From Helicobacteraceae bacterium (GTDB lineage Bacteria > Campylobacterota > Campylobacteria > Campylobacterales > Sulfurimonadaceae): DNA of 64,000 bases. This document shows, piece by piece, positions 1 through 64,000 of this stretch. The stretch spans positions 186,001 through 250,000 of the forward strand of contig JALWGC010000014.1 of the NCBI GenBank assembly GCA_027038835.1, written 5' to 3'. The stretch's first letter is position 1. Each line of letters starts with the position of its first letter. The position numbers were made by a program, and so were the translations under genes. Under the pieces are notes generated by a model that saw only the letters and a program-made list of their open reading frames with translations, was not told the DNA's origin and did not search any database.

Positions 1-391
1 TACGTGTTTTGTATTCTGTTTCAAGTTTAAGCTTATGAATCTGCCTAGTCCAATAACGATGAAATTCACTAAAAAGCATCGTCATTACCAAAGCGACAAG
101 AAACGAAATATAAGGAAACGGATCGTAGTCGAACCACATACCGATCGTAACTATCGTCAAGGCCAATACACCGTTTTCAAACCCATGAAACAAAGTTATA
201 AGAGCTAAAAGCATCAACAGATACGGAGCGTCTTTATCGATCATGACGATATCTTCAGGATTTATCATATAACCGATCGATAGATACAAAAATACGATGA
301 CGATCGTTTCCGCATAGGCATAGCGATGCAGTAAGTCTAAACTTTTTTCTTTAAAAGTTTTTTGTTTTGCTCTTGCGTCTTTTTTTGACAT
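1..391 (-). CDS. pelD: PelD-like c-di-GMP receptor of Pel polysaccharide synthesis, N-terminal part only
   Basis: The gene runs off the left edge, so only the first 130 codons are visible. The start ATG at 389-391 follows directly on the stop of the PelC-like gene (TAAATG). The protein begins with a short Lys-rich cytoplasmic tail, then hydrophobic segments near residues 25-42, 52-85 and 92-107, with the phrase GYMINPEDIVMIDKDAPYLL between the first two. Known PelD proteins have four N-terminal membrane helices followed by GAF and degenerate GGDEF domains that bind cyclic di-GMP and activate Pel synthesis. Only the membrane part can be judged here, so the name rests on this topology and on the PelC-like neighbour. 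The GAF/GGDEF part would lie outside the window. Confidence 0.6.
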   Translation of the reverse strand, partial: MSKKDARAKQKTFKEKSLDLLHRYAYAETIVIVFLYLSIGYMINPEDIVMIDKDAPYLLMLLALITLFHGFENGVLALTIVTIGMWFDYDPFPYISFLVALVMTMLFSEFHRYWTRQIHKLKLETEYKTR

Positions 392-973
392 TTAATTTTC
401 AGATTTTGTACTATTGGTTTCTTTTACTTTTTCTTTCTTAGACGCTTTTCCCTCAAAGATCATCTCATCTATGAGATCTTGAGCGGTCGTGCCGATAGAA
501 GCATTCCCCCAGTCACTATCGGAACCAGTTGCACTCCATACCACTTTCCCTTTTTTTGTTTTGTAAAGAGTCAACTGAAGACTTACCGCGGGTTCACCAT
601 CTATCCCCGTCTTGTATCGCCATTCACTCACACCACCATACAAAAAGTACTTGCTACCATCAGCTTTAGCTATTTTTCTCGCTTTTTTTAAAGAAGGCGC
701 TTTCTCTGTAATGTGAGATTTAATCTTATACCCTTTAGTAAGAAGAATACCCTCTACAATGTTCGATGCTCTCATGCCGGCACGCGGCGTATCGGTATAG
801 TTGCGTAAGCGAAAAACCGAAATCGTTACATCTCGCTTTTGTATATATGAATCGTTAACATCGACATAGACCGGAGGAAGCCCCTTTTTCGTTGTAACGA
901 TAGAAGCGGTAGAACATCCAACAACCAAAAAAAATGTGATAAACAAAGCACTATACTTGAGAACTTTCAACAC
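392..973 (-). CDS. pelC: PelC-like outer-membrane lipoprotein
   Basis: The protein is about 193 residues. A GTG start at 971-973 is preferred because AAGGGTGG lies just upstream and the product then opens with a compact lipoprotein signal ending in the lipobox VVGC; an upstream ATG at 1019-1021 would put 16 odd residues before it. The mature part has a TolB/PelC-like look: NYTDTPRAGMRASNIVEGIL, then a segment rich in aromatic residues (YGGVSEWRYKTG), and a KTKKGKVVWSATGS strand motif. In Pseudomonas, PelC forms a ring at the outer membrane that guides the polysaccharide to the exit channel. The tail after about residue 180 is Lys/Glu rich. It sits between a porin and PelD. Family assignment is by pattern and context, not by search. 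Confidence 0.6.
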   Translation of the reverse strand: MLKVLKYSALFITFFLVVGCSTASIVTTKKGLPPVYVDVNDSYIQKRDVTISVFRLRNYTDTPRAGMRASNIVEGILLTKGYKIKSHITEKAPSLKKARKIAKADGSKYFLYGGVSEWRYKTGIDGEPAVSLQLTLYKTKKGKVVWSATGSDSDWGNASIGTTAQDLIDEMIFEGKASKKEKVKETNSTKSEN

Positions 974-1021
974 TTGCCATCCACCCTTCATTATTTTTAA
1001 AATTTGACGGAAGTATACCAT

Positions 1022-1050
1022 ATTATAATAAAAAGTAAAGAGTTTTTAAA
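1022..1050 (-). promoter_or_regulatory. Candidate promoter in front of the PelC-like gene
   Basis: On the minus strand TTTAAA (1045-1050) and TATAAT (1022-1027) are 17 bases apart. This lies in the 24-base gap after the porin gene, so pelC-pelD could be transcribed separately from the upstream genes. The transcript would start near 1015, which also favours the internal GTG start of the PelC-like protein. Confidence 0.4.
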
Positions 1051-2845
1051 AACTAAAAGAACCCCTTACCTGCCAAACTTGGAACATTCCGTCATATAAA
1101 TCGGTATTTTTCGGATAAGCTTGAATATAATTCATCATCAATTTCAATTCATTCGATATATACCAATTTATACCGATGCCGATATCGGTTTGTTCTCCCC
1201 CTTGTTCATCCTTGTCGTTGAGGTTGATATATGAATATCTCGCCGCCAATTCGACGGCACCTTTACCCGTCGGTTTCACTTTATCCAGTGTAGCGTCCTT
1301 GAGCGAAAATCTCTTCCCTTCTCCAAGAAGAAAATAACTTCCCTGCACATAGTAACCGTTAAATCTATATTTTCCTTTTTTCGCGTTAACATTTACCAGT
1401 GTAGCCTCAGCTTGAATGGAATACTTATCATACATACCAAAAAGTTCTACATTGTTTTTTGCAACCGTATCGACATTTTTGATTTTTACCGAAACGTATT
1501 TCGTATCTACAAAATCGGATTCCGCTCCTTGCTTATATTTGATACTATCCGAATTGAACTTTTGTGATTGATATGCAGTACCGATATTGAAAATTCTATG
1601 TGGAGCTGTTTTGTATGCATAAGTCAAGCGCAGATTGTATCCAGGATGGCTTATTTCATCATCCAAACGTTCATCGATAGAATTGGAAAAAACATCGAAA
1701 AAAAGATTGAAATAGTTATCGGAAACTTTCTTACGCATTAACAATTCTCCACCGATTTTTCGCCTGTCCACATACGCATCGCTCAATGCACGTTCCATAA
1801 AGGTGATATATTTCGAAGAGGAGTAAGATTCAAGAGAAAAGGGGATTTTGAAATTACCCACTTTAAATCGATAACGAACATCTAGTGGTTTGAACTTCCC
1901 TTTATACCCAAGGTAGATATCTTTGTAGCTGTTCGGTCCGGTAAAACTATAAGCAAATTTATAAAACAACTTTTTATCGAAAAAAGAGCCTTTATGATAC
2001 ACACGAATACGTCGAAAATCCCGTTTGGAATAGCTTCTTGAAGCTTCATCCACATAAGCGAAATCGTATTCGAAGCGTGCTCCAAAACGCCATCTATAAT
2101 CCCATTCTCCCTCTCCTCGATCGTTTTTGAAATATCTTAAATATCGTTGGTATCGAAAACGATTGCTTGAAACGGCAAGTTTGTCTTTTTTAATATATTT
2201 CTTTTTCTCTTTCTTTTTTTTCTTCTTTTTCTTCTTTTTCTTCTTTTTCTCTTTTTGCTTACTCTCTTTATATGCACCTGCACTATATTCTTTTGGCAGC
2301 GAATTCGATTCATTACTCATATTTGCATCGGTTGTTACATCCGAAGATACTTTTTTTGCAATCAGAGGAGATTCTTCAGCGACTTCAGTATTCACGGCAG
2401 TTGCCTCACCGAGAAAAGTTACCTCCTCTATCGTTGTATTCTTCTCGTTATTTCGATCGTTTTTTTCTTCCGATGCCGAAACGGTAATAGGAACTTTTAT
2501 TATGGATTCGACAACTTGTGAAGTATTGCTGTCATTTTCGTTCTGTTGTTTGGTTTTTGAGTCAAAGCGATATCTATACGTAGAAGTGATATAGGCATCA
2601 TCGAAATCGGATTGTAATTTTTTCAAAAGGGGTTGTGCCTCCTTAAAACGGTCGTAACACCCACATCTAACCGTGATCTTCTTGCCTATATACATCACTT
2701 TGCAACTAGAATCGAAAGATTGCTTGGCAATTTCGTTGCGATGTGCGACCGTATCGGGTGTCGATACTATCTGCACCGTATAACATGTTTCTTTGGCATA
2801 CAACAAAACCTGAATCGTCAAAACAAAGAAAACAAATATTCTCAC
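1046..2845 (-). CDS. SPOR-domain / poly-lysine / OprP-type porin fusion
   Basis: The 599-residue protein begins with a signal peptide (residues 1-18). A SPOR-like domain follows (about 20-95, with Cys21, Cys48, Cys61 and Cys63), then an acidic/polar linker and a poly-lysine stretch of 13 lysines near residues 200-213. Residues 228-599 form a beta barrel of the phosphate-selective porin O/P type, with alternating aromatic strands, tight turns and a C-terminal Phe as needed for BAM insertion. The start is GTG, overlapping the preceding stop (GTGA), with AAGGA upstream. SPOR domains usually bind denuded peptidoglycan, so the protein probably spans cell wall and outer membrane. Its place before pelC suggests a polysaccharide exit channel in the role of PelB, which is inference. 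An ordinary anion porin is the alternative. Confidence 0.7.
   Translation of the reverse strand: MRIFVFFVLTIQVLLYAKETCYTVQIVSTPDTVAHRNEIAKQSFDSSCKVMYIGKKITVRCGCYDRFKEAQPLLKKLQSDFDDAYITSTYRYRFDSKTKQQNENDSNTSQVVESIIKVPITVSASEEKNDRNNEKNTTIEEVTFLGEATAVNTEVAEESPLIAKKVSSDVTTDANMSNESNSLPKEYSAGAYKESKQKEKKKKKKKKKKKKKEKKKYIKKDKLAVSSNRFRYQRYLRYFKNDRGEGEWDYRWRFGARFEYDFAYVDEASRSYSKRDFRRIRVYHKGSFFDKKLFYKFAYSFTGPNSYKDIYLGYKGKFKPLDVRYRFKVGNFKIPFSLESYSSSKYITFMERALSDAYVDRRKIGGELLMRKKVSDNYFNLFFDVFSNSIDERLDDEISHPGYNLRLTYAYKTAPHRIFNIGTAYQSQKFNSDSIKYKQGAESDFVDTKYVSVKIKNVDTVAKNNVELFGMYDKYSIQAEATLVNVNAKKGKYRFNGYYVQGSYFLLGEGKRFSLKDATLDKVKPTGKGAVELAARYSYINLNDKDEQGGEQTDIGIGINWYISNELKLMMNYIQAYPKNTDLYDGMFQVWQVRGSFSF
2213..2255 (-). 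repeat. 9-base direct repeats coding for the poly-lysine run
   Basis: On the minus strand the unit AAAAAGAAG is repeated three times in tandem, followed by a run of eight A. It encodes the poly-lysine part of the porin. Copy changes of nine bases would keep the frame and change the lysine number by three; slippage of the A8 run would break the frame. Confidence 0.75.
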
Positions 2846-4353
2846 AGAAGTCCTTCTTTTTTAAGTAAAATATAATCGGCAGATTTATTTGGCTTTTTTC
2901 CATTGTCTTCGACTAACAACAATGTAGGTATATCTCTTGATGGATACACTATACTGATCCCTTCGCTAAAGCCTATGTCGGGAATATTGCGCACTTTTTT
3001 GGCTTTATGCGACCTCATAGAATAGAACCAAAGCGAAAAGCTGCCGTTTCTCGTCTCGTCGCTGCCGGCAATAAGCCAAAAACCGCTTTCTTTTACGTCA
3101 TAATACATTCCGCGTATCCCTTGACCTTCAAGCGATACATAATACGGTTTTGTAAAGTCGGGTTTTTCATCTTTCGTAGTAAAAAGTTCTTTTGGATTTT
3201 TAATCCCTATGATAATAGCTTTTCTATTGTGCAGCGGGGAACGAAAACCTATATATAGTATTTGATGTGTTTTTTCGTAACTGAGCCCTTCTATATTAAG
3301 ATCACTTTTTAAAAGAACGTTTTGATGAAAAAGCTCCGGAAACTTTTCAAAAAGAGCCGATTTGAATTTTTTGTATATATCTACAGACAAAAAAGATTCG
3401 TCGCTGTACTGCAACATGACCAATTTTTCTCGACTCTTTTTTGTTTTGTTTTCCCTATCGGCGGAGAAAGAGGTAATAGCGAAAATGGTATTTCCATCAT
3501 TGGTCAGCGCTTCGAAGTCTTCTACTTTGCGTAATTTTTTCTTTATTTTTTTAGGTATGTAAACAGAACCGATTTCGATAAATTTACCGTTTTGATCGAA
3601 CTCGACAAGCTTGAACGCTTTTGCACTTCCTTCATCTTCTACAAGCAAAACAGCTCCATCGGGCAACGTTGTCGCTCCCGATGGCTCGAAAATATTGTAA
3701 AATTTTCCCTTCTTGTAGCTCAAATCCCCTTCTATCGAATCGAACAAACTACTTTGTTCCGCCGTATCCAATAATGCATATATCAATAGTGCGACACTTA
3801 AAGTAAGTCCAAGAGAAAAATATGTATATGCGTATTTAAGCCAGCGATATTTTTTCTTGATCTCGGCTGCAAGGATATGCAGATGATTGCTCATATCTTT
3901 GATACTTCTTTTGTCGTTTTTGAGTATTTTTTTTATTTTATCGTGATATTCAACAGGAGAGTGCTCCGCAGCGTCTTGGTAAAAAAGGGCAGATTCGTAC
4001 CCTTCTTGTAGTTTTTTCTTCACAAGTTCTTGTTTACTGCGAGGTTTGACCGCCAAAACGGCGAAAACGATCGAACCCAAAGCGGTAAGGATAATGGCGA
4101 TAAAAGCGTAAGTCATCAAACTGTTATGAACTATAAAGCTCGATGCCGTTACGGTAACGGTCAAGATAAAGCCGTTTATCGATATCAATATCCCCGCTTT
4201 AGAATCCGCCAGTGCGGTCAAATCGAGATTCGATTTGAGACCGTTTCGAAAAAAGGTAGAAACGAGTTTCGATACGCTATTTTGCTTCTTGTTTTTCTCT
4301 TTTTTAAACTCGTCTGCCGTGTTGAGTGCTTTATCCGTATCGTTTATTTCCAT
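2842..4353 (-). CDS. PycTM membrane domain fused to a DUF3616/SdiA-regulated-like propeller
   Basis: The protein is 503 residues. Residues about 35-195 resemble the Pycsar effector transmembrane domain (PycTM, DUF5706): the signature LADSKAGILISINGFILT opens the first helix, with further membrane segments near 76-103 and 170-192. The rest is a predicted extracytoplasmic beta-propeller-like region with NIEGLSYEKT followed by LYIGFRSPL, typical of DUF3616/esterase-like propellers, and phrases such as EPSGATTLPDG and VEDFEAL. No cyclase gene is adjacent, so a Pycsar defence role is unlikely. The gene lies 7 bases after cotH and overlaps the porin start by 4 bases, so it is part of the Pel-like operon. 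It might be an envelope sensor or scaffold. Function unknown; domain calls are by pattern. Confidence 0.65.
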   Translation of the reverse strand: MEINDTDKALNTADEFKKEKNKKQNSVSKLVSTFFRNGLKSNLDLTALADSKAGILISINGFILTVTVTASSFIVHNSLMTYAFIAIILTALGSIVFAVLAVKPRSKQELVKKKLQEGYESALFYQDAAEHSPVEYHDKIKKILKNDKRSIKDMSNHLHILAAEIKKKYRWLKYAYTYFSLGLTLSVALLIYALLDTAEQSSLFDSIEGDLSYKKGKFYNIFEPSGATTLPDGAVLLVEDEGSAKAFKLVEFDQNGKFIEIGSVYIPKKIKKKLRKVEDFEALTNDGNTIFAITSFSADRENKTKKSREKLVMLQYSDESFLSVDIYKKFKSALFEKFPELFHQNVLLKSDLNIEGLSYEKTHQILYIGFRSPLHNRKAIIIGIKNPKELFTTKDEKPDFTKPYYVSLEGQGIRGMYYDVKESGFWLIAGSDETRNGSFSLWFYSMRSHKAKKVRNIPDIGFSEGISIVYPSRDIPTLLLVEDNGKKPNKSADYILLKKEGLL

Positions 4354-4360
4354 CCTTTGT

Positions 4361-6031
4361 TCACTCTATAATGATTTCCATGACACCGTCATGCCTTTTT
4401 TCTTCTTCATCGCGATATTGATCCAGCGCAATTTGATACTTTGAAGGATCGTTTTCTTGCTTGGCGACAATTTTGAGAAAATACGTTCCCGGTTCCAAAC
4501 TCAAGCCGGTATCGTAATGGATATCTCCCCATTTCGTCATATTTAGATCTTTTTCTTTGACATTCGTTAACGACAAAAGCTTATTTTCCATCTCCGGATC
4601 GGTAGCCAATGTTATGTCGTACACGATAGGGTCATGTTCAAGATCGTACGACCTTCCCCATCCTATGACAAGATCATCGTTTTTATACTCATAACTTTGC
4701 CAAAAAGGCATCGGATCGCCCTTACACGCTTCATAATCTCGCATACTGCCCGGTACCATTTCGTTACGAACCCATGCGAACTCTTTATCCCAGTCTCCAT
4801 TCATGTGCGCACTATCGGGTAAGCTTTTTACATACGGTTCGACCAACGGTTTGTATTTATCCATTAAAGCGTGTATTTTTTCATCCGTTATATATTTTTC
4901 TCGCAAATAATGCACCATTGCATCCAAATCGTCACGGTTCTTTTTAATTTTCAAAAATTTTCTATGTAATGGGGACGCCCACCAGTTGGCAATCCCTTTA
5001 CTCCATTTTGGTGCGGTATCTCGGTTGTGTGCAATACCGTCGTAATCCCAAGGCAGAAAATAGAATTTATCGCTTAATGCCGGGTTGAGTAAAAAAAAGT
5101 TTTGCGTAATCGTATCTTTATTGTCCAAGACAATATTAATAGCGAACCAAGTAAGATAATTATTGCGATTGAAGTACTTGTTGAATACTTTTTCAAACTC
5201 TTTGTTGGTTCTTGCGTTAGTAACGGCTTGCGTCATAGCGACGACTTTTTCTCTATCTTTGCCGTTTTGCATCTCCAATGAAGCATCGAACGCATCTTTA
5301 TTCAGAGGCTTCCCTTTGGCATCGATTTTCAAAGCATCGGTCATTTGAAAATAATAGTTTTGCGCTTTATACAGATTGTCCGACGATGAAAAACCGTGGT
5401 TTTTCAGATACAATTTATCACACTGCTCTATGTGTGTAAAAAGTCCATAATTTTTCGTTCCGTTTTCATCATATACCATCAAATGTACAAATTGCGTCCT
5501 CAAACTCGTGAAATTCGGTATCGACTGAAAAAGTTCGAAAGAGAGCATATTTCGTATACGCGACCTATCGTAAGGGTGTTTATTGAGGTTGAAAGTTCTC
5601 TCACCCCTATATAGAGGACGATTCTTATCTAAAATGATTCGAAACGATGCCTGCTTCGCTCTTCTTGTCGATTTACCTTTTTGCTTCATCGAAGCATTGG
5701 GAGTAAATGCCGAATAATCTTGATTGGCATAAACGACATGGATTTGAGGCTTGTAATTATCGTATGGATTTTTATCCATCTCTATATCTTTGAGCGTACA
5801 AGGTCGAGCGGAAGCGTTCAAGTCATCATACGGCTTACAAGTAAAGTCGTTCGGCACCGGTATCGTCACGGAAGCTTCAAGTACATTTCCACCCGTCACT
5901 TTCGGGTACCAAGCCGCATTATCTTTGATATCTCCGACTACGGAAGGGTGTTTATCGTTGTAACTACCCTTACATCCAAACTGTAACAATATGACCAACA
6001 AATAGCAAGCCGGTTTTATATATCGGTGCAT
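4361..6031 (-). CDS. CotH-kinase family lipoprotein
   Basis: The start ATG at 6029-6031 has AAGGGTGG just upstream; an in-frame GTG six bases earlier overlaps that ribosome site and is less likely. The 556-residue product has a lipoprotein signal ending LLQFGC. CotH-kinase landmarks follow in order: the KQKGKSTRR loop with SFRI behind it, a helical region, DNKDTITQNFFLL, and the metal-binding motif LPWDYDGI. A beta-rich C-terminal domain (about 430-556) resembles pre-peptidase or Fn3-like folds. CotH of Bacillus phosphorylates spore-coat proteins, and related proteins occur beside polymer-synthesis genes in many bacteria. Here it would act in the periplasm, anchored to a membrane, possibly on a protein or polymer of the Pel-like pathway. 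Its substrate cannot be deduced. Confidence 0.8.
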   Translation of the reverse strand: MHRYIKPACYLLVILLQFGCKGSYNDKHPSVVGDIKDNAAWYPKVTGGNVLEASVTIPVPNDFTCKPYDDLNASARPCTLKDIEMDKNPYDNYKPQIHVVYANQDYSAFTPNASMKQKGKSTRRAKQASFRIILDKNRPLYRGERTFNLNKHPYDRSRIRNMLSFELFQSIPNFTSLRTQFVHLMVYDENGTKNYGLFTHIEQCDKLYLKNHGFSSSDNLYKAQNYYFQMTDALKIDAKGKPLNKDAFDASLEMQNGKDREKVVAMTQAVTNARTNKEFEKVFNKYFNRNNYLTWFAINIVLDNKDTITQNFFLLNPALSDKFYFLPWDYDGIAHNRDTAPKWSKGIANWWASPLHRKFLKIKKNRDDLDAMVHYLREKYITDEKIHALMDKYKPLVEPYVKSLPDSAHMNGDWDKEFAWVRNEMVPGSMRDYEACKGDPMPFWQSYEYKNDDLVIGWGRSYDLEHDPIVYDITLATDPEMENKLLSLTNVKEKDLNMTKWGDIHYDTGLSLEPGTYFLKIVAKQENDPSKYQIALDQYRDEEEKRHDGVMEIIIE

Positions 6032-6040
6032 ACCCACCCT

Positions 6041-6310
6041 TTACTTGACCGTTTTTTCTTTCTTACACTCCCCGACTATAATGTTACCTTTATTTTTTTT
6101 GATCGTTTTTTTCTTGATCCCTTTGACTTTTCTAAACTCTTTGAAATCCTTGAAGCATCCATGCTCTTTTCTATATTTCAAAATTCGTTTCGCTTTTTTC
6201 TTCCCTATCCCTTTCAAAGAGACAAGCTCGTCAAATGTCGCGGTATTTACATCTACCGCACCAAAAGCAAAAACCGAAGCCACTACCACCAAAACCAACA
6301 TCTTTATCAT
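6041..6310 (-). CDS. Secreted helix-hairpin-helix (ComEA-like) protein
   Basis: The protein is 89 residues: a signal peptide of about 18 residues, then a ComEA-type helix-hairpin-helix region containing VDVNTATFDELVSLKGIG and a second hairpin around FRKVKGIKKKTIKK. Such proteins bind double-stranded DNA without sequence preference, and ComEA takes up DNA in the periplasm during natural transformation. The many lysines fit DNA binding. The start has AAAAAAGGGG upstream. The gene is first in the series leading into cotH (9-base gap). It could be a competence gene or could bind extracellular DNA, which is a common partner of cationic Pel polysaccharide. The second idea is inference. Confidence 0.75.
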   Translation of the reverse strand: MIKMLVLVVVASVFAFGAVDVNTATFDELVSLKGIGKKKAKRILKYRKEHGCFKDFKEFRKVKGIKKKTIKKNKGNIIVGECKKEKTVK

Positions 6311-6332
6311 CGCACACCCCTTTTTTGCAATT

Positions 6333-6338
6333 ATTATA
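6333..6338 (-). promoter_or_regulatory. -10 element for the ComEA/CotH/Pel-like operon
   Basis: TATAAT on the minus strand within AAGATATAATAATTGC, 22 bases before the ComEA-like start codon. It is the only good -10 in the 58-base gap behind the AsmA-like gene. No clear -35 is visible, which is usual in Campylobacterota. Confidence 0.5.
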
Positions 6339-6368
6339 TCTTTTTAAAGTAAAAAAAAACAAAATTCT

Positions 6369-8375
6369 TTAAAAAAGTTTCTTAAAGAGTTTCTCAAGCT
6401 CTTTGTTCGCTTTTTTCTCCAGTTTTTTTCCAGCTTCAGTTTTCATAAACTCTTTCAAATCGACTCCCACTTTCGGTTTTTCCATAGAGCCTTTGAGGGT
6501 TACGCTAACGGGCGTTTTCTTGACTGTCAGCGTTATACGCGAATCGATAGTTCGTTTTTTCGTATCGATGTCGGTTTTTTTGCTCAAAATACGCGCTTTA
6601 CGCGACTGCAAATCGAAAATTGCGGCGATTTTTTCTTTGTTGATGTTCGCTTTGGCATCACCGTTGAAGTACTCTTTGTACAAATCGACTTTGGCGAACT
6701 TTTTGATAAGGTCGAATGTTTGGTTATGAACGAATTTCCCTTCTTTGAACTGCGCTTTGGCGACCCCTTTGGAGAGTGCGAGATTGTAATCTATCTGTGC
6801 ATTTACTCCACCGTCGAAAATTTCCGGATAGTAGAGTATCCAAAGTAGTTTTTTAGTTCGCATATCGTCAAGCGTGATATGCGCGTCGTCGTTTTTTAGC
6901 AACACATCGAGTTTCCCTTGGGCGATGTCGGAATGAAGCGTTACAAGCAAGTCTTTGTCTTTCGTGATATCACCCGTAGCCGTCAACCCTCCGCGTAGAT
7001 GTCTGTCGGTAACGAAATAAAGCTTCTCAAGCGATGCGACATTGAGTGTATAATCGCTCTTTAGACTCCCTTTGTTTATGTAAAAAAGCGCTTTTTTGAC
7101 ATCCAAGTTCGCAAGCGTCGATGCGAGCGTAAGTTTTGTCTCGGCTACGCTTTTCGCTATGTTTGTCTGGGTTTTTAGGCGAAAAGAGGTTTTTGGCATA
7201 GGGTGTTTGAAACCGTACTCTTTAGTCAAAAAAGCGGTGTTGAGAGAACCGGTCGATGCACTCTGTACAACACCTGAGAGGTTTTTCACATCCAAGCTAT
7301 CGAGGTTGGCTTGCACCCCTACGACTCCACTTGCATAAGTTGGCTGTTTGAGCATGTACAGTAGTTTTTCTATGCGTAAATGTTCGATTTTGGCTCGAAG
7401 CGCTTTTGGCTGAAGCTCTTTTAGAGTAACGTCTATCGCCGTTTTCGAAGAGGCTATATCGCTTTTTAGATCGAGCTTCATATTTTGTCGATCACCTTTG
7501 AGTGTCCCGTTGAGATTGAGCGCACCCCGTACATCCGCACCCGTTAGCGGTTTTAGCAATGCCAGCTCTTTAACTTTTGCATCGAAGAGAATATCGGCAC
7601 GAAGGGGCTGTGGAACGAGCCAGCCCGAAGTGGTGAGTTTTGCCAAGTTGGAATCGAAAAGATACTCGTATGCCACTTTTTCTTTTTGCAGTTTCGCATT
7701 TGCGTCCATCGAAAAAGTGGTCGCAGGAATATGCACCCCAAGATACTTGGCGATGACCGTTTTGTTCAGTTCGCCGTTTCGCGAATGCAGTGTTACATCT
7801 CCATCGAGCTGATGGGGTTTGATGTTTTTGAAGTTCAAATCGATGTCGAGTTTCGCCGATGCGTACTTCGGCTCTCCGGCGATATAAAGCAAACTCTCGA
7901 CATCGAGCTGTTTGAGATGGGCGATGATGGATGTAGGATTGAACTCGGTAAGCTCCACATGATAGGTCGTATCGCTTTTGGCTACGTCGCTTTTCCCTTC
8001 GATAGTAACGAAACTCGCATCCCCTTTGATAGTTCCATCGGTAAAGAACGAGCCGTTAATGTTGCGTTTGACTATAGAGCGCAACTCCTTTAGCTTGCTA
8101 AAGCGCACATCGTATGTCAAATCGAACGATTGCGTAAAAAGGGAGTACTCCCCTTTGACTTGCACGGCGTTACTTTGCGTAATGTACAAAACGACATCCA
8201 AATCACTCATGGAGAGATGAAATCGCTTCAGCTCCACATCCAAACCGCTCGATTTACGAATCTGCTCTTCTACGATGGGACGAACCAAAGAATTACCAAA
8301 GCCCGTAAACGCTATAACATATATCCCAACAACCAACAAAACCGCAAAAACGGCAAGAAACTTCGCTACTTTCAT
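6369..8375 (-). CDS. AsmA/TamB-like envelope protein
   Basis: The 668-residue protein has one N-terminal membrane helix (about residues 4-26) and a long periplasmic region of repeated beta segments. The layout is like AsmA-family proteins, with blocks such as LDVELKRFHLSM near the start and DLKEFMKTEAGKKLEKKANKELEKLF at the end. AsmA-like proteins form bridge-like beta grooves that carry lipids between inner and outer membrane. The start ATG at 8373-8375 follows AAAGAGGG. It is transcribed away from grpE from a shared 187-base region. It could also be annotated as DUF748 or an uncharacterised AsmA-family protein; the exact subfamily is unclear. Confidence 0.65.
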   Translation of the reverse strand: MKVAKFLAVFAVLLVVGIYVIAFTGFGNSLVRPIVEEQIRKSSGLDVELKRFHLSMSDLDVVLYITQSNAVQVKGEYSLFTQSFDLTYDVRFSKLKELRSIVKRNINGSFFTDGTIKGDASFVTIEGKSDVAKSDTTYHVELTEFNPTSIIAHLKQLDVESLLYIAGEPKYASAKLDIDLNFKNIKPHQLDGDVTLHSRNGELNKTVIAKYLGVHIPATTFSMDANAKLQKEKVAYEYLFDSNLAKLTTSGWLVPQPLRADILFDAKVKELALLKPLTGADVRGALNLNGTLKGDRQNMKLDLKSDIASSKTAIDVTLKELQPKALRAKIEHLRIEKLLYMLKQPTYASGVVGVQANLDSLDVKNLSGVVQSASTGSLNTAFLTKEYGFKHPMPKTSFRLKTQTNIAKSVAETKLTLASTLANLDVKKALFYINKGSLKSDYTLNVASLEKLYFVTDRHLRGGLTATGDITKDKDLLVTLHSDIAQGKLDVLLKNDDAHITLDDMRTKKLLWILYYPEIFDGGVNAQIDYNLALSKGVAKAQFKEGKFVHNQTFDLIKKFAKVDLYKEYFNGDAKANINKEKIAAIFDLQSRKARILSKKTDIDTKKRTIDSRITLTVKKTPVSVTLKGSMEKPKVGVDLKEFMKTEAGKKLEKKANKELEKLFKKLF

Positions 8376-8407
8376 CCCTCTTTCTCCATTTACAAATCAA
8401 GTTCGTT

Positions 8408-8413
8408 ATTATA
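8408..8413 (-). promoter_or_regulatory. -10 element of the AsmA-like gene
   Basis: TATAAT on the minus strand in AGTGTATAATAACG, about 33 bases before the start codon. The first HspR-type operator lies about 34 bases further upstream, so it could affect this promoter as well as grpE. Confidence 0.5.
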
Positions 8414-8446
8414 CACTATTTTATGATTTTATCTCTCAAAAACACA

Positions 8447-8467
8447 CTTGAGCCAAAAAGACTCAAG
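8447..8467. promoter_or_regulatory. HAIR-type operator 1 (HspR binding site)
   Basis: CTTGAGC, seven bases, ACTCAAG. The HspR consensus HAIR is CTTGAGT-N7-ACTCAAG, so this copy differs at one base with exact spacing. It lies upstream of the grpE promoter. Confidence 0.8.
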
Positions 8468-8495
8468 TTTATTTAATAAAAAAATTTAAATAATA

Positions 8496-8516
8496 CTTGA
8501 CATTAAACGACTCAAG
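8496..8516. promoter_or_regulatory. HAIR-type operator 2 overlapping the grpE -35 box
   Basis: CTTGACA, seven bases, ACTCAAG: a second HAIR with exact N7 spacing. Its left arm contains the -35 box, so bound HspR would block RNA polymerase directly. The centres of the two operators are 49 bases apart. Confidence 0.8.
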
Positions 8517-8525
8517 TGATATAAT
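8497..8525 (+). promoter_or_regulatory. Strong sigma-70 promoter of grpE
   Basis: TTGACA (8497-8502), 17-base spacer, TATAAT (8520-8525). Transcription should start near 8532, about 30 bases before the grpE ATG; AAGGAG lies at 8535-8540. Confidence 0.85.
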
Positions 8526-8562
8526 ACGCTTGAAACTTATAAAAAAGGAGCACTAAACAACT

Positions 8563-9132
8563 ATGAGCGATAAAGAAAAAAAAGAATTAAACGAAGAAAC
8601 AACCCAAAACGAGACAATCGAAGAAGAACTTCAAGAGCCCGGGGAGCAACTCCAAGCCGATGAAGCACAAGCGGAAAACGAGCTTGACAAACTTCAAAAC
8701 GAGCTTGACGAGCTCAAAGATAAATACGCTCGCGTGTATGCCGACTTCGACAACGTCAAAAAACGTTTGGAGAAGGAAAAATACCAAGCTATCGAGTACG
8801 CGAACGAAAAGTTCGCAAAAGACATGATCCCCGTTCTTGATTCTCTCGAAGGTGCGCTCAAAGCCGCAGAGGGTGAAGCGGCTTGTGAAGACCTTTTAGA
8901 GAAAATGAAAGAAGGGATCGAGCTGACATACAAACTTTTCCTTACAAACCTCGAAAAACACGGGGTGGAAAAAGTCAGCCACGACGAACCGTTCGATCCG
9001 AACATCCATAACGCCGTCCAAAGTGTCGATCACGACGAAAAAGAAAGCGGCGAGATCGTGCAAACCTTCCAAACAGGATACAAATACAAAGGAAGAGCGC
9101 TTCGAGAAGCGATGGTGGTTGTCGCTAATTAG
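8563..9132 (+). CDS. grpE: GrpE nucleotide exchange factor
   Basis: GrpE releases ADP from DnaK during protein refolding in the cytoplasm. The 189-residue product has the usual form: an acidic disordered start, a long coiled coil (about 40-95, with LQNELDELKDKYARVYADFDN), a helical middle and the C-terminal beta domain signature HNAVQSVDHDEKESGEIVQT ending GRALREAMVVVAN. The distance from AAGGAG to ATG is somewhat long. In many Campylobacterota hrcA comes first in this operon; here none is present and the neighbour upstream is a divergent AsmA-like gene. Control is probably by HspR through the two HAIR sites. Confidence 0.97.
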   Translation: MSDKEKKELNEETTQNETIEEELQEPGEQLQADEAQAENELDKLQNELDELKDKYARVYADFDNVKKRLEKEKYQAIEYANEKFAKDMIPVLDSLEGALKAAEGEAACEDLLEKMKEGIELTYKLFLTNLEKHGVEKVSHDEPFDPNIHNAVQSVDHDEKESGEIVQTFQTGYKYKGRALREAMVVVAN

Positions 9133-9135
9133 TCG

Positions 9136-9165
9136 CTTCGCCACTTAGGTGGCAGAAGTTATTTT
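9136..9165 (+). terminator. Terminator between grpE and dnaK
   Basis: CTTCGCCAC, loop TTAG, GTGGC-A-GAAG gives a nine-base-pair stem with one bulged A, followed by TTATTTT. It begins four bases after the grpE stop, so much of the grpE transcript probably ends here. Confidence 0.6.
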
Positions 9166-9175
9166 GAAAATGGTT

Positions 9176-9181
9176 TATAAT
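9176..9181 (+). promoter_or_regulatory. Candidate second promoter, for dnaK
   Basis: TATAAT in GGTTTATAATTTCGCCGG. The same string TATAATTTCGCC occurs at the tRNA-Phe promoter (11360 onward). No clear -35. It would give dnaK its own long leader. Confidence 0.5.
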
Positions 9182-9239
9182 TTCGCCGGTTAAAAAATTA
9201 ACAACTTTAAAAACTTGAAATTTATCTAAATTTCATAAA

Positions 9240-9339
9240 GCACCAAAGGTGCGTGAGCTTCCCGCTGAGGGAAACTCAGCGTTAGCGTAGGTAGCGGGAT
9301 TTACTCCCGATACCGTATAAAAAGGGATCAGGTTCCCTT
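9240..9339 (+). other. Structured 5' leader of dnaK
   Basis: Several hairpins lie in the 239 bases between grpE and dnaK: GCACC/GGTGC (9240-9252), CGCTGAG/CTCAGCG (9263-9281) and AAGGGA/TCCCTT (9322-9339). TCCCGCT (9260-9266) can instead pair with AGCGGGA (9293-9299), which excludes the middle hairpin. The ribosome site AAAGGAG lies downstream at 9358-9364. No known RNA family was recognised. Confidence 0.45.
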
Positions 9340-9371
9340 GAATTTTTACAACAAATTAAAGGAGAGAAAAA

Positions 9372-11270
9372 ATGAGCAAAGTAATAGGAATAGACCTCGG
9401 AACAACTAACTCTTGTGTAGCTGTATATGAAGGTGGGGAAGCGAAAATCATCCCTAACAAAGAAGGAAAAAACACGACACCTTCAGTCGTAGCGTTTACC
9501 GACAAAGGGGAAGTGCTTGTAGGAGACCCTGCAAAACGTCAAGCTATCACCAACCCGAAAAAAACCATCAGTTCCGTCAAAAGAATCATGGGACTTATGT
9601 ACGATGAAGAAAAAACCAAAGAGGCGATGAACAAAGTTACCTACAACATCGTCAACAAAGACGGTAAAGCTGCAGTCGATGTCGATGGCAAAGTTTATAC
9701 CCCGGAAGAGATTTCGGCAAAAATCTTGATGAAACTCAAAGAGGATGCCGAAGCGTATCTCGGTGAAGAAGTTAGCGAAGCGGTCATCACCGTTCCGGCA
9801 TACTTCAACGACGCACAAAGAAAAGCGACAAAAGATGCAGGTGCGATTGCAGGCTTGAACGTTCTTAGAATCATCAACGAGCCGACAGCGTCCGCGCTTG
9901 CATACGGTCTTGACAAGAAAGGTGAAGAGAACGTTCTTGTTTACGACCTCGGTGGTGGTACGTTCGATGTTACGACACTCGAAATCGCAGACGGTACGTT
10001 CGAAGTTCTCTCGACTGACGGGAACGCGTTCCTTGGTGGGGACGACTTCGACAACCGCATCGTCGATTTCCTAAACGACGAGTTCAAAGCAAGCCACGGA
10101 ATCGACCTTAAAAACGACAAAATGGCATTGCAACGTCTCAAAGACGCGGCGGAAAATGCGAAAAAAGAACTCTCAAGCGCAACCGAGACGGAAATCAACT
10201 TGCCGTTTATCACGATGACCGAAGCCGGACCGCAACACTTGGTTGTCAAACTTACACGTGCGAAGTTCGAAGCGATGATCGATGATTTGGTAAGCGAAAC
10301 ACTCAGCCACATCGATACAGCAATGAAAGATGCCGACCTTAGCAAAAGCGACATCAACGAAATCATCATGGTAGGTGGTTCGACTCGTGTACCGAAAGTC
10401 CAAGAGGTGGTTTCAAATTACTTCGACGGTAAACAACTCAACAAAGGTGTGAACCCTGACGAAGTGGTTGCAGCGGGTGCGGCTATCCAAGGTGGTGTTC
10501 TCAAAGGAGACGTAAAAGACGTACTCTTGCTTGATGTTACTCCACTAAGTCTTGGTATCGAAACACTTGGCGGCGTTACGACTAAAATCATCGAAAAAGG
10601 GACAACTATCCCTGTCAAAAAATCGCAAGTGTTCTCAACTGCGGAAGACAACCAACCTGCAGTTACGATCCACGTCGTACAAGGGGAGAGAGAATTCGCA
10701 AAAGACAACAAGTCCCTTGGACAGTTCGAACTTAGCGACATTCCACCGGCACCAAGAGGCGTACCGCAAATCGAAGTTACATTCGACATCGATGCAAACG
10801 GTATCTTGAATGTAAGCGCTAAAGACAAAGGAACAGGTAAAGAGCAAAAAATCACCATTACAGGTTCGTCCGGTCTTAGCGAAGAAGAGATCGAAAAAAT
10901 GATCAAAGATGCCGAAGCGAACAAAGCCGAAGATGAAAAACGCAAAGCGCTTGTCGAGGCGAAAAACCAAGCTGACGCGCTCATCGCTCAAACCGAAAAA
11001 ACCCTTAACGAAGCGGGCGATAAAGTAGAAGCGAGCGAAAAAGCCTCTATCGAAGCGGCAATCAACGAGCTTAAAGAAACGCTCAAAGATGAAAACGCAA
11101 CTAAAGAGCAAATCGAAGCGGGTGTGAAAAAACTCACCGAAGCAAGCCACAAATTGGCTGAAACGATGTATAAACAAGAACAAGCAGGCGCGCAACAAAA
11201 CGCACAAGGCGGTGCGAACCAAGGCGCGAAAAAAGATGACGACGACGTCATCGATGCGGAGATAGAGTAA
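9372..11270 (+). CDS. dnaK: Chaperone DnaK (Hsp70)
   Basis: ATP-dependent chaperone of the cytoplasm working with GrpE and DnaJ. At 632 residues it has normal length. The N-terminal ATPase starts with [10 protein letters not shown] and carries [12 protein letters not shown] and [14 protein letters not shown]; the linker [16 protein letters not shown] leads to the substrate-binding domain, then a helical lid and a Gln/Ala/Gly-rich tail ending [11 protein letters not shown]. The start has a strong AAAGGAG site seven bases upstream. A terminator and a structured leader separate it from grpE, so expression may be set by both the HspR-controlled promoter and its own. No dnaJ is nearby. Confidence 0.98.
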
Positions 11271-11295
11271 ACCTCTATCTTCCAGCCGTTCAACC

Positions 11296-11311
11296 TGCCG
11301 TAAAAACGGTA
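11296..11311 (+). terminator. Weak hairpin downstream of dnaK
   Basis: TGCCGT-AAAA-ACGGTA forms a six-pair stem (one G-T pair) followed by an A/T-rich stretch with only short T runs. It may help end the dnaK transcript. Confidence 0.35.
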
Positions 11312-11359
11312 AATTTAGAAAATTTTCATTTTATAAGCTTTACTTCAGCAGTAAAACTG

Positions 11360-11365
11360 TATAAT
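11360..11365 (+). promoter_or_regulatory. -10 element of tRNA-Phe
   Basis: TATAAT in ACTGTATAATTTCGCC, 20 bases before the tRNA 5' end. It matches the candidate dnaK promoter over twelve bases. Confidence 0.55.
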
Positions 11366-11385
11366 TTCGCCACTTCAAAACAAAC

Positions 11386-11461
11386 GGCCTGTTAGCTCAG
11401 TCGGTAGAGCAAGTGACTGAAAATCACTGTGTCCTTGGTTCGATTCCGAGACAGGCCACCA
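11386..11461 (+). tRNA. tRNA-Phe (GAA)
   Basis: Complete cloverleaf: acceptor GGCCTGT pairs with ACAGGCC; D arm GCTC/GAGC; anticodon stem AGTGA/TCACT with loop CTGAAAA, giving anticodon GAA; T arm CTTGG-TTCGATT-CCGAG. Discriminator A is followed by an encoded CCA (11459-11461). Confidence 0.97.
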
Positions 11462-11512
11462 CTTCTAAAAAAACAATCCAAAGATTCGAAATTACCTCAC
11501 AAAAGATACTCG

Positions 11513-14416
11513 CTATCGACAAAGTAGTTTAGCGAACTCCTTGGCATCTATAGGTTTTGAAAAGTGATACCCCTGCATAAGATTGCATCCGTTTTTAAGC
11601 AAATACTCTTTTATCTCCCCGTTTTCGACCCCCTCTGCCAACACCTCAAGCCCCAATGCATTTCCAAGAGCGATGATAGCTTTGACTATCTCTTTGTTTT
11701 CCGTTTTCTCGTTCATATCGAGCACGAACGATTTGTCGATTTTTATCTGCGTTATCGGAAACTTCTTCAAATACAAAAACGAAGACTCCCCCGTCCCAAA
11801 GTCATCTACCGCCAATGCGATACCAAGCTTATGAAGTTTCAAAAACAACTTTACGTTTTCTTGCGCTCTTTGCATCACTTGCCGTTCGAGTATTTCGAGC
11901 TTGAGCCATTTTGGATCGAAGTCGTACTTTTCCAGTGTTCTTTGGAGTCGGTCGAAAAAATCGGGATTTTCAAGTTGTTTAACGGCAAGGTTGAGAGAAA
12001 GCACACCCGGGTCTTTCCCCTCTTTGCGCCATTTAGCAAACTGCGAGACGGCATTTTGCATCATCTGATTGTCTATTTCGATTATCAAATCGCTCTGCTC
12101 TGCTATGGGAATGAACTCGTCGGGAAAAATCACCCCTTTTTGCTTATCATGCCAGCGAATCAGCGCTTCCGCACCTACGATTTTGTTGCTCTCTCCCTCC
12201 ACAATAGGCTGATAGTAGGTTTGAAACTCCCCGTTTTTCAACGCTTTGTGAATACCGTTTTCTATTGCTATTTTTCTCGAGACGATTTGCGTCATCTCGT
12301 TGGAATAGAACCACATTCTGTTTCTACCGTCATGTTTGGCTTTATACATCGCCGTATCTGCGAATTTGACCAAATCATGCAGCTCTTGCGTATCGTCTGG
12401 ATAGATGCTAATACCGATACTGCATGAAATATAGAACGTATGGTCATCGATGGTATAAGGCTTGGAAATATCTTTTAAAATTTTTCGTGCTTTTCGCGCC
12501 ACTTCATCCAGATGTTTGATTTTTTCCATGATGATAGTGAACTCGTCTCCACCTATCCTTGCGACCGTATCGTCGGCTCTAATATTTCGCCGTAACCTAT
12601 TCGCCACTTCCATAAGGAGCTTGTCTCCCATTTCATGCCCGTAAGAGTCGTTTATCTCTTTGAACATATCCAAATCGATGAAGAACAAGGCAAATTTCAC
12701 CTTTTCTCTTTTGGCATGCGCTATGGCGTGTTGTAATCTATCGTAAAACAGAGTTCTATTGGTAAGCCCCGTCAGCCCATCGTAATTCGCTTGGCGGTAG
12801 AGTTTCGCTTCCATCTCTTTTCTGTTTTGAATATTTCGTAAAGAGGCGTAGATATATTGTTTATCTTCTATCGCGATAGGGGCAAGTTTTATCTCGAACC
12901 ATGTTTGGATATTGTCACCACCTCGATGTAACCACTCGAACTGAATCTCCTTACCGCTTCTGACCGTTTCTATGTAGTGTTTCGCCGCTTCATCGGACAA
13001 TCTGCCATCTGGTTGATATTTAGGTGAAATCTCCTGCGGCGTCAATCCTATGAGTTCTTTTTTGGAGGAGTATCGAAGTGCTTTGTACGCCGCCTCGTTG
13101 CAATCGACGATTTTTTCCCCATCGAGTAGCAAAATCCCTTCTGCCGATTTTTCGAAAAGTGTCTCGAATGCATTTTTTTGCTCTTGCAAAATCTTTCTGC
13201 TTTGTTTCACCTCTTCGCTAACGACGTTTATGAGATGTGCTAGAGCATTTATCGAGATTGCCTGATGACTGAATTCTTTTGCAAGTTTACGTATCTGCTT
13301 CGGTGTGTGGACCTTTTTCGATTCGCTCAGCACCAAAAGCGTCATAGTTTGGTTCAAGAACTCTTTTTTTCTCGCGCTGAAAAACTCCCCATGGGTGAAA
13401 AACCCACTCGATGGAGCGATATTTTTCAAAGGGTAAAGTTCGTTTTCTATATCGTCGTTGAGATAATGGCGTCTTGCAAGACAAGAGTATATAAATATCG
13501 CTTGGGCGGGACGGCGGGAGACATTAGTCGCTATTTGTGTCGATTTTTCGTAGATACTTTTGATATCGCCGTAACCAAACTGCACGACGTCCGACTCGCT
13601 AAAAGCTCCCGCGAAACTCAAGCTACCGTCTGGATGTACATCGCTCACCGCTCTTGAGACCAAAAAACCGTCCCGCTTGATTATCAGTGGAAACTCCGTT
13701 CCGCTTGCCGGTAGGGCTTTGGCGATATCCTCACCCAAATAGTGTCTATATGTATCGTAAGCGCTTCTATTTCCTATGGTATAGACTCGGTTTCCTTTGG
13801 CTTTGGTAACGGTGAGTTCGAGTCCTATTTTCGACCAGTTGTAACTGTAGTCCGCATAAACATGCAAATGCTCAGAATCAAGCGCGACAGCGACTGCACC
13901 TTTTTTGAGAATTTTATCGTTTGTAAAAACGTAAGTTCGTTTCGATTTTTCTCTATGTGCGGCTATTCCCCCTGCAATTGTTATCTTTTCATCGACGCTG
14001 TTGATCCCTTCGAGATATTTTTCACCCGAAGTGTTGTAGCAAGTTGCGAAGGTGATAAGTGCTTGGGTGTTTTTACCGACAAGCCTTTTTGCCAGCTCCC
14101 TACCGCTTGCGTACCCCTCGTCTTCATGCTCGTGCCACGACAGCTTCAGCGATGTTTTCTCGAACTCGCTAAAAGTGATGACCGCTCCGGTGAGTACCAC
14201 TTTGCCTTCAAGTATTTGCCCGTCGGTGGTCGTGCCTACTATCTTGGCTTTTTGAAAAAACCCACCAAGCTCGTCGAGCAATCGATGGATAAATTTCCTT
14301 TCGTTCTCATAGGTAAAAACCTGAATCAATAAAGCGGACGAATCGGTAATACCATGAGTTCGCACAAACTCTTCCAAGCCGCTCTTCTTTTCGTAATGAT
14401 AACTCACACTTTTCAT
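11513..14416 (-). CDS. FIST-PAS-GGDEF-EAL cyclic-di-GMP enzyme
   Basis: With the ATG at 14414-14416 the protein has 967 residues; a TTG further upstream would overlap pflA and is less likely. Domains in order are FIST_N and FIST_C (about 20-370), a coiled linker, PAS (about 420-535), GGDEF (about 545-705) and EAL (about 715-967). The cyclase motif IGGDEFT is intact, and an inhibitory RxxD site (RADD) sits five residues before it. In the EAL domain GAEALIRW, LEILERQVM, VDDFGTGESS and LAEGVE are all present, so both activities are possible. FIST domains bind small ligands such as amino acids. No membrane helix is seen, so the protein is cytosolic. It probably adjusts the c-di-GMP read by PelD and the riboswitch in this window. 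No Shine-Dalgarno sequence is obvious. Confidence 0.9.
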   Translation of the reverse strand: MKSVSYHYEKKSGLEEFVRTHGITDSSALLIQVFTYENERKFIHRLLDELGGFFQKAKIVGTTTDGQILEGKVVLTGAVITFSEFEKTSLKLSWHEHEDEGYASGRELAKRLVGKNTQALITFATCYNTSGEKYLEGINSVDEKITIAGGIAAHREKSKRTYVFTNDKILKKGAVAVALDSEHLHVYADYSYNWSKIGLELTVTKAKGNRVYTIGNRSAYDTYRHYLGEDIAKALPASGTEFPLIIKRDGFLVSRAVSDVHPDGSLSFAGAFSESDVVQFGYGDIKSIYEKSTQIATNVSRRPAQAIFIYSCLARRHYLNDDIENELYPLKNIAPSSGFFTHGEFFSARKKEFLNQTMTLLVLSESKKVHTPKQIRKLAKEFSHQAISINALAHLINVVSEEVKQSRKILQEQKNAFETLFEKSAEGILLLDGEKIVDCNEAAYKALRYSSKKELIGLTPQEISPKYQPDGRLSDEAAKHYIETVRSGKEIQFEWLHRGGDNIQTWFEIKLAPIAIEDKQYIYASLRNIQNRKEMEAKLYRQANYDGLTGLTNRTLFYDRLQHAIAHAKREKVKFALFFIDLDMFKEINDSYGHEMGDKLLMEVANRLRRNIRADDTVARIGGDEFTIIMEKIKHLDEVARKARKILKDISKPYTIDDHTFYISCSIGISIYPDDTQELHDLVKFADTAMYKAKHDGRNRMWFYSNEMTQIVSRKIAIENGIHKALKNGEFQTYYQPIVEGESNKIVGAEALIRWHDKQKGVIFPDEFIPIAEQSDLIIEIDNQMMQNAVSQFAKWRKEGKDPGVLSLNLAVKQLENPDFFDRLQRTLEKYDFDPKWLKLEILERQVMQRAQENVKLFLKLHKLGIALAVDDFGTGESSFLYLKKFPITQIKIDKSFVLDMNEKTENKEIVKAIIALGNALGLEVLAEGVENGEIKEYLLKNGCNLMQGYHFSKPIDAKEFAKLLCR

Positions 14417-14468
14417 GTGATTATGATACAGCAATAAACTTAATCTGTACTTTCGAAAATGCCAAGCG

Positions 14469-16835
14469 TTATTCGATCTCCAAAGCGCTTTTTGCAAGGT
14501 TCGCCCAAGCCGAAGCGGGGTCGGCTTTCATGGCAGCTTCGTACGCTTTTTTCGCTTCGTCGTCCCGCCATAGTTTCTCAAGTACGACCCCTTTGAGGTA
14601 AAGTGCGCGCGCTTTGTCCTCTTTGGAAAGATTCACGCCATCGAGAGACGCTACCACCTCGTAAGCGTCGTTGTAACGTTTTTTGTTCATGTAGGCTTGG
14701 TACAGCGCGAATTCCACAAACGGACTTTGTGCGTGTGAAGCCGTACGCTGTTGCAAATCGTAAAGTTTTTTACCGTATTTGATGACGATATTGTCGTCGT
14801 TTTTCGCTACACCGACGTTTATCATCGCAACATAGCGGTCGATATCTTTGTAACTGAGTCCAAAAAGTTTCTCTATCTTTTCTATCGTCGCGACCATACC
14901 GTCAAAATCTCCGACTCTGTCATACGCATCGAACAAAACTCTGTATATATCCTTATAGGGACTTTTTTCAATATTGTCTATAAGCGAAAGCAAGTCTTTG
15001 ATGGCGTCTATCGTTTCGCTGTAGTTCCCCGTCTCGAAATCGACTTTCGCATAGTAGTAGAGCCATTTTTTCTTCATCTCTACATCTTTTGTCGTAAGGT
15101 TTCGCTTGGCTATCGCTTTTGCTTTTAGGAAATCCGCCGCTTTGAAGAAACATTCATACAATCCAAAATCCCACTTGCTAGAAACCGAGACGTTGAAGTC
15201 GTTTTGAATGTCGAGTACGACTTGGCACTGTTTGTTCTCAAGCGCATTTTCCATCAGTCCCAAAGCGGCTTTTTGCACGATCTCGTTTTTGTCGGGATAT
15301 ACCTCTTTATCAAGCGATTCTATCTTCTCTTTTATTTGCAATATATCGCTGTACATCCGTTTTTCAAGCATCAATTTCGCTTTTTCGTACAACGCTTTCT
15401 CCCCTATCGGGTCGTCACCGTAACGCTTGATAAGTTCGTCGTATTTCGCAAGGAGTTTTTTCGTATCCGATTTCGACGTACCGAAAAATATCGAATCGCG
15501 CATCCGCTCCACTTCCTCGATGAAATTGCCGTCTGGAAACTCTTTTTGGTAGCGCTCCAACGCCGCTACCGCTTCTTCGTTTTTCTTCGCTTTTGCAAGC
15601 CACATACCCAAATAACGCAGATTTGCTTCGTAATCGTCATGTTTTTTCGACATATATTTCAACAATGCCGCATCTATTTTTGCAGCTATATCGTACTGTT
15701 TCGCTTCCGAGAGGTCGAACATAAGCTGTTTCGATTTGGCGTAATGCTCGAAAAAGAATTTCTCTTTGGCCTTTAGAATCTTCTTGAGATAGTATTTCGC
15801 TTTTTCGTACTTGTTTTGCATAGTATATAGCTTTGCCAAATTAAACGCCGCCATAGCCGCCACATCGATAGAGCGCGCCTCGCTTAGAGCTTTTTTGTAA
15901 AATTTTTGCGCTTTTTTATACTCACCCGAATCATACGCCATATCCCCTTTGTACACATACCCCCATTTGGCATAAACAGAGTCGGCATGCTCCAAGAAAA
16001 GGCGCTCGAAAAAATAATCCGCATCGGTGTATTGGCCGTTTTTGTAGTACGAAACCGCCACCATCAAAAGAACTTCGGGTATATTCTCGCTTGCTGAATG
16101 CTCACGCAAGTAGGTGTTAGAAAGGTTCACGACATCTTCGTACTGCTTGAGTTTGAAAAGCGATTTGATTTTATAATACAGCAATTCATCTCTAAAAAGG
16201 GTTTTTGGATACTGCATCAAAATCTCATCGACCGTCTCGGCGCAATCGGCGTATTTTCCTTTTTTGAACATCTCTTTGACATCCACGAACGCCCTGACGT
16301 CCTCGCTGTTTTTGATGTGAACTGGATTCCCTTTTAAATCAAGTCCGCCGACATACGGCAGTTCCTCGTTTTGCATAAAAAACGGAAACGATATCGACGT
16401 CGCTTTTTTCTCCTCCATCTTCACAACCGGCAATCGCTCTTTAAACCCTACCACTATCCAGCGCTTGGCTGTCGATGTGGTCGCATCGAACACGGTATCG
16501 TCGTTGACAAGGTCGAAGATGATGGGCTTGGCGAAGAGTTTGTATTTGGTTTTTACAATCAGAAAAAAGTTGTTTTTTCTCACCTTGGCATCGATGGTGA
16601 AAAACTCCGTCTTCAAAGGTTTGAAGCGCTCTTTAGGAAGTTTGGAAAAAACACATACAAGCTCTTTAGGTACACCCAGAGGATCGTTTTGTACTTCACA
16701 TGAAAAAGGGTCTTGGTTGAAGATATTGACAATACTGTAATCTTGATGATTTTCACTTCCGACCGAAAGCGTCAGCTCAAAAGCGAGCAAAGAAAGGGGC
16801 AAGAAAAAGAGGGCAAGAAAGAGTTTCTTTACCAC
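14469..16835 (-). CDS. pflA: Flagellar motor scaffold protein PflA
   Basis: The protein has 788 residues, matching the length of Campylobacter PflA, and is directly downstream of nuoN as in C. jejuni. A signal peptide (residues 1-18) precedes a beta-rich N-terminal domain (about 19-150). The rest is a chain of TPR-like helix pairs, for example AKWGYVYKGDMAYDSGEYKK and the C-terminal ARALYLKGVVLEKLWRDDEA. PflA lies in the periplasm and builds the medial disk that widens the flagellar stator ring; its loss paralyses the flagellum in C. jejuni. It lies 18 bases after nuoN and probably shares its transcript although it has no role in respiration. Confidence 0.85.
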   Translation of the reverse strand: MVKKLFLALFFLPLSLLAFELTLSVGSENHQDYSIVNIFNQDPFSCEVQNDPLGVPKELVCVFSKLPKERFKPLKTEFFTIDAKVRKNNFFLIVKTKYKLFAKPIIFDLVNDDTVFDATTSTAKRWIVVGFKERLPVVKMEEKKATSISFPFFMQNEELPYVGGLDLKGNPVHIKNSEDVRAFVDVKEMFKKGKYADCAETVDEILMQYPKTLFRDELLYYKIKSLFKLKQYEDVVNLSNTYLREHSASENIPEVLLMVAVSYYKNGQYTDADYFFERLFLEHADSVYAKWGYVYKGDMAYDSGEYKKAQKFYKKALSEARSIDVAAMAAFNLAKLYTMQNKYEKAKYYLKKILKAKEKFFFEHYAKSKQLMFDLSEAKQYDIAAKIDAALLKYMSKKHDDYEANLRYLGMWLAKAKKNEEAVAALERYQKEFPDGNFIEEVERMRDSIFFGTSKSDTKKLLAKYDELIKRYGDDPIGEKALYEKAKLMLEKRMYSDILQIKEKIESLDKEVYPDKNEIVQKAALGLMENALENKQCQVVLDIQNDFNVSVSSKWDFGLYECFFKAADFLKAKAIAKRNLTTKDVEMKKKWLYYYAKVDFETGNYSETIDAIKDLLSLIDNIEKSPYKDIYRVLFDAYDRVGDFDGMVATIEKIEKLFGLSYKDIDRYVAMINVGVAKNDDNIVIKYGKKLYDLQQRTASHAQSPFVEFALYQAYMNKKRYNDAYEVVASLDGVNLSKEDKARALYLKGVVLEKLWRDDEAKKAYEAAMKADPASAWANLAKSALEIE

Positions 16836-16853
16836 TGTGCCCTCCTTTTTCGT

Positions 16854-18362
16854 TTAGTAGCCGCTGTTGTAAACAAAACCACCTATAGCTTGCAATAGCG
16901 GATCTACCGCGATAAAAGCAAATATAGTTCCCACCGCGGCGATTCCGATGATAGTTTTCAAAGAAAGTGAAAGGTTGCTTCCTATCACTTTTTCGTATCT
17001 TGAATCTACCGGGTCTTTCATGAACATATAAACGATGAGTTTAAGATAGTAATACCCTGCGATCGCCGAGTTGAGTGCCATGATAAGCGCCAATACCGTA
17101 TAACCTGACGTTACCGCAGCACTTATAAGATACATTTTACCCCAAAAAAGCGCAAACGGCGGCACACCTGCAAGGCTGAGCATAAACAACGCCATGATGG
17201 TTGCTGCCATCGGCGAAGACTGCACAAGACCGGCGAACTTCTCGTATGAGTGATCGCTATTTTGCCCCGGGAGCATCTTTTTCTGTCTTGAAATCCAAAG
17301 CATGGAGAACGAACCAAGGTTAGTAAATGTGAAAAGAACCCAGTAAAGCAATAGCGCCGTGTTGGCTTGTGTCGTACCTATCATAACAGCCGCCATAGCG
17401 AATCCCGCATGACTGATGGAGCTGTATGCAAGCATCCTTTTGACATCGGTTTGTACCAAAGCCCACAAGTTCGCAGCCGTCATCGTCACGACGACAAATA
17501 CATAAAGAATCGCTTCTACCCAAACGAGACCGCTATGGATTAGGAACTCGAAAAAGCGCATCGCAACGATAAACGCCGCGATTTTAGGAACGATAGACAT
17601 ATAACCCGCCATCGCCGCACTTGAGCCTTCATAAACGTCAGGTGCCCAAGTATGAAACGGAACGAGGGAAAGTTTGAACGCGAAAGACGCGAGAATGAAC
17701 GCGAATCCAACCATCACGAAACCGATATCGCTAAATCCGTTGGCTACAAGAACGGTCGCTATTTGGTTGATTTCCACAGAACCGGTAACGGCATAGAAAA
17801 TCATCGAACCGAAACTGTAAAAACCTGCCGCCAAAGCACCCATAGTGAAGTATTTCACAGCCGCTTCGAAAGATTTTTCGCGGTTGTGCATAGCGATAAG
17901 CGTATATAGCGAAAGTGAAGCGGTCTCGAGCCCGACAAAAATCAAAATCAAGTTATCGGTCGCGACCATAAACTGGAACCCAGCGATCATGAACAAGAAA
18001 AGCGCGAAAAACTCCGGATAACTGAACTCATGAAAGCGCTTCGAGGTTAGTGCGAGCGGTATGAAAAGCATCGACGCGACAACGATGATAAACTGCGAAA
18101 CGATGGCCAAACCGTCAACGAGCATCACATCGAAAAGCCCAAGCAACGTTCCGTTTTGCATAAAAGCGCTCGAACTACCCGCTAGCGCCATGAAATCTGT
18201 AAAGAGGAACAAAATGCTCAGCATTACATATAAAGATTTGTCAATGTTGGACTTGAACAAATCGACTACCAAGATAAGCAAAGCACCCACGATCGGAATG
18301 AGCATCGGGGCGAGAGTCATCAGATTGAGCGACTCTAGGCTGACATTTACCGGCTCTAACAT
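16854..18362 (-). CDS. nuoN: Complex I subunit NuoN
   Basis: Antiporter-like membrane subunit of the proton-pumping respiratory complex, 502 residues with about 14 helices. Family motifs include the Glu/Lys channel residues in [19 protein letters not shown] and the broken helix region [19 protein letters not shown], plus [17 protein letters not shown]. Its start overlaps the nuoM stop by one base (TAATG). It is the last true complex I gene before pflA. Confidence 0.97.
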
Positions 18363-19915
18363 TATTTTGCCTCCTTTACTTCAGCCGCGCGGGCGAGTTT
18401 TATCGCTTTGACGTCTGCTATTTTCTTTTTGTACTCAGGGTTTTGCGCTTTTTCATGCATCAATTCCACTACAGACTCCACGCTACTGTTTATCGGTCCA
18501 AGTACCGGTTTAGGGTACACACCGAGCCAAACGGTGATAATAGCGAGCGGAATGAGTGCCAAAAGCTCTCTTTTGTTCAAATCAGGCAAGTTTTCGTTCT
18601 CTTTTTTCGTAACTTTTCCAAAGAACGCTTTTTTGAATGCCGCCAACATATAGATAGCCCCAACGATTATCGCCGTACCGGCGACAAGAGTGAGAATGTG
18701 CGACTGCTGATAGAATCCAAGGAAGCTGAGGAACTCACCCACAAAGTTGATCGTAAGCGGCAATCCTACCGATGCCATGAGCATAATACCGAAAATGAGC
18801 GCATAACGCGGCATAACATCTGCCAAACCGCCGAACTCGCTCATAAGCTTCGTATGGCGACGCTCATAGATAACACCTACAAGAAGGAAGAGCGCACCCG
18901 AAACGACACCGTGACCTATCATCAAGAAGATAGAACCGCTGATTCCTTCCACGTTAAGTGCGAACGTACCGAGGATGATAACCCCCATGTGAGAGATGGA
19001 GCTGTAAGCGACAACTTGCTTGATATCCTCTTGAGCGTATGCCACCATTGCGGTATAGATAATCATAATAATCGCCAAGAACGCGATCGGCACCATAAAA
19101 AACACGCTGGCATCCGGGAAAAGCGGCAAAGAGAAACGGATAAACGCATACGTACCCATTTTCAAAAGAATCGCCGCAAGGATCACCGAACCGATAGTAG
19201 GCGCTTGACCGTGAGCGTATGGCAACCAAGTATGAAACGGAAACATCGGTACTTTGATCGCAAAACCGAGGAAAAACGCCAAGAAAAGCCAAATTTGGTA
19301 ACTCTCCGGTAGTACGAGTCTGTACCAATCAAGTAAAGAGAAGCTCCATTTTCCGGTAACTTGATAGTAGAAATACGCCATAAATAGCATACCTACAAGC
19401 ATCACAAGCGAACCTGCGAACGTATAAAGGAAAAACTTCACCGATGCGTAGATACGTAGCGGACCACCCCAAGCACCGATGATATAAAGCATAGGTACAA
19501 GAGAGAGCTCCCAAAAAACGTAAAACGCGATAGCATCGAGTGCAGCGAAAACTCCAACCATCGTCATCTGAAGGAACAGGAGTGTAACTATCATGTTTTT
19601 TTCGTTCTTTGTCTCAGGCAAAGACGCAATACCTATCATCGTAAAGAAAGCTGCCAATATGATGATAAAGAGCGATATACCGTCAACACCGACAATGTAA
19701 TTGATACCGAACGAAGGCACAAGCGGTAGTGTCTCCATAAACTGCATACCCGATACGCTTGGATCGTATCCAAGCCACAACACGAGCGAGAGTGCGAACT
19801 CGACAACCGCAACGGTGATTCCGTACGCTCTAATCCCCTCAGGCTTGACGACAAAACCAAGCATCCCGGCTACTGCCGGGAAAAATATGAGTATCGATAA
19901 AATATGATCCAACAT
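18362..19915 (-). CDS. nuoM: Complex I subunit NuoM
   Basis: Antiporter-like proton channel subunit, 517 residues. The key Glu lies in [20 protein letters not shown], and the lysine-bearing helices and [19 protein letters not shown] are present, followed by [19 protein letters not shown]. The C-terminal tail is Lys/Glu rich ([12 protein letters not shown] and beyond), a small extension after the last helix. It is three bases downstream of nuoL. Confidence 0.97.
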
Positions 19916-19918
19916 CTA

Positions 19919-21841
19919 TTACACTCCTAAACCTGCGAGGAATTGAGACAATTCCGCAGAATATCTAGCTGCAAGCCCGACAGCTACAGCGATCATTAGT
20001 AAAACAACAAGACCGACTACCATCCAGCGAAGCATGGTAGAGAGGTTTCCACTTTGCATACCTCTTGTTGCCGAACCGGTAGAGTAAAGCACTTTGGCGA
20101 TACCGTCCACGGTTGCATCGACAACTTTGAGATCGACTTTTTTCCAGAATATACTTGAGAGTTCTCTGTACGGTTTTACGAAATACTCATCGTAGAAATA
20201 TGGAATGTAGTACTGATTGTATAGCAATTTATACAAGAAACTTTGTTCCGTCTCGCTTGTGCCGTCTGGAACTTTGATCCCTTTGCGAGCGTATTTTTTG
20301 TACGCATAGAAAATGGAAGCGAGCACGAACGCTTGCGTACCGATTATCATTATCCACAACGTAACGTGAGAGTGGATATGATAATGCACTGCATTGAGCG
20401 CTTCTTCGACAAGTTCGAAGAACGTATGCTGGAACGCACCTGCAATGATTGCAAGAATCAAAAGCGGACTCATAGCCCAAAGCATAAATTTGTATGCTTC
20501 ATGCGGATGGATACCAAAAAGTGTGTATCTATCTTCACCGTGGAAAATAAGCGCGACAAGACGGAAAGAGTAAAACGCCGTCAAACCTGCCGTAACCAAA
20601 AGCACGGTATAGATGATGTAGTGATGCTCGACGAATCCAACTTCCAAAATCGCGTCTTTGGAGTAAAAACCGGCAAGCGGGAACACACCGGCAAGCGCGA
20701 AAGAAGCGATTGTCATCATAATCCAAGTCCACTTCATCTTCTCTTTCAAAGCACCCATTTTAAACGGATCGAGCTCGTCATGCATAGCGTGCATCACGTT
20801 ACCCGCACCGAGGAAGAGAAGCGCTTTGAAAAACGCGTGCGCCATAAGGTGGAACAGCGCTACCCAATATGCTCCAAGACCGGCTGCAGCGAACATATAT
20901 CCAAGTTGCGAAAGGGTCGAATACGCGATAATACGTTTCATATCGCGGTTTACAAGCGCCATAGAGGCTGCGAAAATGGCAACGAACGCACCAAGACTCG
21001 CTATGAACAGACCGACATTTGGAATGAGGTCGTAAAGCGGATGGGAGCGGATTACCAAGTAAACACCCGCAGTAACCATCGTCGCCGCGTGGATAAGTGC
21101 CGAAACAGGTGTAGGACCTTCCATCGCATCCGCAAGCCAAGTATGAAGCGGGAATTGAGCCGACTTACCCATAGCACCGATAAAGAGGAAAATACCGATC
21201 CAAACGAGAGTCGCATGATCGAGTCCCGGGAACGCTGCGAATGCTTCTTCGTACTGAAGGGTTCCCGTATTCCAGTAAACGAGGAAAAGTCCGATAAGCA
21301 TTCCAAGGTCGGCGATACGGTTCATAATGAACGCTTCGTTGGCTGCCCAAGTCGCACTTTCTTTGTTGTACCAAAAACCGATAAGCCCCCAAGAACAAAG
21401 ACCGACACCTTCCCAACCGATAAAGAGTCCCGCATAGTTGTCGCTCATAACAAGCACCATCATCGAGAACACGAACGCAGAAAGCCATGCGAAGAATCGG
21501 TTGAAACTCTTATCGTGATCCATATAACCGTTTGAGTAAATATGAACTACGGTTGAAACGAGCGTTACGACCATCATCATAACCACACTCACTTCATCGA
21601 CGACAAAACCAAACGGAATGTTCAATCCACCTGTTGCCATCCATGTCATCAGCGTCACATGAATCGGTTCACCGCCGTTTAAGATGTGTACAAGCAGTAC
21701 CGTACTACTTGCAAAAGCGGTAAATATAAGCAAACTCGCAATCACACCTACAAACTGCTTTTTCTTCTGCGCAGTGAAGAGTGCGGAGAACAAAGAGCTT
21801 ACAAGTGGAGCGAAAAGCGCGATGTATAAATATTTTTCCAT
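19919..21841 (-). CDS. nuoL: Complex I subunit NuoL
   Basis: The distal antiporter-like subunit, 640 residues. Conserved parts include LFIGWEGVGLCSWGLIGFWY, AQFPLHTWLADAMEGPTPVS and MKRIIAYSTLSQLGYMFAA. The C-terminal section (about 540-640) fits the long lateral helix that lies along the membrane arm, and the chain ends with a last membrane helix near 608-628. It lies four bases after nuoK. Confidence 0.97.
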   Translation of the reverse strand: MEKYLYIALFAPLVSSLFSALFTAQKKKQFVGVIASLLIFTAFASSTVLLVHILNGGEPIHVTLMTWMATGGLNIPFGFVVDEVSVVMMMVVTLVSTVVHIYSNGYMDHDKSFNRFFAWLSAFVFSMMVLVMSDNYAGLFIGWEGVGLCSWGLIGFWYNKESATWAANEAFIMNRIADLGMLIGLFLVYWNTGTLQYEEAFAAFPGLDHATLVWIGIFLFIGAMGKSAQFPLHTWLADAMEGPTPVSALIHAATMVTAGVYLVIRSHPLYDLIPNVGLFIASLGAFVAIFAASMALVNRDMKRIIAYSTLSQLGYMFAAAGLGAYWVALFHLMAHAFFKALLFLGAGNVMHAMHDELDPFKMGALKEKMKWTWIMMTIASFALAGVFPLAGFYSKDAILEVGFVEHHYIIYTVLLVTAGLTAFYSFRLVALIFHGEDRYTLFGIHPHEAYKFMLWAMSPLLILAIIAGAFQHTFFELVEEALNAVHYHIHSHVTLWIMIIGTQAFVLASIFYAYKKYARKGIKVPDGTSETEQSFLYKLLYNQYYIPYFYDEYFVKPYRELSSIFWKKVDLKVVDATVDGIAKVLYSTGSATRGMQSGNLSTMLRWMVVGLVVLLMIAVAVGLAARYSAELSQFLAGLGV

Positions 21842-21845
21842 ATCC

Positions 21846-22151
21846 CTATCCTCTCATAACCGACATCTCATCGAGATCGATGCTATTGTGTCGTTTATAC
21901 CAAACTATAAGCAGTCCAAGTCCAACCGCAACCTCACTAGCGGCGATCGCGATAACGAAAAACGCGAACATCTGACCCGTCAAGTCAGCGTAGTAGTGTG
22001 AAATGGCGGCAAAGCCGATATTGACCGAATTGAGAAGAATCTCCGTTGCGAAAAAGAGCATCAAGAGGTTCTTTCTTCTCATAACACCATACAAGCCGAT
22101 CCCAAAAAGGATCGTTGCAAGCACCAAGTAATGATTCAAACCTATTTCCAT
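21846..22151 (-). CDS. nuoK: Complex I subunit NuoK
   Basis: Small membrane subunit of 101 residues with three helices. The buried acidic residues of the proton path sit in LLMLFFATEILLNSVNIGFA and VIAIAASEVAVGLGLLI. Its start shares one base with the nuoJ stop (TGATG), indicating coupled translation. Confidence 0.97.
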   Translation of the reverse strand: MEIGLNHYLVLATILFGIGLYGVMRRKNLLMLFFATEILLNSVNIGFAAISHYYADLTGQMFAFFVIAIAASEVAVGLGLLIVWYKRHNSIDLDEMSVMRG

Positions 22152-22714
22152 CAGACAAGCTCCTCCGCATTTTGTTTTTCGATCTCGCTCTCACTGAGTT
22201 TCGTAAGCGAGATATCCATCTTCTTCCCGGCAAGCACGATACCCGCTATCATCGCTACAAGCAACATAACCGCGGCAACTTCGAACGGTACGAGATATTT
22301 CGTAAAGAGCACCACACCGATTTGTTGTGTGTTACCCACACTCTCGACACTTGGATAAAGTGCAACGATATTTTGTGAAACGATAGGCGCTGCAACGATA
22401 GCTACGGTCAAAACAGCTGCCAACACGGCCAAAGTGGTAACGATCGCTTTATTGGGTTTTTTCTCTTTGACCTCTCTTGTCGTATCGAAGAACATCATAC
22501 CAAATGCATAAAGTGCAAGCACCGCACCCGAATAGACGATAATCTGAATCGCACCGAGAAAATCGGCACCAAGCGTGAAATAAAATCCCGAAATCAGAAT
22601 CATCCCAGCAGCCAATGCCGTAAGTGCATAAAGCGCTTGGCTGGTAGTGACGGCTACCCAAAACGACGCGATCACCAAAAACGAAAACAGATAAAAAGAT
22701 ATCGCTTCAAACAT
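22151..22714 (-). CDS. nuoJ: Complex I subunit NuoJ
   Basis: Membrane subunit of 187 residues with five predicted helices. The conserved third helix reads QIIVYSGAVLALYAFGMMFF. The C-terminus is hydrophilic and acidic (KLSESEIEKQNAEELV). NuoJ takes part in coupling quinone reduction to pumping. It lies 10 bases after nuoI. Confidence 0.95.
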   Translation of the reverse strand: MFEAISFYLFSFLVIASFWVAVTTSQALYALTALAAGMILISGFYFTLGADFLGAIQIIVYSGAVLALYAFGMMFFDTTREVKEKKPNKAIVTTLAVLAAVLTVAIVAAPIVSQNIVALYPSVESVGNTQQIGVVLFTKYLVPFEVAAVMLLVAMIAGIVLAGKKMDISLTKLSESEIEKQNAEELV

Positions 22715-22724
22715 TCCCTACTCC

Positions 22725-23342
22725 TTAATACGCAAGCGGCGTTTTCTTCAGCCGCTCGTCTTCGTGAGGCGTGATCGCACCAAAGCCTTGGAACTCACGC
22801 TGTTTCTTGTTGAGCACATCGTCTATCGGTGTGAGCATATCTTCATACAAAATGAAGTGCTCACGCTGCTCACTCGCGTTTTCGTACTCTCCACCATGGG
22901 TAATCGCAAGTTCGGGACAAACCTCCGCGCAGTAACCGCAGTAAATACAGCGACCGAGATTTATGCTGTACTCGCCCACCTCTTTACGCTGATTTTCATC
23001 GTAGCGTGTCTCGATTCTGATACATTTAGAGATACAAATCTTCTCACAAAGGCCACATCCGATACATCGCTCCGTTCCACTTTCCCACAGACGCTTCATT
23101 TCATGTACGGCTCTGTATCTCGGACCGATTGGAAGTTTTTCTTCCGGATACTGAACCGTATGGATGTCGAACTTGATCATTTCACGCAAAACAACCCATA
23201 GACCGACGAACAATTCACCTTTGAGTGAACGCTTCACGACCCTTTTGAACTTCTCCCATGGAGTTGTCGGATAATCCTCTATATCGAGAAAGAAGTAATC
23301 TTCACTGATATTTCTGTCTTTAAACATTTCCTGCTTACTCAT
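22725..23342 (-). CDS. nuoI: Complex I iron-sulfur subunit NuoI
   Basis: Carries clusters N6a and N6b toward the quinone site. Its 205 residues contain two ferredoxin motifs, CIGCGLCEKICISKC and CIYCGYCAEVCPELA, with all eight cysteines. An N-terminal amphipathic stretch (FKRVVKRSLKGELFVGLWVV) fits the membrane contact. The C-terminal extension of about 55 residues after the second motif is normal for this phylum. Confidence 0.97.
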   Translation of the reverse strand: MSKQEMFKDRNISEDYFFLDIEDYPTTPWEKFKRVVKRSLKGELFVGLWVVLREMIKFDIHTVQYPEEKLPIGPRYRAVHEMKRLWESGTERCIGCGLCEKICISKCIRIETRYDENQRKEVGEYSINLGRCIYCGYCAEVCPELAITHGGEYENASEQREHFILYEDMLTPIDDVLNKKQREFQGFGAITPHEDERLKKTPLAY

Positions 23343-23352
23343 CGTTGCTCCT

Positions 23353-24333
23353 CTACATCATCACTATGCCGGTGATGACTACGTTGATAACCGCCAAAGG
23401 CATAAGAACTTTCCAACACAACCACATCAACTGGTCAGGTCGTACATCCGGCCAAGCCGCTCTTGTCCAAAGGAAGAAGAAGAAGAAAAACGCCATCTTT
23501 CCAAAGAACAACAATCCATCTACGAACGTTCCTTCACCGAAACCGCCAAGGAAAATAAGCGGAATCACAAAAGAGATGAAGAACATATTCGCATACTCAC
23601 CGATGAAGAAAAGACCCCATCGCATACCCGAATACTCCGTACCGAAACCGTCGATAATTTCGTGATCGTTGGCGACAAGGTGAAATGGTGTACGTCCGGT
23701 TTCGGCAAAAGCGGCTATCCAAAAGAGGATAAACGCAAGCGGTTGGTACATAACGATCCAGCCATTTTCAATCTGCCAGTTGTTGAAGTCTATCAACGAC
23801 AACGAACCGACCATCATAACCGGTGCGAGGATAGAAAGCCCGGTAACTACCTCGTAGGAGATAAACACCGCCGCACTACGCGCTGCGGAGATGATAGACC
23901 ATTTGTTCGCCGAAGCCATACCCCCAAGAAGCGGACCGTAAAGTCCGACACCCATAACACCGAAAATATAAAGAAGCCCCACGTTGATGTCGGAGACTAT
24001 AGGCTTGACTTCGTAACCGCCGATTGTGAAACTCGGCATAAACGGAATCGCCGCAGCAGCCATGAACGCCGTAGCGGCAGTGATAACCGGCGCTATTTTG
24101 AAAATAGGCTTGACCACGTTTGCCGGGATGATATCTTCTTTCGTAAAAAGTTTGATACCATCAGCCGCGATTTGCAAAAGACCGTACGGTCCGACATACA
24201 TAGGTCCAAGACGTCTTTGCATAAACGCAAGAACTTTACGCTCGAAGTATGTACCGAATCCTGCAAGTGCAGAAAACACCAAGAGGATTATAACGATTTT
24301 AACGACTGTCGCTATCAAATATGCTACATCCAT
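23353..24333 (-). CDS. nuoH: Complex I subunit NuoH
   Basis: Membrane subunit lining the quinone tunnel, 326 residues and about eight helices. Conserved stretches include FGTYFERKVLAFMQRRLGPM, GLLQIAADGIKLFTKED, and the acidic loop AETGRTPFHLVANDHEIIDG. The run of nine Phe (MAFFFFFFLW region) in a late helix is unusual only in composition. Confidence 0.97.
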   Translation of the reverse strand: MDVAYLIATVVKIVIILLVFSALAGFGTYFERKVLAFMQRRLGPMYVGPYGLLQIAADGIKLFTKEDIIPANVVKPIFKIAPVITAATAFMAAAAIPFMPSFTIGGYEVKPIVSDINVGLLYIFGVMGVGLYGPLLGGMASANKWSIISAARSAAVFISYEVVTGLSILAPVMMVGSLSLIDFNNWQIENGWIVMYQPLAFILFWIAAFAETGRTPFHLVANDHEIIDGFGTEYSGMRWGLFFIGEYANMFFISFVIPLIFLGGFGEGTFVDGLLFFGKMAFFFFFFLWTRAAWPDVRPDQLMWLCWKVLMPLAVINVVITGIVMM

Positions 24334-24336
24334 ATC

Positions 24337-26823
24337 TTACACCTTTTCTACCGAAGCTATACTGAAGCGGTAACCGCTAAAGAGCGCAACGGAATTGAGA
24401 TTTTTATCAAATGTCGGCAAGAGGAAGATATCCCCTGCAATCTTGTTGTCGCAAACGACGACCGTCTCGAGTTCACCCTGTGGAGTTTTGACCTTGACGC
24501 TGTCCCCTTCTTGGAGATCGCTTTTTTCAAGATACTCTTCGCTCACATACAAACCGCTCTTTTCATCGAGGTTCGTCGTTTTGTGAGTGAACGGCGTGAA
24601 CTGTCTTACCGGGTTGGCAAGATAGATAAGTTGTCCTTCTAATTTTTCATCGGTTATCGGCTCGACACTTTCATCACCCGATGTCGCGACCGTAACGTTT
24701 TCAAGCACATAACCGCGAACTTCCGTTCCGTCGTTTTCCCAATGGTTCGGCAAGTTGTCGAACTCTTCTTCTTTGAACCCTTTTTCCACCGGAAGCTCTT
24801 TTGTGTAATCGACCGTGAGCTCTTTTTCAAGCCCAAGAGCACATGCGATGTCGTTCAGCTCGTAACCTCTGTATGGAACCGCTTGGTTTGTCGGGTTGAC
24901 ACGCTTGTTTATGCTTGTAAGCGTTCCTTCTTGCTGGTTGATAGCAGGCATATCCAAATCACCATCACCAAGCGCGCTTAGAGTAAAGTCGGCCTCTACG
25001 TTGTAACCGATAGTGAACTCCCCTCTTTGCTCATCGAGCTCGTTTATAAGCGCTACACCGAGCGTATTGGTAAGCGGTGGCGTGATAACGAGCTTGAATT
25101 TCGAGTATTTTTCCATCAAAGCTACAAGGCGTGCTAGGTTTTTGCTTCTTGGATGGGTGTAGAAATCCGGCCCTACCATCAAAGCGAAGTTCTCTTTTTT
25201 CTTGAGGAATTTTTCCAAAGTCTCGTCGAACTTCGCAGGAACACCGACGATATCGTAAAGTGCGTTCTTATCGACTTCGACCTCTTTTTCCACCGTTTCG
25301 TTCACGGTTTTGGTTTGTTCTTCTTCTACCTCTTCTTCTTCGCCGGTCTCTTCGTTGACTTTTGTCACCTTCACGGTTTCGGTAACTTTTTTCTTCACCA
25401 CTTCTTTGACAGTAATCGTCTCTTTGGAGTGGAAAGATGCAAGATAATCCACGATATCGCTTGGAAGCTGCTCTTTGTCGGCGAATAGATCGAGCAACAA
25501 GTACATAACCGCTTCTTCTTTTAGCGGTTCATGGTAGATTGTCGCAATATTTTTCCCAAGCCCTTCGATAACAGGGTCTTTTACAGGGTGGAAATAAAGC
25601 CCCGCGCCTTTGTTCATCTTCATAGAGTTGTTAAGCGCATAACGGGCGTTTGGATTGTCGCTTTTGATAGCCATTCCGACCGAGACGACGAAGTCGCAGT
25701 GGTGCACCTCTTCAAGGTCGCTTCCCCAGAGCATCTTCCCTGCAACTTCGGAGTAGTTTTTCATAAACTCTTGGAAAGTTTTAGCTTCTTTGTTTACAAG
25801 CTTGTAGCCGAATTTCTCTTTGAGACGCTGGAGAATCAACGCTTCTTCGTTCGTTATCGTCGAAGTGAATTCGATAGTATCGGCTTTTTTGAACGCTTCT
25901 ACCGCTTTTGCAAACGCCGCTTCGTCTTTGCCTTCTACTTTGTTTTGGTAGTCAAAACCGTATCTACCGGCTCCACAAAGCGAAACGTAGTTCCATTCGT
26001 TCGTTACACGGTAGATTTTCGGCTCGTTGCTCTCGATAGATGTGTGTTTGACGTCGTAGTAGATTTGACAACCTGCACTACAGTGTCCGCAAGTTGCAGG
26101 AATCTGCTCACACTCCCAAGCGTTTGTCGTGTAGATATAGTGGGTATCTACCAATGCACCGACAGGACAAACGGCCGCACACTCGCCACACTTGGTACAA
26201 TCGAGCATCTCACCGCCGCTGGTAAGCCCGATAAGCGATTTGTTGAGTTTGTTCCACATCGCATACGCATCTTTTGGCATACTCTCTTTGAACTCGCTAT
26301 CGATTGCGTCCGCACCTCTTGGAACGGTTTTGAGCGACGTATCGCCTATCATGTCCTTACAAGCCGTTACACAACGCTCACACACTATACAAAGACCCGG
26401 ATCGTAATGCAGATGACCCCAATCTTTCGCTTCTCTTTTAACGTCTTTGATCGCATAATGCTGCGCATCTACACCCATTTCAAGTGTGTAGTTCTGCAGT
26501 TCACATTCGCCGCTTTGATCGCACACGCCGCATTGCAACGGGTGGTTCACATCGTAAACCTCCATAATTGCGCGGCGCTCTTTTTCGATATTTTCGGTGC
26601 TTGTCGTTATCTGCATACCGTCTTTGGCTTTTGCGTTACATGCGTACACCTGCTTTCCGTCTGCTTCTACAAGGCAGATACGGCAAGCGAGTGTCGGACT
26701 ACAACGGGTCAGATAACAGATAGCAGGGATAAAAATATCGTTCGCACGAGCGGCGTTGAGAACATATTCACCGGCTTGGGTTTGTATCTCTTTGCCATCG
26801 ATCGTTATCGTAATCTTACTCAT
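24337..26823 (-). CDS. nuoG: Complex I subunit NuoG, second copy
   Basis: This 828-residue paralogue overlaps the first nuoG by four bases. Cluster ligands visible are C36, C47, C50, C62 (2Fe-2S); H94, C98, C101, C107; two full ferredoxin motifs at C145-C155 and C209-C219; and an N7-type set starting C245, C248, C252. Canonical NuoG has only one four-iron cluster built from the two ferredoxin-like stretches; here both have four cysteines. The molybdopterin-like fold follows. A highly charged insertion near residues 462-515, with repeated VTETVKVT, EETGEEEEVEEE and VNETVEKEVEVD, is absent from the first copy. Both copies together probably form the electron path from the GltD-like protein to NuoI. 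Confidence 0.93.
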   Translation of the reverse strand: MSKITITIDGKEIQTQAGEYVLNAARANDIFIPAICYLTRCSPTLACRICLVEADGKQVYACNAKAKDGMQITTSTENIEKERRAIMEVYDVNHPLQCGVCDQSGECELQNYTLEMGVDAQHYAIKDVKREAKDWGHLHYDPGLCIVCERCVTACKDMIGDTSLKTVPRGADAIDSEFKESMPKDAYAMWNKLNKSLIGLTSGGEMLDCTKCGECAAVCPVGALVDTHYIYTTNAWECEQIPATCGHCSAGCQIYYDVKHTSIESNEPKIYRVTNEWNYVSLCGAGRYGFDYQNKVEGKDEAAFAKAVEAFKKADTIEFTSTITNEEALILQRLKEKFGYKLVNKEAKTFQEFMKNYSEVAGKMLWGSDLEEVHHCDFVVSVGMAIKSDNPNARYALNNSMKMNKGAGLYFHPVKDPVIEGLGKNIATIYHEPLKEEAVMYLLLDLFADKEQLPSDIVDYLASFHSKETITVKEVVKKKVTETVKVTKVNEETGEEEEVEEEQTKTVNETVEKEVEVDKNALYDIVGVPAKFDETLEKFLKKKENFALMVGPDFYTHPRSKNLARLVALMEKYSKFKLVITPPLTNTLGVALINELDEQRGEFTIGYNVEADFTLSALGDGDLDMPAINQQEGTLTSINKRVNPTNQAVPYRGYELNDIACALGLEKELTVDYTKELPVEKGFKEEEFDNLPNHWENDGTEVRGYVLENVTVATSGDESVEPITDEKLEGQLIYLANPVRQFTPFTHKTTNLDEKSGLYVSEEYLEKSDLQEGDSVKVKTPQGELETVVVCDNKIAGDIFLLPTFDKNLNSVALFSGYRFSIASVEKV

Positions 26824-29063
26824 GACTGCACTCTTTCTATTTTGGATTTTTCGAATCTGTATCGATTAGGTTTCATCTCTACATCGAACGTCGGATTGAT
26901 CGCTACGGTACCTTTGAGATCTTCATCGAGTTCGAACACACGCTCTATCTTCATATCTCCAAGATCGAGCACGATTTTCTCTCCGTTTTCGATTTTCGCC
27001 GCGATCGCGAACTGTTTCGAACCTCTAAGGGTATTCTCTTTTGGAAGCTGTGCCGTTTTTGCCGTATAGGCGTTGAACTGCAATACCGGATCGGCGTGGT
27101 AAACCACAACACCGTTGAATTCCGGAAGCTCCTCGACCTCTTCTATGCTGAAGTTTACAGAAACATCGCTATTTTTTAGCTTATATCCGCGAATATCTTC
27201 CCCTAAACGTCCCAAGAAGTTCTCTAAAGTATCAAATTCCACATCGGCAAACGCTTCGTTCGCTCTGCCGAGCTCTTTGGTGTAGTCGATCGTGTATCGT
27301 TTCTCGATACCCAAAAGGTTGGCTATATCGTTGAGGCACACACCATCAAACGCTAATGCTACGTTTGTCGGAAGAACACGTTTATCGATGCTCGTAACGG
27401 TTCCTTCTTGCTGGTTGAGTGCAGGAACGACTAAGTTCGCACTCTCATCGAAACTCGAAATCGTATAATCCCCCTTGGTGTTGTACCCTACGATATATCC
27501 ATCTTCAACCGGTTCGTCGAGCTCGCACAAAAGCGAAACTCCAAGAGTATTGACCTCTTTTGGAACTATCAGAACTTTATAATCGCTATAACGCTGGATA
27601 AAACCTAAAAGTTTGGCTATATTCTTCGCTCTTGGATGCGCGAACAAATCGGCACCGGCAATGAGGGTCTTGTTTTTCGCACGCTTGAAGAAAACGCTCA
27701 TTTGTGCGAACTCCTCTTCGCCGACATTGCTTTCTGCCTCGAGATATCCTTCATCGAGCGATTCGAAATACTCTTGAAGCTCTTTTGGCAGTTTCGAATC
27801 TTTTAACAACTCTTTTGCCATAAGTGCCGCGACACCCTCTTCGGTACCCGCTTCCATTTTGACAAACTGCGTTACGACGTTTTGGAGCAATGCATCTTCG
27901 ATTGGATGGAAATAACTCACCTTCGCCCCGTTTTGTTTGCTTGCAGTCGTTATCGCGTAGCGCACACCCGGGTTGTCGGTAGCTATTTGCGTACCGAACA
28001 CGATAATGGCATCGCTTTTCTTGACCTCTTCCAAATCGGCTTCGTACAATCTTTTCCCCGAAGCCGAAGCGAAACTCTCCATGAAGTTCTTGAACAATCT
28101 CGCATCTTCGTTCACAAGCTTGAGACCCAGCTTTTCTTTGATTTTTTGTAGTATCAGCGCCTCTTCGTTCGTGATGATGGAGCTAAACTCTATGGCATCC
28201 GCTTTTTGAAGCGCATCGACCGCTTTTTGCGCTATCTTTTGATGTGGCAAAGCTTTTGCATCGAAATCAAAACCAAACCGTCCCGCACCACAAAGGTTGG
28301 AAAACTCGAAATTGTTCTTGACACGATATATCTTCTGGTCACCATCGATTCCGCTGTGGCGCACTTCGTACTCGAGCGGACATCCCGCACTACAGTGTGC
28401 GCACGTTGCCGGAATACGCTTGAGCTCCCAAGCGTTCGCGGAGTATTTGAAGTTGCTTGAGACCAGTGCTCCAACCGGGCAAACCGCTATACACTCTCCA
28501 CAGAACGTACAATCGAGCGTATCGGCATCTTTTGGAACGATAGTCGATTTGTATCCACCCACTTTAATCTCTATGGCATCGTCACCTATCACTTCGTTAC
28601 ATACATGAACACATTTTTCACATAAAATACAAAGTGAAGGGTCATAATCTATGAGATTCCAGTGCTTGACCTCTCTAAACTGGTCTTTCGCGCTGAAACT
28701 TTGTCTGGCGATTCCAAACTCAAGCGTTTTGTTTTGCAAATCACATTCGCCCGATTTGTCGCACACACCACATTCAAGAGGGTGGTTGACATCGTAGAGC
28801 TTCATGATGTTGGTTCGCTCTTCCTCCAGTTTTTGGGAATTGGTCGTAACGTTGATCCCCTCGGTTGGAGGCGTGTTACAACTAAGAACGAATCCGTCCA
28901 CTCCTTCGACTTCCACACTACAGATTCGGCAACTCGCACACGGATTCGTCTTCGAGATGTAGCACATAGTCGGGATGTAAATACCGTAGCGTCTAGCTAC
29001 TTCTAAAATCGTTTCCCCTTTTTGCGCTTCGACCGGGATGTTGTCTATTGTAAATTTCACCAT
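26820..29063 (-). CDS. nuoG: Complex I subunit NuoG, first copy
   Basis: The protein is 747 residues. The 2Fe-2S site uses C34, C45, C48 and C62; the His-Cys cluster H94, C98, C101, C107; two ferredoxin motifs C145-C155 and C185-C195; and the N7-type site C221, C224, C228, C258. The rest resembles the degenerate molybdopterin-oxidoreductase fold of NuoG with no catalytic site expected. It is similar over most of its length to the second copy, for example the shared stretches around NEEALILQ and LNQQEGT, so a duplication is likely. It lies 10 bases after the GltD-like gene, the presumed electron donor. Confidence 0.93.
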   Translation of the reverse strand: MVKFTIDNIPVEAQKGETILEVARRYGIYIPTMCYISKTNPCASCRICSVEVEGVDGFVLSCNTPPTEGINVTTNSQKLEEERTNIMKLYDVNHPLECGVCDKSGECDLQNKTLEFGIARQSFSAKDQFREVKHWNLIDYDPSLCILCEKCVHVCNEVIGDDAIEIKVGGYKSTIVPKDADTLDCTFCGECIAVCPVGALVSSNFKYSANAWELKRIPATCAHCSAGCPLEYEVRHSGIDGDQKIYRVKNNFEFSNLCGAGRFGFDFDAKALPHQKIAQKAVDALQKADAIEFSSIITNEEALILQKIKEKLGLKLVNEDARLFKNFMESFASASGKRLYEADLEEVKKSDAIIVFGTQIATDNPGVRYAITTASKQNGAKVSYFHPIEDALLQNVVTQFVKMEAGTEEGVAALMAKELLKDSKLPKELQEYFESLDEGYLEAESNVGEEEFAQMSVFFKRAKNKTLIAGADLFAHPRAKNIAKLLGFIQRYSDYKVLIVPKEVNTLGVSLLCELDEPVEDGYIVGYNTKGDYTISSFDESANLVVPALNQQEGTVTSIDKRVLPTNVALAFDGVCLNDIANLLGIEKRYTIDYTKELGRANEAFADVEFDTLENFLGRLGEDIRGYKLKNSDVSVNFSIEEVEELPEFNGVVVYHADPVLQFNAYTAKTAQLPKENTLRGSKQFAIAAKIENGEKIVLDLGDMKIERVFELDEDLKGTVAINPTFDVEMKPNRYRFEKSKIERVQS

Positions 29064-29073
29064 TGCACCCCTC

Positions 29074-31107
29074 CTATGTCGCTACCATCGCGATGTAGTA
29101 ACAGCGCATACAGCGCTCCGCTTCACTGATAGCCTCTTCTTGCGTGAACCCGAGATTCACTTCGCGGTTGTTGTCTTTTCGCTCATCCACTTCAAGCTTT
29201 TCACTCACTTGGCGCGGCAGACCCGGAAGCCATCCGGTAACTTTTTCGTTCTTGTCGTAAACGCGAAGTTTTCTCAAGTGGTCTTCCATAATCTCTTCGT
29301 CGGTCAAAGTGATTTCACCCGTTTGCACGTAGCGTGATATGACCGAAGCGGCACGTTTTGCCTGACCCACCGCGTTGACGATGGTCATAGGACCGTACTC
29401 GCAGTCCCCCGCAGCGAAGATTCCTTTGCGCGAAGTCATGTAATCACGCCCGTCCGTCTTAAGCGTATTCCAAGAGGTCATCTCCAGTTCCCACTCCTCA
29501 GGCAAAAAGTCGAAATCGGCACTTTGACTCACCGCCGGAATGAGGTAATCACACTCTATCTCGTAGTCCGCACCCTCAATCTTGACAAGCTGCGGTCTGC
29601 CGCCGTCGGGGTCGGGAACGAGTTCGAACTTGTTAATAACGAGTTTTTTCAACACATCGTCTTCATCGACGATTTTACCAACGGCTGAATGGAACAAGAA
29701 CTCCACACCCTCTTCGACCGCTTCGTGGTACTCTTCGTAGGTGGTATTGCGGATGATCGTCTTTTCGTCCCGACGGTAAATCATGTATACTTTTTTCGCA
29801 CCCGCTCTGACCGAACAGCGAACGACGTCCATAGAGGTAAAACCACCACCGACACACACGACCGTTTTCCCGGTCAAATCGACATGGTCCGTTGGAAGCA
29901 TCTGTTTTTCTTGTACCTCTTTTGGGGTTTTGATGCCGTATTTTTCATACAGATTCACCCAGTCGAGAAAATCGATAGCTCCCCAGTACCCTTTGATCTC
30001 TTCACGTTCGTTCTCGCAGCGGACTTTTTTCGAAAGTCTTGTCCCCGAAGCGACAAGTACCGCGTCGTACTCCTGCTCGAATCTTCTCATATCGTCGGCG
30101 GTCACTTTATGGTTGAGAATGAAATTCACCCCCATATCTTTGACGCACTCTATATCTTTGTTGTACTTCTCAATAGGCATACGGTATTCGGGAACTCCAA
30201 CGGCAACCTCCCCTCCAAGAACAGGAAGCGCTTCATAGACATCGACATCGATCCCTTCCGCGGCAAGATAGTACGCACCGGTCAATCCCGCAGGTCCAGC
30301 TCCGATAATAGCTACTCTTTTGCCGATGCTTGGCTTTTTCTCCATCGGGTGCAAGAAGCCGAGATTGTGGTCGGTTTCGTAGTCGGCTCCAAGGCGTTTG
30401 AGTTCCATAATAGAAATCGGCTCATCGAGGTTAGTTCTACGACACGCATCCTCACAAGGGTGTGGACATACCCGCCCACAAGTGTGCGCAAGCGGCATGG
30501 TCTGGCGCGTCGCTTCGAGCGAATCGTCAAAACGAAGGTCTCGAACTCCTTCGATATACCCCGGAATATCGACATGACTTGGACACGCATCCATACATGG
30601 AGCGGTAATTTTGGCTATGTAACTTGTGTCGCCGTTATAATGTTTCGATGGCTTTTTCTCGTTGATACAGGTCAAAAACTCCTCTTCGAAGTGGGTCATA
30701 AGATCCAAAATAGGGTTTGGAACCGTTTTTCCGATCTCACATTTGGAGGTGACTTGCATGCTCGAACCGATCTCTTTGAGGTGTTCGAAGTCGCTCATCT
30801 CCCCTTCACCTCGCGCGATCTTGTCAAGCATGTCAAAGAGGATTCTTCCTCCCCATCTACCCGGTGCACAGCGCCCGCACGCTTCGCTGTACTCTTGGTA
30901 CGTCGCGGCGTATTCGGCAGCTAGTTTGATAACATCGACATCCTCGTCAAAAAGTGCGACGCCGTCCCACCCTATGAACGCCTTGGAGTCTCGATGCTCG
31001 TCGTACTGCGCAGGTAGATTGTAAGCCGACTCTTCCCACTCCTCTTGCGGCTTGCCTATATTGTTGATGCGCTCACCGTTCCAAGTGGAAAAATATACTT
31101 TACTCAC
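29074..31107 (-). CDS. NuoF-tail / GltD-like flavoprotein, electron input of complex I
   Basis: The 677-residue protein occupies the nuoF position but lacks the FMN and NADH-binding fold of NuoF. Residues about 60-150 match only the C-terminal helical bundle of NuoF that holds cluster N3: C77, C80 and C123 are kept, while the third cysteine of CGxCxPC is Gly83. Residues 160-670 form a GltD/dihydropyrimidine-dehydrogenase-like module: cysteines 171, 175, 210, 214, 218 and 222 for two iron-sulfur clusters, an FAD site GAGPAGLTGAYYLAAEG (269 onward) and a second nucleotide site GGGFTSMD (420 onward) with YRR (about 444-446), which suggests NADPH. Electrons probably pass from NADPH or ferredoxin, or in reverse. 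The domain reading is from sequence; the donor is inference. Confidence 0.8.
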   Translation of the reverse strand: MSKVYFSTWNGERINNIGKPQEEWEESAYNLPAQYDEHRDSKAFIGWDGVALFDEDVDVIKLAAEYAATYQEYSEACGRCAPGRWGGRILFDMLDKIARGEGEMSDFEHLKEIGSSMQVTSKCEIGKTVPNPILDLMTHFEEEFLTCINEKKPSKHYNGDTSYIAKITAPCMDACPSHVDIPGYIEGVRDLRFDDSLEATRQTMPLAHTCGRVCPHPCEDACRRTNLDEPISIMELKRLGADYETDHNLGFLHPMEKKPSIGKRVAIIGAGPAGLTGAYYLAAEGIDVDVYEALPVLGGEVAVGVPEYRMPIEKYNKDIECVKDMGVNFILNHKVTADDMRRFEQEYDAVLVASGTRLSKKVRCENEREEIKGYWGAIDFLDWVNLYEKYGIKTPKEVQEKQMLPTDHVDLTGKTVVCVGGGFTSMDVVRCSVRAGAKKVYMIYRRDEKTIIRNTTYEEYHEAVEEGVEFLFHSAVGKIVDEDDVLKKLVINKFELVPDPDGGRPQLVKIEGADYEIECDYLIPAVSQSADFDFLPEEWELEMTSWNTLKTDGRDYMTSRKGIFAAGDCEYGPMTIVNAVGQAKRAASVISRYVQTGEITLTDEEIMEDHLRKLRVYDKNEKVTGWLPGLPRQVSEKLEVDERKDNNREVNLGFTQEEAISEAERCMRCYYIAMVAT

Positions 31108-31116
31108 GACTGCTTC

Positions 31117-31347
31117 CTAATTATCTTTTTTGCAAACGATAGTCCAATCAACTTCGTTGAATTTTAGGGAGTTGTATAGCTCGTAGCCGCACTCCTTGAC
31201 TAAATCCGCGCTTCTTTGAATCGGAGAGAAATCACCGATTTCGAACAAAAAGATCGCAGTCTCACCTTTTGGATGCTCGCTCGTGAGGATCTCTTTCATT
31301 CTTGGTTCGAATCCATCTTTAAGATGACGTAGGTCGTAGCGTTTCAT
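31117..31347 (-). CDS. Short NuoE-position protein
   Basis: The protein is 76 residues. In C. jejuni an equally short protein stands at the nuoE position between nuoD and the nuoF-like gene. No 2Fe-2S cysteines of true NuoE are present; the only two cysteines are in VKECGYELY and TIVCKKDN. It may be a small adaptor that holds the GltD-like protein to the complex. The start shares one base with the end of nuoD. Confidence 0.7.
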   Translation of the reverse strand: MKRYDLRHLKDGFEPRMKEILTSEHPKGETAIFLFEIGDFSPIQRSADLVKECGYELYNSLKFNEVDWTIVCKKDN

Positions 31348-32588
31348 TATCTATCTACCTCCCCGAAAACGATATTGGTCGTACCGATAATCGAAACGAC
31401 GTCTGGAATGTAGTGCCCCGGCAACAAGTCGGTCAAGATTCCCGTATGCCAAAACGACGGTGCACGAAGCTTGAGTCTGTACGGATACGGTCCACCTTGA
31501 GAGTTGATGTAGTATCCAAGCTCCCCTTTAGGCGATTCGGTAGGTACGTAAACTTCCCCAACAGGCGGTCTCATCCCTTGCGTTACAAGCACGAAGTGCT
31601 GCATAAGCGAGTAGTTTTGCGTCATGATGTCAAGTTTTGGAGCGGAGATATACTTCGGTGCGTGCGCCATAAGCTCCGTCTCTCCATCACGCACACATTT
31701 TTCGTACATATCGATACACTGATACAGAATCTTCGCACTCTCTCTCATCTCTTCCATATAGATGCGATATCTTGCGAAGTTGTCCCCTTTGTCGCTCCAA
31801 GGAACTCTAAATTCCACTTCGTCGTAAAGCTCGTAGGGTTCTTCTTTTCGGATATCCCACGCAACACCGCTGGCACGAAGCATCGGACCGGTACACCCCC
31901 ATGAAAGCGCCATCTCTTTGGAGATATAACCGACCCCTTCCATTCTCATACGCCAGATTCTGTTTTCATCCAGAAGGTCTTCGTAGTCTTTGATATTTTG
32001 CGGAAGTTTGCCGAGGAAAGTTCGAAGTTGCTCCAAAAAGTCCGGCTGGATATCGAGCGGTACACCGCCTATACGGATAGCGGCATGTGTCAGTCTCGCA
32101 CCGCAGTACCCTTCCATGATATCCATCAAATACTCACGCTCTCTAAACGCATAGAGGAAAATCGTCATCGCTCCGATATCAAGCGCGGTTGTAGCCAACC
32201 AGAAAAGGTGGCTCATAAGGCGGTTGATCTCAAGGATCATCATTCTTATCACTTTTGCACGTCTTGGAACTTCAAGACCGATGAGCTTTTCGACCGCAAG
32301 CGCGAAACCGTAGTTGTTCGAACTCGAAGCGATATAGTCCATCCGATCGGTTGTCGGCATGAACTCGTTGTAGATCATATTCTCCGCCATCTTTTCCATA
32401 CCACGGTGCAAGTATCCGATATCCGGATGCGCTTTTACGATCTGCTCTTGTTGCAAGTGCAACATCAAACGGAGCTGACCGTGAGCTGATGGGTGTTGTG
32501 GACCGAAGTTGACGACAAGTTCGTTGTCTTCTCTCTCGTACGAAATGTTTTCGAAAAACGGTCTGAGTCTATTTGGTTGTTGTGCCAT
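31347..32588 (-). CDS. nuoD: Complex I subunit NuoD
   Basis: 49-kDa quinone-site subunit, 413 residues. The ATG at 32586-32588 is chosen because AGGTGG lies at proper distance; a GTG nine bases upstream would overlap that site. Conserved segments are [19 protein letters not shown] (quinone-site His), [11 protein letters not shown] and [16 protein letters not shown], with the C-terminal [14 protein letters not shown]. It is a separate gene from nuoC, unlike the fused form in E. coli. Confidence 0.97.
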
Positions 32589-32597
32589 ATTTACCAC

Positions 32598-33404
32598 CTA
32601 CCTTTGCGGATCATCAATCACGACTGATGATTCTTTTTTAAGTTTTTTGATGAGGAATACACCACCCTCTTCTTGGTACTCTTGCGGGTTGATCGGATCG
32701 TCGTCTTTGACTTCCGCGCCGCGAGGTACTTCATGTCCAAGTCGTGCGAAACGCTCGCTATCGTAACGATCGATTCGTGCGGTATCTCTGAGTTCCGGTC
32801 CGATGATATCGCGCGCTTCTTTTCCGTAGATTTTATCCACTTCGTACCACTGAGCGAACTCGTCCCCTTGAAGCGGATAGCTCTTTCGAAGCGGGAACCC
32901 TTGCCAATCGTACGGCATCAAGATACGTTTCATAAACGGATGGTTGTTCACTTTAACACCGAACATATCGTACATTTCACGCTCGCTCCAGTCGGCACTT
33001 CTAAAAAGCTTCTCCACCGACTCGATCGCTTGATCCTCTTTGATGTACATTTTCACGCGCACACGCTTACGTTTGTTCATCGAAAGAAGCTGATAGAATA
33101 TCTCGAACTCACCCCGCTTTGCGAGCCAGTCGATAGCGCTCAATTCGCTAAGTTGGTCGTATGAAAGTTCCTCTTTGAAAAACTTGATCACTTCGAAATT
33201 GTCTTCAGGGTTGATATATACGACCATCTGCTCCACTTGGATGTAAGCTTCAAGTATTTCGAACTTCTCTTTGAGTGCAGCCAAATCTTTGGCGAACACT
33301 TCGTCGGTTTCGACATCGTACTTCGGAACTTGCGGTGCAACCCAAAATCTGTCTGTATAATAAGGCTTTTTCTGAACGTCGTCTTTTGGTTTGTATGCTC
33401 TCAT
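32598..33404 (-). CDS. nuoC: Complex I subunit NuoC
   Basis: 30-kDa subunit of the hydrophilic arm, 268 residues from the ATG at 33402-33404, which overlaps the nuoB stop by one base (TAATG). The signature is SADWSEREMYDMFGVKVNNH, followed by RILMPYDWQGFPLRKSYPL. An extra acidic C-terminal part (about 205-268) follows the family domain, as is common in this phylum. Confidence 0.96.
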   Translation of the reverse strand: MRAYKPKDDVQKKPYYTDRFWVAPQVPKYDVETDEVFAKDLAALKEKFEILEAYIQVEQMVVYINPEDNFEVIKFFKEELSYDQLSELSAIDWLAKRGEFEIFYQLLSMNKRKRVRVKMYIKEDQAIESVEKLFRSADWSEREMYDMFGVKVNNHPFMKRILMPYDWQGFPLRKSYPLQGDEFAQWYEVDKIYGKEARDIIGPELRDTARIDRYDSERFARLGHEVPRGAEVKDDDPINPQEYQEEGGVFLIKKLKKESSVVIDDPQR

Positions 33405-33913
33405 TAGATCAACCTTTTTGGTTTTTGTGCTCTTCCGGCTTTCTGGGCACGGATCTTTTGTTGCAACAGCATAACGCCGTACTGGAGAGTTTCCGGGCGA
33501 GGGGCACATCCGGGAAGATACAAATCTACCGGAATGACTCTATCGACCCCTTGAACCGTCGCGTAGGTATTGAACATTCCGCCCGTGTTCGCACAACTTC
33601 CCATAGAGATAACCCATCTCGGCTCGGTCATCTGATCGTAAAGTCTTTTTATGAACTCGGCGTGTTTCTTCGTAAGCGTTCCTGCGACTATCATCACGTC
33701 CGATTGTCTCGGACTCGCTCTAAAGATAGTTCCAAAACGGTCGAAGTCGTAACGCGACGCACCGCTTGCCATCATCTCGATACCGCAACACGCCAAACCG
33801 TACGTCAGCGCCCACAAAGAGTTCGATCTACCCCAATTGACCACTTTGTCTATGGTCGTAAGCGCAACCGGCAAGCCGCCGTCTTGTGCATAGTTTACTT
33901 TATGTTGTGCCAT
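33404..33913 (-). CDS. nuoB: Complex I subunit NuoB
   Basis: Binds cluster N2 next to quinone, 169 residues. The start at 33911-33913 follows AAAAAAGGAG; an upstream in-frame extension lies inside nuoA. The tandem cysteines are in [15 protein letters not shown], the third in MGSCANTGG and the fourth in [10 protein letters not shown]. It overlaps nuoA by 19 bases. Confidence 0.97.
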
Positions 33914-34284
33914 TCTAACGCTCCTTTTTTCCATGCATATACGAAACCGATCGCAAGCAAAATAATAAATAGAATCATCTCGGTAAATCCGAACCAACCA
34001 AGCACTTTGAAGTCAACCGCCCATGGGAACATGAAAACGATCTCGACGTCAAAGAGCAAAAACAAAAGCGCAAACAGATAAAACTGCGGCGAGAGTCTGT
34101 TTGGTTGCTTCGTTACCTCGGGACCACACTCGTAAACGGAGAGTTTGATCTTTTCGGTATCTTTCGCCGCCAAAGCGCGACTCGCCAACCTTGCGATAAT
34201 AGTCGTCGCGGTAAACGCGCCGAACGTCAAAACAAACAGTACAAACACACCGAAGTATGGATTTGCCGTAATTATGTGTTCCAT
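33895..34284 (-). CDS. nuoA: Complex I subunit NuoA
   Basis: First gene of the operon, 129 residues with three membrane helices and the loop [20 protein letters not shown] that changes shape during turnover. The ATG at 34282-34284 has TAAGGCGG upstream; the longer reading would add a charged tail before the first helix and is not likely. Confidence 0.96.
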
Positions 34285-34353
34285 GTAAATCCGCCTTAGA
34301 TTTTTACTCGCCCCGCCAATAGCGAAACGGTAATGTTTTACAACACTTTCAGA

Positions 34354-34386
34354 CGGAAAAAACCCGTTATTTTTTCGTTTTTTCCG
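34354..34386. repeat. Perfect inverted repeat in the nuo leader
   Basis: Ten-base arms CGGAAAAAAC and GTTTTTTCCG separated by 13 bases, about 70 bases upstream of nuoA. In RNA it would form a stable hairpin in the nuo leader; as DNA it could be a regulator site. It lacks a trailing T run on the minus strand, so it is not a typical terminator. Confidence 0.6.
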
Positions 34387-34418
34387 GTCCGAGAATGTCA
34401 CAAAAAACAGTTACTTGC

Positions 34419-34424
34419 ACTATA
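34419..34424 (-). promoter_or_regulatory. Candidate nuo operon promoter, extended -10
   Basis: TGA-TATAGT on the minus strand gives an extended -10 about 135 bases before nuoA. No convincing -35. The rest of the 260-base gap (34285-34544) contains the inverted repeat above and a direct repeat CCTGTATAAA at 34516-34534. Confidence 0.4.
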
Positions 34425-34544
34425 TCAAAAACAATCTGAAAGAAAACATAGATTTGAAATAATTATCCCTCTTTTGTTTCCAATCGATACATTTTTTCCG
34501 CAAGCCCCGAAACACCCTGTATAAACCTGTATAAAATAGTAACA

Positions 34545-34931
34545 CTATACCAAAAAGAGTTCGTTGCCATTGAGCAAAACCACAACGCTGTCTCCCGTTT
34601 GCAACTCCATCCGCTCACACGCTTTGCTCGAGACTATCGCTTCTATGATGACACCTCCTATGACACACTTCACGCTGCTTAAAATCTCCCCCTCTTCGAT
34701 AGCCGCGACGGAAGCTTTGAGCTGGTTGTCGAAACTGCTTCGAATCTGAAAATCGCTCGCAAGCGCTACGTTTGTCGGCTTGACGCCGATCGTTACCTTC
34801 TGGTGTATCTGCAAATCTTTTGGAAGCTCCAATGTGTACACCGAAAGCTTCTCTCCGTCAAATAGCAATTCCAATCGGTGTAAAGAGCCGATTTTGGATA
34901 TGTTTTTTACAATCGTATCTATCTTGTTCAT
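34545..34931 (-). CDS. TOBE/Mop-domain molybdate-binding protein
   Basis: The protein is 128 residues and soluble. It seems to contain two small beta modules of the TOBE type: residues about 15-60 (IHQKVTIGVKPTNVAL) and 65-128 (NQLKASVAAIEEGEILSSVK, with ERMELQTGDSVVVLLNGNEL). TOBE/Mop domains bind molybdate or tungstate oxyanions, as molbindins or as the C-terminal part of ModE or ModC. No DNA-binding domain or ATPase is attached, and no mod genes are adjacent. It could be a molybdate store or a sensor. It lies between nuoA and divergent lysA with no clear partner. Confidence 0.65.
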   Translation of the reverse strand: MNKIDTIVKNISKIGSLHRLELLFDGEKLSVYTLELPKDLQIHQKVTIGVKPTNVALASDFQIRSSFDNQLKASVAAIEEGEILSSVKCVIGGVIIEAIVSSKACERMELQTGDSVVVLLNGNELFLV

Positions 34932-34975
34932 ACGTTAATCATAACGATTTATTAGAAATATAAGAACTTTTTGGG

Positions 34976-34981
34976 TAGAAT
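34976..34981 (+). promoter_or_regulatory. Candidate lysA operon promoter
   Basis: TAGAAT in TTGGGTAGAATTCTCC, 30 bases before the lysA ATG and inside the 80-base divergent gap to the TOBE gene. It could drive the plus-strand series from lysA on. Confidence 0.4.
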
Positions 34982-35011
34982 TCTCCAAAAAATTTTACAG
35001 GGCTTACCATA

Positions 35012-36223
35012 ATGATAGATTTTCGATATTTGGCACAGAGATATTCCACCCCGTTGTATGTTTACGACCTCGACCACATGACAAAGCAGTACGAAGCGCT
35101 CAAGGAGGCGTTCAAAGCGCGCAAGAGTCTTTTGGCTTACGCCATCAAAGCCAACTCCAACCTCAGCGTCGTACGCCACTTCGCGCGTCTTGGAAGCGGA
35201 GCCGATTGTGTAAGTATCGGCGAAGTCAAGCGTGCACTTCTTGCCGGGATACCGAAATACAAAATCCTCTTTAGCGGAGTCGGAAAAAAAGATGAGGAGA
35301 TTCGCGAAGCGATAGAGCTCGATATCCTCTACATCAACGTCGAAAGTGAAGCGGAGCTTGGACGGGTAGAAGCCATTGCCAAAGAGCTTGGCAAAGAAGC
35401 GCGTATCAGTATTCGCGTCAACCCAAACGTCGATCCCAAAACCCATCCTTACATCTCGACGGGTCTGCATGAAAACAAGTTCGGCGTCGATATGGAAAGC
35501 GCGAAACGGATGTACATCACGGCCAAAAACTCCGACAATCTCGACCCCGTCGGTATCCATTTCCACATAGGTAGTCAGTTGACCGAGTTAGAACCTATCC
35601 GCGAAGCGGCCGAAATCGTCGCCGATATGGTACGAAGTCTCAATGCCATCGACATAGAACTGAAGTTTTTCGACGTCGGCGGCGGGCTTGGCATACGCTA
35701 CGACGACGAAGAGACGATAGCGCCTTACGATTACGCCCAAGCGATTTTGGGAGTGCTCAAAGGGCTCGATATGACCATCGTTTGCGAACCGGGACGTTTC
35801 TTGAGCGCAAACGGCGGGTATTTCGTAACGAAAGTGCTTTATGAAAAAATAAACGGCGAAAAACGGTTCGTCGTAGTTGACGGTGCGATGAACGACCTCA
35901 TCCGTCCAAGTTTGTACAACGCCTACCACAAAGTGGAGGTCGTGGGAGAAAAAGAGGGAGAAAAAACCCCTGCCGACATCGTAGGTCCTGTTTGCGAAAG
36001 CGGCGATTTTCTGGCGAAGAACTACCCGCTTCCGCCGCTTGAGCATGGGGACTTGCTTGTCTTGCACAGCGCCGGTGCGTACGGTTTTGGAATGGGAAGC
36101 AACTACAACACCCGCGGCAGAAGCGCGGAAGTGGTCATAGAAAACGGCAAAGACCGACTCGTCAGAAAAAGAGAAACTTTCGAAGACCTCATAGCGCTTG
36201 AAAAAGAGTTTTTAGAGGATTAG
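35012..36223 (+). CDS. lysA: Diaminopimelate decarboxylase
   Basis: Catalyses the last step of lysine synthesis: meso-diaminopimelate to lysine and CO2, using PLP. Its 403 residues show the PLP-lysine region LLAYAIKANSNLSVVRHFA, the glycine loop FDVGGGLGI, CEPGRFLSANGGYF, and the active-site GPVCESGDFLAK near the end. The ribosome site is weak (CAGGG). It begins a block whose order lysA-HAD-pheA-hisC-fliF-fliG-fliH-dxs matches C. jejuni. Confidence 0.97.
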   Translation: MIDFRYLAQRYSTPLYVYDLDHMTKQYEALKEAFKARKSLLAYAIKANSNLSVVRHFARLGSGADCVSIGEVKRALLAGIPKYKILFSGVGKKDEEIREAIELDILYINVESEAELGRVEAIAKELGKEARISIRVNPNVDPKTHPYISTGLHENKFGVDMESAKRMYITAKNSDNLDPVGIHFHIGSQLTELEPIREAAEIVADMVRSLNAIDIELKFFDVGGGLGIRYDDEETIAPYDYAQAILGVLKGLDMTIVCEPGRFLSANGGYFVTKVLYEKINGEKRFVVVDGAMNDLIRPSLYNAYHKVEVVGEKEGEKTPADIVGPVCESGDFLAKNYPLPPLEHGDLLVLHSAGAYGFGMGSNYNTRGRSAEVVIENGKDRLVRKRETFEDLIALEKEFLED

Positions 36224-36224
36224 C

Positions 36225-36992
36225 GTGTATTTCATAGACGTGCAAGGAACGCTTATAAGCGATTACGACAAAACACCTATTAGGGGTTCGTTGGAGTTCA
36301 TACGCAAACTCCGAGAAACGAACACCCCTTTTATGCTTATAACCAACAACACCAAAAGCGCTTCTAGCGATTTTTTGCACTTCTTGCAACGAAGCGGCTT
36401 CGAAGTCGATGAGCGCCATTACATAGACCCATTGATGGTACTAACCGAAGTGCTCGAAGAAAAAAACGTAGCCGCATACGGAAGCGAAGCGTTTTTACAA
36501 AACCTCCAAGCACTTGGCTACACGCTCGATTTCAAGAACCCCCAAGCGGTACTTGTCGCCATTAAAAAAGATTTCACGGCCGATGAATATGCCGACATGA
36601 TAGAGTTCTTACTCAAAGGAGCGAAACTTGTCGGTATGCATGAAACCAGCCTCTATGCAAAAGACTCCAAGCGTTACCCCGGTGTAGGAGCGATTTTGAA
36701 GATGCTGTCGTTCGCTACACAAAAAAACTACGAAGTGGTCGGCAAACCAAGCGAGCTTTTTTACCAAAAAGCGCTGCAAAAACTGCGCCGGCAAGAAACA
36801 AACGCCACTTTCGATACAATTACGATTATAAGCGACGATGTAACGGGAGATTTGGTCGGTGCGAAGAAACTCGGCATGAAAACGGTATTCGTTACAAGCG
36901 GAAAGTTCAAAAACGCCGACGAAATCGTCCCCCATCTGTCTGAAGAAGAAAGACCGGATAGAATCTGCAAAGATATAAGCGAGTTACTATGA
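36225..36992 (+). CDS. HAD-superfamily protein, NagD-like, with altered catalytic motif
   Basis: The protein is 255 residues and starts at GTG one base after the lysA stop. The fold is NagD/IIA-type HAD: motif I MYFIDVQGTL, motif II LITNNTKS, motif III lysine in VGKPSELFYQKAL, and motif IV TIISDDVTGDLVGAKKLGMK. Motif I has Gln in place of the second Asp of DxDGT, the residue that acts as acid/base in phosphatases. Its reaction is therefore uncertain. Its location between lysA and pheA is conserved in Campylobacter. Confidence 0.8.
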   Translation: MYFIDVQGTLISDYDKTPIRGSLEFIRKLRETNTPFMLITNNTKSASSDFLHFLQRSGFEVDERHYIDPLMVLTEVLEEKNVAAYGSEAFLQNLQALGYTLDFKNPQAVLVAIKKDFTADEYADMIEFLLKGAKLVGMHETSLYAKDSKRYPGVGAILKMLSFATQKNYEVVGKPSELFYQKALQKLRRQETNATFDTITIISDDVTGDLVGAKKLGMKTVFVTSGKFKNADEIVPHLSEEERPDRICKDISELL

Positions 36993-38086
36993 GTGAAAAA
37001 TACGAAACGTTGGACGAATGTAGAGAAGCGATAGACGCGATAGATAACGAGGTTCTCCGACTGCTGAACAAACGCATGGAAGTGGTTCACCGTGTAGGAG
37101 AGATTAAAAACCAAAGCGGCGGAGCGATATATAGACCCGAGCGCGAAAAAGCGATCATAGAGCGTCTCAACGCGATTTCGCAGCAAGAAAACGGCTTACT
37201 GAACAAAAGTGCCATAGAAGCGATATTTTTGGAGATTTTCGCAGTTGCGAGAAACTTGGAGCGCCCAGAGAAAGTCGCCTATCTTGGACCTGAAGGTACG
37301 TTCACCCATCAAGCGGCAGAGAGCCGTTTTGGGGCGATGAGCGAATACATCTCGCTCAATACCATCGAAGCGGTTTTCAAAGAGCTTGAAGCCAAGCGGG
37401 CGAAATTCGGCGTCGTCCCCATAGAGAACTCCCGAGACGGCGTGGTGGGAGAAACACTCGATTTGCTTGCAAGAAGCGAAGCGAAAATCGTCGCGGAAGT
37501 GTATATGCCCATCCATATCTCCTTTGCGACAAAAGCGAAATCTATCAAGAACATCAAACGTATCTACTCCAAGGACAAAGGGTTTGGAGAGTGTCGGGAG
37601 TTTCTCACCGAATACGGACTGATGAACGTTGAGCAAATTCCGGTCGAATCGACCGCCAAAGCGGCGATTCTCGCCGCTGAAGACGAAGAAGCCGCAGCTA
37701 TTTGCTCCCATATAGCGGCAAAACTGTACGGACTGCCTATTTTGTTCGAAAATATCGAAGATGTCCATGACAACACCACCCGTTTCGTGATTTTGAGCGA
37801 TTTCAAAAACGCTCCAAGCGGTGAGGACAAGACAAGCATCCTTGCAAAACTCAAAGACGCCAACGAAGCGGGAAGTCTGGTGCATTTCCTAAGCGATTTC
37901 GACAAAGCCAAAATCAACCTCAGCAAGATAGAATCGCGCCCGTCTCGCGACAAAGACGGGTTTGGGTACTGGTTCTTCATCGATTTCTACGGTCATATCG
38001 ACGATGAAAACATCGAAGAGGTGGTTCGAAAACACGAAGAGGAAATCACATGGCTTGGAAGCTATGTCAACGGAGACAAGACATGA
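36989..38086 (+). CDS. pheA: Bifunctional chorismate mutase / prephenate dehydratase
   Basis: Makes phenylpyruvate from chorismate in two steps of phenylalanine synthesis. The 365 residues comprise an AroQ-type mutase helix bundle (about 1-90, with DECREAIDAIDNEVLRLLNK), the dehydratase (about 95-270, with YLGPEGTFTHQAAESRF and DNTTRFVIL) and a C-terminal ACT domain with IESRPSRDKDGFGYWFFIDF for feedback by phenylalanine. The start overlaps the HAD gene by four bases. Confidence 0.96.
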   Translation: MSEKYETLDECREAIDAIDNEVLRLLNKRMEVVHRVGEIKNQSGGAIYRPEREKAIIERLNAISQQENGLLNKSAIEAIFLEIFAVARNLERPEKVAYLGPEGTFTHQAAESRFGAMSEYISLNTIEAVFKELEAKRAKFGVVPIENSRDGVVGETLDLLARSEAKIVAEVYMPIHISFATKAKSIKNIKRIYSKDKGFGECREFLTEYGLMNVEQIPVESTAKAAILAAEDEEAAAICSHIAAKLYGLPILFENIEDVHDNTTRFVILSDFKNAPSGEDKTSILAKLKDANEAGSLVHFLSDFDKAKINLSKIESRPSRDKDGFGYWFFIDFYGHIDDENIEEVVRKHEEEITWLGSYVNGDKT

Positions 38087-38262
38087 AAGAAACACCAAAC
38101 ACCCAAAACGATGAAAAAAAGAAAAAATCGCACAAAGCGCTAACAATCTACTTGCTCTTTTTCTTCGTTATGATAGCCTATATCGCCATAGCGCCGTTCA
38201 TAGCCATCGACAAGGTGGAAAAACGAACCAAACTCAGCCCTAAAGAGAGGATACAACGCTAA
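38083..38262 (+). CDS. Small single-pass membrane protein
   Basis: The protein is 59 residues and starts at the ATG that overlaps the pheA stop (ATGA). A lysine-rich head ([10 protein letters not shown]) precedes one membrane helix (about 18-41, [20 protein letters not shown]) and a basic tail. Its end overlaps the hisC ATG (TAATG), so it is translated with its neighbours. Nothing in it indicates a function. Confidence 0.7.
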
Positions 38263-39356
38263 TGAATTTCAACGAAACCCTTAAAAACATCAAAACTTAC
38301 GAAGCCGGCAAACCGATAGAACTCGTAGTGCGCGAATTCGGTATCAAAAGTGAAGATATCGTCAAACTCGCTTCGAACGAAAACCCTTACGGCGTAAGCC
38401 CGAAGGTCAAAGAGGCAGTCGCAAACAAAGCGGGTGATATGTACCTCTACCCCGATGACAGCATGTTCGAACTCAAGGCGGCTCTTGCTGAAAAATTCGG
38501 CATTACAAGCCAAAATCTCATCATCGGCAGCGGAAGCGACCAAGTGATAGAGTTCGCGGTACACGCCAAAGCGAACAAGAACAATTCCATCCTTATCAAC
38601 AGCGTGACGTTCGCGATGTACGAGATATATGCAAAACAAGTAGGTTGCCAAATCATCCGAACCGCTTCCCAAGAACATGATTTAAAAGAGTTCTACGAAC
38701 TTTACAAAAAACACAACCCCGCTATCATCTTCTTGTGTACACCCAACAACCCGACCGGTGACGCTTTGGATGCAAACGCGGTGTTTTCGTTTTTGGAAAA
38801 GATAGACAACGACACTTTGGTCGTGGTTGACGGAGCTTACATGGAATACGCCGCGTACAAAGACGACGCGAAAAAGATAGACCCAAAAACACTCATCGAG
38901 CAGTTCGACAACGTCCTTTATCTGGGAACTTTTTCCAAAGCGTACGCTCTTGGCGGTATGCGTGTTGGGTACGGTATCGCCCAAAAACATATAATCGACG
39001 CGCTTTACAAACTTCGACCGCCGTTTAACGTTACGACCCTTTCACTCGTCGCGGCTCGAAGCGCCCTCGAAGATGAAGCGTTCGTCAAAGAGAGCATAGA
39101 GAAAAACTTTATACAGATGCGACGCTACGAAAAATTCGCCGAGAAAAAAGGCCTGAGTATCATTCCAAGTTATACCAATTTCGTTACTCTCGTTTTGAAA
39201 AATGGGCAAAATTCAACGGATATTTCTGAAAATCTACTGAAAAAAGGTATAATAGTACGAAATTTAAGTAGCTATAATCTCAACGCTATCAGAATAACCG
39301 TCGGAACGAAAGAGCAAAACGACCGACTTTTCGAAGAGCTTGAGCAACTTGTATAG
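38262..39356 (+). CDS. hisC: Histidinol-phosphate aminotransferase
   Basis: PLP-dependent aminotransferase of histidine synthesis that may also act on aromatic amino acids. It has 364 residues with [20 protein letters not shown] at the start, [13 protein letters not shown], the DGAYMEY segment and the PLP lysine in [17 protein letters not shown]. Next to pheA it may also complete phenylalanine or tyrosine synthesis, which is inference. Confidence 0.95.
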
Positions 39357-39370
39357 TTTTTGGATGGTGA

Positions 39371-41086
39371 ATGGACTTTAAGGCACTCTTTACACAGCTC
39401 GCATCGCTTTACGAGAAGCTAAGCAAACAGCAAAAGATCATCATTGCCGCCGCCATTGTCGGCATAGTCGCTTTTTTGATCTTTTTGGTCGTCTATACGA
39501 GTTCTCCAAAAAAGAACGACGGCTATGCGGTGCTTTTCGAGTCCCTTTCCAACAGCGATGCCGCGAAAGTGATAGAGCAGCTCGAAAAAGACAACATCCC
39601 CTACAAAGTCTCCGACAACAACACCATCAAAGTACCAAGAAGCGCAGTTTACAAAGAGCGTATAACCATCGCTTCGCAAGGTATCCCAAAAGACAGCGGT
39701 GTCGGGTTCGAGCTTTTTGACAAGCAGGAGTTCGGAGCGACCAAGTTCGACCAAACAGTCAAATACAAAAGAGCGCTGGAGGGGGAACTAAGCCGTACCA
39801 TAGCGGCACTCGATCCCGTCGAGAGTGCGAGCGTAAGCCTCGCGATCCCCAAAGAATCGCTTTTTATCTCCAAACAGGTCGATCCTACCGCTTCGGTGAT
39901 GATAAAACTCAAAGAGGGTCAAACCCTCTCTCCAAAACAGATTCGCGGTATAAAAAACCTCGTCGCCGCCGCAGTTCCAAGACTCAAAAAAGAAAACGTC
40001 ATGCTTGTCGATAGCGACGGAGAGATTTTGGGAGACAACGACGAACAAGCCAGAATGAGCGAACTCTCCCTCGCACAGCAGCGTTTCAAAAACAAAGAGG
40101 AGAAGAAAAAACAGCGTAAAATCATCGAAGTTATCGCTCCTTTTGTCGGTGGAAAAAACAAAGTGGTCGCACAGGTGAGCATAGATTACGACTTCTCCAT
40201 CAAAAACATCACAAGCGAAAAGTACGACCCGGAAAACGTCGTTCGAAGCGAACAAACTCTCGAAGAAAAACGTGAAGGGTTCCAGCCCAAAGAGGTCGGC
40301 GGCGTTCCGGGGACGGTGAGCAACATCGGTCCAGTACAAGGGCTAAAAGAGAACCAAACGAAAGAAAAATACGAAAAAACGACAGGAACGACCAACTACG
40401 AAGTGGGAAAAACGGTCGAGGTGGTCAAAGGAGAATTCGCCAAAATCAAACGAATAACCGCCGCGGTACTTGTCGATGGAAAATACAAAGAAAAACTCGA
40501 CAAAGAGGGCAACCCAACGGGAGAGATGGAATATGTACCGCTTAGCCAAAGCGACCTCGATGCCCTTACCTCCCTTGTGAGTCGCGCCATAGGGATCGAC
40601 AAAGCGCGCGGAGACGAGGTGAGCGTACAGAACCTGCAGTTCAAACGTGAGGGGATCGACCAAGGGGAAGAACAGATAACCAAAGCGATGGCGTTCGTAC
40701 AAAAATACATCGCTCCGTTCTCCGGTATTTTACAATATCTGCTCGTGCTTATCATCCTCTTCGTGCTTTACAAAAAAGTTATCACGCCGTTTGCGGAAAA
40801 AATGCTCGAGGTTACCAAAGAGGAAGAAGATATCGAAAAACCGGTGCTCAATCTCGACGAGGAAGAGGACGAAGATTTGGTCGAAAAAGTGCAACAGATG
40901 CGCAAAAAAGTCGAAGACCAGCTTGGAGTCTCCGAAGGGTTCAACGAAGACGACCTCAAGTACGAAGTGTTGCTTGAAAAAATACGCGGTATGGTCGAAG
41001 ACAACCCTGAAGAGGTCGCGGGGCTCTTACAAGCGTTGCTTAGCGAAGAGCAGGAAAACACCAAAGATATCGGTCAAAAAGGATAA
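39371..41086 (+). CDS. fliF: Flagellar MS-ring protein FliF
   Basis: Forms the MS ring in the inner membrane, 571 residues. Membrane helices are near residues 23-43 and 450-468. The periplasmic part holds the ring-building motifs ALEGELSRTIAALDPVESA and SVMIKLKEGQTLSPKQIRGI. The C-terminal tail (EDLKYEVLLEKIRGMVEDNP and on) binds FliG. It is followed three bases later by fliG. Confidence 0.97.
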   Translation: MDFKALFTQLASLYEKLSKQQKIIIAAAIVGIVAFLIFLVVYTSSPKKNDGYAVLFESLSNSDAAKVIEQLEKDNIPYKVSDNNTIKVPRSAVYKERITIASQGIPKDSGVGFELFDKQEFGATKFDQTVKYKRALEGELSRTIAALDPVESASVSLAIPKESLFISKQVDPTASVMIKLKEGQTLSPKQIRGIKNLVAAAVPRLKKENVMLVDSDGEILGDNDEQARMSELSLAQQRFKNKEEKKKQRKIIEVIAPFVGGKNKVVAQVSIDYDFSIKNITSEKYDPENVVRSEQTLEEKREGFQPKEVGGVPGTVSNIGPVQGLKENQTKEKYEKTTGTTNYEVGKTVEVVKGEFAKIKRITAAVLVDGKYKEKLDKEGNPTGEMEYVPLSQSDLDALTSLVSRAIGIDKARGDEVSVQNLQFKREGIDQGEEQITKAMAFVQKYIAPFSGILQYLLVLIILFVLYKKVITPFAEKMLEVTKEEEDIEKPVLNLDEEEDEDLVEKVQQMRKKVEDQLGVSEGFNEDDLKYEVLLEKIRGMVEDNPEEVAGLLQALLSEEQENTKDIGQKG

Positions 41087-41089
41087 GGG

Positions 41090-42115
41090 ATGAATCTCAC
41101 GCCCGCTCAACAAGCACAGTTCGACGAGATGTCGATGGCGGAAAAGATAGCCATCTTGCTCGTTCAGCTTGGAGAAGACCTCACCAGTACCGTCTTTTCC
41201 AATATGGATATAGAATCGATCACCGAAATCTCCAAACATATAGCGGCGAACAAAACGGTCGAAAAAGCGGTCGCAAGTGCCGTTTTGGAAGAGTTCTACG
41301 CCATTTTCCAATCGGGTCAGTTCATCACAAGCGGGGGCATGGAATACGCCAGAGAACTGCTTTACCGTACACTTGGCCCAGAAGAAGCGAAAAAAGTGCT
41401 CGAAAAACTCTCCAAATCGATGCAGAACCAACAAAACTTCGCCTATCTTGCAAAAATCAAACCGCAACAGCTCGCCGACTTCATCGTCAACGAGCATCCT
41501 CAAACCATCGCGCTTATCTTGGCGCATATGGACGCTACCGAAGCCGCCGAAACACTGCAGTACTTCCCGGACGAACTTCGAAGCGAAGTCGCTATGAGGA
41601 TGGCGAAACTCGGCGATATCTCGCCATCTGTCATCAAACGGGTTTCCGCCGTGCTTGAAAGCAAACTCGAATCGCTCGCTTCGTACAAAGTGGAAGTGGG
41701 CGGTCCAAGAGCGGTCGCGGATGTCTTCAACCGTCTCGGCGCCAAAGCCGCAAAAGCGACCCTCGCACAGATAGAGCAAGTCGATGAAGAACTCGCACAA
41801 CAAATCAAAGAGATGATGTTCACCTTCGAAGATATCACGACACTCGACAAAAACGCCATTATCGAAATCCTCAAAGCTATCGACAAAGCCGACTTGATGC
41901 TCGCACTCAAATCGGCTCCTGAAGAGCTCAAGGAGAAATTCTTCGGTGCGATGAGTGAACGTGCGAAAGAGGCGTTCATAGAGGAGATGCAGTTTATGGG
42001 TGCGGTGAAGATGAAAGAGGTCGAAGCCGCACAAAGAAGAATCGTAGAAGTGGTCAACCAGCTTGCGGAAGCGGGAACTATCCAGATGGGTTCAACCGAC
42101 GAAATGGTGGAGTAA
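41090..42115 (+). CDS. fliG: Flagellar motor switch protein FliG
   Basis: Rotor protein linking FliF with FliM and the stator, 341 residues. The N-terminal domain binds FliF; the middle carries EHPQTIALILAHMDATEAAE; the C-terminal torque helix has the charged residues in FEDITTLDKNAIIEILKAID and SAPEELKEKFFGAMSERAKE. A complete, normal family member. Confidence 0.97.
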   Translation: MNLTPAQQAQFDEMSMAEKIAILLVQLGEDLTSTVFSNMDIESITEISKHIAANKTVEKAVASAVLEEFYAIFQSGQFITSGGMEYARELLYRTLGPEEAKKVLEKLSKSMQNQQNFAYLAKIKPQQLADFIVNEHPQTIALILAHMDATEAAETLQYFPDELRSEVAMRMAKLGDISPSVIKRVSAVLESKLESLASYKVEVGGPRAVADVFNRLGAKAAKATLAQIEQVDEELAQQIKEMMFTFEDITTLDKNAIIEILKAIDKADLMLALKSAPEELKEKFFGAMSERAKEAFIEEMQFMGAVKMKEVEAAQRRIVEVVNQLAEAGTIQMGSTDEMVE

Positions 42116-42119
42116 AGCG

Positions 42120-42935
42120 ATGGCGGAAGTTATATCGAGCGACAAAATCGAAAGACACAACATCGACAAGTACAACTTCAAAGTGCTTTCACTCGGTGCT
42201 TCCAGACAATCCACGCAAAAACCGTTTGGAAAAACGAACACACAAACATCCCCTTCGCCTGAGAACGAACAAAACGAATCCAAGGCGCTACAAAACGAGC
42301 AACCTCCACAGGAGCAAAAAACGAACAACGACGCCAAAGATTCTCTTATAGAGTCGCTTTTGAAAAAAACCGACGAAATGAGTTCGAATTTCATCAAACT
42401 GCAAATGAAGCTCGAAGCGATGCAAGAGGAGCACAAAGCCGAACTCGAGCAAGTACGTCAAGGGGCTTTCGAAGAAGGCAAAGCGCAAGGCAAAGAGGAA
42501 GCGCAAAAAGAGTGCGAAGCGAAATACGACGAAACTTTAAATCTTTTCGCATCGTCAATCTCTAAACTTGAAACAAACGCGGGTGAGTATAATAACGCAC
42601 TTGAAAAACTCAAAAGCGAACTCACCTCCGCCGCTATCGACATAGCTAAAGAGGTAGTGGAAGTGGAGCTCAAACAAAACTCGAACGAAGTCGCGGAAGC
42701 ACTTGCTTCGGGTCTGATCGAAGAGCTCAAAGAGGCTTCGAAAATCACGTTGAAAGTCAACCCGAAAGATTTCACCTACATTTCGCAACGCTTCGAGAAA
42801 CTCGAGCATATCAAAGTCGTTGCCGATGCGGCGGTGAACGAGGGGGGAGTCGTCGCCATCAGCGACATCGAAAATATAGATGCTCAAATAGATAAAAGAT
42901 TCGAACGGGTAAAAAGGGTAATACTGAGTGAATAA
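42120..42935 (+). CDS. fliH: Flagellar export regulator FliH
   Basis: FliH regulates the FliI ATPase of flagellar export. With the ATG at 42120 (GGTGGAG upstream, within the end of fliG) it has 271 residues. A polar Gln/Asn-rich N-terminal third leads into a coiled coil (about 90-150, FEEGKAQGKEEAQKE with Gly-x3-Gly spacing) and a C-terminal FliH/V-ATPase-E-like domain (about 180-271). fliI is not next to it here. Confidence 0.9.
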   Translation: MAEVISSDKIERHNIDKYNFKVLSLGASRQSTQKPFGKTNTQTSPSPENEQNESKALQNEQPPQEQKTNNDAKDSLIESLLKKTDEMSSNFIKLQMKLEAMQEEHKAELEQVRQGAFEEGKAQGKEEAQKECEAKYDETLNLFASSISKLETNAGEYNNALEKLKSELTSAAIDIAKEVVEVELKQNSNEVAEALASGLIEELKEASKITLKVNPKDFTYISQRFEKLEHIKVVADAAVNEGGVVAISDIENIDAQIDKRFERVKRVILSE

Positions 42936-44772
42936 AAAGATAGAAATCAACAAACAATTAGAAATAAAATCGAAATCGATTCCGGAACTGCAACAACTCT
43001 GCACCGATATACGTAAACGGATACTCGAAGTGGTAAGTAAAAACGGCGGGCATTTAAGCTCCACTCTCGGCGCTACGGAACTGATAGTGGCGATGCACTA
43101 CGTGTTCGATAGCGCGAAAGACCCTTTCATCTTCGACGTTTCCCACCAAGCTTACGCACACAAACTCCTAACGGGCAGATGGGAGGAGTTCGAGTCGCTT
43201 CGCACTTTTGGAGGACTTAGCGGCTACACCAAACCGAGCGAAAGCGAACACGACTACTTCGTCGCTGGACATAGCTCCACATCGATCTCCTTGGGCGTGG
43301 GTGCAGCCAAAGCGATAGCGCTCAAAAACGAGCAAGATTCCCGCATCCCCGTCGTTATGATAGGTGACGGTGCGATGAGTGCCGGGATGGTGTACGAAGC
43401 GCTCAACGAACTTGGCGATAGAAAGTACCCGATGGTTATCGTTCTTAACGACAACGAGATGAGTATCGCCAAACCGATCGGCGCGCTTAGCCGCATCCTT
43501 AGCTCCGCTATGGCAAGCTCCACGTATCAAAAGTTCAAAAAAGCGACTGAGAGCTTCGTCGAAAACTTCGGTGATAGTGCGAAATACATAGCCAAACGGG
43601 TCGAAGAATCGCTCAAGCTCGTAACGCCGGGAATCTTGTTCGAAGAGATGGGCATCGACTACATCGGCCCTGTTGATGGGCACAACCTCCCAAAACTGAT
43701 CGAAACGCTGCAACTTGCAAAAGAGCTTCGTCGTCCCGTTATCGTTCATGCACAAACTCTCAAAGGCAAAGGGTACGAAATAGCCGAGGGGAAAGAGGAA
43801 AAATGGCACGGTGTCGGACCATTTGACATACAAAGCGGAAAAAGTCTGAAAAAATCGAGCGCTAAAAGTGCGACGCAAATCTTTACCGAAGCACTTACAC
43901 ACTTAGCCGAGCATGATGAAAAAGTGGTCGGTGTAACTGCGGCGATGCCAAGCGGAACGGGACTTAGTGCGCTGATGGAGCGCTATCCGGAGCGTTTTTG
44001 GGATGTCGCCATCGCCGAGCAGCACGCCGTCACTTCGATGGCAGCCCTTGCCAAAGAGGGGTTCAAGCCGTTTGTGGCTATCTATTCCACCTTCTTGCAA
44101 CGTGCGTTCGACCAAGTGGTTCACGATGCATGCCTGATGGATTTACCCGTCGTCTTCGCGTGTGATAGAGCCGGTATCGTCGGTGAAGACGGCGAAACCC
44201 ACCAAGGGGCGTTCGATATCAGTTTTTTGCGCTGCATTCCGAATATGACCCTTTTTGCACCCAGAGATGAGAAAAGCTTCCACCAAGCTATGGGATTCGC
44301 ACATACTTACAAACACACTTGTTCGCTACGTTACCCAAGAGGGAGTTTTCTCGATTGCGGCGACTTGCCCGAGTCGCAACGTTTCGAACTCGGCAAAAGT
44401 CAACTGCTAAAAGAGTCAAACGGCGATATACTCTTCATAGGTTACGGTAACGGTGTCGGGAGAGCCTACCAAACCTCGCTGCATCTTGAGAAAGAAGTCG
44501 CCATTTTGGACTTGCGATTCGTCAAACCGCTCGATGAAGCGATGTTGCGAACCTTAGCGAAACGGCACAAAACATGGTATGTCTTTAGCGACAGCGCCAA
44601 ACGCGGTGGAGTGGGGAGCGCACTTTTGGAGTTTTTGGAAGAAAACGGCATCGAAGAGGTCAAAGTAACGAGTTTCGAATATCCCGACTCTTTCATCACC
44701 CACGGCAATACGGCGAAAGTGGAAGAATCCCTTGGACTGCTTCCCGAGCAACTCGCTACGAAAATAGTATAG
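42928..44772 (+). CDS. dxs: 1-deoxy-D-xylulose-5-phosphate synthase
   Basis: Thiamine-dependent first enzyme of the MEP isoprenoid pathway, 614 residues. It begins with GTG inside the end of fliH. The substrate/thiamine sites are seen in GHLSSTLGATELIVAMHYVF, VMIGDGAMSAGMVYEALNEL with LNDNEMSIA, and VAIAEQHAVTSMAALAKEG. Co-location with flagellar genes is typical of the phylum. It overlaps the convergent kinase gene by 17 bases. Confidence 0.97.
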   Translation: MNKKIEINKQLEIKSKSIPELQQLCTDIRKRILEVVSKNGGHLSSTLGATELIVAMHYVFDSAKDPFIFDVSHQAYAHKLLTGRWEEFESLRTFGGLSGYTKPSESEHDYFVAGHSSTSISLGVGAAKAIALKNEQDSRIPVVMIGDGAMSAGMVYEALNELGDRKYPMVIVLNDNEMSIAKPIGALSRILSSAMASSTYQKFKKATESFVENFGDSAKYIAKRVEESLKLVTPGILFEEMGIDYIGPVDGHNLPKLIETLQLAKELRRPVIVHAQTLKGKGYEIAEGKEEKWHGVGPFDIQSGKSLKKSSAKSATQIFTEALTHLAEHDEKVVGVTAAMPSGTGLSALMERYPERFWDVAIAEQHAVTSMAALAKEGFKPFVAIYSTFLQRAFDQVVHDACLMDLPVVFACDRAGIVGEDGETHQGAFDISFLRCIPNMTLFAPRDEKSFHQAMGFAHTYKHTCSLRYPRGSFLDCGDLPESQRFELGKSQLLKESNGDILFIGYGNGVGRAYQTSLHLEKEVAILDLRFVKPLDEAMLRTLAKRHKTWYVFSDSAKRGGVGSALLEFLEENGIEEVKVTSFEYPDSFITHGNTAKVEESLGLLPEQLATKIV

Positions 44773-46138
44773 TAAATACCGAGCCTTTCGATTTTTCACT
44801 CTCGATTCGGAGAGTGAATTTATGCACTTTGACGATGTGTTCGACCAACGAAAGCCCTATCCCAAGGGAGTTGTTCCAACCGTTGCTCGTAGCTCTGTAG
44901 AATTTGTCGGTGATTTTGTCTATCTCCTCCTTGGCGATACCTATCCCTTTATCCTCCACCCTTAGAGCTTTTTCATCGAGTGCGATTTCCACTTCGTCTT
45001 CGGAATATTTCAGCGCGTTTTCGACCAAGTTGGTTACGGCGATTCGAAAAAGCGCTTCATCGAGCTCTTTGGTCACTTGTTGTTTTTGCACAAAAACGAT
45101 TTTTCTGCCGCCGTAACTTTGAGAAAGCTCCTCTATCACCTCTTGTACCATCTCTCCGATATCGACATTGGCATACTTGATAGGTTGGGAATCCTCTTCG
45201 AGTTTGATAAAAAGGCGAAGCCTATCTATCATCGCCGTCAGACGTTTTGCCGAAGTGTAGATTTTCGCCAAGAACTTCTCACGAATGCGCCCGCTTATAT
45301 CTTTGTCCTCTATCAATGTCTGCGAATACCCCGTAATCACCGAAATAGGGTTTTTGAATTCATGGGAAACCGCCGAGAGGATTTCGTCCTTCTGACGGTT
45401 GGCAAGCTTGAGTTTCGCGGTGTATTTGGCTTTTTTCTTGTTTTTTTTCGCTAAAACGGAGGAAACGTCACTTAAAGATTCGGTCAGCTTGGCGAACTCT
45501 TTGGAGTATTTCGAGTGTATCTCCATCGAGGAGGTCTGTTTTTTCAACTCCGTCAAAAACCCGATGACTCTGTCTATCTCATACCCTATTTCATCCGATA
45601 TTTTGTAGATAACATACACCATCGCCGACATCGTTACCAAAAAAACGAAAAACATCTTGAGCAAAAAACTCAAAAAGTTGTCGTAAATCTTCTCGAAACT
45701 CGTCGATAAACGCAAAAAATACTCGCGCCCTCCCAAGCGAATCTTCTTCGCGACATAAAGCAACTCTTTATCGAGCGTTTTCGAGCGGCGCACCTCCACA
45801 CCGTAACGCTTGTAGGTCGATGCAAAAATTTCGGGGCGGTTTTTGTGGTTTTCCATCTTTTTGGGGTCTGCGTCGCTATCGGCTACGACGTTGCCATCTT
45901 TGTCCACAAGTGTCAAACGCACGTCACTAAGACGCTTGACGTTTTTCGCAAAGCTTTGGTAGTCCCGTTGCTTTGGTAACTCCATCGCGATAAGCTCGAT
46001 GTCATGTACAAGCTCGTTTTTGACCTGTTCGGTATAGAGCTGTTTTATCCAAAAATAACTCACGATACCGATAAGCAAAAACACCACTCCCCCAAGGAGG
46101 AGAAACTTTTTCAAGATTTTGATTCTAAGGGTATCCAT
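44756..46138 (-). CDS. Membrane sensor histidine kinase
   Basis: The protein is 460 residues from the ATG at 46136-46138. A helix at about 10-32, a periplasmic sensor with VDKDGNVVADSDADPKKMEN (PhoR/VicK-like single Cache style), a second helix at about 161-183 and a HAMP-like segment precede the HisKA domain with the phospho-acceptor in SAVSHEFKNPISVITGYSQ. The ATPase has NLVENALKYSEDEVEIAL, VEDKGIGIAKEE and SLGIGLSLVEHIV. The response regulator gene is four bases upstream. It may correspond to CprS of Campylobacter, but that is a guess. Confidence 0.9.
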   Translation of the reverse strand: MDTLRIKILKKFLLLGGVVFLLIGIVSYFWIKQLYTEQVKNELVHDIELIAMELPKQRDYQSFAKNVKRLSDVRLTLVDKDGNVVADSDADPKKMENHKNRPEIFASTYKRYGVEVRRSKTLDKELLYVAKKIRLGGREYFLRLSTSFEKIYDNFLSFLLKMFFVFLVTMSAMVYVIYKISDEIGYEIDRVIGFLTELKKQTSSMEIHSKYSKEFAKLTESLSDVSSVLAKKNKKKAKYTAKLKLANRQKDEILSAVSHEFKNPISVITGYSQTLIEDKDISGRIREKFLAKIYTSAKRLTAMIDRLRLFIKLEEDSQPIKYANVDIGEMVQEVIEELSQSYGGRKIVFVQKQQVTKELDEALFRIAVTNLVENALKYSEDEVEIALDEKALRVEDKGIGIAKEEIDKITDKFYRATSNGWNNSLGIGLSLVEHIVKVHKFTLRIESEKSKGSVFTILFS

Positions 46139-46142
46139 GGTT

Positions 46143-46826
46143 TCACTCTTTGTAAGCTTTGAAGATGTATCCCTCCCCCCTGACGGAGGTGATATAGTTT
46201 TTCTCACCCGTTGGGTCTATCTTCTCTTTAAGGCGTTTTATGGCTACGTTGACCGTTTTTGGCTGTCTGTTGTCGTGGTCTTCCCAAACCTCTTGGAGTA
46301 TCTCCTCACGACTTAAAAGCGTTTCTTTGTTTTGGAAAAAGAGCAAAAGCAAGTCATGTTCGAGTTTGGTAAGTGCGACCTCTTTCCCGGCGATAGAGAA
46401 GCTTTTTTTCGTCGCATCGTAAAGGATATCTCCCTCTTTTTTCACTTCGATAGCGTTGCCAAAACGTTTGAGCACCGCTTTGATGCGCGCTTTGAGGATG
46501 TTCAAATCAAACGGCTTGGTGATGTAGTCATCCCCTCCCCGTTCGAACCCTTCCAAAACATCTTCGTTGCTGTCTTTGGCGCTGATGTAGATAACGGGAA
46601 AGTCGTATCCCTCTTTTCGAATCTCGGCGACAAATTCACTCCCTTCGACCCCGGGAAGATTGCGATCCATCAAAAGCAGACTCACATCCTCCTCCTCGAG
46701 GATGAAACGGACGTTTTTGGTATCTTTACACGCTATAACCTCGTACCCCTCTTTCGAGAGGGTATATTCAAGCAAATCGAGGATATCCTCTTCATCATCG
46801 ACTACGACTACGATCTCTCCTGCCAT
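46143..46826 (-). CDS. OmpR/PhoB-family response regulator
   Basis: The protein is 227 residues. The receiver has the acidic pair in VVVVDDEEDILDLLEYTL, phospho-acceptor Asp in LLLMDRNLPGVEG, and Lys in GGDDYITKPFDLNILKARI; a winged helix follows with QEVWEDHDNRQPKTVNVAIK and ITSVRGEGYIFKA. It works with the kinase encoded just downstream. A TATAAT on the minus strand at 46847-46852 is a plausible promoter. Confidence 0.93.
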   Translation of the reverse strand: MAGEIVVVVDDEEDILDLLEYTLSKEGYEVIACKDTKNVRFILEEEDVSLLLMDRNLPGVEGSEFVAEIRKEGYDFPVIYISAKDSNEDVLEGFERGGDDYITKPFDLNILKARIKAVLKRFGNAIEVKKEGDILYDATKKSFSIAGKEVALTKLEHDLLLLFFQNKETLLSREEILQEVWEDHDNRQPKTVNVAIKRLKEKIDPTGEKNYITSVRGEGYIFKAYKE

Positions 46827-46846
46827 CGCGACTCCTTCTTCGAGAC

Positions 46847-46852
46847 ATTATA
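46847..46852 (-). promoter_or_regulatory. -10 element of the two-component operon
   Basis: TATAAT on the minus strand in TTCGCTATAATGTCTCG, 21 bases before the response regulator start codon. No clear -35. Confidence 0.5.
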
Positions 46853-46908
46853 GCGAATCTACGCTAAGTCCGATACAAAACCCGCAACCGTTACGCCAAA
46901 AAATCGCC

Positions 46909-47226
46909 TTATTCGAACATCAACCCATACGGTCGCGATATCTCCGCAACTACCTCTTCGACACTCATGTGGCGAGTTTTTCTCACAAACTCCCTACCGT
47001 CTAAAAAGACCAGAAGCGTCGGGATGGCAAACACGCTAAAATGCGCCGCGACACTTTGATCTTCGCTGACATCTATGCTGATAACTTCGAGATGCTGAAA
47101 ATTTTTTTCAAAAGCGTCCATGAGTTTTGGTTTGAGCGCATGGCAGACATTGCAAGTCGGTGCCGAAAAATACAAAGCGACCGCAGGTTTTTTCGCGATA
47201 CTCTCTTCGATCTCTTTTAGTTCCAC
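46909..47226 (-). CDS. Thioredoxin-like protein with a CNVC site
   Basis: The protein is 105 residues with a thioredoxin fold and no signal peptide, so cytoplasmic. The active site is SAPTCNVCHALKPKLMDAF, Cys-Asn-Val-Cys instead of the usual CGPC, and the cis-proline loop reads FAIPTLLVFLDG. It probably exchanges thiols in the cytosol, but the altered dipeptide would change its redox potential. It stands alone, divergent from the transporter. Confidence 0.8.
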   Translation of the reverse strand: MELKEIEESIAKKPAVALYFSAPTCNVCHALKPKLMDAFEKNFQHLEVISIDVSEDQSVAAHFSVFAIPTLLVFLDGREFVRKTRHMSVEEVVAEISRPYGLMFE

Positions 47227-47268
47227 AATCTACCCTTTTTTAAGTGCGATTATATTACAATTCCACTT

Positions 47269-48177
47269 ATGATAGATATAATATTTTCCGTTTTTAGCGT
47301 ATATGTTTTCATTGTCATGGGGTATCTTGCAAAGCGGTTTTTCAAAGAACGGATCGACGACAAGACCATTACCATTCTCAATGTCTATTTTCTCCAAGTG
47401 TTTCTGACGTTTTGGGGGCTTTTGATACGCCCTATCGACTTTTCGTTCTTTCTTGCTCCATCGATCTATCTTGCAATCGTGATTATCGTCATCCTCTTCA
47501 CCGCTTTGGTCGCCAAACGGTTCTTCAAAGATAAAAAAGAGTACTCCATCGCTGCCATCGCGGCAGTCATAGGAAACACCGGAAATCTCGGTATCCCTCT
47601 CAATATAGCTATCTTCGGGCAAGAATCGATCCCCTACACCACCATCGTCAACCTTGTCAACGTGTTCGTCGTGTACACTTTCGGCGTCTATTTTTATTCA
47701 CGAGGAAGCTACGATGCCAAAACATCGCTTATGAACATCCTCAAGCTTCCTATCCTCTGGGCTGCGCTCATCGCCATCACACTTAGTATAAACGGTTACA
47801 AACCGAGCAAAGCCGTCATGGATATGTTGATGATGGGTGCTTACGCTTCGATGACGATGCAGCTGTTTCTCTTTGGTATCTACCTCTACGGTTCCTCTAT
47901 CAAGGAGCTGAACAAACATCTCATCGCTTGGGTGAGCGGTTTTAAGTTTCTCGTCTTGCCGGCAATCGCTTTTTTTCTCCTCGTTACGCTTGATATCGAC
48001 AAAACGATCAAGGGGATCGTTTTTATAGAGCTTATCATGCCTTTGGCGGTAGCCAACGTCAACTTGGCGAGTCTGTACGAATGCAAGCCAAAAACGGTCA
48101 CTTCGTTGGTGTTTATCACTTCGGTTTTGTTTTTGGGGGTGATTTTCGTCGCTTTGTATCTGGTGAAACTGCTATAA
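47269..48177 (+). CDS. AEC-family transporter (auxin efflux carrier type)
   Basis: The protein is 302 residues with about ten membrane helices in two halves, including the conserved crossover regions AVIGNTGNLGIPLNIAIFGQ and LIMPLAVANVNLASLYECKP. Bacterial AEC proteins export or import organic acids such as malate. No ribosome site is obvious before the start. The substrate cannot be told. Confidence 0.85.
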   Translation: MIDIIFSVFSVYVFIVMGYLAKRFFKERIDDKTITILNVYFLQVFLTFWGLLIRPIDFSFFLAPSIYLAIVIIVILFTALVAKRFFKDKKEYSIAAIAAVIGNTGNLGIPLNIAIFGQESIPYTTIVNLVNVFVVYTFGVYFYSRGSYDAKTSLMNILKLPILWAALIAITLSINGYKPSKAVMDMLMMGAYASMTMQLFLFGIYLYGSSIKELNKHLIAWVSGFKFLVLPAIAFFLLVTLDIDKTIKGIVFIELIMPLAVANVNLASLYECKPKTVTSLVFITSVLFLGVIFVALYLVKLL

Positions 48178-48198
48178 TTGCATTAAAAAAGGGGCTTT

Positions 48199-48432
48199 AT
48201 GATAGACAATTCCATTTCCCACATCCAAAACGCTTTGAACGACCTCGATAAAGAGATGGAAACGATAGTGATGAATCTCACCCTCTCTTTGCAGGAAAAA
48301 GACAACTTGATGCTGCCTATTTTGTTGGAAAAAAAAGTGCTCAAACAAACTCTCGAAGATTTACAATACCTAAAAGAGCATCCTCCTGCCCCGAATCAGC
48401 CTTGCGGTATTTCGAAGTACCGAAACGATTAG
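48199..48432 (+). CDS. Small coiled-coil hypothetical protein
   Basis: The protein is 77 residues, acidic, largely helical (SISHIQNALNDLDKEMETIV and LEKKVLKQTLEDLQYLKE), ending with a Pro-rich tail containing one Cys. AAAAAAGGGG precedes the ATG, and a TATAAT at 48173-48178 at the end of the transporter gene could be its promoter. The end overlaps gspJ by four bases on the other strand. Not recognised. Confidence 0.6.
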   Translation: MIDNSISHIQNALNDLDKEMETIVMNLTLSLQEKDNLMLPILLEKKVLKQTLEDLQYLKEHPPAPNQPCGISKYRND

Positions 48433-48953
48433 TGCTCATTAAGTGAACGAATCTTATAGAGAATCGACTCGCCGTTTTCGAGTTTTATATCGACAAGGTA
48501 GTACGAAACGGCGTTTTGGTTTTCTTTTTTCATCGCTTTGTAAACGCGAAACCGCTTCACTTGCGCCACTTTGTCCACATCGCCGCCGACATCCGCCCCA
48601 AAAGGGTATTGAAGCTTTCGAAGCGATTCCAAACGGTACAACCAACCATCACGCATGATATAGGCGATATACGGGTTGAAGCGGTTGTGGATCGAATTTG
48701 CGCTTTGGAGTATCACCACATCTTCGTTGCGCTCTTGATTGAGAACGCTAACGTCGCTTTTTAAACTCAGCGCGAAATCGAGATAAAGCATCTTCTTCAA
48801 CCTCCACATCCGCTCCATCCGCTTCGTAATCGTCGCGTATTTTTCATTTGACTGCTTGAGCGCGTCGTAACTTCTGTACAAAAAAACGACGATAAGCGAA
48901 AAAATGACGATGGCTATCATCATCTCTATCAAAGTGAAAGCGTTTCGCTTCAT
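48429..48953 (-). CDS. gspJ: Type II secretion minor pseudopilin GspJ-like
   Basis: The protein is 174 residues. The prepilin signal is short, MKRNA, then FTLIEMMIAIVIFSLIVVF; the residue before the cleavage site is Ala rather than Gly. Its long periplasmic part and last place in the operon after GspI suggest GspJ, which joins the tip complex with GspI and GspK. The assignment between minor pseudopilins is by order and size only. Confidence 0.65.
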   Translation of the reverse strand: MKRNAFTLIEMMIAIVIFSLIVVFLYRSYDALKQSNEKYATITKRMERMWRLKKMLYLDFALSLKSDVSVLNQERNEDVVILQSANSIHNRFNPYIAYIMRDGWLYRLESLRKLQYPFGADVGGDVDKVAQVKRFRVYKAMKKENQNAVSYYLVDIKLENGESILYKIRSLNEH

Positions 48954-49390
48954 CGCAAACGAACCCGCAAAATGGAAGTAGAACCCTCTTGAAGCTGGAG
49001 AACACTTCGACCTATCTCGATGGCAAGAGGGGCTTGGGTATCCTCCCCGACCCCCTCTTCTTCACCCAAACTTTCGTCAAATTCACCCGTATCTATCGTT
49101 TCGAGTTTCTGGTAGATGATTTTCGCTTCTATCTTTTTGAGTTCGCGTCTTAAATCGTCATCGAGATCGAAACGCTCGAGTGTTCTATCAAGTGTAAGCG
49201 AGTCGTTTTCGTAGCCGTATTTGCTCCCTTGCAACAACGAGGCGTATTGGAGGTTTTTCTGCGCTTTTTGCAATTGTAAAAAAGTGTGGGTGTTGTTGGC
49301 TTGCAGTTGCAAAAGCGCTACGACGACGACGGAGATAATCATCACCGAAACCATCACTTCAATAAGCGTGAATCCCCCTTTTTTACTCAT
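48950..49390 (-). CDS. gspI: Type II secretion minor pseudopilin GspI-like
   Basis: The protein is 146 residues from the ATG at 49388-49390, eight bases inside the end of gspE. It has a typical prepilin start MSKKG then GFTLIEVMVSVMIISVVVV. The periplasmic part is acidic (FDESLGEEEGVGEDTQAPLA). It lies next to the GspJ-like gene with a four-base overlap. Probably part of the pseudopilus tip. Confidence 0.65.
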   Translation of the reverse strand: MSKKGGFTLIEVMVSVMIISVVVVALLQLQANNTHTFLQLQKAQKNLQYASLLQGSKYGYENDSLTLDRTLERFDLDDDLRRELKKIEAKIIYQKLETIDTGEFDESLGEEEGVGEDTQAPLAIEIGRSVLQLQEGSTSILRVRLR

Positions 49391-50894
49391 GCCCCAAACC
49401 GATTCGAATCGCCTCTTCAAGTGACGTTTCCCCGTTTAAAAGCATCTGTTTGAGCTGATAGGGGAGTGTTTTTAGTCCCTGTTTTTCCAGTTCGCTCCTA
49501 ATTGTATGCTCATCGGTCGTGTTTTTGAGCAAATCTTTAACCCGTTCGTCCATCAAAAGCAATTCCCCGATACTTCGTCTTCCTGCATAACCGGTGTAGT
49601 TGCACTCTTTGCACCCTTTGGCTTTGTAAATGAGTGCATCTTTTGGCAGATTGTAATCTTTTGCGAACTCTTCTGCTAAGAGGTCCTCTTCTTTGCAATG
49701 TTGGCAAAGTAGTCGAACAAGACGCTGCGCCAAGATACCAAGAAGCGAAGAGGAAACCAAAAACGGCTCTATCCCCATATCGACAAGTCGAGAGATGGTC
49801 GCTGCAGCGGAGTTGGTATGCAAAGTGGAAAACACCAAGTGTCCAGTCAGCGCCGCACGTACCGCAATAGACGCCGTTTCTTCGTCACGAATCTCCCCTA
49901 TCATGATAACGTCGGGGTCTTGACGCAAAATGGAGCGAAGCGCACTTGCGAACGTGAGTCCGACCTTTTCGTTGACTTGAATCTGCGAAATCGAGTCGCT
50001 TTTGTACTCCACGGGGTCTTCGACGGTCATGATGTTCTTTTCGGGACTTTCCACTTGACGCAAAAAAGAGTGCAAAGAGGTGGTTTTCCCGCTTCCAGTA
50101 GGTCCGGTTACCAAAATGATCCCATGAGAAGAGCGCAACAGCCGCTTGATGTCCCCCATGATCTCTTCGTTGAAGCCAAGTTCGTCTATATCGGGGATTT
50201 GGGAACTTTGCATCAAAAGCCGCATAACGACACGTTCACCATAAAACGTCGGCAGTACCGACACACGAACATCGAGCGTTTCGCCGGCTATTTTTATTTG
50301 GGTTCGTCCATCTTGAGGGATTCTCTTTTCGCTGATGTCGAGATTGGAAATAACCTTGATACGGCTGATAATCAAACTCACCACCCTTTTATCCAAGTCG
50401 GCGTTCTTGACAAGCATACCGTCGATTCGAAAACGCACTTCACCCCGTTTTTCCTGCACTTCTATGTGGATGTCGCTGGCACGTTTTTTGATAGCTTGGT
50501 AAAAAAGCGCGTTGACGAACTTGATAATAGGTGCGGACTCTTCCGAAGTGAGAATGTCCGAAGAGGTACGCAAAAAATCGGTTAACGAGAGTTCTTCTTC
50601 CTCGGCAAGCTCCTCTTTTTCATCTTGCATCGACTCTATCGTTTTGTCGGTTCGCAACTCAAGGTATTTGTTGTAAAGTCTATCGAAACTTTCTTGGTCG
50701 AGCAACACAAGACGTATGTCGCTTTGGAGTTTGGTATAGTAGTTGAGCGCTTCTACAAGATACTTCTGCGTCGCCGCGGCGCACACCTCTTCGCCGATTT
50801 TGGTAAAAAGGAGGTAGTTTTTGATACACAACTCACTTTTTATCCCCTCCGCTTCGACAGGCTCGAGCGAAATATCATGCAGCGCTTCCATCAT
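49383..50894 (-). CDS. gspE: Type II secretion ATPase GspE
   Basis: Cytoplasmic assembly ATPase, 503 residues. After an N-terminal domain that would bind the GspL-like protein come Walker A in LVTGPTGSGKTTSLHSFL, the Asp box DPDVIMIGEIRDEETASIAV, Walker B/His box ALTGHLVFSTLHTNSAAATI, and the four-cysteine zinc motif with CQHC and CKEC. The start overlaps the secretin stop by four bases. Confidence 0.95.
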   Translation of the reverse strand: MMEALHDISLEPVEAEGIKSELCIKNYLLFTKIGEEVCAAATQKYLVEALNYYTKLQSDIRLVLLDQESFDRLYNKYLELRTDKTIESMQDEKEELAEEEELSLTDFLRTSSDILTSEESAPIIKFVNALFYQAIKKRASDIHIEVQEKRGEVRFRIDGMLVKNADLDKRVVSLIISRIKVISNLDISEKRIPQDGRTQIKIAGETLDVRVSVLPTFYGERVVMRLLMQSSQIPDIDELGFNEEIMGDIKRLLRSSHGIILVTGPTGSGKTTSLHSFLRQVESPEKNIMTVEDPVEYKSDSISQIQVNEKVGLTFASALRSILRQDPDVIMIGEIRDEETASIAVRAALTGHLVFSTLHTNSAAATISRLVDMGIEPFLVSSSLLGILAQRLVRLLCQHCKEEDLLAEEFAKDYNLPKDALIYKAKGCKECNYTGYAGRRSIGELLLMDERVKDLLKNTTDEHTIRSELEKQGLKTLPYQLKQMLLNGETSLEEAIRIGLGHE

Positions 50895-52762
50895 TTACTC
50901 TCTTCGTTTTTTTCTTCAAGCGCTTTTCGTTTCGCCGCTTCCAAACTTTTTTCTTTTTCGATGCGCGCGAACACCTCTTTTTCGTACTCCTCTTGCATTT
51001 TCGAAAGCTCGCCGAGTTCATGTTGGAGTTTGGAGAGTTGTTCGCTTTTGTCGATGACGTACGGGGTGAGAATAACGACAAGGTTGTCGTTTTCGATACT
51101 TTGCTCGTTGGAACTAAAAAGCCACTCCCCTATAAACGGTATATCTCCAAGAAGCGGGATTTTCGTCTGGGTGTTTCTGTTGTAGGTCTTTACAAGTCCA
51201 CCGATGATGATACTCTCGCCATGGCGTAAAATAGCCTCTGTTTTGACATTTTGTTTCGAAGTTACCGGCTGACCCGTAGCGTTGTTACTTCCGTCATCGA
51301 CGACGTTTTCAAGCGTCGCTTCGACATCGAGCGTCACTTTGTCGTTGGAAGAGACACGCGGCTTGATTTTCAACGTCAAACCCACGTCTTCACGTTTGTA
51401 ACTGTTGGTTATCCCCGTACCGACACCGCCTGAGTTGTTCGCTACGCTTCCGCTTAGTACGGAGATGGTTTTACCGACATAGATGGAAGATTCCTTGTTG
51501 TTGACACAGAGAATCGAAGGGTTCGAAACCGATTTCGCCGCACCGTTGGTTTTGAGAAAATCGATAGCCGCATTGAGAGAAAACGCGGCAGCGAGGTTTT
51601 TTGCATCCATTTTCGAAAGTATCGTTCCAAGCCCGACCGGCGTCGCTCCGCCGAAGTTGGTAGAGAGGGTATAAAGCCCTCCGTTGGAACCTACCGCGGC
51701 ACCGTTGAAACCGTATTTCACCCCAAGATTGTAGGCGTTGTTCTTGTTGATTTCGATAATATTGGCTTGTACATAGACTTGATATTTCTCTTTGTCGAGT
51801 TCGTCTATTATCTTTTTGATACCGTTGAGGATGATAGGATCGCCAACGGCGATAATAGCGTTGATTTCGTCACTTTCGCTAACATTTGGTTTCAAAGTCG
51901 GGTCTTTGAATTTTTGTTTGGAGATGATATCGTTGAGGCTTTTTGCAACCGCTTTAGCATCGGAGTTTTTCAAAGGGAAAATTCGAACCGAATTGCTTGC
52001 GTTGGCTTCTTGGTCGAGCTGTGCGAGTACCGCTTTTATTTTCGCGACGTTCTTGGCTTTACCGACGAGTATGATGCTGTTTAACGACTCGTCCACAAGC
52101 ACTTTGACGCTCTCTTGCATCACTTTTGGGTTGAAGATGGTCTTGTTTATAGCATCGAGTTTGCTTTGGAGCTTCTTGGCTTCGGTGTTTTTGATGTGCA
52201 CCACCTCTACGGCCAATTTTCTCGGTTGGTCAAGCTCGCGAATCACCTTTTTGACCGTTTTGATGTTTTTTGGATAATCGGTTATCACAAGAGTGTTGTT
52301 CTCTTTGAGTGTCATCAACTTGGCGGTTTTGGAGATAAGATAGCGAATCTTCGCGGCGATAACATCGACGTTTTCGTAGCGAATCGGCATCGTATAGGTT
52401 ACCATCAAATTGCCATCGAGCCGTTTGGGATTCGTTACCACTTTCGTAGCGTGTTTCGCCGCTTCGTTCGCACGCACCACGCTGTAGAACGAACCGTGGT
52501 CGGCAAGGGTGTACCCTTTTGTCTGCAATACCGAGATCAAAATATCCATCACCTCGTCGTCATAGATGGGTGCGCTACTTATGAGGTTTATCTTTCCGTT
52601 TATGTTGTAGCTGACAAGGATGTTCTTCCCCGTTATCTTCGCTACAAGCTCGATAAAATCGGCGACGTTGAGGTCGGAGAAACTCACATTGACCCGCTCT
52701 CTTGCCTGCAAAGCGCCCACCAAGAGCGACAATGCCAAAAATAGACTAACGATTGATTTCAT
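50891..52762 (-). CDS. gspD: Type II secretion secretin GspD
   Basis: Outer-membrane channel, 623 residues from the ATG at 52760-52762, which has AAGGAG seven bases upstream. Signal peptide about 1-20; N0 domain VNVSFSDLNVADFIELVAK; several N domains with VEVVHIKNTEAKKLQSKLDA; and the secretin core with VGLTLKIKPRVSSNDKVTLD and GGLVKTYNRNTQTKIPLLGD. The tail after about 580 is a charged helix that may bind a pilotin. Confidence 0.93.
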   Translation of the reverse strand: MKSIVSLFLALSLLVGALQARERVNVSFSDLNVADFIELVAKITGKNILVSYNINGKINLISSAPIYDDEVMDILISVLQTKGYTLADHGSFYSVVRANEAAKHATKVVTNPKRLDGNLMVTYTMPIRYENVDVIAAKIRYLISKTAKLMTLKENNTLVITDYPKNIKTVKKVIRELDQPRKLAVEVVHIKNTEAKKLQSKLDAINKTIFNPKVMQESVKVLVDESLNSIILVGKAKNVAKIKAVLAQLDQEANASNSVRIFPLKNSDAKAVAKSLNDIISKQKFKDPTLKPNVSESDEINAIIAVGDPIILNGIKKIIDELDKEKYQVYVQANIIEINKNNAYNLGVKYGFNGAAVGSNGGLYTLSTNFGGATPVGLGTILSKMDAKNLAAAFSLNAAIDFLKTNGAAKSVSNPSILCVNNKESSIYVGKTISVLSGSVANNSGGVGTGITNSYKREDVGLTLKIKPRVSSNDKVTLDVEATLENVVDDGSNNATGQPVTSKQNVKTEAILRHGESIIIGGLVKTYNRNTQTKIPLLGDIPFIGEWLFSSNEQSIENDNLVVILTPYVIDKSEQLSKLQHELGELSKMQEEYEKEVFARIEKEKSLEAAKRKALEEKNEESK

Positions 52763-53564
52763 AAACAAGCTCCTTTTCTTCTCCGTTTCTCAATACCACT
52801 ATCGAAACCGCGTCGAGTTTGTCGATTTTTCTGTAGATGTCGATGGCATCTTTGTAACTTTTGAGTCTTTTATTGTTCGCTTTTATAATGATATCCCCTT
52901 TTTTCAAACCCAAAGCGGCAAATTTGCTTCCTTTTCTTATCCATCGCACTTTGAATCCATCGATTGTACCGTTACGCCGCACCTCGTCGATGGAGATGTT
53001 TTTCCAAATCTCCCTCGGGTTGCTTGCGAAGTACTCCACATCCATCTTTTCGACGAGGTGCAACGCATCTTCGGAAACGACACTCGGCACTCTTTGGTAG
53101 TGCACTTTGGTATTTGTGTTTTTTTTCTGTTGGAGTTTGAGTTCGAACTCTTTTCCACCTTTGGTAAAGATGACGCCGTCTATGCCGATAGATTTGAGTT
53201 TGTAGCCTTCGAAGCTTTCTCCGACACTCACGATAGTAACTTTACTCTCCCCTTTTTTGGAGATAATGGCATACCCTTTTTTGTCGTTTCCGTAAAACCC
53301 TTTGAGCACCATCGAGGAGATTTGCAAACTTTGTGCTTCTTGTGCTTTTTTCGATGCGTTTCGCTGTGCTTTTTTCGCTTTTATCCCCATCGCTTTGGCA
53401 AGATCGACTCTGATAAAATCGGGAGTGAAGCTGTAATGTTTCATGGGCTCTCTCCCCTCAAGCGGCAAAAACCAAAAGACGACCACACCCACCGCTTTCG
53501 CAAGCAGCACCAAACCGAGTAGAACAAGAACAAGGGAGGTTGGCAGTTTAGAAACTTTGTTCAT
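52746..53564 (-). CDS. gspC: Type II secretion GspC-like inner-membrane protein
   Basis: The protein is 272 residues with one membrane helix (about 10-34), a homology-region domain with SSMVLKGFYGNDKKGYAIIS and a C-terminal PDZ-like domain ending in a motif with GLKKGDIIIKANNKRLKSYK. GspC links the inner-membrane platform to the secretin and helps to pick substrates. Its end overlaps gspD, and its start overlaps the GspN-like gene. Confidence 0.85.
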   Translation of the reverse strand: MNKVSKLPTSLVLVLLGLVLLAKAVGVVVFWFLPLEGREPMKHYSFTPDFIRVDLAKAMGIKAKKAQRNASKKAQEAQSLQISSMVLKGFYGNDKKGYAIISKKGESKVTIVSVGESFEGYKLKSIGIDGVIFTKGGKEFELKLQQKKNTNTKVHYQRVPSVVSEDALHLVEKMDVEYFASNPREIWKNISIDEVRRNGTIDGFKVRWIRKGSKFAALGLKKGDIIIKANNKRLKSYKDAIDIYRKIDKLDAVSIVVLRNGEEKELVYEINR

Positions 53565-54075
53565 AAGCGTACCCCCCGTCTTTGAGTTTTTTCATTCTGT
53601 GCAGTATCCCTGCGTACTTGTTTCGCATCGTTTTGGACGCTTTGAGATAGACAAAAAGCTTTCTATCGCCCAGCGTGAAACTACCGTACGCTTTGCCGAA
53701 CTCACCCGTAGCCTCGAACACGACCCGCATCGGATTCCAAACGTCGTAATGCACCAAAAGGGTATCTATACGTGTAGGTAAAAAACGTTTCGCCATACCG
53801 CTTAAGCGAATCTGCTTGGCTTGCAAAACGTTGCTAAAGAGATAGGTCGAAACCGAAGCGTCCATCACCTTCGCGACACGAATCCCCTCGACGTAGATGT
53901 CGGCATGCTCCAAAGAAAGGGAGAAAACACCCTCTTGAAGCGTTTCGTTGCCGATAACGGTGGAGAACTTCGCAAGTTGTGCTTCACCGAGGTAGTACAG
54001 ATTCTTCTTCGGCAAGAAAGCCAACGTCGATGCGATGAAAAAAAGGAACAAAAACAACCACTTCAACAGTTTCAT
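53548..54075 (-). CDS. gspN: GspN-like protein
   Basis: The protein is 175 residues. The ATG at 54073-54075 overlaps the preceding stop (ATGA) like most junctions in this operon. A signal anchor (about 3-20) leads to a beta-rich periplasmic domain with LYYLGEAQLAKFST and LQAKQIRLSGMAKRFLPTRI. GspN is an optional subunit of type II systems near GspM and GspC. The name is mainly from position and pattern. Confidence 0.5.
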   Translation of the reverse strand: MKLLKWLFLFLFFIASTLAFLPKKNLYYLGEAQLAKFSTVIGNETLQEGVFSLSLEHADIYVEGIRVAKVMDASVSTYLFSNVLQAKQIRLSGMAKRFLPTRIDTLLVHYDVWNPMRVVFEATGEFGKAYGSFTLGDRKLFVYLKASKTMRNKYAGILHRMKKLKDGGYAYEQSF

Positions 54076-54473
54076 CGCCATGCTATCTCCATATCCAAAT
54101 CGACACCGTCATTTTGTCTGTGAACTAAAAAGCGTTTTACGATAAAAGTGCCGTTTAGCACTTTCGCTAAAATCGAGTCGGCCGTTTTAACGTCGATATT
54201 TTTCCCGCTGATATTCAAACGCTCCTTGGTATCGACATATTTCACACCGCTTTTACTCACGCTGCTTGAGCGCAAAAGTCGCAAAAGTTCCACTTTTCTT
54301 TTTGGAGAATAGGCGTTTTTAAGCGCTCTTAGTTTCAAAGCCATGTCCTGTTTGTAACGGTATTGGCTTTGCAACTCTTCAAACCGTTTCTCCTCCTCCA
54401 AAGCGCTGTATATCGCAAAAACCGCGACAACCGCCGACAAAAGAAGCAGATAAAGGGGATTGAGCCGTTTCAT
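54072..54473 (-). CDS. gspM: GspM-like protein
   Basis: The protein is 133 residues: a helix at about 6-22, a coiled coil (EEEKRFEELQSQYRYKQDM) and a small ferredoxin-like domain (about 70-133) as in GspM/PilO proteins. It would pair with the GspL-like protein in the inner-membrane platform. Length is short but within the family. Confidence 0.6.
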   Translation of the reverse strand: MKRLNPLYLLLLSAVVAVFAIYSALEEEKRFEELQSQYRYKQDMALKLRALKNAYSPKRKVELLRLLRSSSVSKSGVKYVDTKERLNISGKNIDVKTADSILAKVLNGTFIVKRFLVHRQNDGVDLDMEIAWR

Positions 54474-55390
54474 AACGCGACCTCCATGAGCGCTTTATTG
54501 TTTTGCAAAGGTTTGATTGTGGGCTTGAGTTCTTCAAGACGGTTTTGCAACGATTGAGGGTTTTTCAAATTACCAAAAACCGCTTTGAGGGTGTTTTTCT
54601 CCACCGAGACCTTTTCCAAAACACAGCCCGTGCGCGCCGGCACTTTAAGTAACGCATCGAAAACACGGCGCAGTTTTTTCTGCTTTTTGTCTATTTTTTC
54701 GTATTTTTTCAAAACGACTCTATTTTGCATCATTGTCGGCAAAAGGGAGTATTTTTCAAAAAGCTCTGTTGAGCGTTTCTCCAGCGAAGCCGAAGCGTTT
54801 ACAAATCTATACCACTGCGCGCCGTAAAGCAAACCAAAAAGGAGAAAAAAACCACACAACAAAAGAAGCGTCTTTTTCTCTATGGGAGAATCGTAGCGTT
54901 CTATTTTGATGGCGTGTTGGGAAAGCTGGATATTTTGTACATCGAGGGGGTTTCGCTCTTGGGCTTGACTAAAAGGGAGTTTTAGAACCACTCCATCGAC
55001 ACACTCCAGTACCCACCCCTTTGGCAGTTGGATAGGAAGCGCTTCTTTGGAAAACTCGCTTTGGGCGAAATACAATGCCTCCACATTCGCAAGCTCCACC
55101 CCTTTTTGCACAAGCAGTGAGCGAATCTTCTCCTCTTCGTACGCAAAAGCGACGTATTCCTCCCCTTCGAAATAACCATAAAAGCGGAAATCCCCTTCGG
55201 GAAGAAAATCTTCGAACAACGAAGGTAGAAGTTTTCTCGCTTCTTTCTGGTTTCTTACGGGAAGCTCGAACCGTCGCACCCAGTACAAAGAGGGGGAGAG
55301 TATCACCTCCAACTTTTGGCTTTGAAGCTCTACATCGACATCGGGATCGAGAAAGATTTTTTGTGTTTCAGTTTTGAACTTCGTAAACAA
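54470..55390 (-). CDS. gspL: GspL-like protein
   Basis: The protein is 306 residues. The N-terminal half is an actin-like cytoplasmic region (SPSLYWVRRFELPV, RKLLPSLFEDFLPEG) that in GspL binds the ATPase; a helix at about 173-190 leads to a coiled coil and small periplasmic domain. The start is uncertain: the best reading is TTG at 55388-55390 overlapping gspK by 23 bases, with no ATG nearby in frame. Confidence 0.65.
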   Translation of the reverse strand: MFTKFKTETQKIFLDPDVDVELQSQKLEVILSPSLYWVRRFELPVRNQKEARKLLPSLFEDFLPEGDFRFYGYFEGEEYVAFAYEEEKIRSLLVQKGVELANVEALYFAQSEFSKEALPIQLPKGWVLECVDGVVLKLPFSQAQERNPLDVQNIQLSQHAIKIERYDSPIEKKTLLLLCGFFLLFGLLYGAQWYRFVNASASLEKRSTELFEKYSLLPTMMQNRVVLKKYEKIDKKQKKLRRVFDALLKVPARTGCVLEKVSVEKNTLKAVFGNLKNPQSLQNRLEELKPTIKPLQNNKALMEVAL

Positions 55391-56285
55391 ACCGCTTAGC
55401 CTTTTTCTTTTTGAGATCGTATTCGAACTCGATAGTTCCGTTTAATTTCTCTTTCATCACGTCTATATGCACCGAAATTACGGGCTCGAAAAAGCTGTAA
55501 TCAAACATTTCCAGCAACCTTTTCTCTTCCGGCGTCAGCCCCAAGTCCTCCAAACTCTGATACATCCCGGCTTCTTGGGCAAGCACCTTGGCTCTTTCCT
55601 CCGTGACACCGGCTACGAACTCCCAAACCTCCGCCGAAGCGTAGTTGAGATCGAGTTTGGTGGTTCTGTCTTGGTCGTAAAAAAAAATTTTATCGAAGTC
55701 GAGCTTAGAAAACGGGTCGATTCCCTCTTTTTTTTCGTAATCGAGCAAAATTCTCTCCATCTGCTTGGAAGAAACGATAGCATCGCGATAGAGTGTAGGG
55801 TCGTTGAAAAAGAGGTCGCTTCTATAACTGCCGTCTTCTTTGATGCCGTCCATCGAATCGAGAATATAATACACCAAATCGCCGTTTAGACCTTTGGAAC
55901 TTAGAAAATTCGCCAGATAATCCACCCTTTGGCGCGCTCTTGTGGTGTTGTTCTCACCGAAAGTGTTGATGTTGAGCTTCCCTCTGGCACTCGAGAGCGA
56001 AATTAGCACTCTATACCCCTGACTCTCAAACGGAAGCATCGATGCGGAGCTCAACAAAGTAAAAAGCGCCACACTCGTGTTATCTTCCACCACGGCGTTT
56101 ATTTCGGGAGAGTTTTTCAACATAGAAAGCACATCTTCTATAATCATACCGCTTTGGATCAAAAAACGCTCTTTTTCGACCACTCCTTTGGCTCGATCGA
56201 GATTTTGCATACTCCAGCCAATCACCATCGTCATTAGCATAACGATCACCAAAGTGACAAGTAAAGCGACCCCTCTTCTCATCAT
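55368..56285 (-). CDS. gspK: Type II secretion minor pseudopilin GspK
   Basis: The protein is 305 residues, much longer than the other pseudopilins as expected for GspK. The signal is MMRRG then VALLVTLVIVMLMTMVIGW, without the usual Glu at position 5, as in known GspK. The large domain has KLNINTFGENNTTRARQ and ILDSMDGIKEDGSYRSDLFF. GspK caps the pseudopilus tip. It overlaps gspF by four bases. Confidence 0.85.
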   Translation of the reverse strand: MMRRGVALLVTLVIVMLMTMVIGWSMQNLDRAKGVVEKERFLIQSGMIIEDVLSMLKNSPEINAVVEDNTSVALFTLLSSASMLPFESQGYRVLISLSSARGKLNINTFGENNTTRARQRVDYLANFLSSKGLNGDLVYYILDSMDGIKEDGSYRSDLFFNDPTLYRDAIVSSKQMERILLDYEKKEGIDPFSKLDFDKIFFYDQDRTTKLDLNYASAEVWEFVAGVTEERAKVLAQEAGMYQSLEDLGLTPEEKRLLEMFDYSFFEPVISVHIDVMKEKLNGTIEFEYDLKKKKAKRFVYEVQN

Positions 56286-57496
56286 TGAATACTCATAGAG
56301 AAAATCGGCAGCAACATCGCCGCGACGATAAACCCGATACTTCCTCCCACAAATAGCATCAAAGCGGGTTCGAGCAAACTAAGAAGCATCGATGTTTTGT
56401 CACGGTTTTCTTCGAAATAAAGCTGCGAAATATTGCTTAGAACCGACTCCACTTCGCTCGTTTCCTCTCCAAGCGCGACCGTTTGGACAAACGCGTAGTC
56501 GATTTTGTAGGGTGATTTCAGCAATGCGTTTGAGAGTGTTTTCCCCTCCACCACCTCTTTGGAAGCGTCTTGAAACACCTTTTTTATGACACGGTTGTTC
56601 AGGATGTTCGAACTGAGGTTGATCGTCTGAACGAACGTAACGCCGCTTCGAACGAGCAAACTCGCCATATAGGCAAAACGCGCAAGCTCGCTATGCTCTA
56701 TAAGGTTACCGAAAAACGGCACTTTGAGTAAAATTCTATCTACTCCGTAGGCGAACTTTTCGCTTTTTTTCCGCAAAACGACAAACAGCACGACAAAAGC
56801 ACTCAACGAAACGAGTAGTGCCATATAATGATGACTGAAAAAGTTCGCAAGCGCTATGACCACTTTTGTCGGAGTGGGCAACTCTTGGTGCATACTTGCG
56901 AAAATCGAGGTGATTTGCGGTACGACGAAAGTGAGCATAAACGCTATCATTATCAACGAAACCGCTATCATGAAACCGGGATAGGCAAACGCGCTTTTTA
57001 CCTCTTTGCGCAACTTCTCCTGCTCTTTGAGAAAGTCGGCAAGCTCCATAAGAACCTCATCGAGTATCCCTCCATCTTCACTCACCTTGATCGACTGCTT
57101 GTAAAATTCCGGCAACCGCACGATTGTTTGCTCGTTGAGTGCCGCATAGAACGTTTTCCCCTCATCGAGCAAAGTATTGACCTCGCTTAAAAACAACGAA
57201 AGCTTTTTATTGTCGGTGTAGTGGTTTTGCACCACCCGAAGCGCTTGCACGATACTAATCCCAGATCGTATATAGGTCGCAAGCTCACGCGAAAGGTTCG
57301 AAAGCTCTTTAGGGGAGACGGTATAGGTGCGTTTGAAACTCAAACGATCCAAAACCGAAGCGCTTTCTTCTTTTATGTCGCTGTAGAGAATCTTTTGGTT
57401 TTTAAGTTTGCTTTTCGCTTCGGCAAGGGAGGATGCTTCTATTTTGTCGCGTACTTTGTTACCGTTTGCATCCACCCCTTTGTATCGGTATATCAA
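56282..57496 (-). CDS. gspF: Type II secretion platform protein GspF
   Basis: Polytopic inner-membrane protein, 404 residues. It has the two GspF repeats, e.g. LSRELATYIRSGISIVQALR and LARFAYMASLLVRSGVTFVQ, each followed by a membrane helix, and ends near a third helix (ALMLFVGGSIGFIVAAML). The start overlaps the GspH-like gene by four bases. Confidence 0.93.
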   Translation of the reverse strand: MIYRYKGVDANGNKVRDKIEASSLAEAKSKLKNQKILYSDIKEESASVLDRLSFKRTYTVSPKELSNLSRELATYIRSGISIVQALRVVQNHYTDNKKLSLFLSEVNTLLDEGKTFYAALNEQTIVRLPEFYKQSIKVSEDGGILDEVLMELADFLKEQEKLRKEVKSAFAYPGFMIAVSLIMIAFMLTFVVPQITSIFASMHQELPTPTKVVIALANFFSHHYMALLVSLSAFVVLFVVLRKKSEKFAYGVDRILLKVPFFGNLIEHSELARFAYMASLLVRSGVTFVQTINLSSNILNNRVIKKVFQDASKEVVEGKTLSNALLKSPYKIDYAFVQTVALGEETSEVESVLSNISQLYFEENRDKTSMLLSLLEPALMLFVGGSIGFIVAAMLLPIFSMSIQ

Positions 57497-58017
57497 GAGA
57501 GCACCTTTTGAAGCGAAGCTTCTTTTTCGTTTTGTATATCTTCGAGGGAGTCGTATATTTTCACATCTTCGAAATAGTCGCTGTAATCGTACAGTTTCGA
57601 GTTGTACTCAAGGTATATCTGATCCCCTATGCCGTTTTTGTAGATGGCGTACGAAAAACACACCTGCCTCTCCACCCCATCGGCATCGAAATAGGGATCG
57701 GGCTCGATCTGCTGCATCCCCATCGATTCATCGTAGCGGTAGGTTTTCGGATAGGAAGCGAAAAATCCCTCTATCTTCTCCTTTGGCTTTCCATCGAGCA
57801 CCACGCTACACTCCTGACACGAATCGTAACACACAAAACGCGCTTTTTTTTCGAACTCTTTTTTAAGGAGAAATTTTTTCAGGTTTGTAAGCGTAGGGAG
57901 GTCGTTTTGGTTTTTTTGTTTCACTTTTTGCAGCGAACCTATGGCGAACATATACACAACCCCCATGATAACTACGACAAGTATCAACTCTATAAGAGTA
58001 AAACCCCCTCTTGACAC
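57493..58017 (-). CDS. gspH: Type II secretion pseudopilin GspH-like
   Basis: The protein is 174 residues with a prepilin start MSRGG then FTLIELILVVVIMGVVYMF. The periplasmic part contains a Cys pair (VCYDSCQECSVVLDG) that may form disulfides. Position between gspG and gspF suggests GspH, but other minor pseudopilins cannot be excluded. Confidence 0.6.
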   Translation of the reverse strand: MSRGGFTLIELILVVVIMGVVYMFAIGSLQKVKQKNQNDLPTLTNLKKFLLKKEFEKKARFVCYDSCQECSVVLDGKPKEKIEGFFASYPKTYRYDESMGMQQIEPDPYFDADGVERQVCFSYAIYKNGIGDQIYLEYNSKLYDYSDYFEDVKIYDSLEDIQNEKEASLQKVLS

Positions 58018-58023
58018 GACGCG

Positions 58024-58443
58024 CTATTTACACTCGCTGAGTCTGATATCCGCAGCTTCGCCGCTTCCGCCCTCTTTTCTATCGGCTCCCAAAGAGACAA
58101 TCTCCACCGTCCCTTCATCATTGGTGTAGATAAAATCGTTCCCCCAGCTGTCTTTTGGCATCTTGTTGTCTTTGAAATAGCCGCTTTTGGAGTAGTTTGG
58201 ATACTTCGCAGGGTCTGGGTTTTGCACAAGTGCTTTAAGCCCCTCTTCGGTTGAAGGGTACATCCCGTTATCGACTTTGAACATATCCAACGGTCCGTTG
58301 TAGATCGACTTCATCTGTACACAAGTGAGTTTTTCCTTCGCTTCAGCGCCTTTTCCCGTAAGATTTGGCACGACCATCGCCGCTAAAAGCCCAAGTATAA
58401 CGATAACGATCATCAATTCGATAAGTGAAAAACCTTTTCGCAT
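58024..58443 (-). CDS. gspG: Type II secretion major pseudopilin GspG
   Basis: First gene of the operon, 139 residues. Prepilin start MRKG then FSLIELMIVIVILGLLAAMV; the family domain shows FKVDNGMYPSTEEGLKALVQ, KDSWGNDFIYT and a C-terminal acidic loop near SLGADRKEGGSG that binds calcium in GspG. It forms the body of the pseudopilus. AAGGGAAAAT lies before the ATG. Confidence 0.95.
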   Translation of the reverse strand: MRKGFSLIELMIVIVILGLLAAMVVPNLTGKGAEAKEKLTCVQMKSIYNGPLDMFKVDNGMYPSTEEGLKALVQNPDPAKYPNYSKSGYFKDNKMPKDSWGNDFIYTNDEGTVEIVSLGADRKEGGSGEAADIRLSECK

Positions 58444-58466
58444 ATTTTCCCTTTTGTTTTTTCGGT

Positions 58467-58472
58467 ATTATA
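58467..58472 (-). promoter_or_regulatory. -10 element of the type II secretion operon
   Basis: TATAAT on the minus strand in AGGTTATAATACCG, 24 bases before gspG. No clear -35. All twelve gsp genes downstream overlap or nearly touch, so one transcript is likely. Confidence 0.55.
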
Positions 58473-58509
58473 ACCTATTTTGTAAAAGAGCGGAAAAGCA
58501 ATACCAAAC

Positions 58510-58527
58510 CAAAGCCTTTTGGCTTTG
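58510..58527. terminator. Hairpin between the DUF2892 gene and gspG
   Basis: CAAAGCC-TTTT-GGCTTTG is a perfect seven-pair stem. On the minus strand it lies downstream of the DUF2892 gene but is followed only by GTTTGG; on the plus strand it is followed by ATTTTAG. A weak terminator or transcript boundary. Confidence 0.45.
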
Positions 58528-58560
58528 ATTTTAGGGGGAGGAAGAGTGAAAATCAAGAAG

Positions 58561-58767
58561 TTATACGATATTACATTTTTTCGTTATCGCGCAAAGTGGG
58601 CAGAAGTTGAAAATACCTGCCATCAAAGGGATAACGCCCAAATAGAACCAAACGATACCGCTAACGACACCCGCGGCTATAAGTGCGATACCCAAAATGA
58701 TTCTAAACACTCTACAAAATTTTCGTATCTTCAATACCTTTTCTACCGACCAATCTTTAAACGCCAT
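58561..58767 (-). CDS. DUF2892-like small membrane protein
   Basis: The protein is 68 residues with two membrane helices (about 20-38 and 40-55) and the end signature AGIFNFCPLCAITKKC, typical of DUF2892 proteins, which often accompany rhodanese or sulfide-related genes. AGGAGCGAAT precedes the ATG. Alone here, divergent from the riboswitch. Confidence 0.75.
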   Translation of the reverse strand: MAFKDWSVEKVLKIRKFCRVFRIILGIALIAAGVVSGIVWFYLGVIPLMAGIFNFCPLCAITKKCNIV

Positions 58768-58852
58768 ATTCGCTCCTATAATCTTAAATATAATTTTTGA
58801 TAATTGGAATTATAAGCTTATTTGTTTAATGCTACTTTAATGTTATTTTGAT

Positions 58853-58858
58853 TATCAT
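58853..58858 (+). promoter_or_regulatory. Candidate promoter of the riboswitch transcript
   Basis: TATCAT in TTGATTATCATAGC. Transcription would begin near 58865, just before the aptamer. The remainder of the 221-base gap upstream is A/T rich. Confidence 0.35.
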
Positions 58859-58867
58859 AGCTTAATC

Positions 58868-58940
58868 GGAGAAAAAGCCAAACTTGTCGCGAGGCAAGGA
58901 CGGAAAGCCATGGGTCTTGAGCAAGATCGCCAGGTTGCCT
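58868..58940 (+). promoter_or_regulatory. Cyclic-di-GMP-I (GEMM) riboswitch
   Basis: Aptamer landmarks in order: GCCAAAC; hairpin CTTGTC-GCGA-GGCAAG with a GNRA loop; GGACGGAAAGCCATGGG; hairpin TCTT-GAGC-AAGA; and GCCAGGTTGCC. This order is the cyclic-di-GMP-I consensus (GGCAAAC, GGACGCAAAGCC, GCCAGGTTGCC) with a G-to-C and a C-to-G change that may compensate for each other. Downstream, CAACTTG (58953-58959) can pair with CAAGGTTG (58977-58984), which holds the AAGG ribosome site of the DUF1800 gene; CCAAC could instead pair with GGTTG inside the aptamer. That suggests control of translation. Confidence 0.88.
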
Positions 58941-58988
58941 AAATGTTACTTCCAACTTGCTTTTCCTCCATCATACCAAGGTTGAAAT

Positions 58989-61082
58989 ATGAAAAACATC
59001 ATTGACAGTATCTTTAAAATTTTTTTGACTCTGTTCACTGCGGCGATGCTGTTTGGTTGCGGCGGCGGTGGAGGTGGCGACGGTTTTAGCGCGCACCAGC
59101 CAAGCGGCAACACGGGCAATGAAAATACCGGTGGAAACGATGGTAACAAAACAGGTACGGGAACTACCGGCAACAACGATACCGACACCACCTCCGGCGA
59201 TGATGGCAACAACTCTGCGCAACCATATAGCTACATCCCAAAAGGAAGTGCGCTTACCGATAGAATGGCGGTGCGATTTTTAGATATGACAACCTTTGGC
59301 TCTACCCCAAAAGATGTGGCGTATCTGCGTAAAAAAGGGGTCGTGGCATGGGTCGATGAGCAACTAAAGAAGCCGTGGGAGCCAAAAAAGGATAGCGTGC
59401 TTTACAACACCATCTACCATGTGCTCGAATCCGGTCCCTATCAGTATGTGGGCGATCAAAAAGACCTACCTTATGACAAGATCGATGCCAGAGTAGAAGA
59501 GTATATGACAGACAACGACGTCATCTTTCAAAAGCATAGAGTCAACCTCGATGTGCTGGAGTATCACTCTTCGGCACTCTTTGGCGGACAACTCGAAGAT
59601 GATGCACAGCTTAGACAAAGAGTCGCTTATGCGCTGAGTCAGATTATCGTAGCGGGTGAGTCGCGAGATCAGTTTTTTTACTGGCGAGGCGAGATCATCT
59701 CCTACTACTACGATATACTGCTTAAAAACGCCTTTGGCAACTACGGCGATATCCTCTACGATGTCTCTATGAGCCCGACGATGGCGATCTACCTCACCTA
59801 CGCCAACAACCAAAAGACGCACACAAACAAAGACGGCATCGCTATCACACCCGATGAGAACTACGGGCGCGAGATCATGCAGCTTTTCTCCATCGGTCCG
59901 GTGAAACTGCTTCAAGACGGTAGCGTCGTGATGCAAAACGGCAGAAGAGCCCCTACTTATACACAAGATGATGTCAATGAAATGAGCAAGGTATTTACCG
60001 GACTGCACTTTGCGCATACCAACTTCGGAGACGATCTCGTTGAAGGGAGTGGTGATGGGATCCATCCGATGGTGTGCGATATGAATCAACACGAAAGTGG
60101 TGACAAACACGTCCTTGGCAAAACTATAAACGCCGGCACATGCCAAGAGGAGATACGAAGTGCCGTAGATATCTTGATGAGCCATCCAAACACCGCACCG
60201 TTTATAGCGAAAAAACTGATCAAACGCCTCACGAAGTCCAACCCAAACAGCGACTACGTCAAACGCGTGGCGGATGTGTTTGCAAAAAGCGGCGGCGATA
60301 TGAAAGAGACGGTAAAAGCGATCCTGCTCGATAAAGAGATATGGGATGATATCAAGCAAGACAGAGTCGTTCGTCTCAAAGAGCCCTATCTTGCGTTTAT
60401 GAACTTCCTCAAAGCCTTCAACGTCCAGCCTTTGAAATACTATAAAAACCACGGCACCAAAAGAAAGGTAACCGGATACAGAATGGTAGAAAAATACGAC
60501 ACGCTTGGGCAGTGGCCGACATGGGCACCATCGGTGTTCAACTTCTACGATGACGAGTTCATCCCCGACGATGCGGACTTTCGCATCAACCATCGAAGCG
60601 CACCTGAAAATCAGATCATGACATCCAAGTATATCATCAACACCGCCAACTTCATCGCCAGAATCCTCAACTACAACGAGTGGAACCGCTGGCTTTACCG
60701 TGAGGGGTACGACGAAAACAAACTCTATGAAAACTGGGACGGTCTAAGTTGGTGGGACCCTTTCTTGCGAGTCGATATGAACAACCAGCTCGATATCTAC
60801 AAAAAAGCACTCGGTGGAACTCTAAGCGGATACAAAGATGACGGCAATGAGCGTAAAAAGCGCTACACCGGCGCACTCGATGACGTTATAAGCGATATGG
60901 AGATGCGACTTATAGGGAAAAAGCTTGAGCCGACATTCCGTAAAGCACTTGTGGATGCCTTCAAAGATGACTGGGTTGGAGTTGGAAACTATAGCGAAAA
61001 GGACCTTGCGGCAGTGATGGCGCAACATATAAGCAAGATAGCGGTGCAGATCGTGCGCAGCGAAGCGTTTATGAGTAACTAA
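58989..61082 (+). CDS. DUF1800 family lipoprotein
   Basis: The protein is 697 residues. A signal peptide ends in the lipobox MLFGC; a Gly/Asn/Thr-rich linker (about 22-77) leads into the DUF1800 domain (about 85-690) with AVRFLDMTTFGSTPKDVAYL, ENYGREIMQLFSIGP and QLRQRVAYALSQIIV. DUF1800 proteins are often encoded next to DUF1501 proteins, and their function is not known. The gene follows a c-di-GMP riboswitch, so it is probably linked with surface life. Seven bases separate it from the DUF1501 gene. Confidence 0.9.
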   Translation: MKNIIDSIFKIFLTLFTAAMLFGCGGGGGGDGFSAHQPSGNTGNENTGGNDGNKTGTGTTGNNDTDTTSGDDGNNSAQPYSYIPKGSALTDRMAVRFLDMTTFGSTPKDVAYLRKKGVVAWVDEQLKKPWEPKKDSVLYNTIYHVLESGPYQYVGDQKDLPYDKIDARVEEYMTDNDVIFQKHRVNLDVLEYHSSALFGGQLEDDAQLRQRVAYALSQIIVAGESRDQFFYWRGEIISYYYDILLKNAFGNYGDILYDVSMSPTMAIYLTYANNQKTHTNKDGIAITPDENYGREIMQLFSIGPVKLLQDGSVVMQNGRRAPTYTQDDVNEMSKVFTGLHFAHTNFGDDLVEGSGDGIHPMVCDMNQHESGDKHVLGKTINAGTCQEEIRSAVDILMSHPNTAPFIAKKLIKRLTKSNPNSDYVKRVADVFAKSGGDMKETVKAILLDKEIWDDIKQDRVVRLKEPYLAFMNFLKAFNVQPLKYYKNHGTKRKVTGYRMVEKYDTLGQWPTWAPSVFNFYDDEFIPDDADFRINHRSAPENQIMTSKYIINTANFIARILNYNEWNRWLYREGYDENKLYENWDGLSWWDPFLRVDMNNQLDIYKKALGGTLSGYKDDGNERKKRYTGALDDVISDMEMRLIGKKLEPTFRKALVDAFKDDWVGVGNYSEKDLAAVMAQHISKIAVQIVRSEAFMSN

Positions 61083-61088
61083 GGAGCG

Positions 61089-62669
61089 GTGATGCAAAGT
61101 TTTGACAGAAGAGAGTTTATCAAACTAAGCGGTATTTTGGGGATGGGTGCGGCGCTTTCACCACAGTTGCTCTTTGGAGATGGCGGCAAAAGTTTCAATG
61201 ACTTCAAAGCGCTCGTTATCGTCAACCTTATGGGTGGTAACGACGCGCTCAATATGTTCGTCCCCGGTGATGAGTCAAAAACAGGGCAGTACAAAGGCTA
61301 CGACACCTACGCTGCTCTTAGAAACGACCAGACCGCGATCACATCCAAAGACTTTATGAATGATCTAAAAAAACTCCAAGATAGCAACAACAAGAACAAT
61401 ATCGCTTTTGGCTCCATAAGCGACGCGCCCTACTACGACAGCAGCAAGCTGGCTTCTCACTCTTGCAAGAAGGGGTTCTATCTGCATCAAGGCAGCGGTT
61501 TTGGTGGTAAGATAGGCACCAACGTTATGATGCCGGAGTTCGCTTCGTGGGTGGAAAAAGGACGCGTTGCCGTTGTGCAAAATGTAGGGAATATCAGCGG
61601 ACCGTGGAGTAAAGATGATCTAAAAAACGATCCAAAGAAAGTCCCTCCCTTTATCTTCGCGCACGACCATCAGTCGCGCTTGATGCAGATGGGTAAGGCC
61701 TCTACGATAGTGGGAACAACGGGGTGGCTCGGGCGCTTAAGCGACACATGGGGACTACATGAAAACGGCACCTACGATATGAACATCAACATCTCCCCCT
61801 TTGGTACCAACAGATCGATGTTTGGCACAAGTAGCCTTGGGATGGACTACAGCAACGTCGGTCCAAAATCGATCAATTCAAGCTACTACGACCCAAAACT
61901 CGAAGAGGCTTTTGGCAATAGAGCGGTAGGCAACCGCTTTGAAAACCTCTATATAAAAACGAGAAAAAGGGTGTATGAGAGGATGACGCAGACACTTGCC
62001 GACTGGAAGGATGTCGTGATGGACAATAACCCTTACAGTGCCATTACCGACAGTTACGGCAATAAAATCTACACAAGAGACTCTCTTGCATCAAAAGACA
62101 AAGGGATAACGCTACCGGGGGAACTTGGTCTAAACAAAGCCGCTTCCTATGTAGTCGATGACTTCAGAACCGCTGCAAGGCTCATCCATATAGCCAAAGC
62201 CAAAGGGATGCACCGCGTGGTTATCGCCGTAGATATGGGCGGCTACGACCAGCATGCGGGGCTGCTTATGGATCACGGAAGCAATATGCGAGGGCTTAGC
62301 CTTGGTCTTGATGCCTTCTTGCGCGCGATGGAGTCGCAAAATATGCTCGATGAAGTAGCCGTGGCAAATGTCAGCGAGTTCTCCCGCTCCACGGGAGCTA
62401 ACGGCAATGGAACCGACCATGCATGGGGTGGAGCCTACTTCGTTGCCGGTGCGGTTACATCCGGGATGTTTGGCGAGATGCCCGATCTACGCTCGGCAAG
62501 CGATGACGACTTCAGCCGTCAAGGAAGACTCATCCCCAAGCTCTCCTTTAGCCAGTATTACGCGACACTTCTTAAATGGTTCGGGGCGAGTGATGATGAA
62601 TTGAAAACCATCTTGCCCGATTTGAAAAACTACAACAAGCAAGATTGGGATATCGGTTTTATGGCATAA
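61089..62669 (+). CDS. DUF1501 family protein with Tat-like signal
   Basis: The protein is 526 residues. It starts with FDRREFIKLSGILGMGAALS, a twin-arginine signal, so it would be exported folded. The DUF1501 (sulfatase-like fold) body has VIVNLMGGNDALNMFVPGD, HDHQSRLMQMGKAS, VIAVDMGGYDQHAGL and the late VANVSEFSRSTGANGNGTDH. GGAGCGGTG precedes the start. It should be co-expressed with the DUF1800 gene under the riboswitch. Confidence 0.92.
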   Translation: MMQSFDRREFIKLSGILGMGAALSPQLLFGDGGKSFNDFKALVIVNLMGGNDALNMFVPGDESKTGQYKGYDTYAALRNDQTAITSKDFMNDLKKLQDSNNKNNIAFGSISDAPYYDSSKLASHSCKKGFYLHQGSGFGGKIGTNVMMPEFASWVEKGRVAVVQNVGNISGPWSKDDLKNDPKKVPPFIFAHDHQSRLMQMGKASTIVGTTGWLGRLSDTWGLHENGTYDMNINISPFGTNRSMFGTSSLGMDYSNVGPKSINSSYYDPKLEEAFGNRAVGNRFENLYIKTRKRVYERMTQTLADWKDVVMDNNPYSAITDSYGNKIYTRDSLASKDKGITLPGELGLNKAASYVVDDFRTAARLIHIAKAKGMHRVVIAVDMGGYDQHAGLLMDHGSNMRGLSLGLDAFLRAMESQNMLDEVAVANVSEFSRSTGANGNGTDHAWGGAYFVAGAVTSGMFGEMPDLRSASDDDFSRQGRLIPKLSFSQYYATLLKWFGASDDELKTILPDLKNYNKQDWDIGFMA

Positions 62670-62682
62670 GCGGGGTATCTTG

Positions 62683-64000
62683 CTATTTTCTTTTCGTTCG
62701 TGGCGGTATGCCGGTTTTAAGAAGTGTCTTAAACCATGCATCCGACGGTTCGGTTTGGAAGTCATCGAGTTCCAGCTCATAGTCGTATCCGTTTGGCTCG
62801 TCACTCCAGCTAACGGTGCTGCCGTAGTCGTTGAAGAGATCGACAACTAAAGGGTCTTTCGTCTTCATATAGACAATCTCGTTTGAAAGCTTAAGGGGCT
62901 GTGCAGGTGAGATTTTTTCTCCCCATTGATCGTAGAACTTGGCATCGTCTGGAAAATCTACATCGATAAGCGCTCTTTTATGCGCGAAATCCCCCTGTGC
63001 AAATGCGACTGTATAGTCTGCTTCGTTCGGTTTTTTAAAGATGATTATAAGCACCCCATAACTGTTACCCCCAAAGCCGTTGTTGCTAAACTCGTCATCG
63101 TTCCAATCGACCCGCTTAAGCAGTTTGTAGCCACCTAAGATGGAGTTCATCGCATTGACTGCCACAAGTGCCACGCCGGGCGCTTTGGTGTAGGTGTCCG
63201 CCCAGTCGGCTGCGTTGCCGGTTTCAAGAAAGTAGAGTCCTCCCGGAAGCAATCCCGCACTAAACTTCGCACCCTCCGACCAGTCAAGCAGTACGCGTTG
63301 CATCACATCCCAACCAACGGCGCTTTTCGAGGCGATACCATGAATCTCGCTCATACCCGTTACAAGTTTCTTTTTATCTTCGTATTTGTCTTTGTAAGCC
63401 TCCATGCGCTTTATAAACGATATACCTATCTGGTCGTTTCCGTTTTTGTTCTTGTAGTAAACAAACGTCCTACCGTATGGGTGGTAGGTAAACCCGTCGG
63501 TATAATCGACTCCCCCCGCATCCATGAAGCTTGTCGTGAAGTTCGCACCGTAGAAGTCCATCGTGAAGTCCACGAGGATGGGAAGGTTGGGCGCTTTGTT
63601 CTTGACTACATCGTAAACCGGCTTGAAAAGGTCATCTACTGCAAGTCCCATTTTATCGGGAGCGTAGTACATGTTGAGTTCGTTGACGTTTTCAAGTGCT
63701 ATAAGTTTGTCGCCAAACTCTGTTGCTATCTTGTCATAAAGGGTTTGCATCTGATCGGTGGGGAGAGCGAAGAAGTCGTAAGTGTTTCCACCTAAATGGT
63801 CTGTCAAGTCTCGTCCATCCGTAAAAACCCAATCCCCCGGATGACCGCTTGGCGCACTGGAACCCTTTGCCTTGATCCTAAAAGGGTCGATACCAAGAAC
63901 GGTCGTGCAATTATTATCATGCGCAGCATCGATAGCACCTTTGATGAGATTGAGGTCGTAAACTCCGTTTTGGGGCATATAAGCTCCAAGAGCGGGCAGG
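62683..64000 (-). CDS. Glycoside-hydrolase-like protein, N-terminus outside the window
   Basis: About 438 codons are visible and the frame stays open to the right edge. The content suggests a TIM-barrel glycosidase of clan A: a strand with ALENVNELNMYYAPDK (possible acid/base after Asn-Glu), DGFTYHPYGRTFVYY, VTGMSEIHGIASKS (possible nucleophile Glu) and a beta-rich C-terminal part. No family was certain. It converges with the DUF1501 gene 13 bases away. It may be a secreted polysaccharide-degrading enzyme, possibly a substrate of the neighbouring type II system (inference). Confidence 0.55.
   Translation of the reverse strand, partial: LPALGAYMPQNGVYDLNLIKGAIDAAHDNNCTTVLGIDPFRIKAKGSSAPSGHPGDWVFTDGRDLTDHLGGNTYDFFALPTDQMQTLYDKIATEFGDKLIALENVNELNMYYAPDKMGLAVDDLFKPVYDVVKNKAPNLPILVDFTMDFYGANFTTSFMDAGGVDYTDGFTYHPYGRTFVYYKNKNGNDQIGISFIKRMEAYKDKYEDKKKLVTGMSEIHGIASKSAVGWDVMQRVLLDWSEGAKFSAGLLPGGLYFLETGNAADWADTYTKAPGVALVAVNAMNSILGGYKLLKRVDWNDDEFSNNGFGGNSYGVLIIIFKKPNEADYTVAFAQGDFAHKRALIDVDFPDDAKFYDQWGEKISPAQPLKLSNEIVYMKTKDPLVVDLFNDYGSTVSWSDEPNGYDYELELDDFQTEPSDAWFKTLLKTGIPPRTKRK

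Follow-up and report, generated by a model that had tools for sequence, protein, structure and literature searches.

Tandem NuoG paralogues next to a GltD-type protein in Campylobacterota: a conserved complex I variant, probably a single complex with a longer electron wire

Canonical 14-subunit complex I (Thermus, E. coli) has a real NuoE and NuoF and one NuoG, which carries N1b, N4 and N5 (and N7) and has four, not eight, ferredoxin-type cysteines. In the flavodoxin-type complex I of C. jejuni and H. pylori (Cj1566c-Cj1579c), the genes run in the order nuoA-D, a 76-aa NuoE-like gene, the NuoF slot, nuoG and nuoH-N. The order is the same in the operon described here, which additionally holds the protein that we call FX; the "NuoF" of C. 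jejuni and H. pylori (Cj1574c/HP1265 slot) is the short protein called R below.

The Geobacter NADPH dehydrogenase SfrAB is soluble, lies outside nuo operons and consists of two proteins, as do FX and its neighbor G1 by description; SfrA is NuoG/Fdh-like. SfrB is described as GltD-like, and SfrAB is listed together with NuoG-like enzymes (PMC7483475). The transhydrogenase StnABC/NfnABC (8oh5, 9bov) and NsoABC likewise join an NADPH-oxidizing GltD-like domain to a NuoG-like iron-sulfur protein, with GltD and NuoG parts fused in one chain (StnC/NsoC) that feeds a HydBC-type bifurcating module. StnC is reported to oxidize NADPH, pairing the GltD and NuoG-like parts in one enzyme (PMC10482914, PMC7483475), and its electron path is given as NADPH, FAD, GltD clusters, NuoG-type clusters and next subunit, with two clusters of the NuoG part lying off the path (PMC10482914). 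NUO-2 of Nitrospina and Kuenenia is, likewise, a complex I with extra iron-sulfur clusters in its input subunits and was proposed to serve reverse electron flow; the sections of PMC3578206 considered here give it one NuoG2 and a NuoF2 with an NADH-binding domain and without an FMN site, and describe no second tandem NuoG. Epsilonproteobacterial complex I was reported to use ferredoxin or flavodoxin, with no mention of two NuoG in the sections consulted (PMC4585668). In the open-licence papers searched, we found no description of a tandem NuoG or of Cj1574c/HP1265 as G1-derived.

In the window (the whole 64,000-nucleotide stretch of DNA analyzed), the minus strand carries a single nuo operon of the Campylobacterota kind with 15 genes, in the order nuoA-D, 76-aa NuoE-like gene, FX, G1, G2, nuoH-N. 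The two tandem NuoG genes of the original prediction were found as ORFs at 26820-29063 (G1, 747 aa) and 24337-26823 (G2, 828 aa), overlapping by 4 bases. Upstream lie nuoA (33895-34401; ORF and conserved order, the true start being probably further downstream as most homologues have ~129 aa), nuoB (33404-33997; placed by the order common to the loci compared), nuoC (32598-33509; PF00329) and nuoD (31347-32597; TIGR01962, 574 bits, above cut-off), the single NuoD match in the window's genome. They are followed by the NuoE-like gene, E' (31117-31347; ORF, PF16514 E 3e-38, PDB 2lxr E 8.5e-22), and FX (29074-31107, 677 aa). Downstream of G2 are nuoH (23353-24333; ORF and conserved order), nuoI (22725-23342; PRK05888, 336 bits, above its cut-off of 248) and nuoJ, K, L, M and N (16854-22714), ORFs of which J-L are kept after nuoI across loci and M and N were assigned by position and sequence. 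The operon's NuoE slot is occupied by the PF16514 protein, with no thioredoxin-like 2Fe-2S NuoE in the operon. A NuoF with the FMN/NADH domain of canonical 14-subunit NADH:quinone oxidoreductase is absent from the window's genome, where FX is the sole NuoF match and is confined to NuoF-model residues 292-408. Compared with the Campylobacter-type operon, in which the NuoE-like gene is combined with R in the NuoF slot, the window has full-length G1 and FX in place of R.

Gene order was read in 56 loci from a sample of 200 genomes of the phylum and in 24 further, selected (non-random) loci. Among the best 80 FX matches listed, all of them from Campylobacterota (Sulfurimonas, Sulfuricurvum, Sulfurovum, Nitratiruptor, Nitratifractor and Hydrogenimonas are represented), 57 loci had at least 5 kb of downstream sequence. 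The order FX-G1-G2-nuoH was present in 54 of these and, with G1 split into two ORFs, in two more; because this order recurs, the tandem NuoG is not a chance arrangement. With the start taken as the first possible codon, FX-G1 and G1-G2 spacings in 28 other loci ranged from -74 to +15 bases. The one remaining locus (L176) had a single NuoG between FX and nuoH (L176:3416-5686), whose C-terminal part also fits G2 well; either a collapsed assembly or genuine recombination could account for it.

The two NuoG copies

Against the Campylobacterota NuoG model (PRK08493/NF006305, cut-off 591), G1 scored 903 bits and G2 1185 bits, and against the general NuoG model (TIGR01973, cut-off 470) the two scored 229 and 196 bits, respectively, both below the cut-off. 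Each copy gave Fer2_4, NADH-G_4Fe-4S_3 and 4Fe-4S dicluster matches, and Pfam and motif analysis recovered in both the NuoG succession of N1b-type 2Fe-2S, N5 H-C-C-C and 4Fe-4S motifs followed by a molybdopterin-like domain. The ferredoxin-type cysteines are residues 145, 148, 151, 155 and 185, 188, 191, 195 in G1 and 145, 148, 151, 155 and 209, 212, 215, 219 in G2; N7-type ligands are at 221, 224, 228 and 258 in G1 and at 245, 248, 252 and 283 in G2. All 20 ligand positions were kept in 27 of 29 G1 sequences, which rules out G1 as a recent or decaying duplicate. Among 56 G2 sequences, the N1b and N5 ligands were kept in every one, each of the eight ferredoxin cysteines in at least 55 and the N7 ligands in 35. 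Thus, Pfam domains, ligand positions and conservation bear out the original prediction that both copies keep all iron-sulfur motifs, the eight ferredoxin-type cysteines included. The 21 G2 sequences that had lost N7 ligands (3 of 29 with FX, 18 of 27 without) retained the N1b, N5 and ferredoxin motifs.

The prediction also held that in canonical NuoG both motifs together supply one cluster. That is true of enterobacterial NuoG, including a Klebsiella plasmid copy with four ferredoxin-type cysteines (L244), and of the standard NuoG of some Campylobacterota (L216-L219), and fails for Aquifex and rhizobial NuoG and, by the account consulted, Nitrospina NuoG2 (PMC3578206). The eight-cysteine domain aligned with the Aquifex NuoG chain 7q5y_A and was found in two rhizobial plasmid NuoGs (L240, L241); judged by such comparisons, the domain itself is ordinary among NuoG.

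The copies are consistently distinct from each other. The linker between the two ferredoxin motifs measured 49-53 aa in 55 of 56 G2 sequences versus 26-29 aa in 27 of 29 G1 sequences, the remaining rows of either copy not fitting the pattern, and in the window G1 and G2 are 52% identical over the iron-sulfur part and 40% over the remainder. The structure predicted for G1 with AF2 (pLDDT 83.8, pTM 0.84) gave Foldseek matches to NuoG chains 4hea_3 and 7nz1_G and to formate dehydrogenases. Both copies are conserved in families f1, f4, f6, f7, f8, f9 and f11 and in parts of f2.

A phylogeny of the copies in the phylum, suggested as a check in the original prediction, was computed from the iron-sulfur domains; the nine outgroup rows comprised one formate dehydrogenase and NuoG from rhizobia, actinobacteria and Klebsiella as well as standard Campylobacterota NuoG. 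With respect to the outgroups used, G1 and G2 formed one clade (100/99) with G2 as a clade inside it (100/100), so that, within this limited outgroup sample, the duplication appears old in the phylum. G1 rows were scattered at the base of the joint clade and the order of events is therefore not fixed. By its model score, the gene orders and its clade, G2 is identified as the orthologue of the lone NuoG in Campylobacter/Helicobacter-type operons.

FX, full-length G1 and the short protein R

FX combines a NuoF N3 domain (PF10589, residues 63-145) with a GltD/NfnB-like module consisting of a two-4Fe-4S N-terminal domain followed by FAD and NAD(P)H domains (PF14691, PF07992). Its best solved relatives are NfnABC 9bov, NfnAB, StnC 8oh5 and GltS, the glutamate synthase small chain. 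In the N3 motif CGRC[AT]PG (FX residues 77-83, window 30859-30879), the third cysteine is replaced by glycine in all 29 FX sequences that hold the domain. With three of the four ligands, the domain could possibly carry a 3Fe-4S cluster or use a non-cysteine ligand, and the canonical N3 route is doubtful for the same reason. An N3-GltD protein of Collinsella retains CGKCTPC and adjoins an FeFe hydrogenase, so N3-GltD proteins are also found beside enzymes whose iron-sulfur domains are NuoG-like. All of 14 FX sequences share Y-R-R behind the second Rossmann motif, which we take to be as in NADPH-type GltD, and the motifs make NADP(H) the most likely substrate.

The original prediction made no mention of the 76-aa gene at 31117-31347, which its small size makes easy to overlook in ORF lists, or of the co-occurrence with FX. 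The 76-aa protein is a homologue of the FMN-binding HP1264 and probably the entry point for flavodoxin/ferredoxin. Its gene was present in all 28 FX-containing loci with nuoD and in all 27 nuo loci without FX. FX and this gene are hence no mutual alternatives, and the state without FX is no swap to another cassette; what separates the two states is FX together with the iron-sulfur half of G1 (residues 1-268 with N1b, N5, two 4Fe motifs and N7; window 28260-29063).

We followed this difference through the 200 genomes (completeness at least 90%; nine without a PRK08493 match). FX was found in 46, all of which had a G1-type ORF no shorter than 668 aa except for one ORF cut by a contig end (508 aa). 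None of the 46 had a separate short G1 relative, a 369-aa fragment in G198 aligning only where G2 does. A full-length G1 was seen in none of the 154 FX-less genomes. In a phylogeny of 61 genomes built from NuoB, D, H and I, FX changed at least six times on supported branches and full-length G1 switched with it in six of six independent pairs (sign test p 0.03). FX and ATP-citrate lyase, each present in 46 of the 200 genomes, occurred together in 37 and singly in 9 and 9, with 145 genomes having neither (Fisher p 3e-23); on the tree, a change in the same way was seen in 1.6 of 6 independent pairs, which gives the link no independent support and leaves the tie of FX to autotrophy unresolved by the tree.

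Most genomes without FX have R. Of the 154, 142 were matched by a profile (A2) made from short NuoF-slot proteins; for two of them the match fell on the single NuoG alone, which leaves 140 genomes with R. The ORF was seen for 139 (G171 matched, its ORF not being listed), with a length of 198-361 aa. R corresponds to the C-terminal half of G1 without the iron-sulfur domains: it aligned to G1 345-747 over 251 columns, lacking ~120 internal residues (hhalign E 9e-57, 36% identity), and the alignment to G2 was much weaker (E 2e-22). The NCBI NuoG model matched 20 of 24 R proteins; no credible Pfam family was found for R, and a sequence profile search of the PDB returned nothing credible. The predicted structure (pLDDT 89.9) has a reduced molybdopterin-oxidoreductase fold, with Z 23.9 to formate dehydrogenases (7vw6, 1aa6) and Foldseek matches to NuoG chains as well. 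A tree of the C-terminal part placed G1 and R in one clade apart from G2 (100/99), with the full-length G1 of four f2 genomes falling among f2 R proteins.

By alignment and tree, then, R is the C-terminal half of G1 stripped of its iron-sulfur domains, and it sits where the protein called NuoF is placed in Helicobacter and Campylobacter. In locus L087, R adjoins a NuoE-like protein that matches H. pylori 2lxr almost exactly across all 76 residues and is, because of this position, an HP1265-type protein, the type listed as NuoF in H. pylori (PMC3561388). A single origin of R was rejected (AU p 0.021; long branches call for caution), and the number of separate truncations is uncertain on account of those branches, two at most being defensible from these sequences.

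Candidate electron route and rival explanations

The tandem NuoG represents a complex I variant that is conserved and has an input module of the GltD type. We consider it probable that G1 and G2 are differentiated subunits of one complex I, in which G1 together with FX forms an added input module wired to G2. By analogy, FX-G1 is best read as an NADP(H) module of the Stn/Sfr kind that would be docked on a complex I of the flavodoxin type. The pair looks like a two-gene counterpart of StnC, differing from StnC/NsoC in that FX and G1 are separate genes, FX bears the N3 domain and the partner presumed here, a membrane complex I, already has a NuoG. The FAD enzyme FX would take electrons from NADP(H), or in reverse give them to NADP(H); from NADPH they would pass through the FAD and two 4Fe-4S clusters of FX to the clusters of G1, on to G2 (N1b, N4, N5), NuoI (N6a, N6b) and NuoB (N2), and finally to menaquinone. 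G2 would act as the ordinary NuoG handing electrons to NuoI, and the altered N3 domain of FX perhaps bridges G1 and G2, on which FX-G1 would be docked. Since the G1 clusters are kept only with FX and the G2 clusters in both states, FX, G1, G2, NuoI is the economical order; cluster order and direction of flow are put forward here as proposals, and free-living members may run the FX-G1 route in reverse.

FX and G1 might instead constitute a separate soluble NADPH dehydrogenase resembling SfrAB or Stn, leaving a complex I with G2 only that is fed by flavodoxin/ferredoxin as in Campylobacter. SfrAB and StnC do join GltD-like and NuoG-like parts in soluble enzymes (PMC7483475, as far as consulted), nuo operons without FX and the G1 iron-sulfur domains are common (27 of 56 loci) and R exists without this complex I. 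Against this stand the placement of FX-G1 within the operon, immediately preceding G2 in 56 of the 57 loci with enough downstream sequence among the best 80 FX matches listed, the NuoF N3 domain carried by FX and the persistence of R in the operon slot after FX loss. Moreover, the R copy of C. jejuni (Cj1574c) was reported, together with Cj1575c, to relay electrons from flavodoxin into complex I (Weerakoon and Olson 2008, via the review PMC4178425, consulted in part). We therefore regard a separate soluble enzyme as rather unlikely. A two-headed complex I, which we would call unlikely as well and offer tentatively, would have the FX-G1 NADP(H)-FAD head and a NuoE-like flavodoxin/ferredoxin-FMN head both feeding into G2; in autotrophs it would operate in reverse as a pmf-driven bifurcation of quinol electrons to NADP+ and to ferredoxin/flavodoxin for the reductive TCA cycle.

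The original prediction left a choice between a much longer electron wire and two alternative complexes. The longer wire is favored by the one tight operon, the single NuoD and the restriction of the G1 iron-sulfur half to genomes with FX. Two complexes in which G1 and G2 replace each other according to the donor, with the remaining subunits shared, would agree with the kept cluster ligands of both copies and with their descent as paralogues of one family; such an exchange is nevertheless quite improbable given that, among the best 80 FX matches listed, every locus with enough sequence apart from L176 has G2 alongside FX-G1, that the linkers have diverged and that the genome encodes one NuoD. 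The tandem position might also suggest that G1 is merely a redundant recent duplicate with no distinct role, an explanation that hardly deserves credence in view of the low identity between the copies, their conservation over the families named above and the full support for the G2 clade.

The locus offers a possible explanation for the long-standing missing NuoE/NuoF of Campylobacter and Helicobacter: their "NuoF" is a NuoG paralogue minus its iron-sulfur half, in a complex that in free-living relatives retains an input module of the NADP(H) type. Should FX-G1 be docked, the iron-sulfur chain would be unusually long for a complex I, and the natural gene-loss series would show which part of the wire is needed per input. 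The module would also be a candidate route for NADPH supply via reverse electron flow in chemolithoautotrophs of vents.

R outside the nuo operon

R was absent in seven genomes of one f2 genus, g18 (G034, G047, G050, G079, G147, G150, G197). All seven have a PRK08493 NuoG match, and the one that was opened (L111) has the operon without R, so that the C-terminal half of G1 would not be strictly needed in complex I. Conversely, a search of 44 genomes, with G000 and G101 among them as controls, gave 34 from several families that had R and no NuoD above cut-off. Twelve of these have a different complex I, with an ORF of NuoCD size just below the cut-off, and in 22 the NuoD matches are weak (read as hydrogenase-like) or lacking. 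R outlives this complex I in these 34 genomes and so serves some function beyond complex I, as perhaps does the C-terminal half of G1.

In the window, nuoN is followed by a gene for a 788-aa protein (14469-16835, minus strand) that is tetratricopeptide-like by eye. R adjoined a homologue of this gene in 8 of 19 loci from such genomes (L192-L204, L206-L211), which looks as if the nuo operon had been deleted around R. The R of one f5 genome (L210:6863-7630) is immediately followed downstream by an ORF that resembles, by eye, a NiFe-hydrogenase large subunit.
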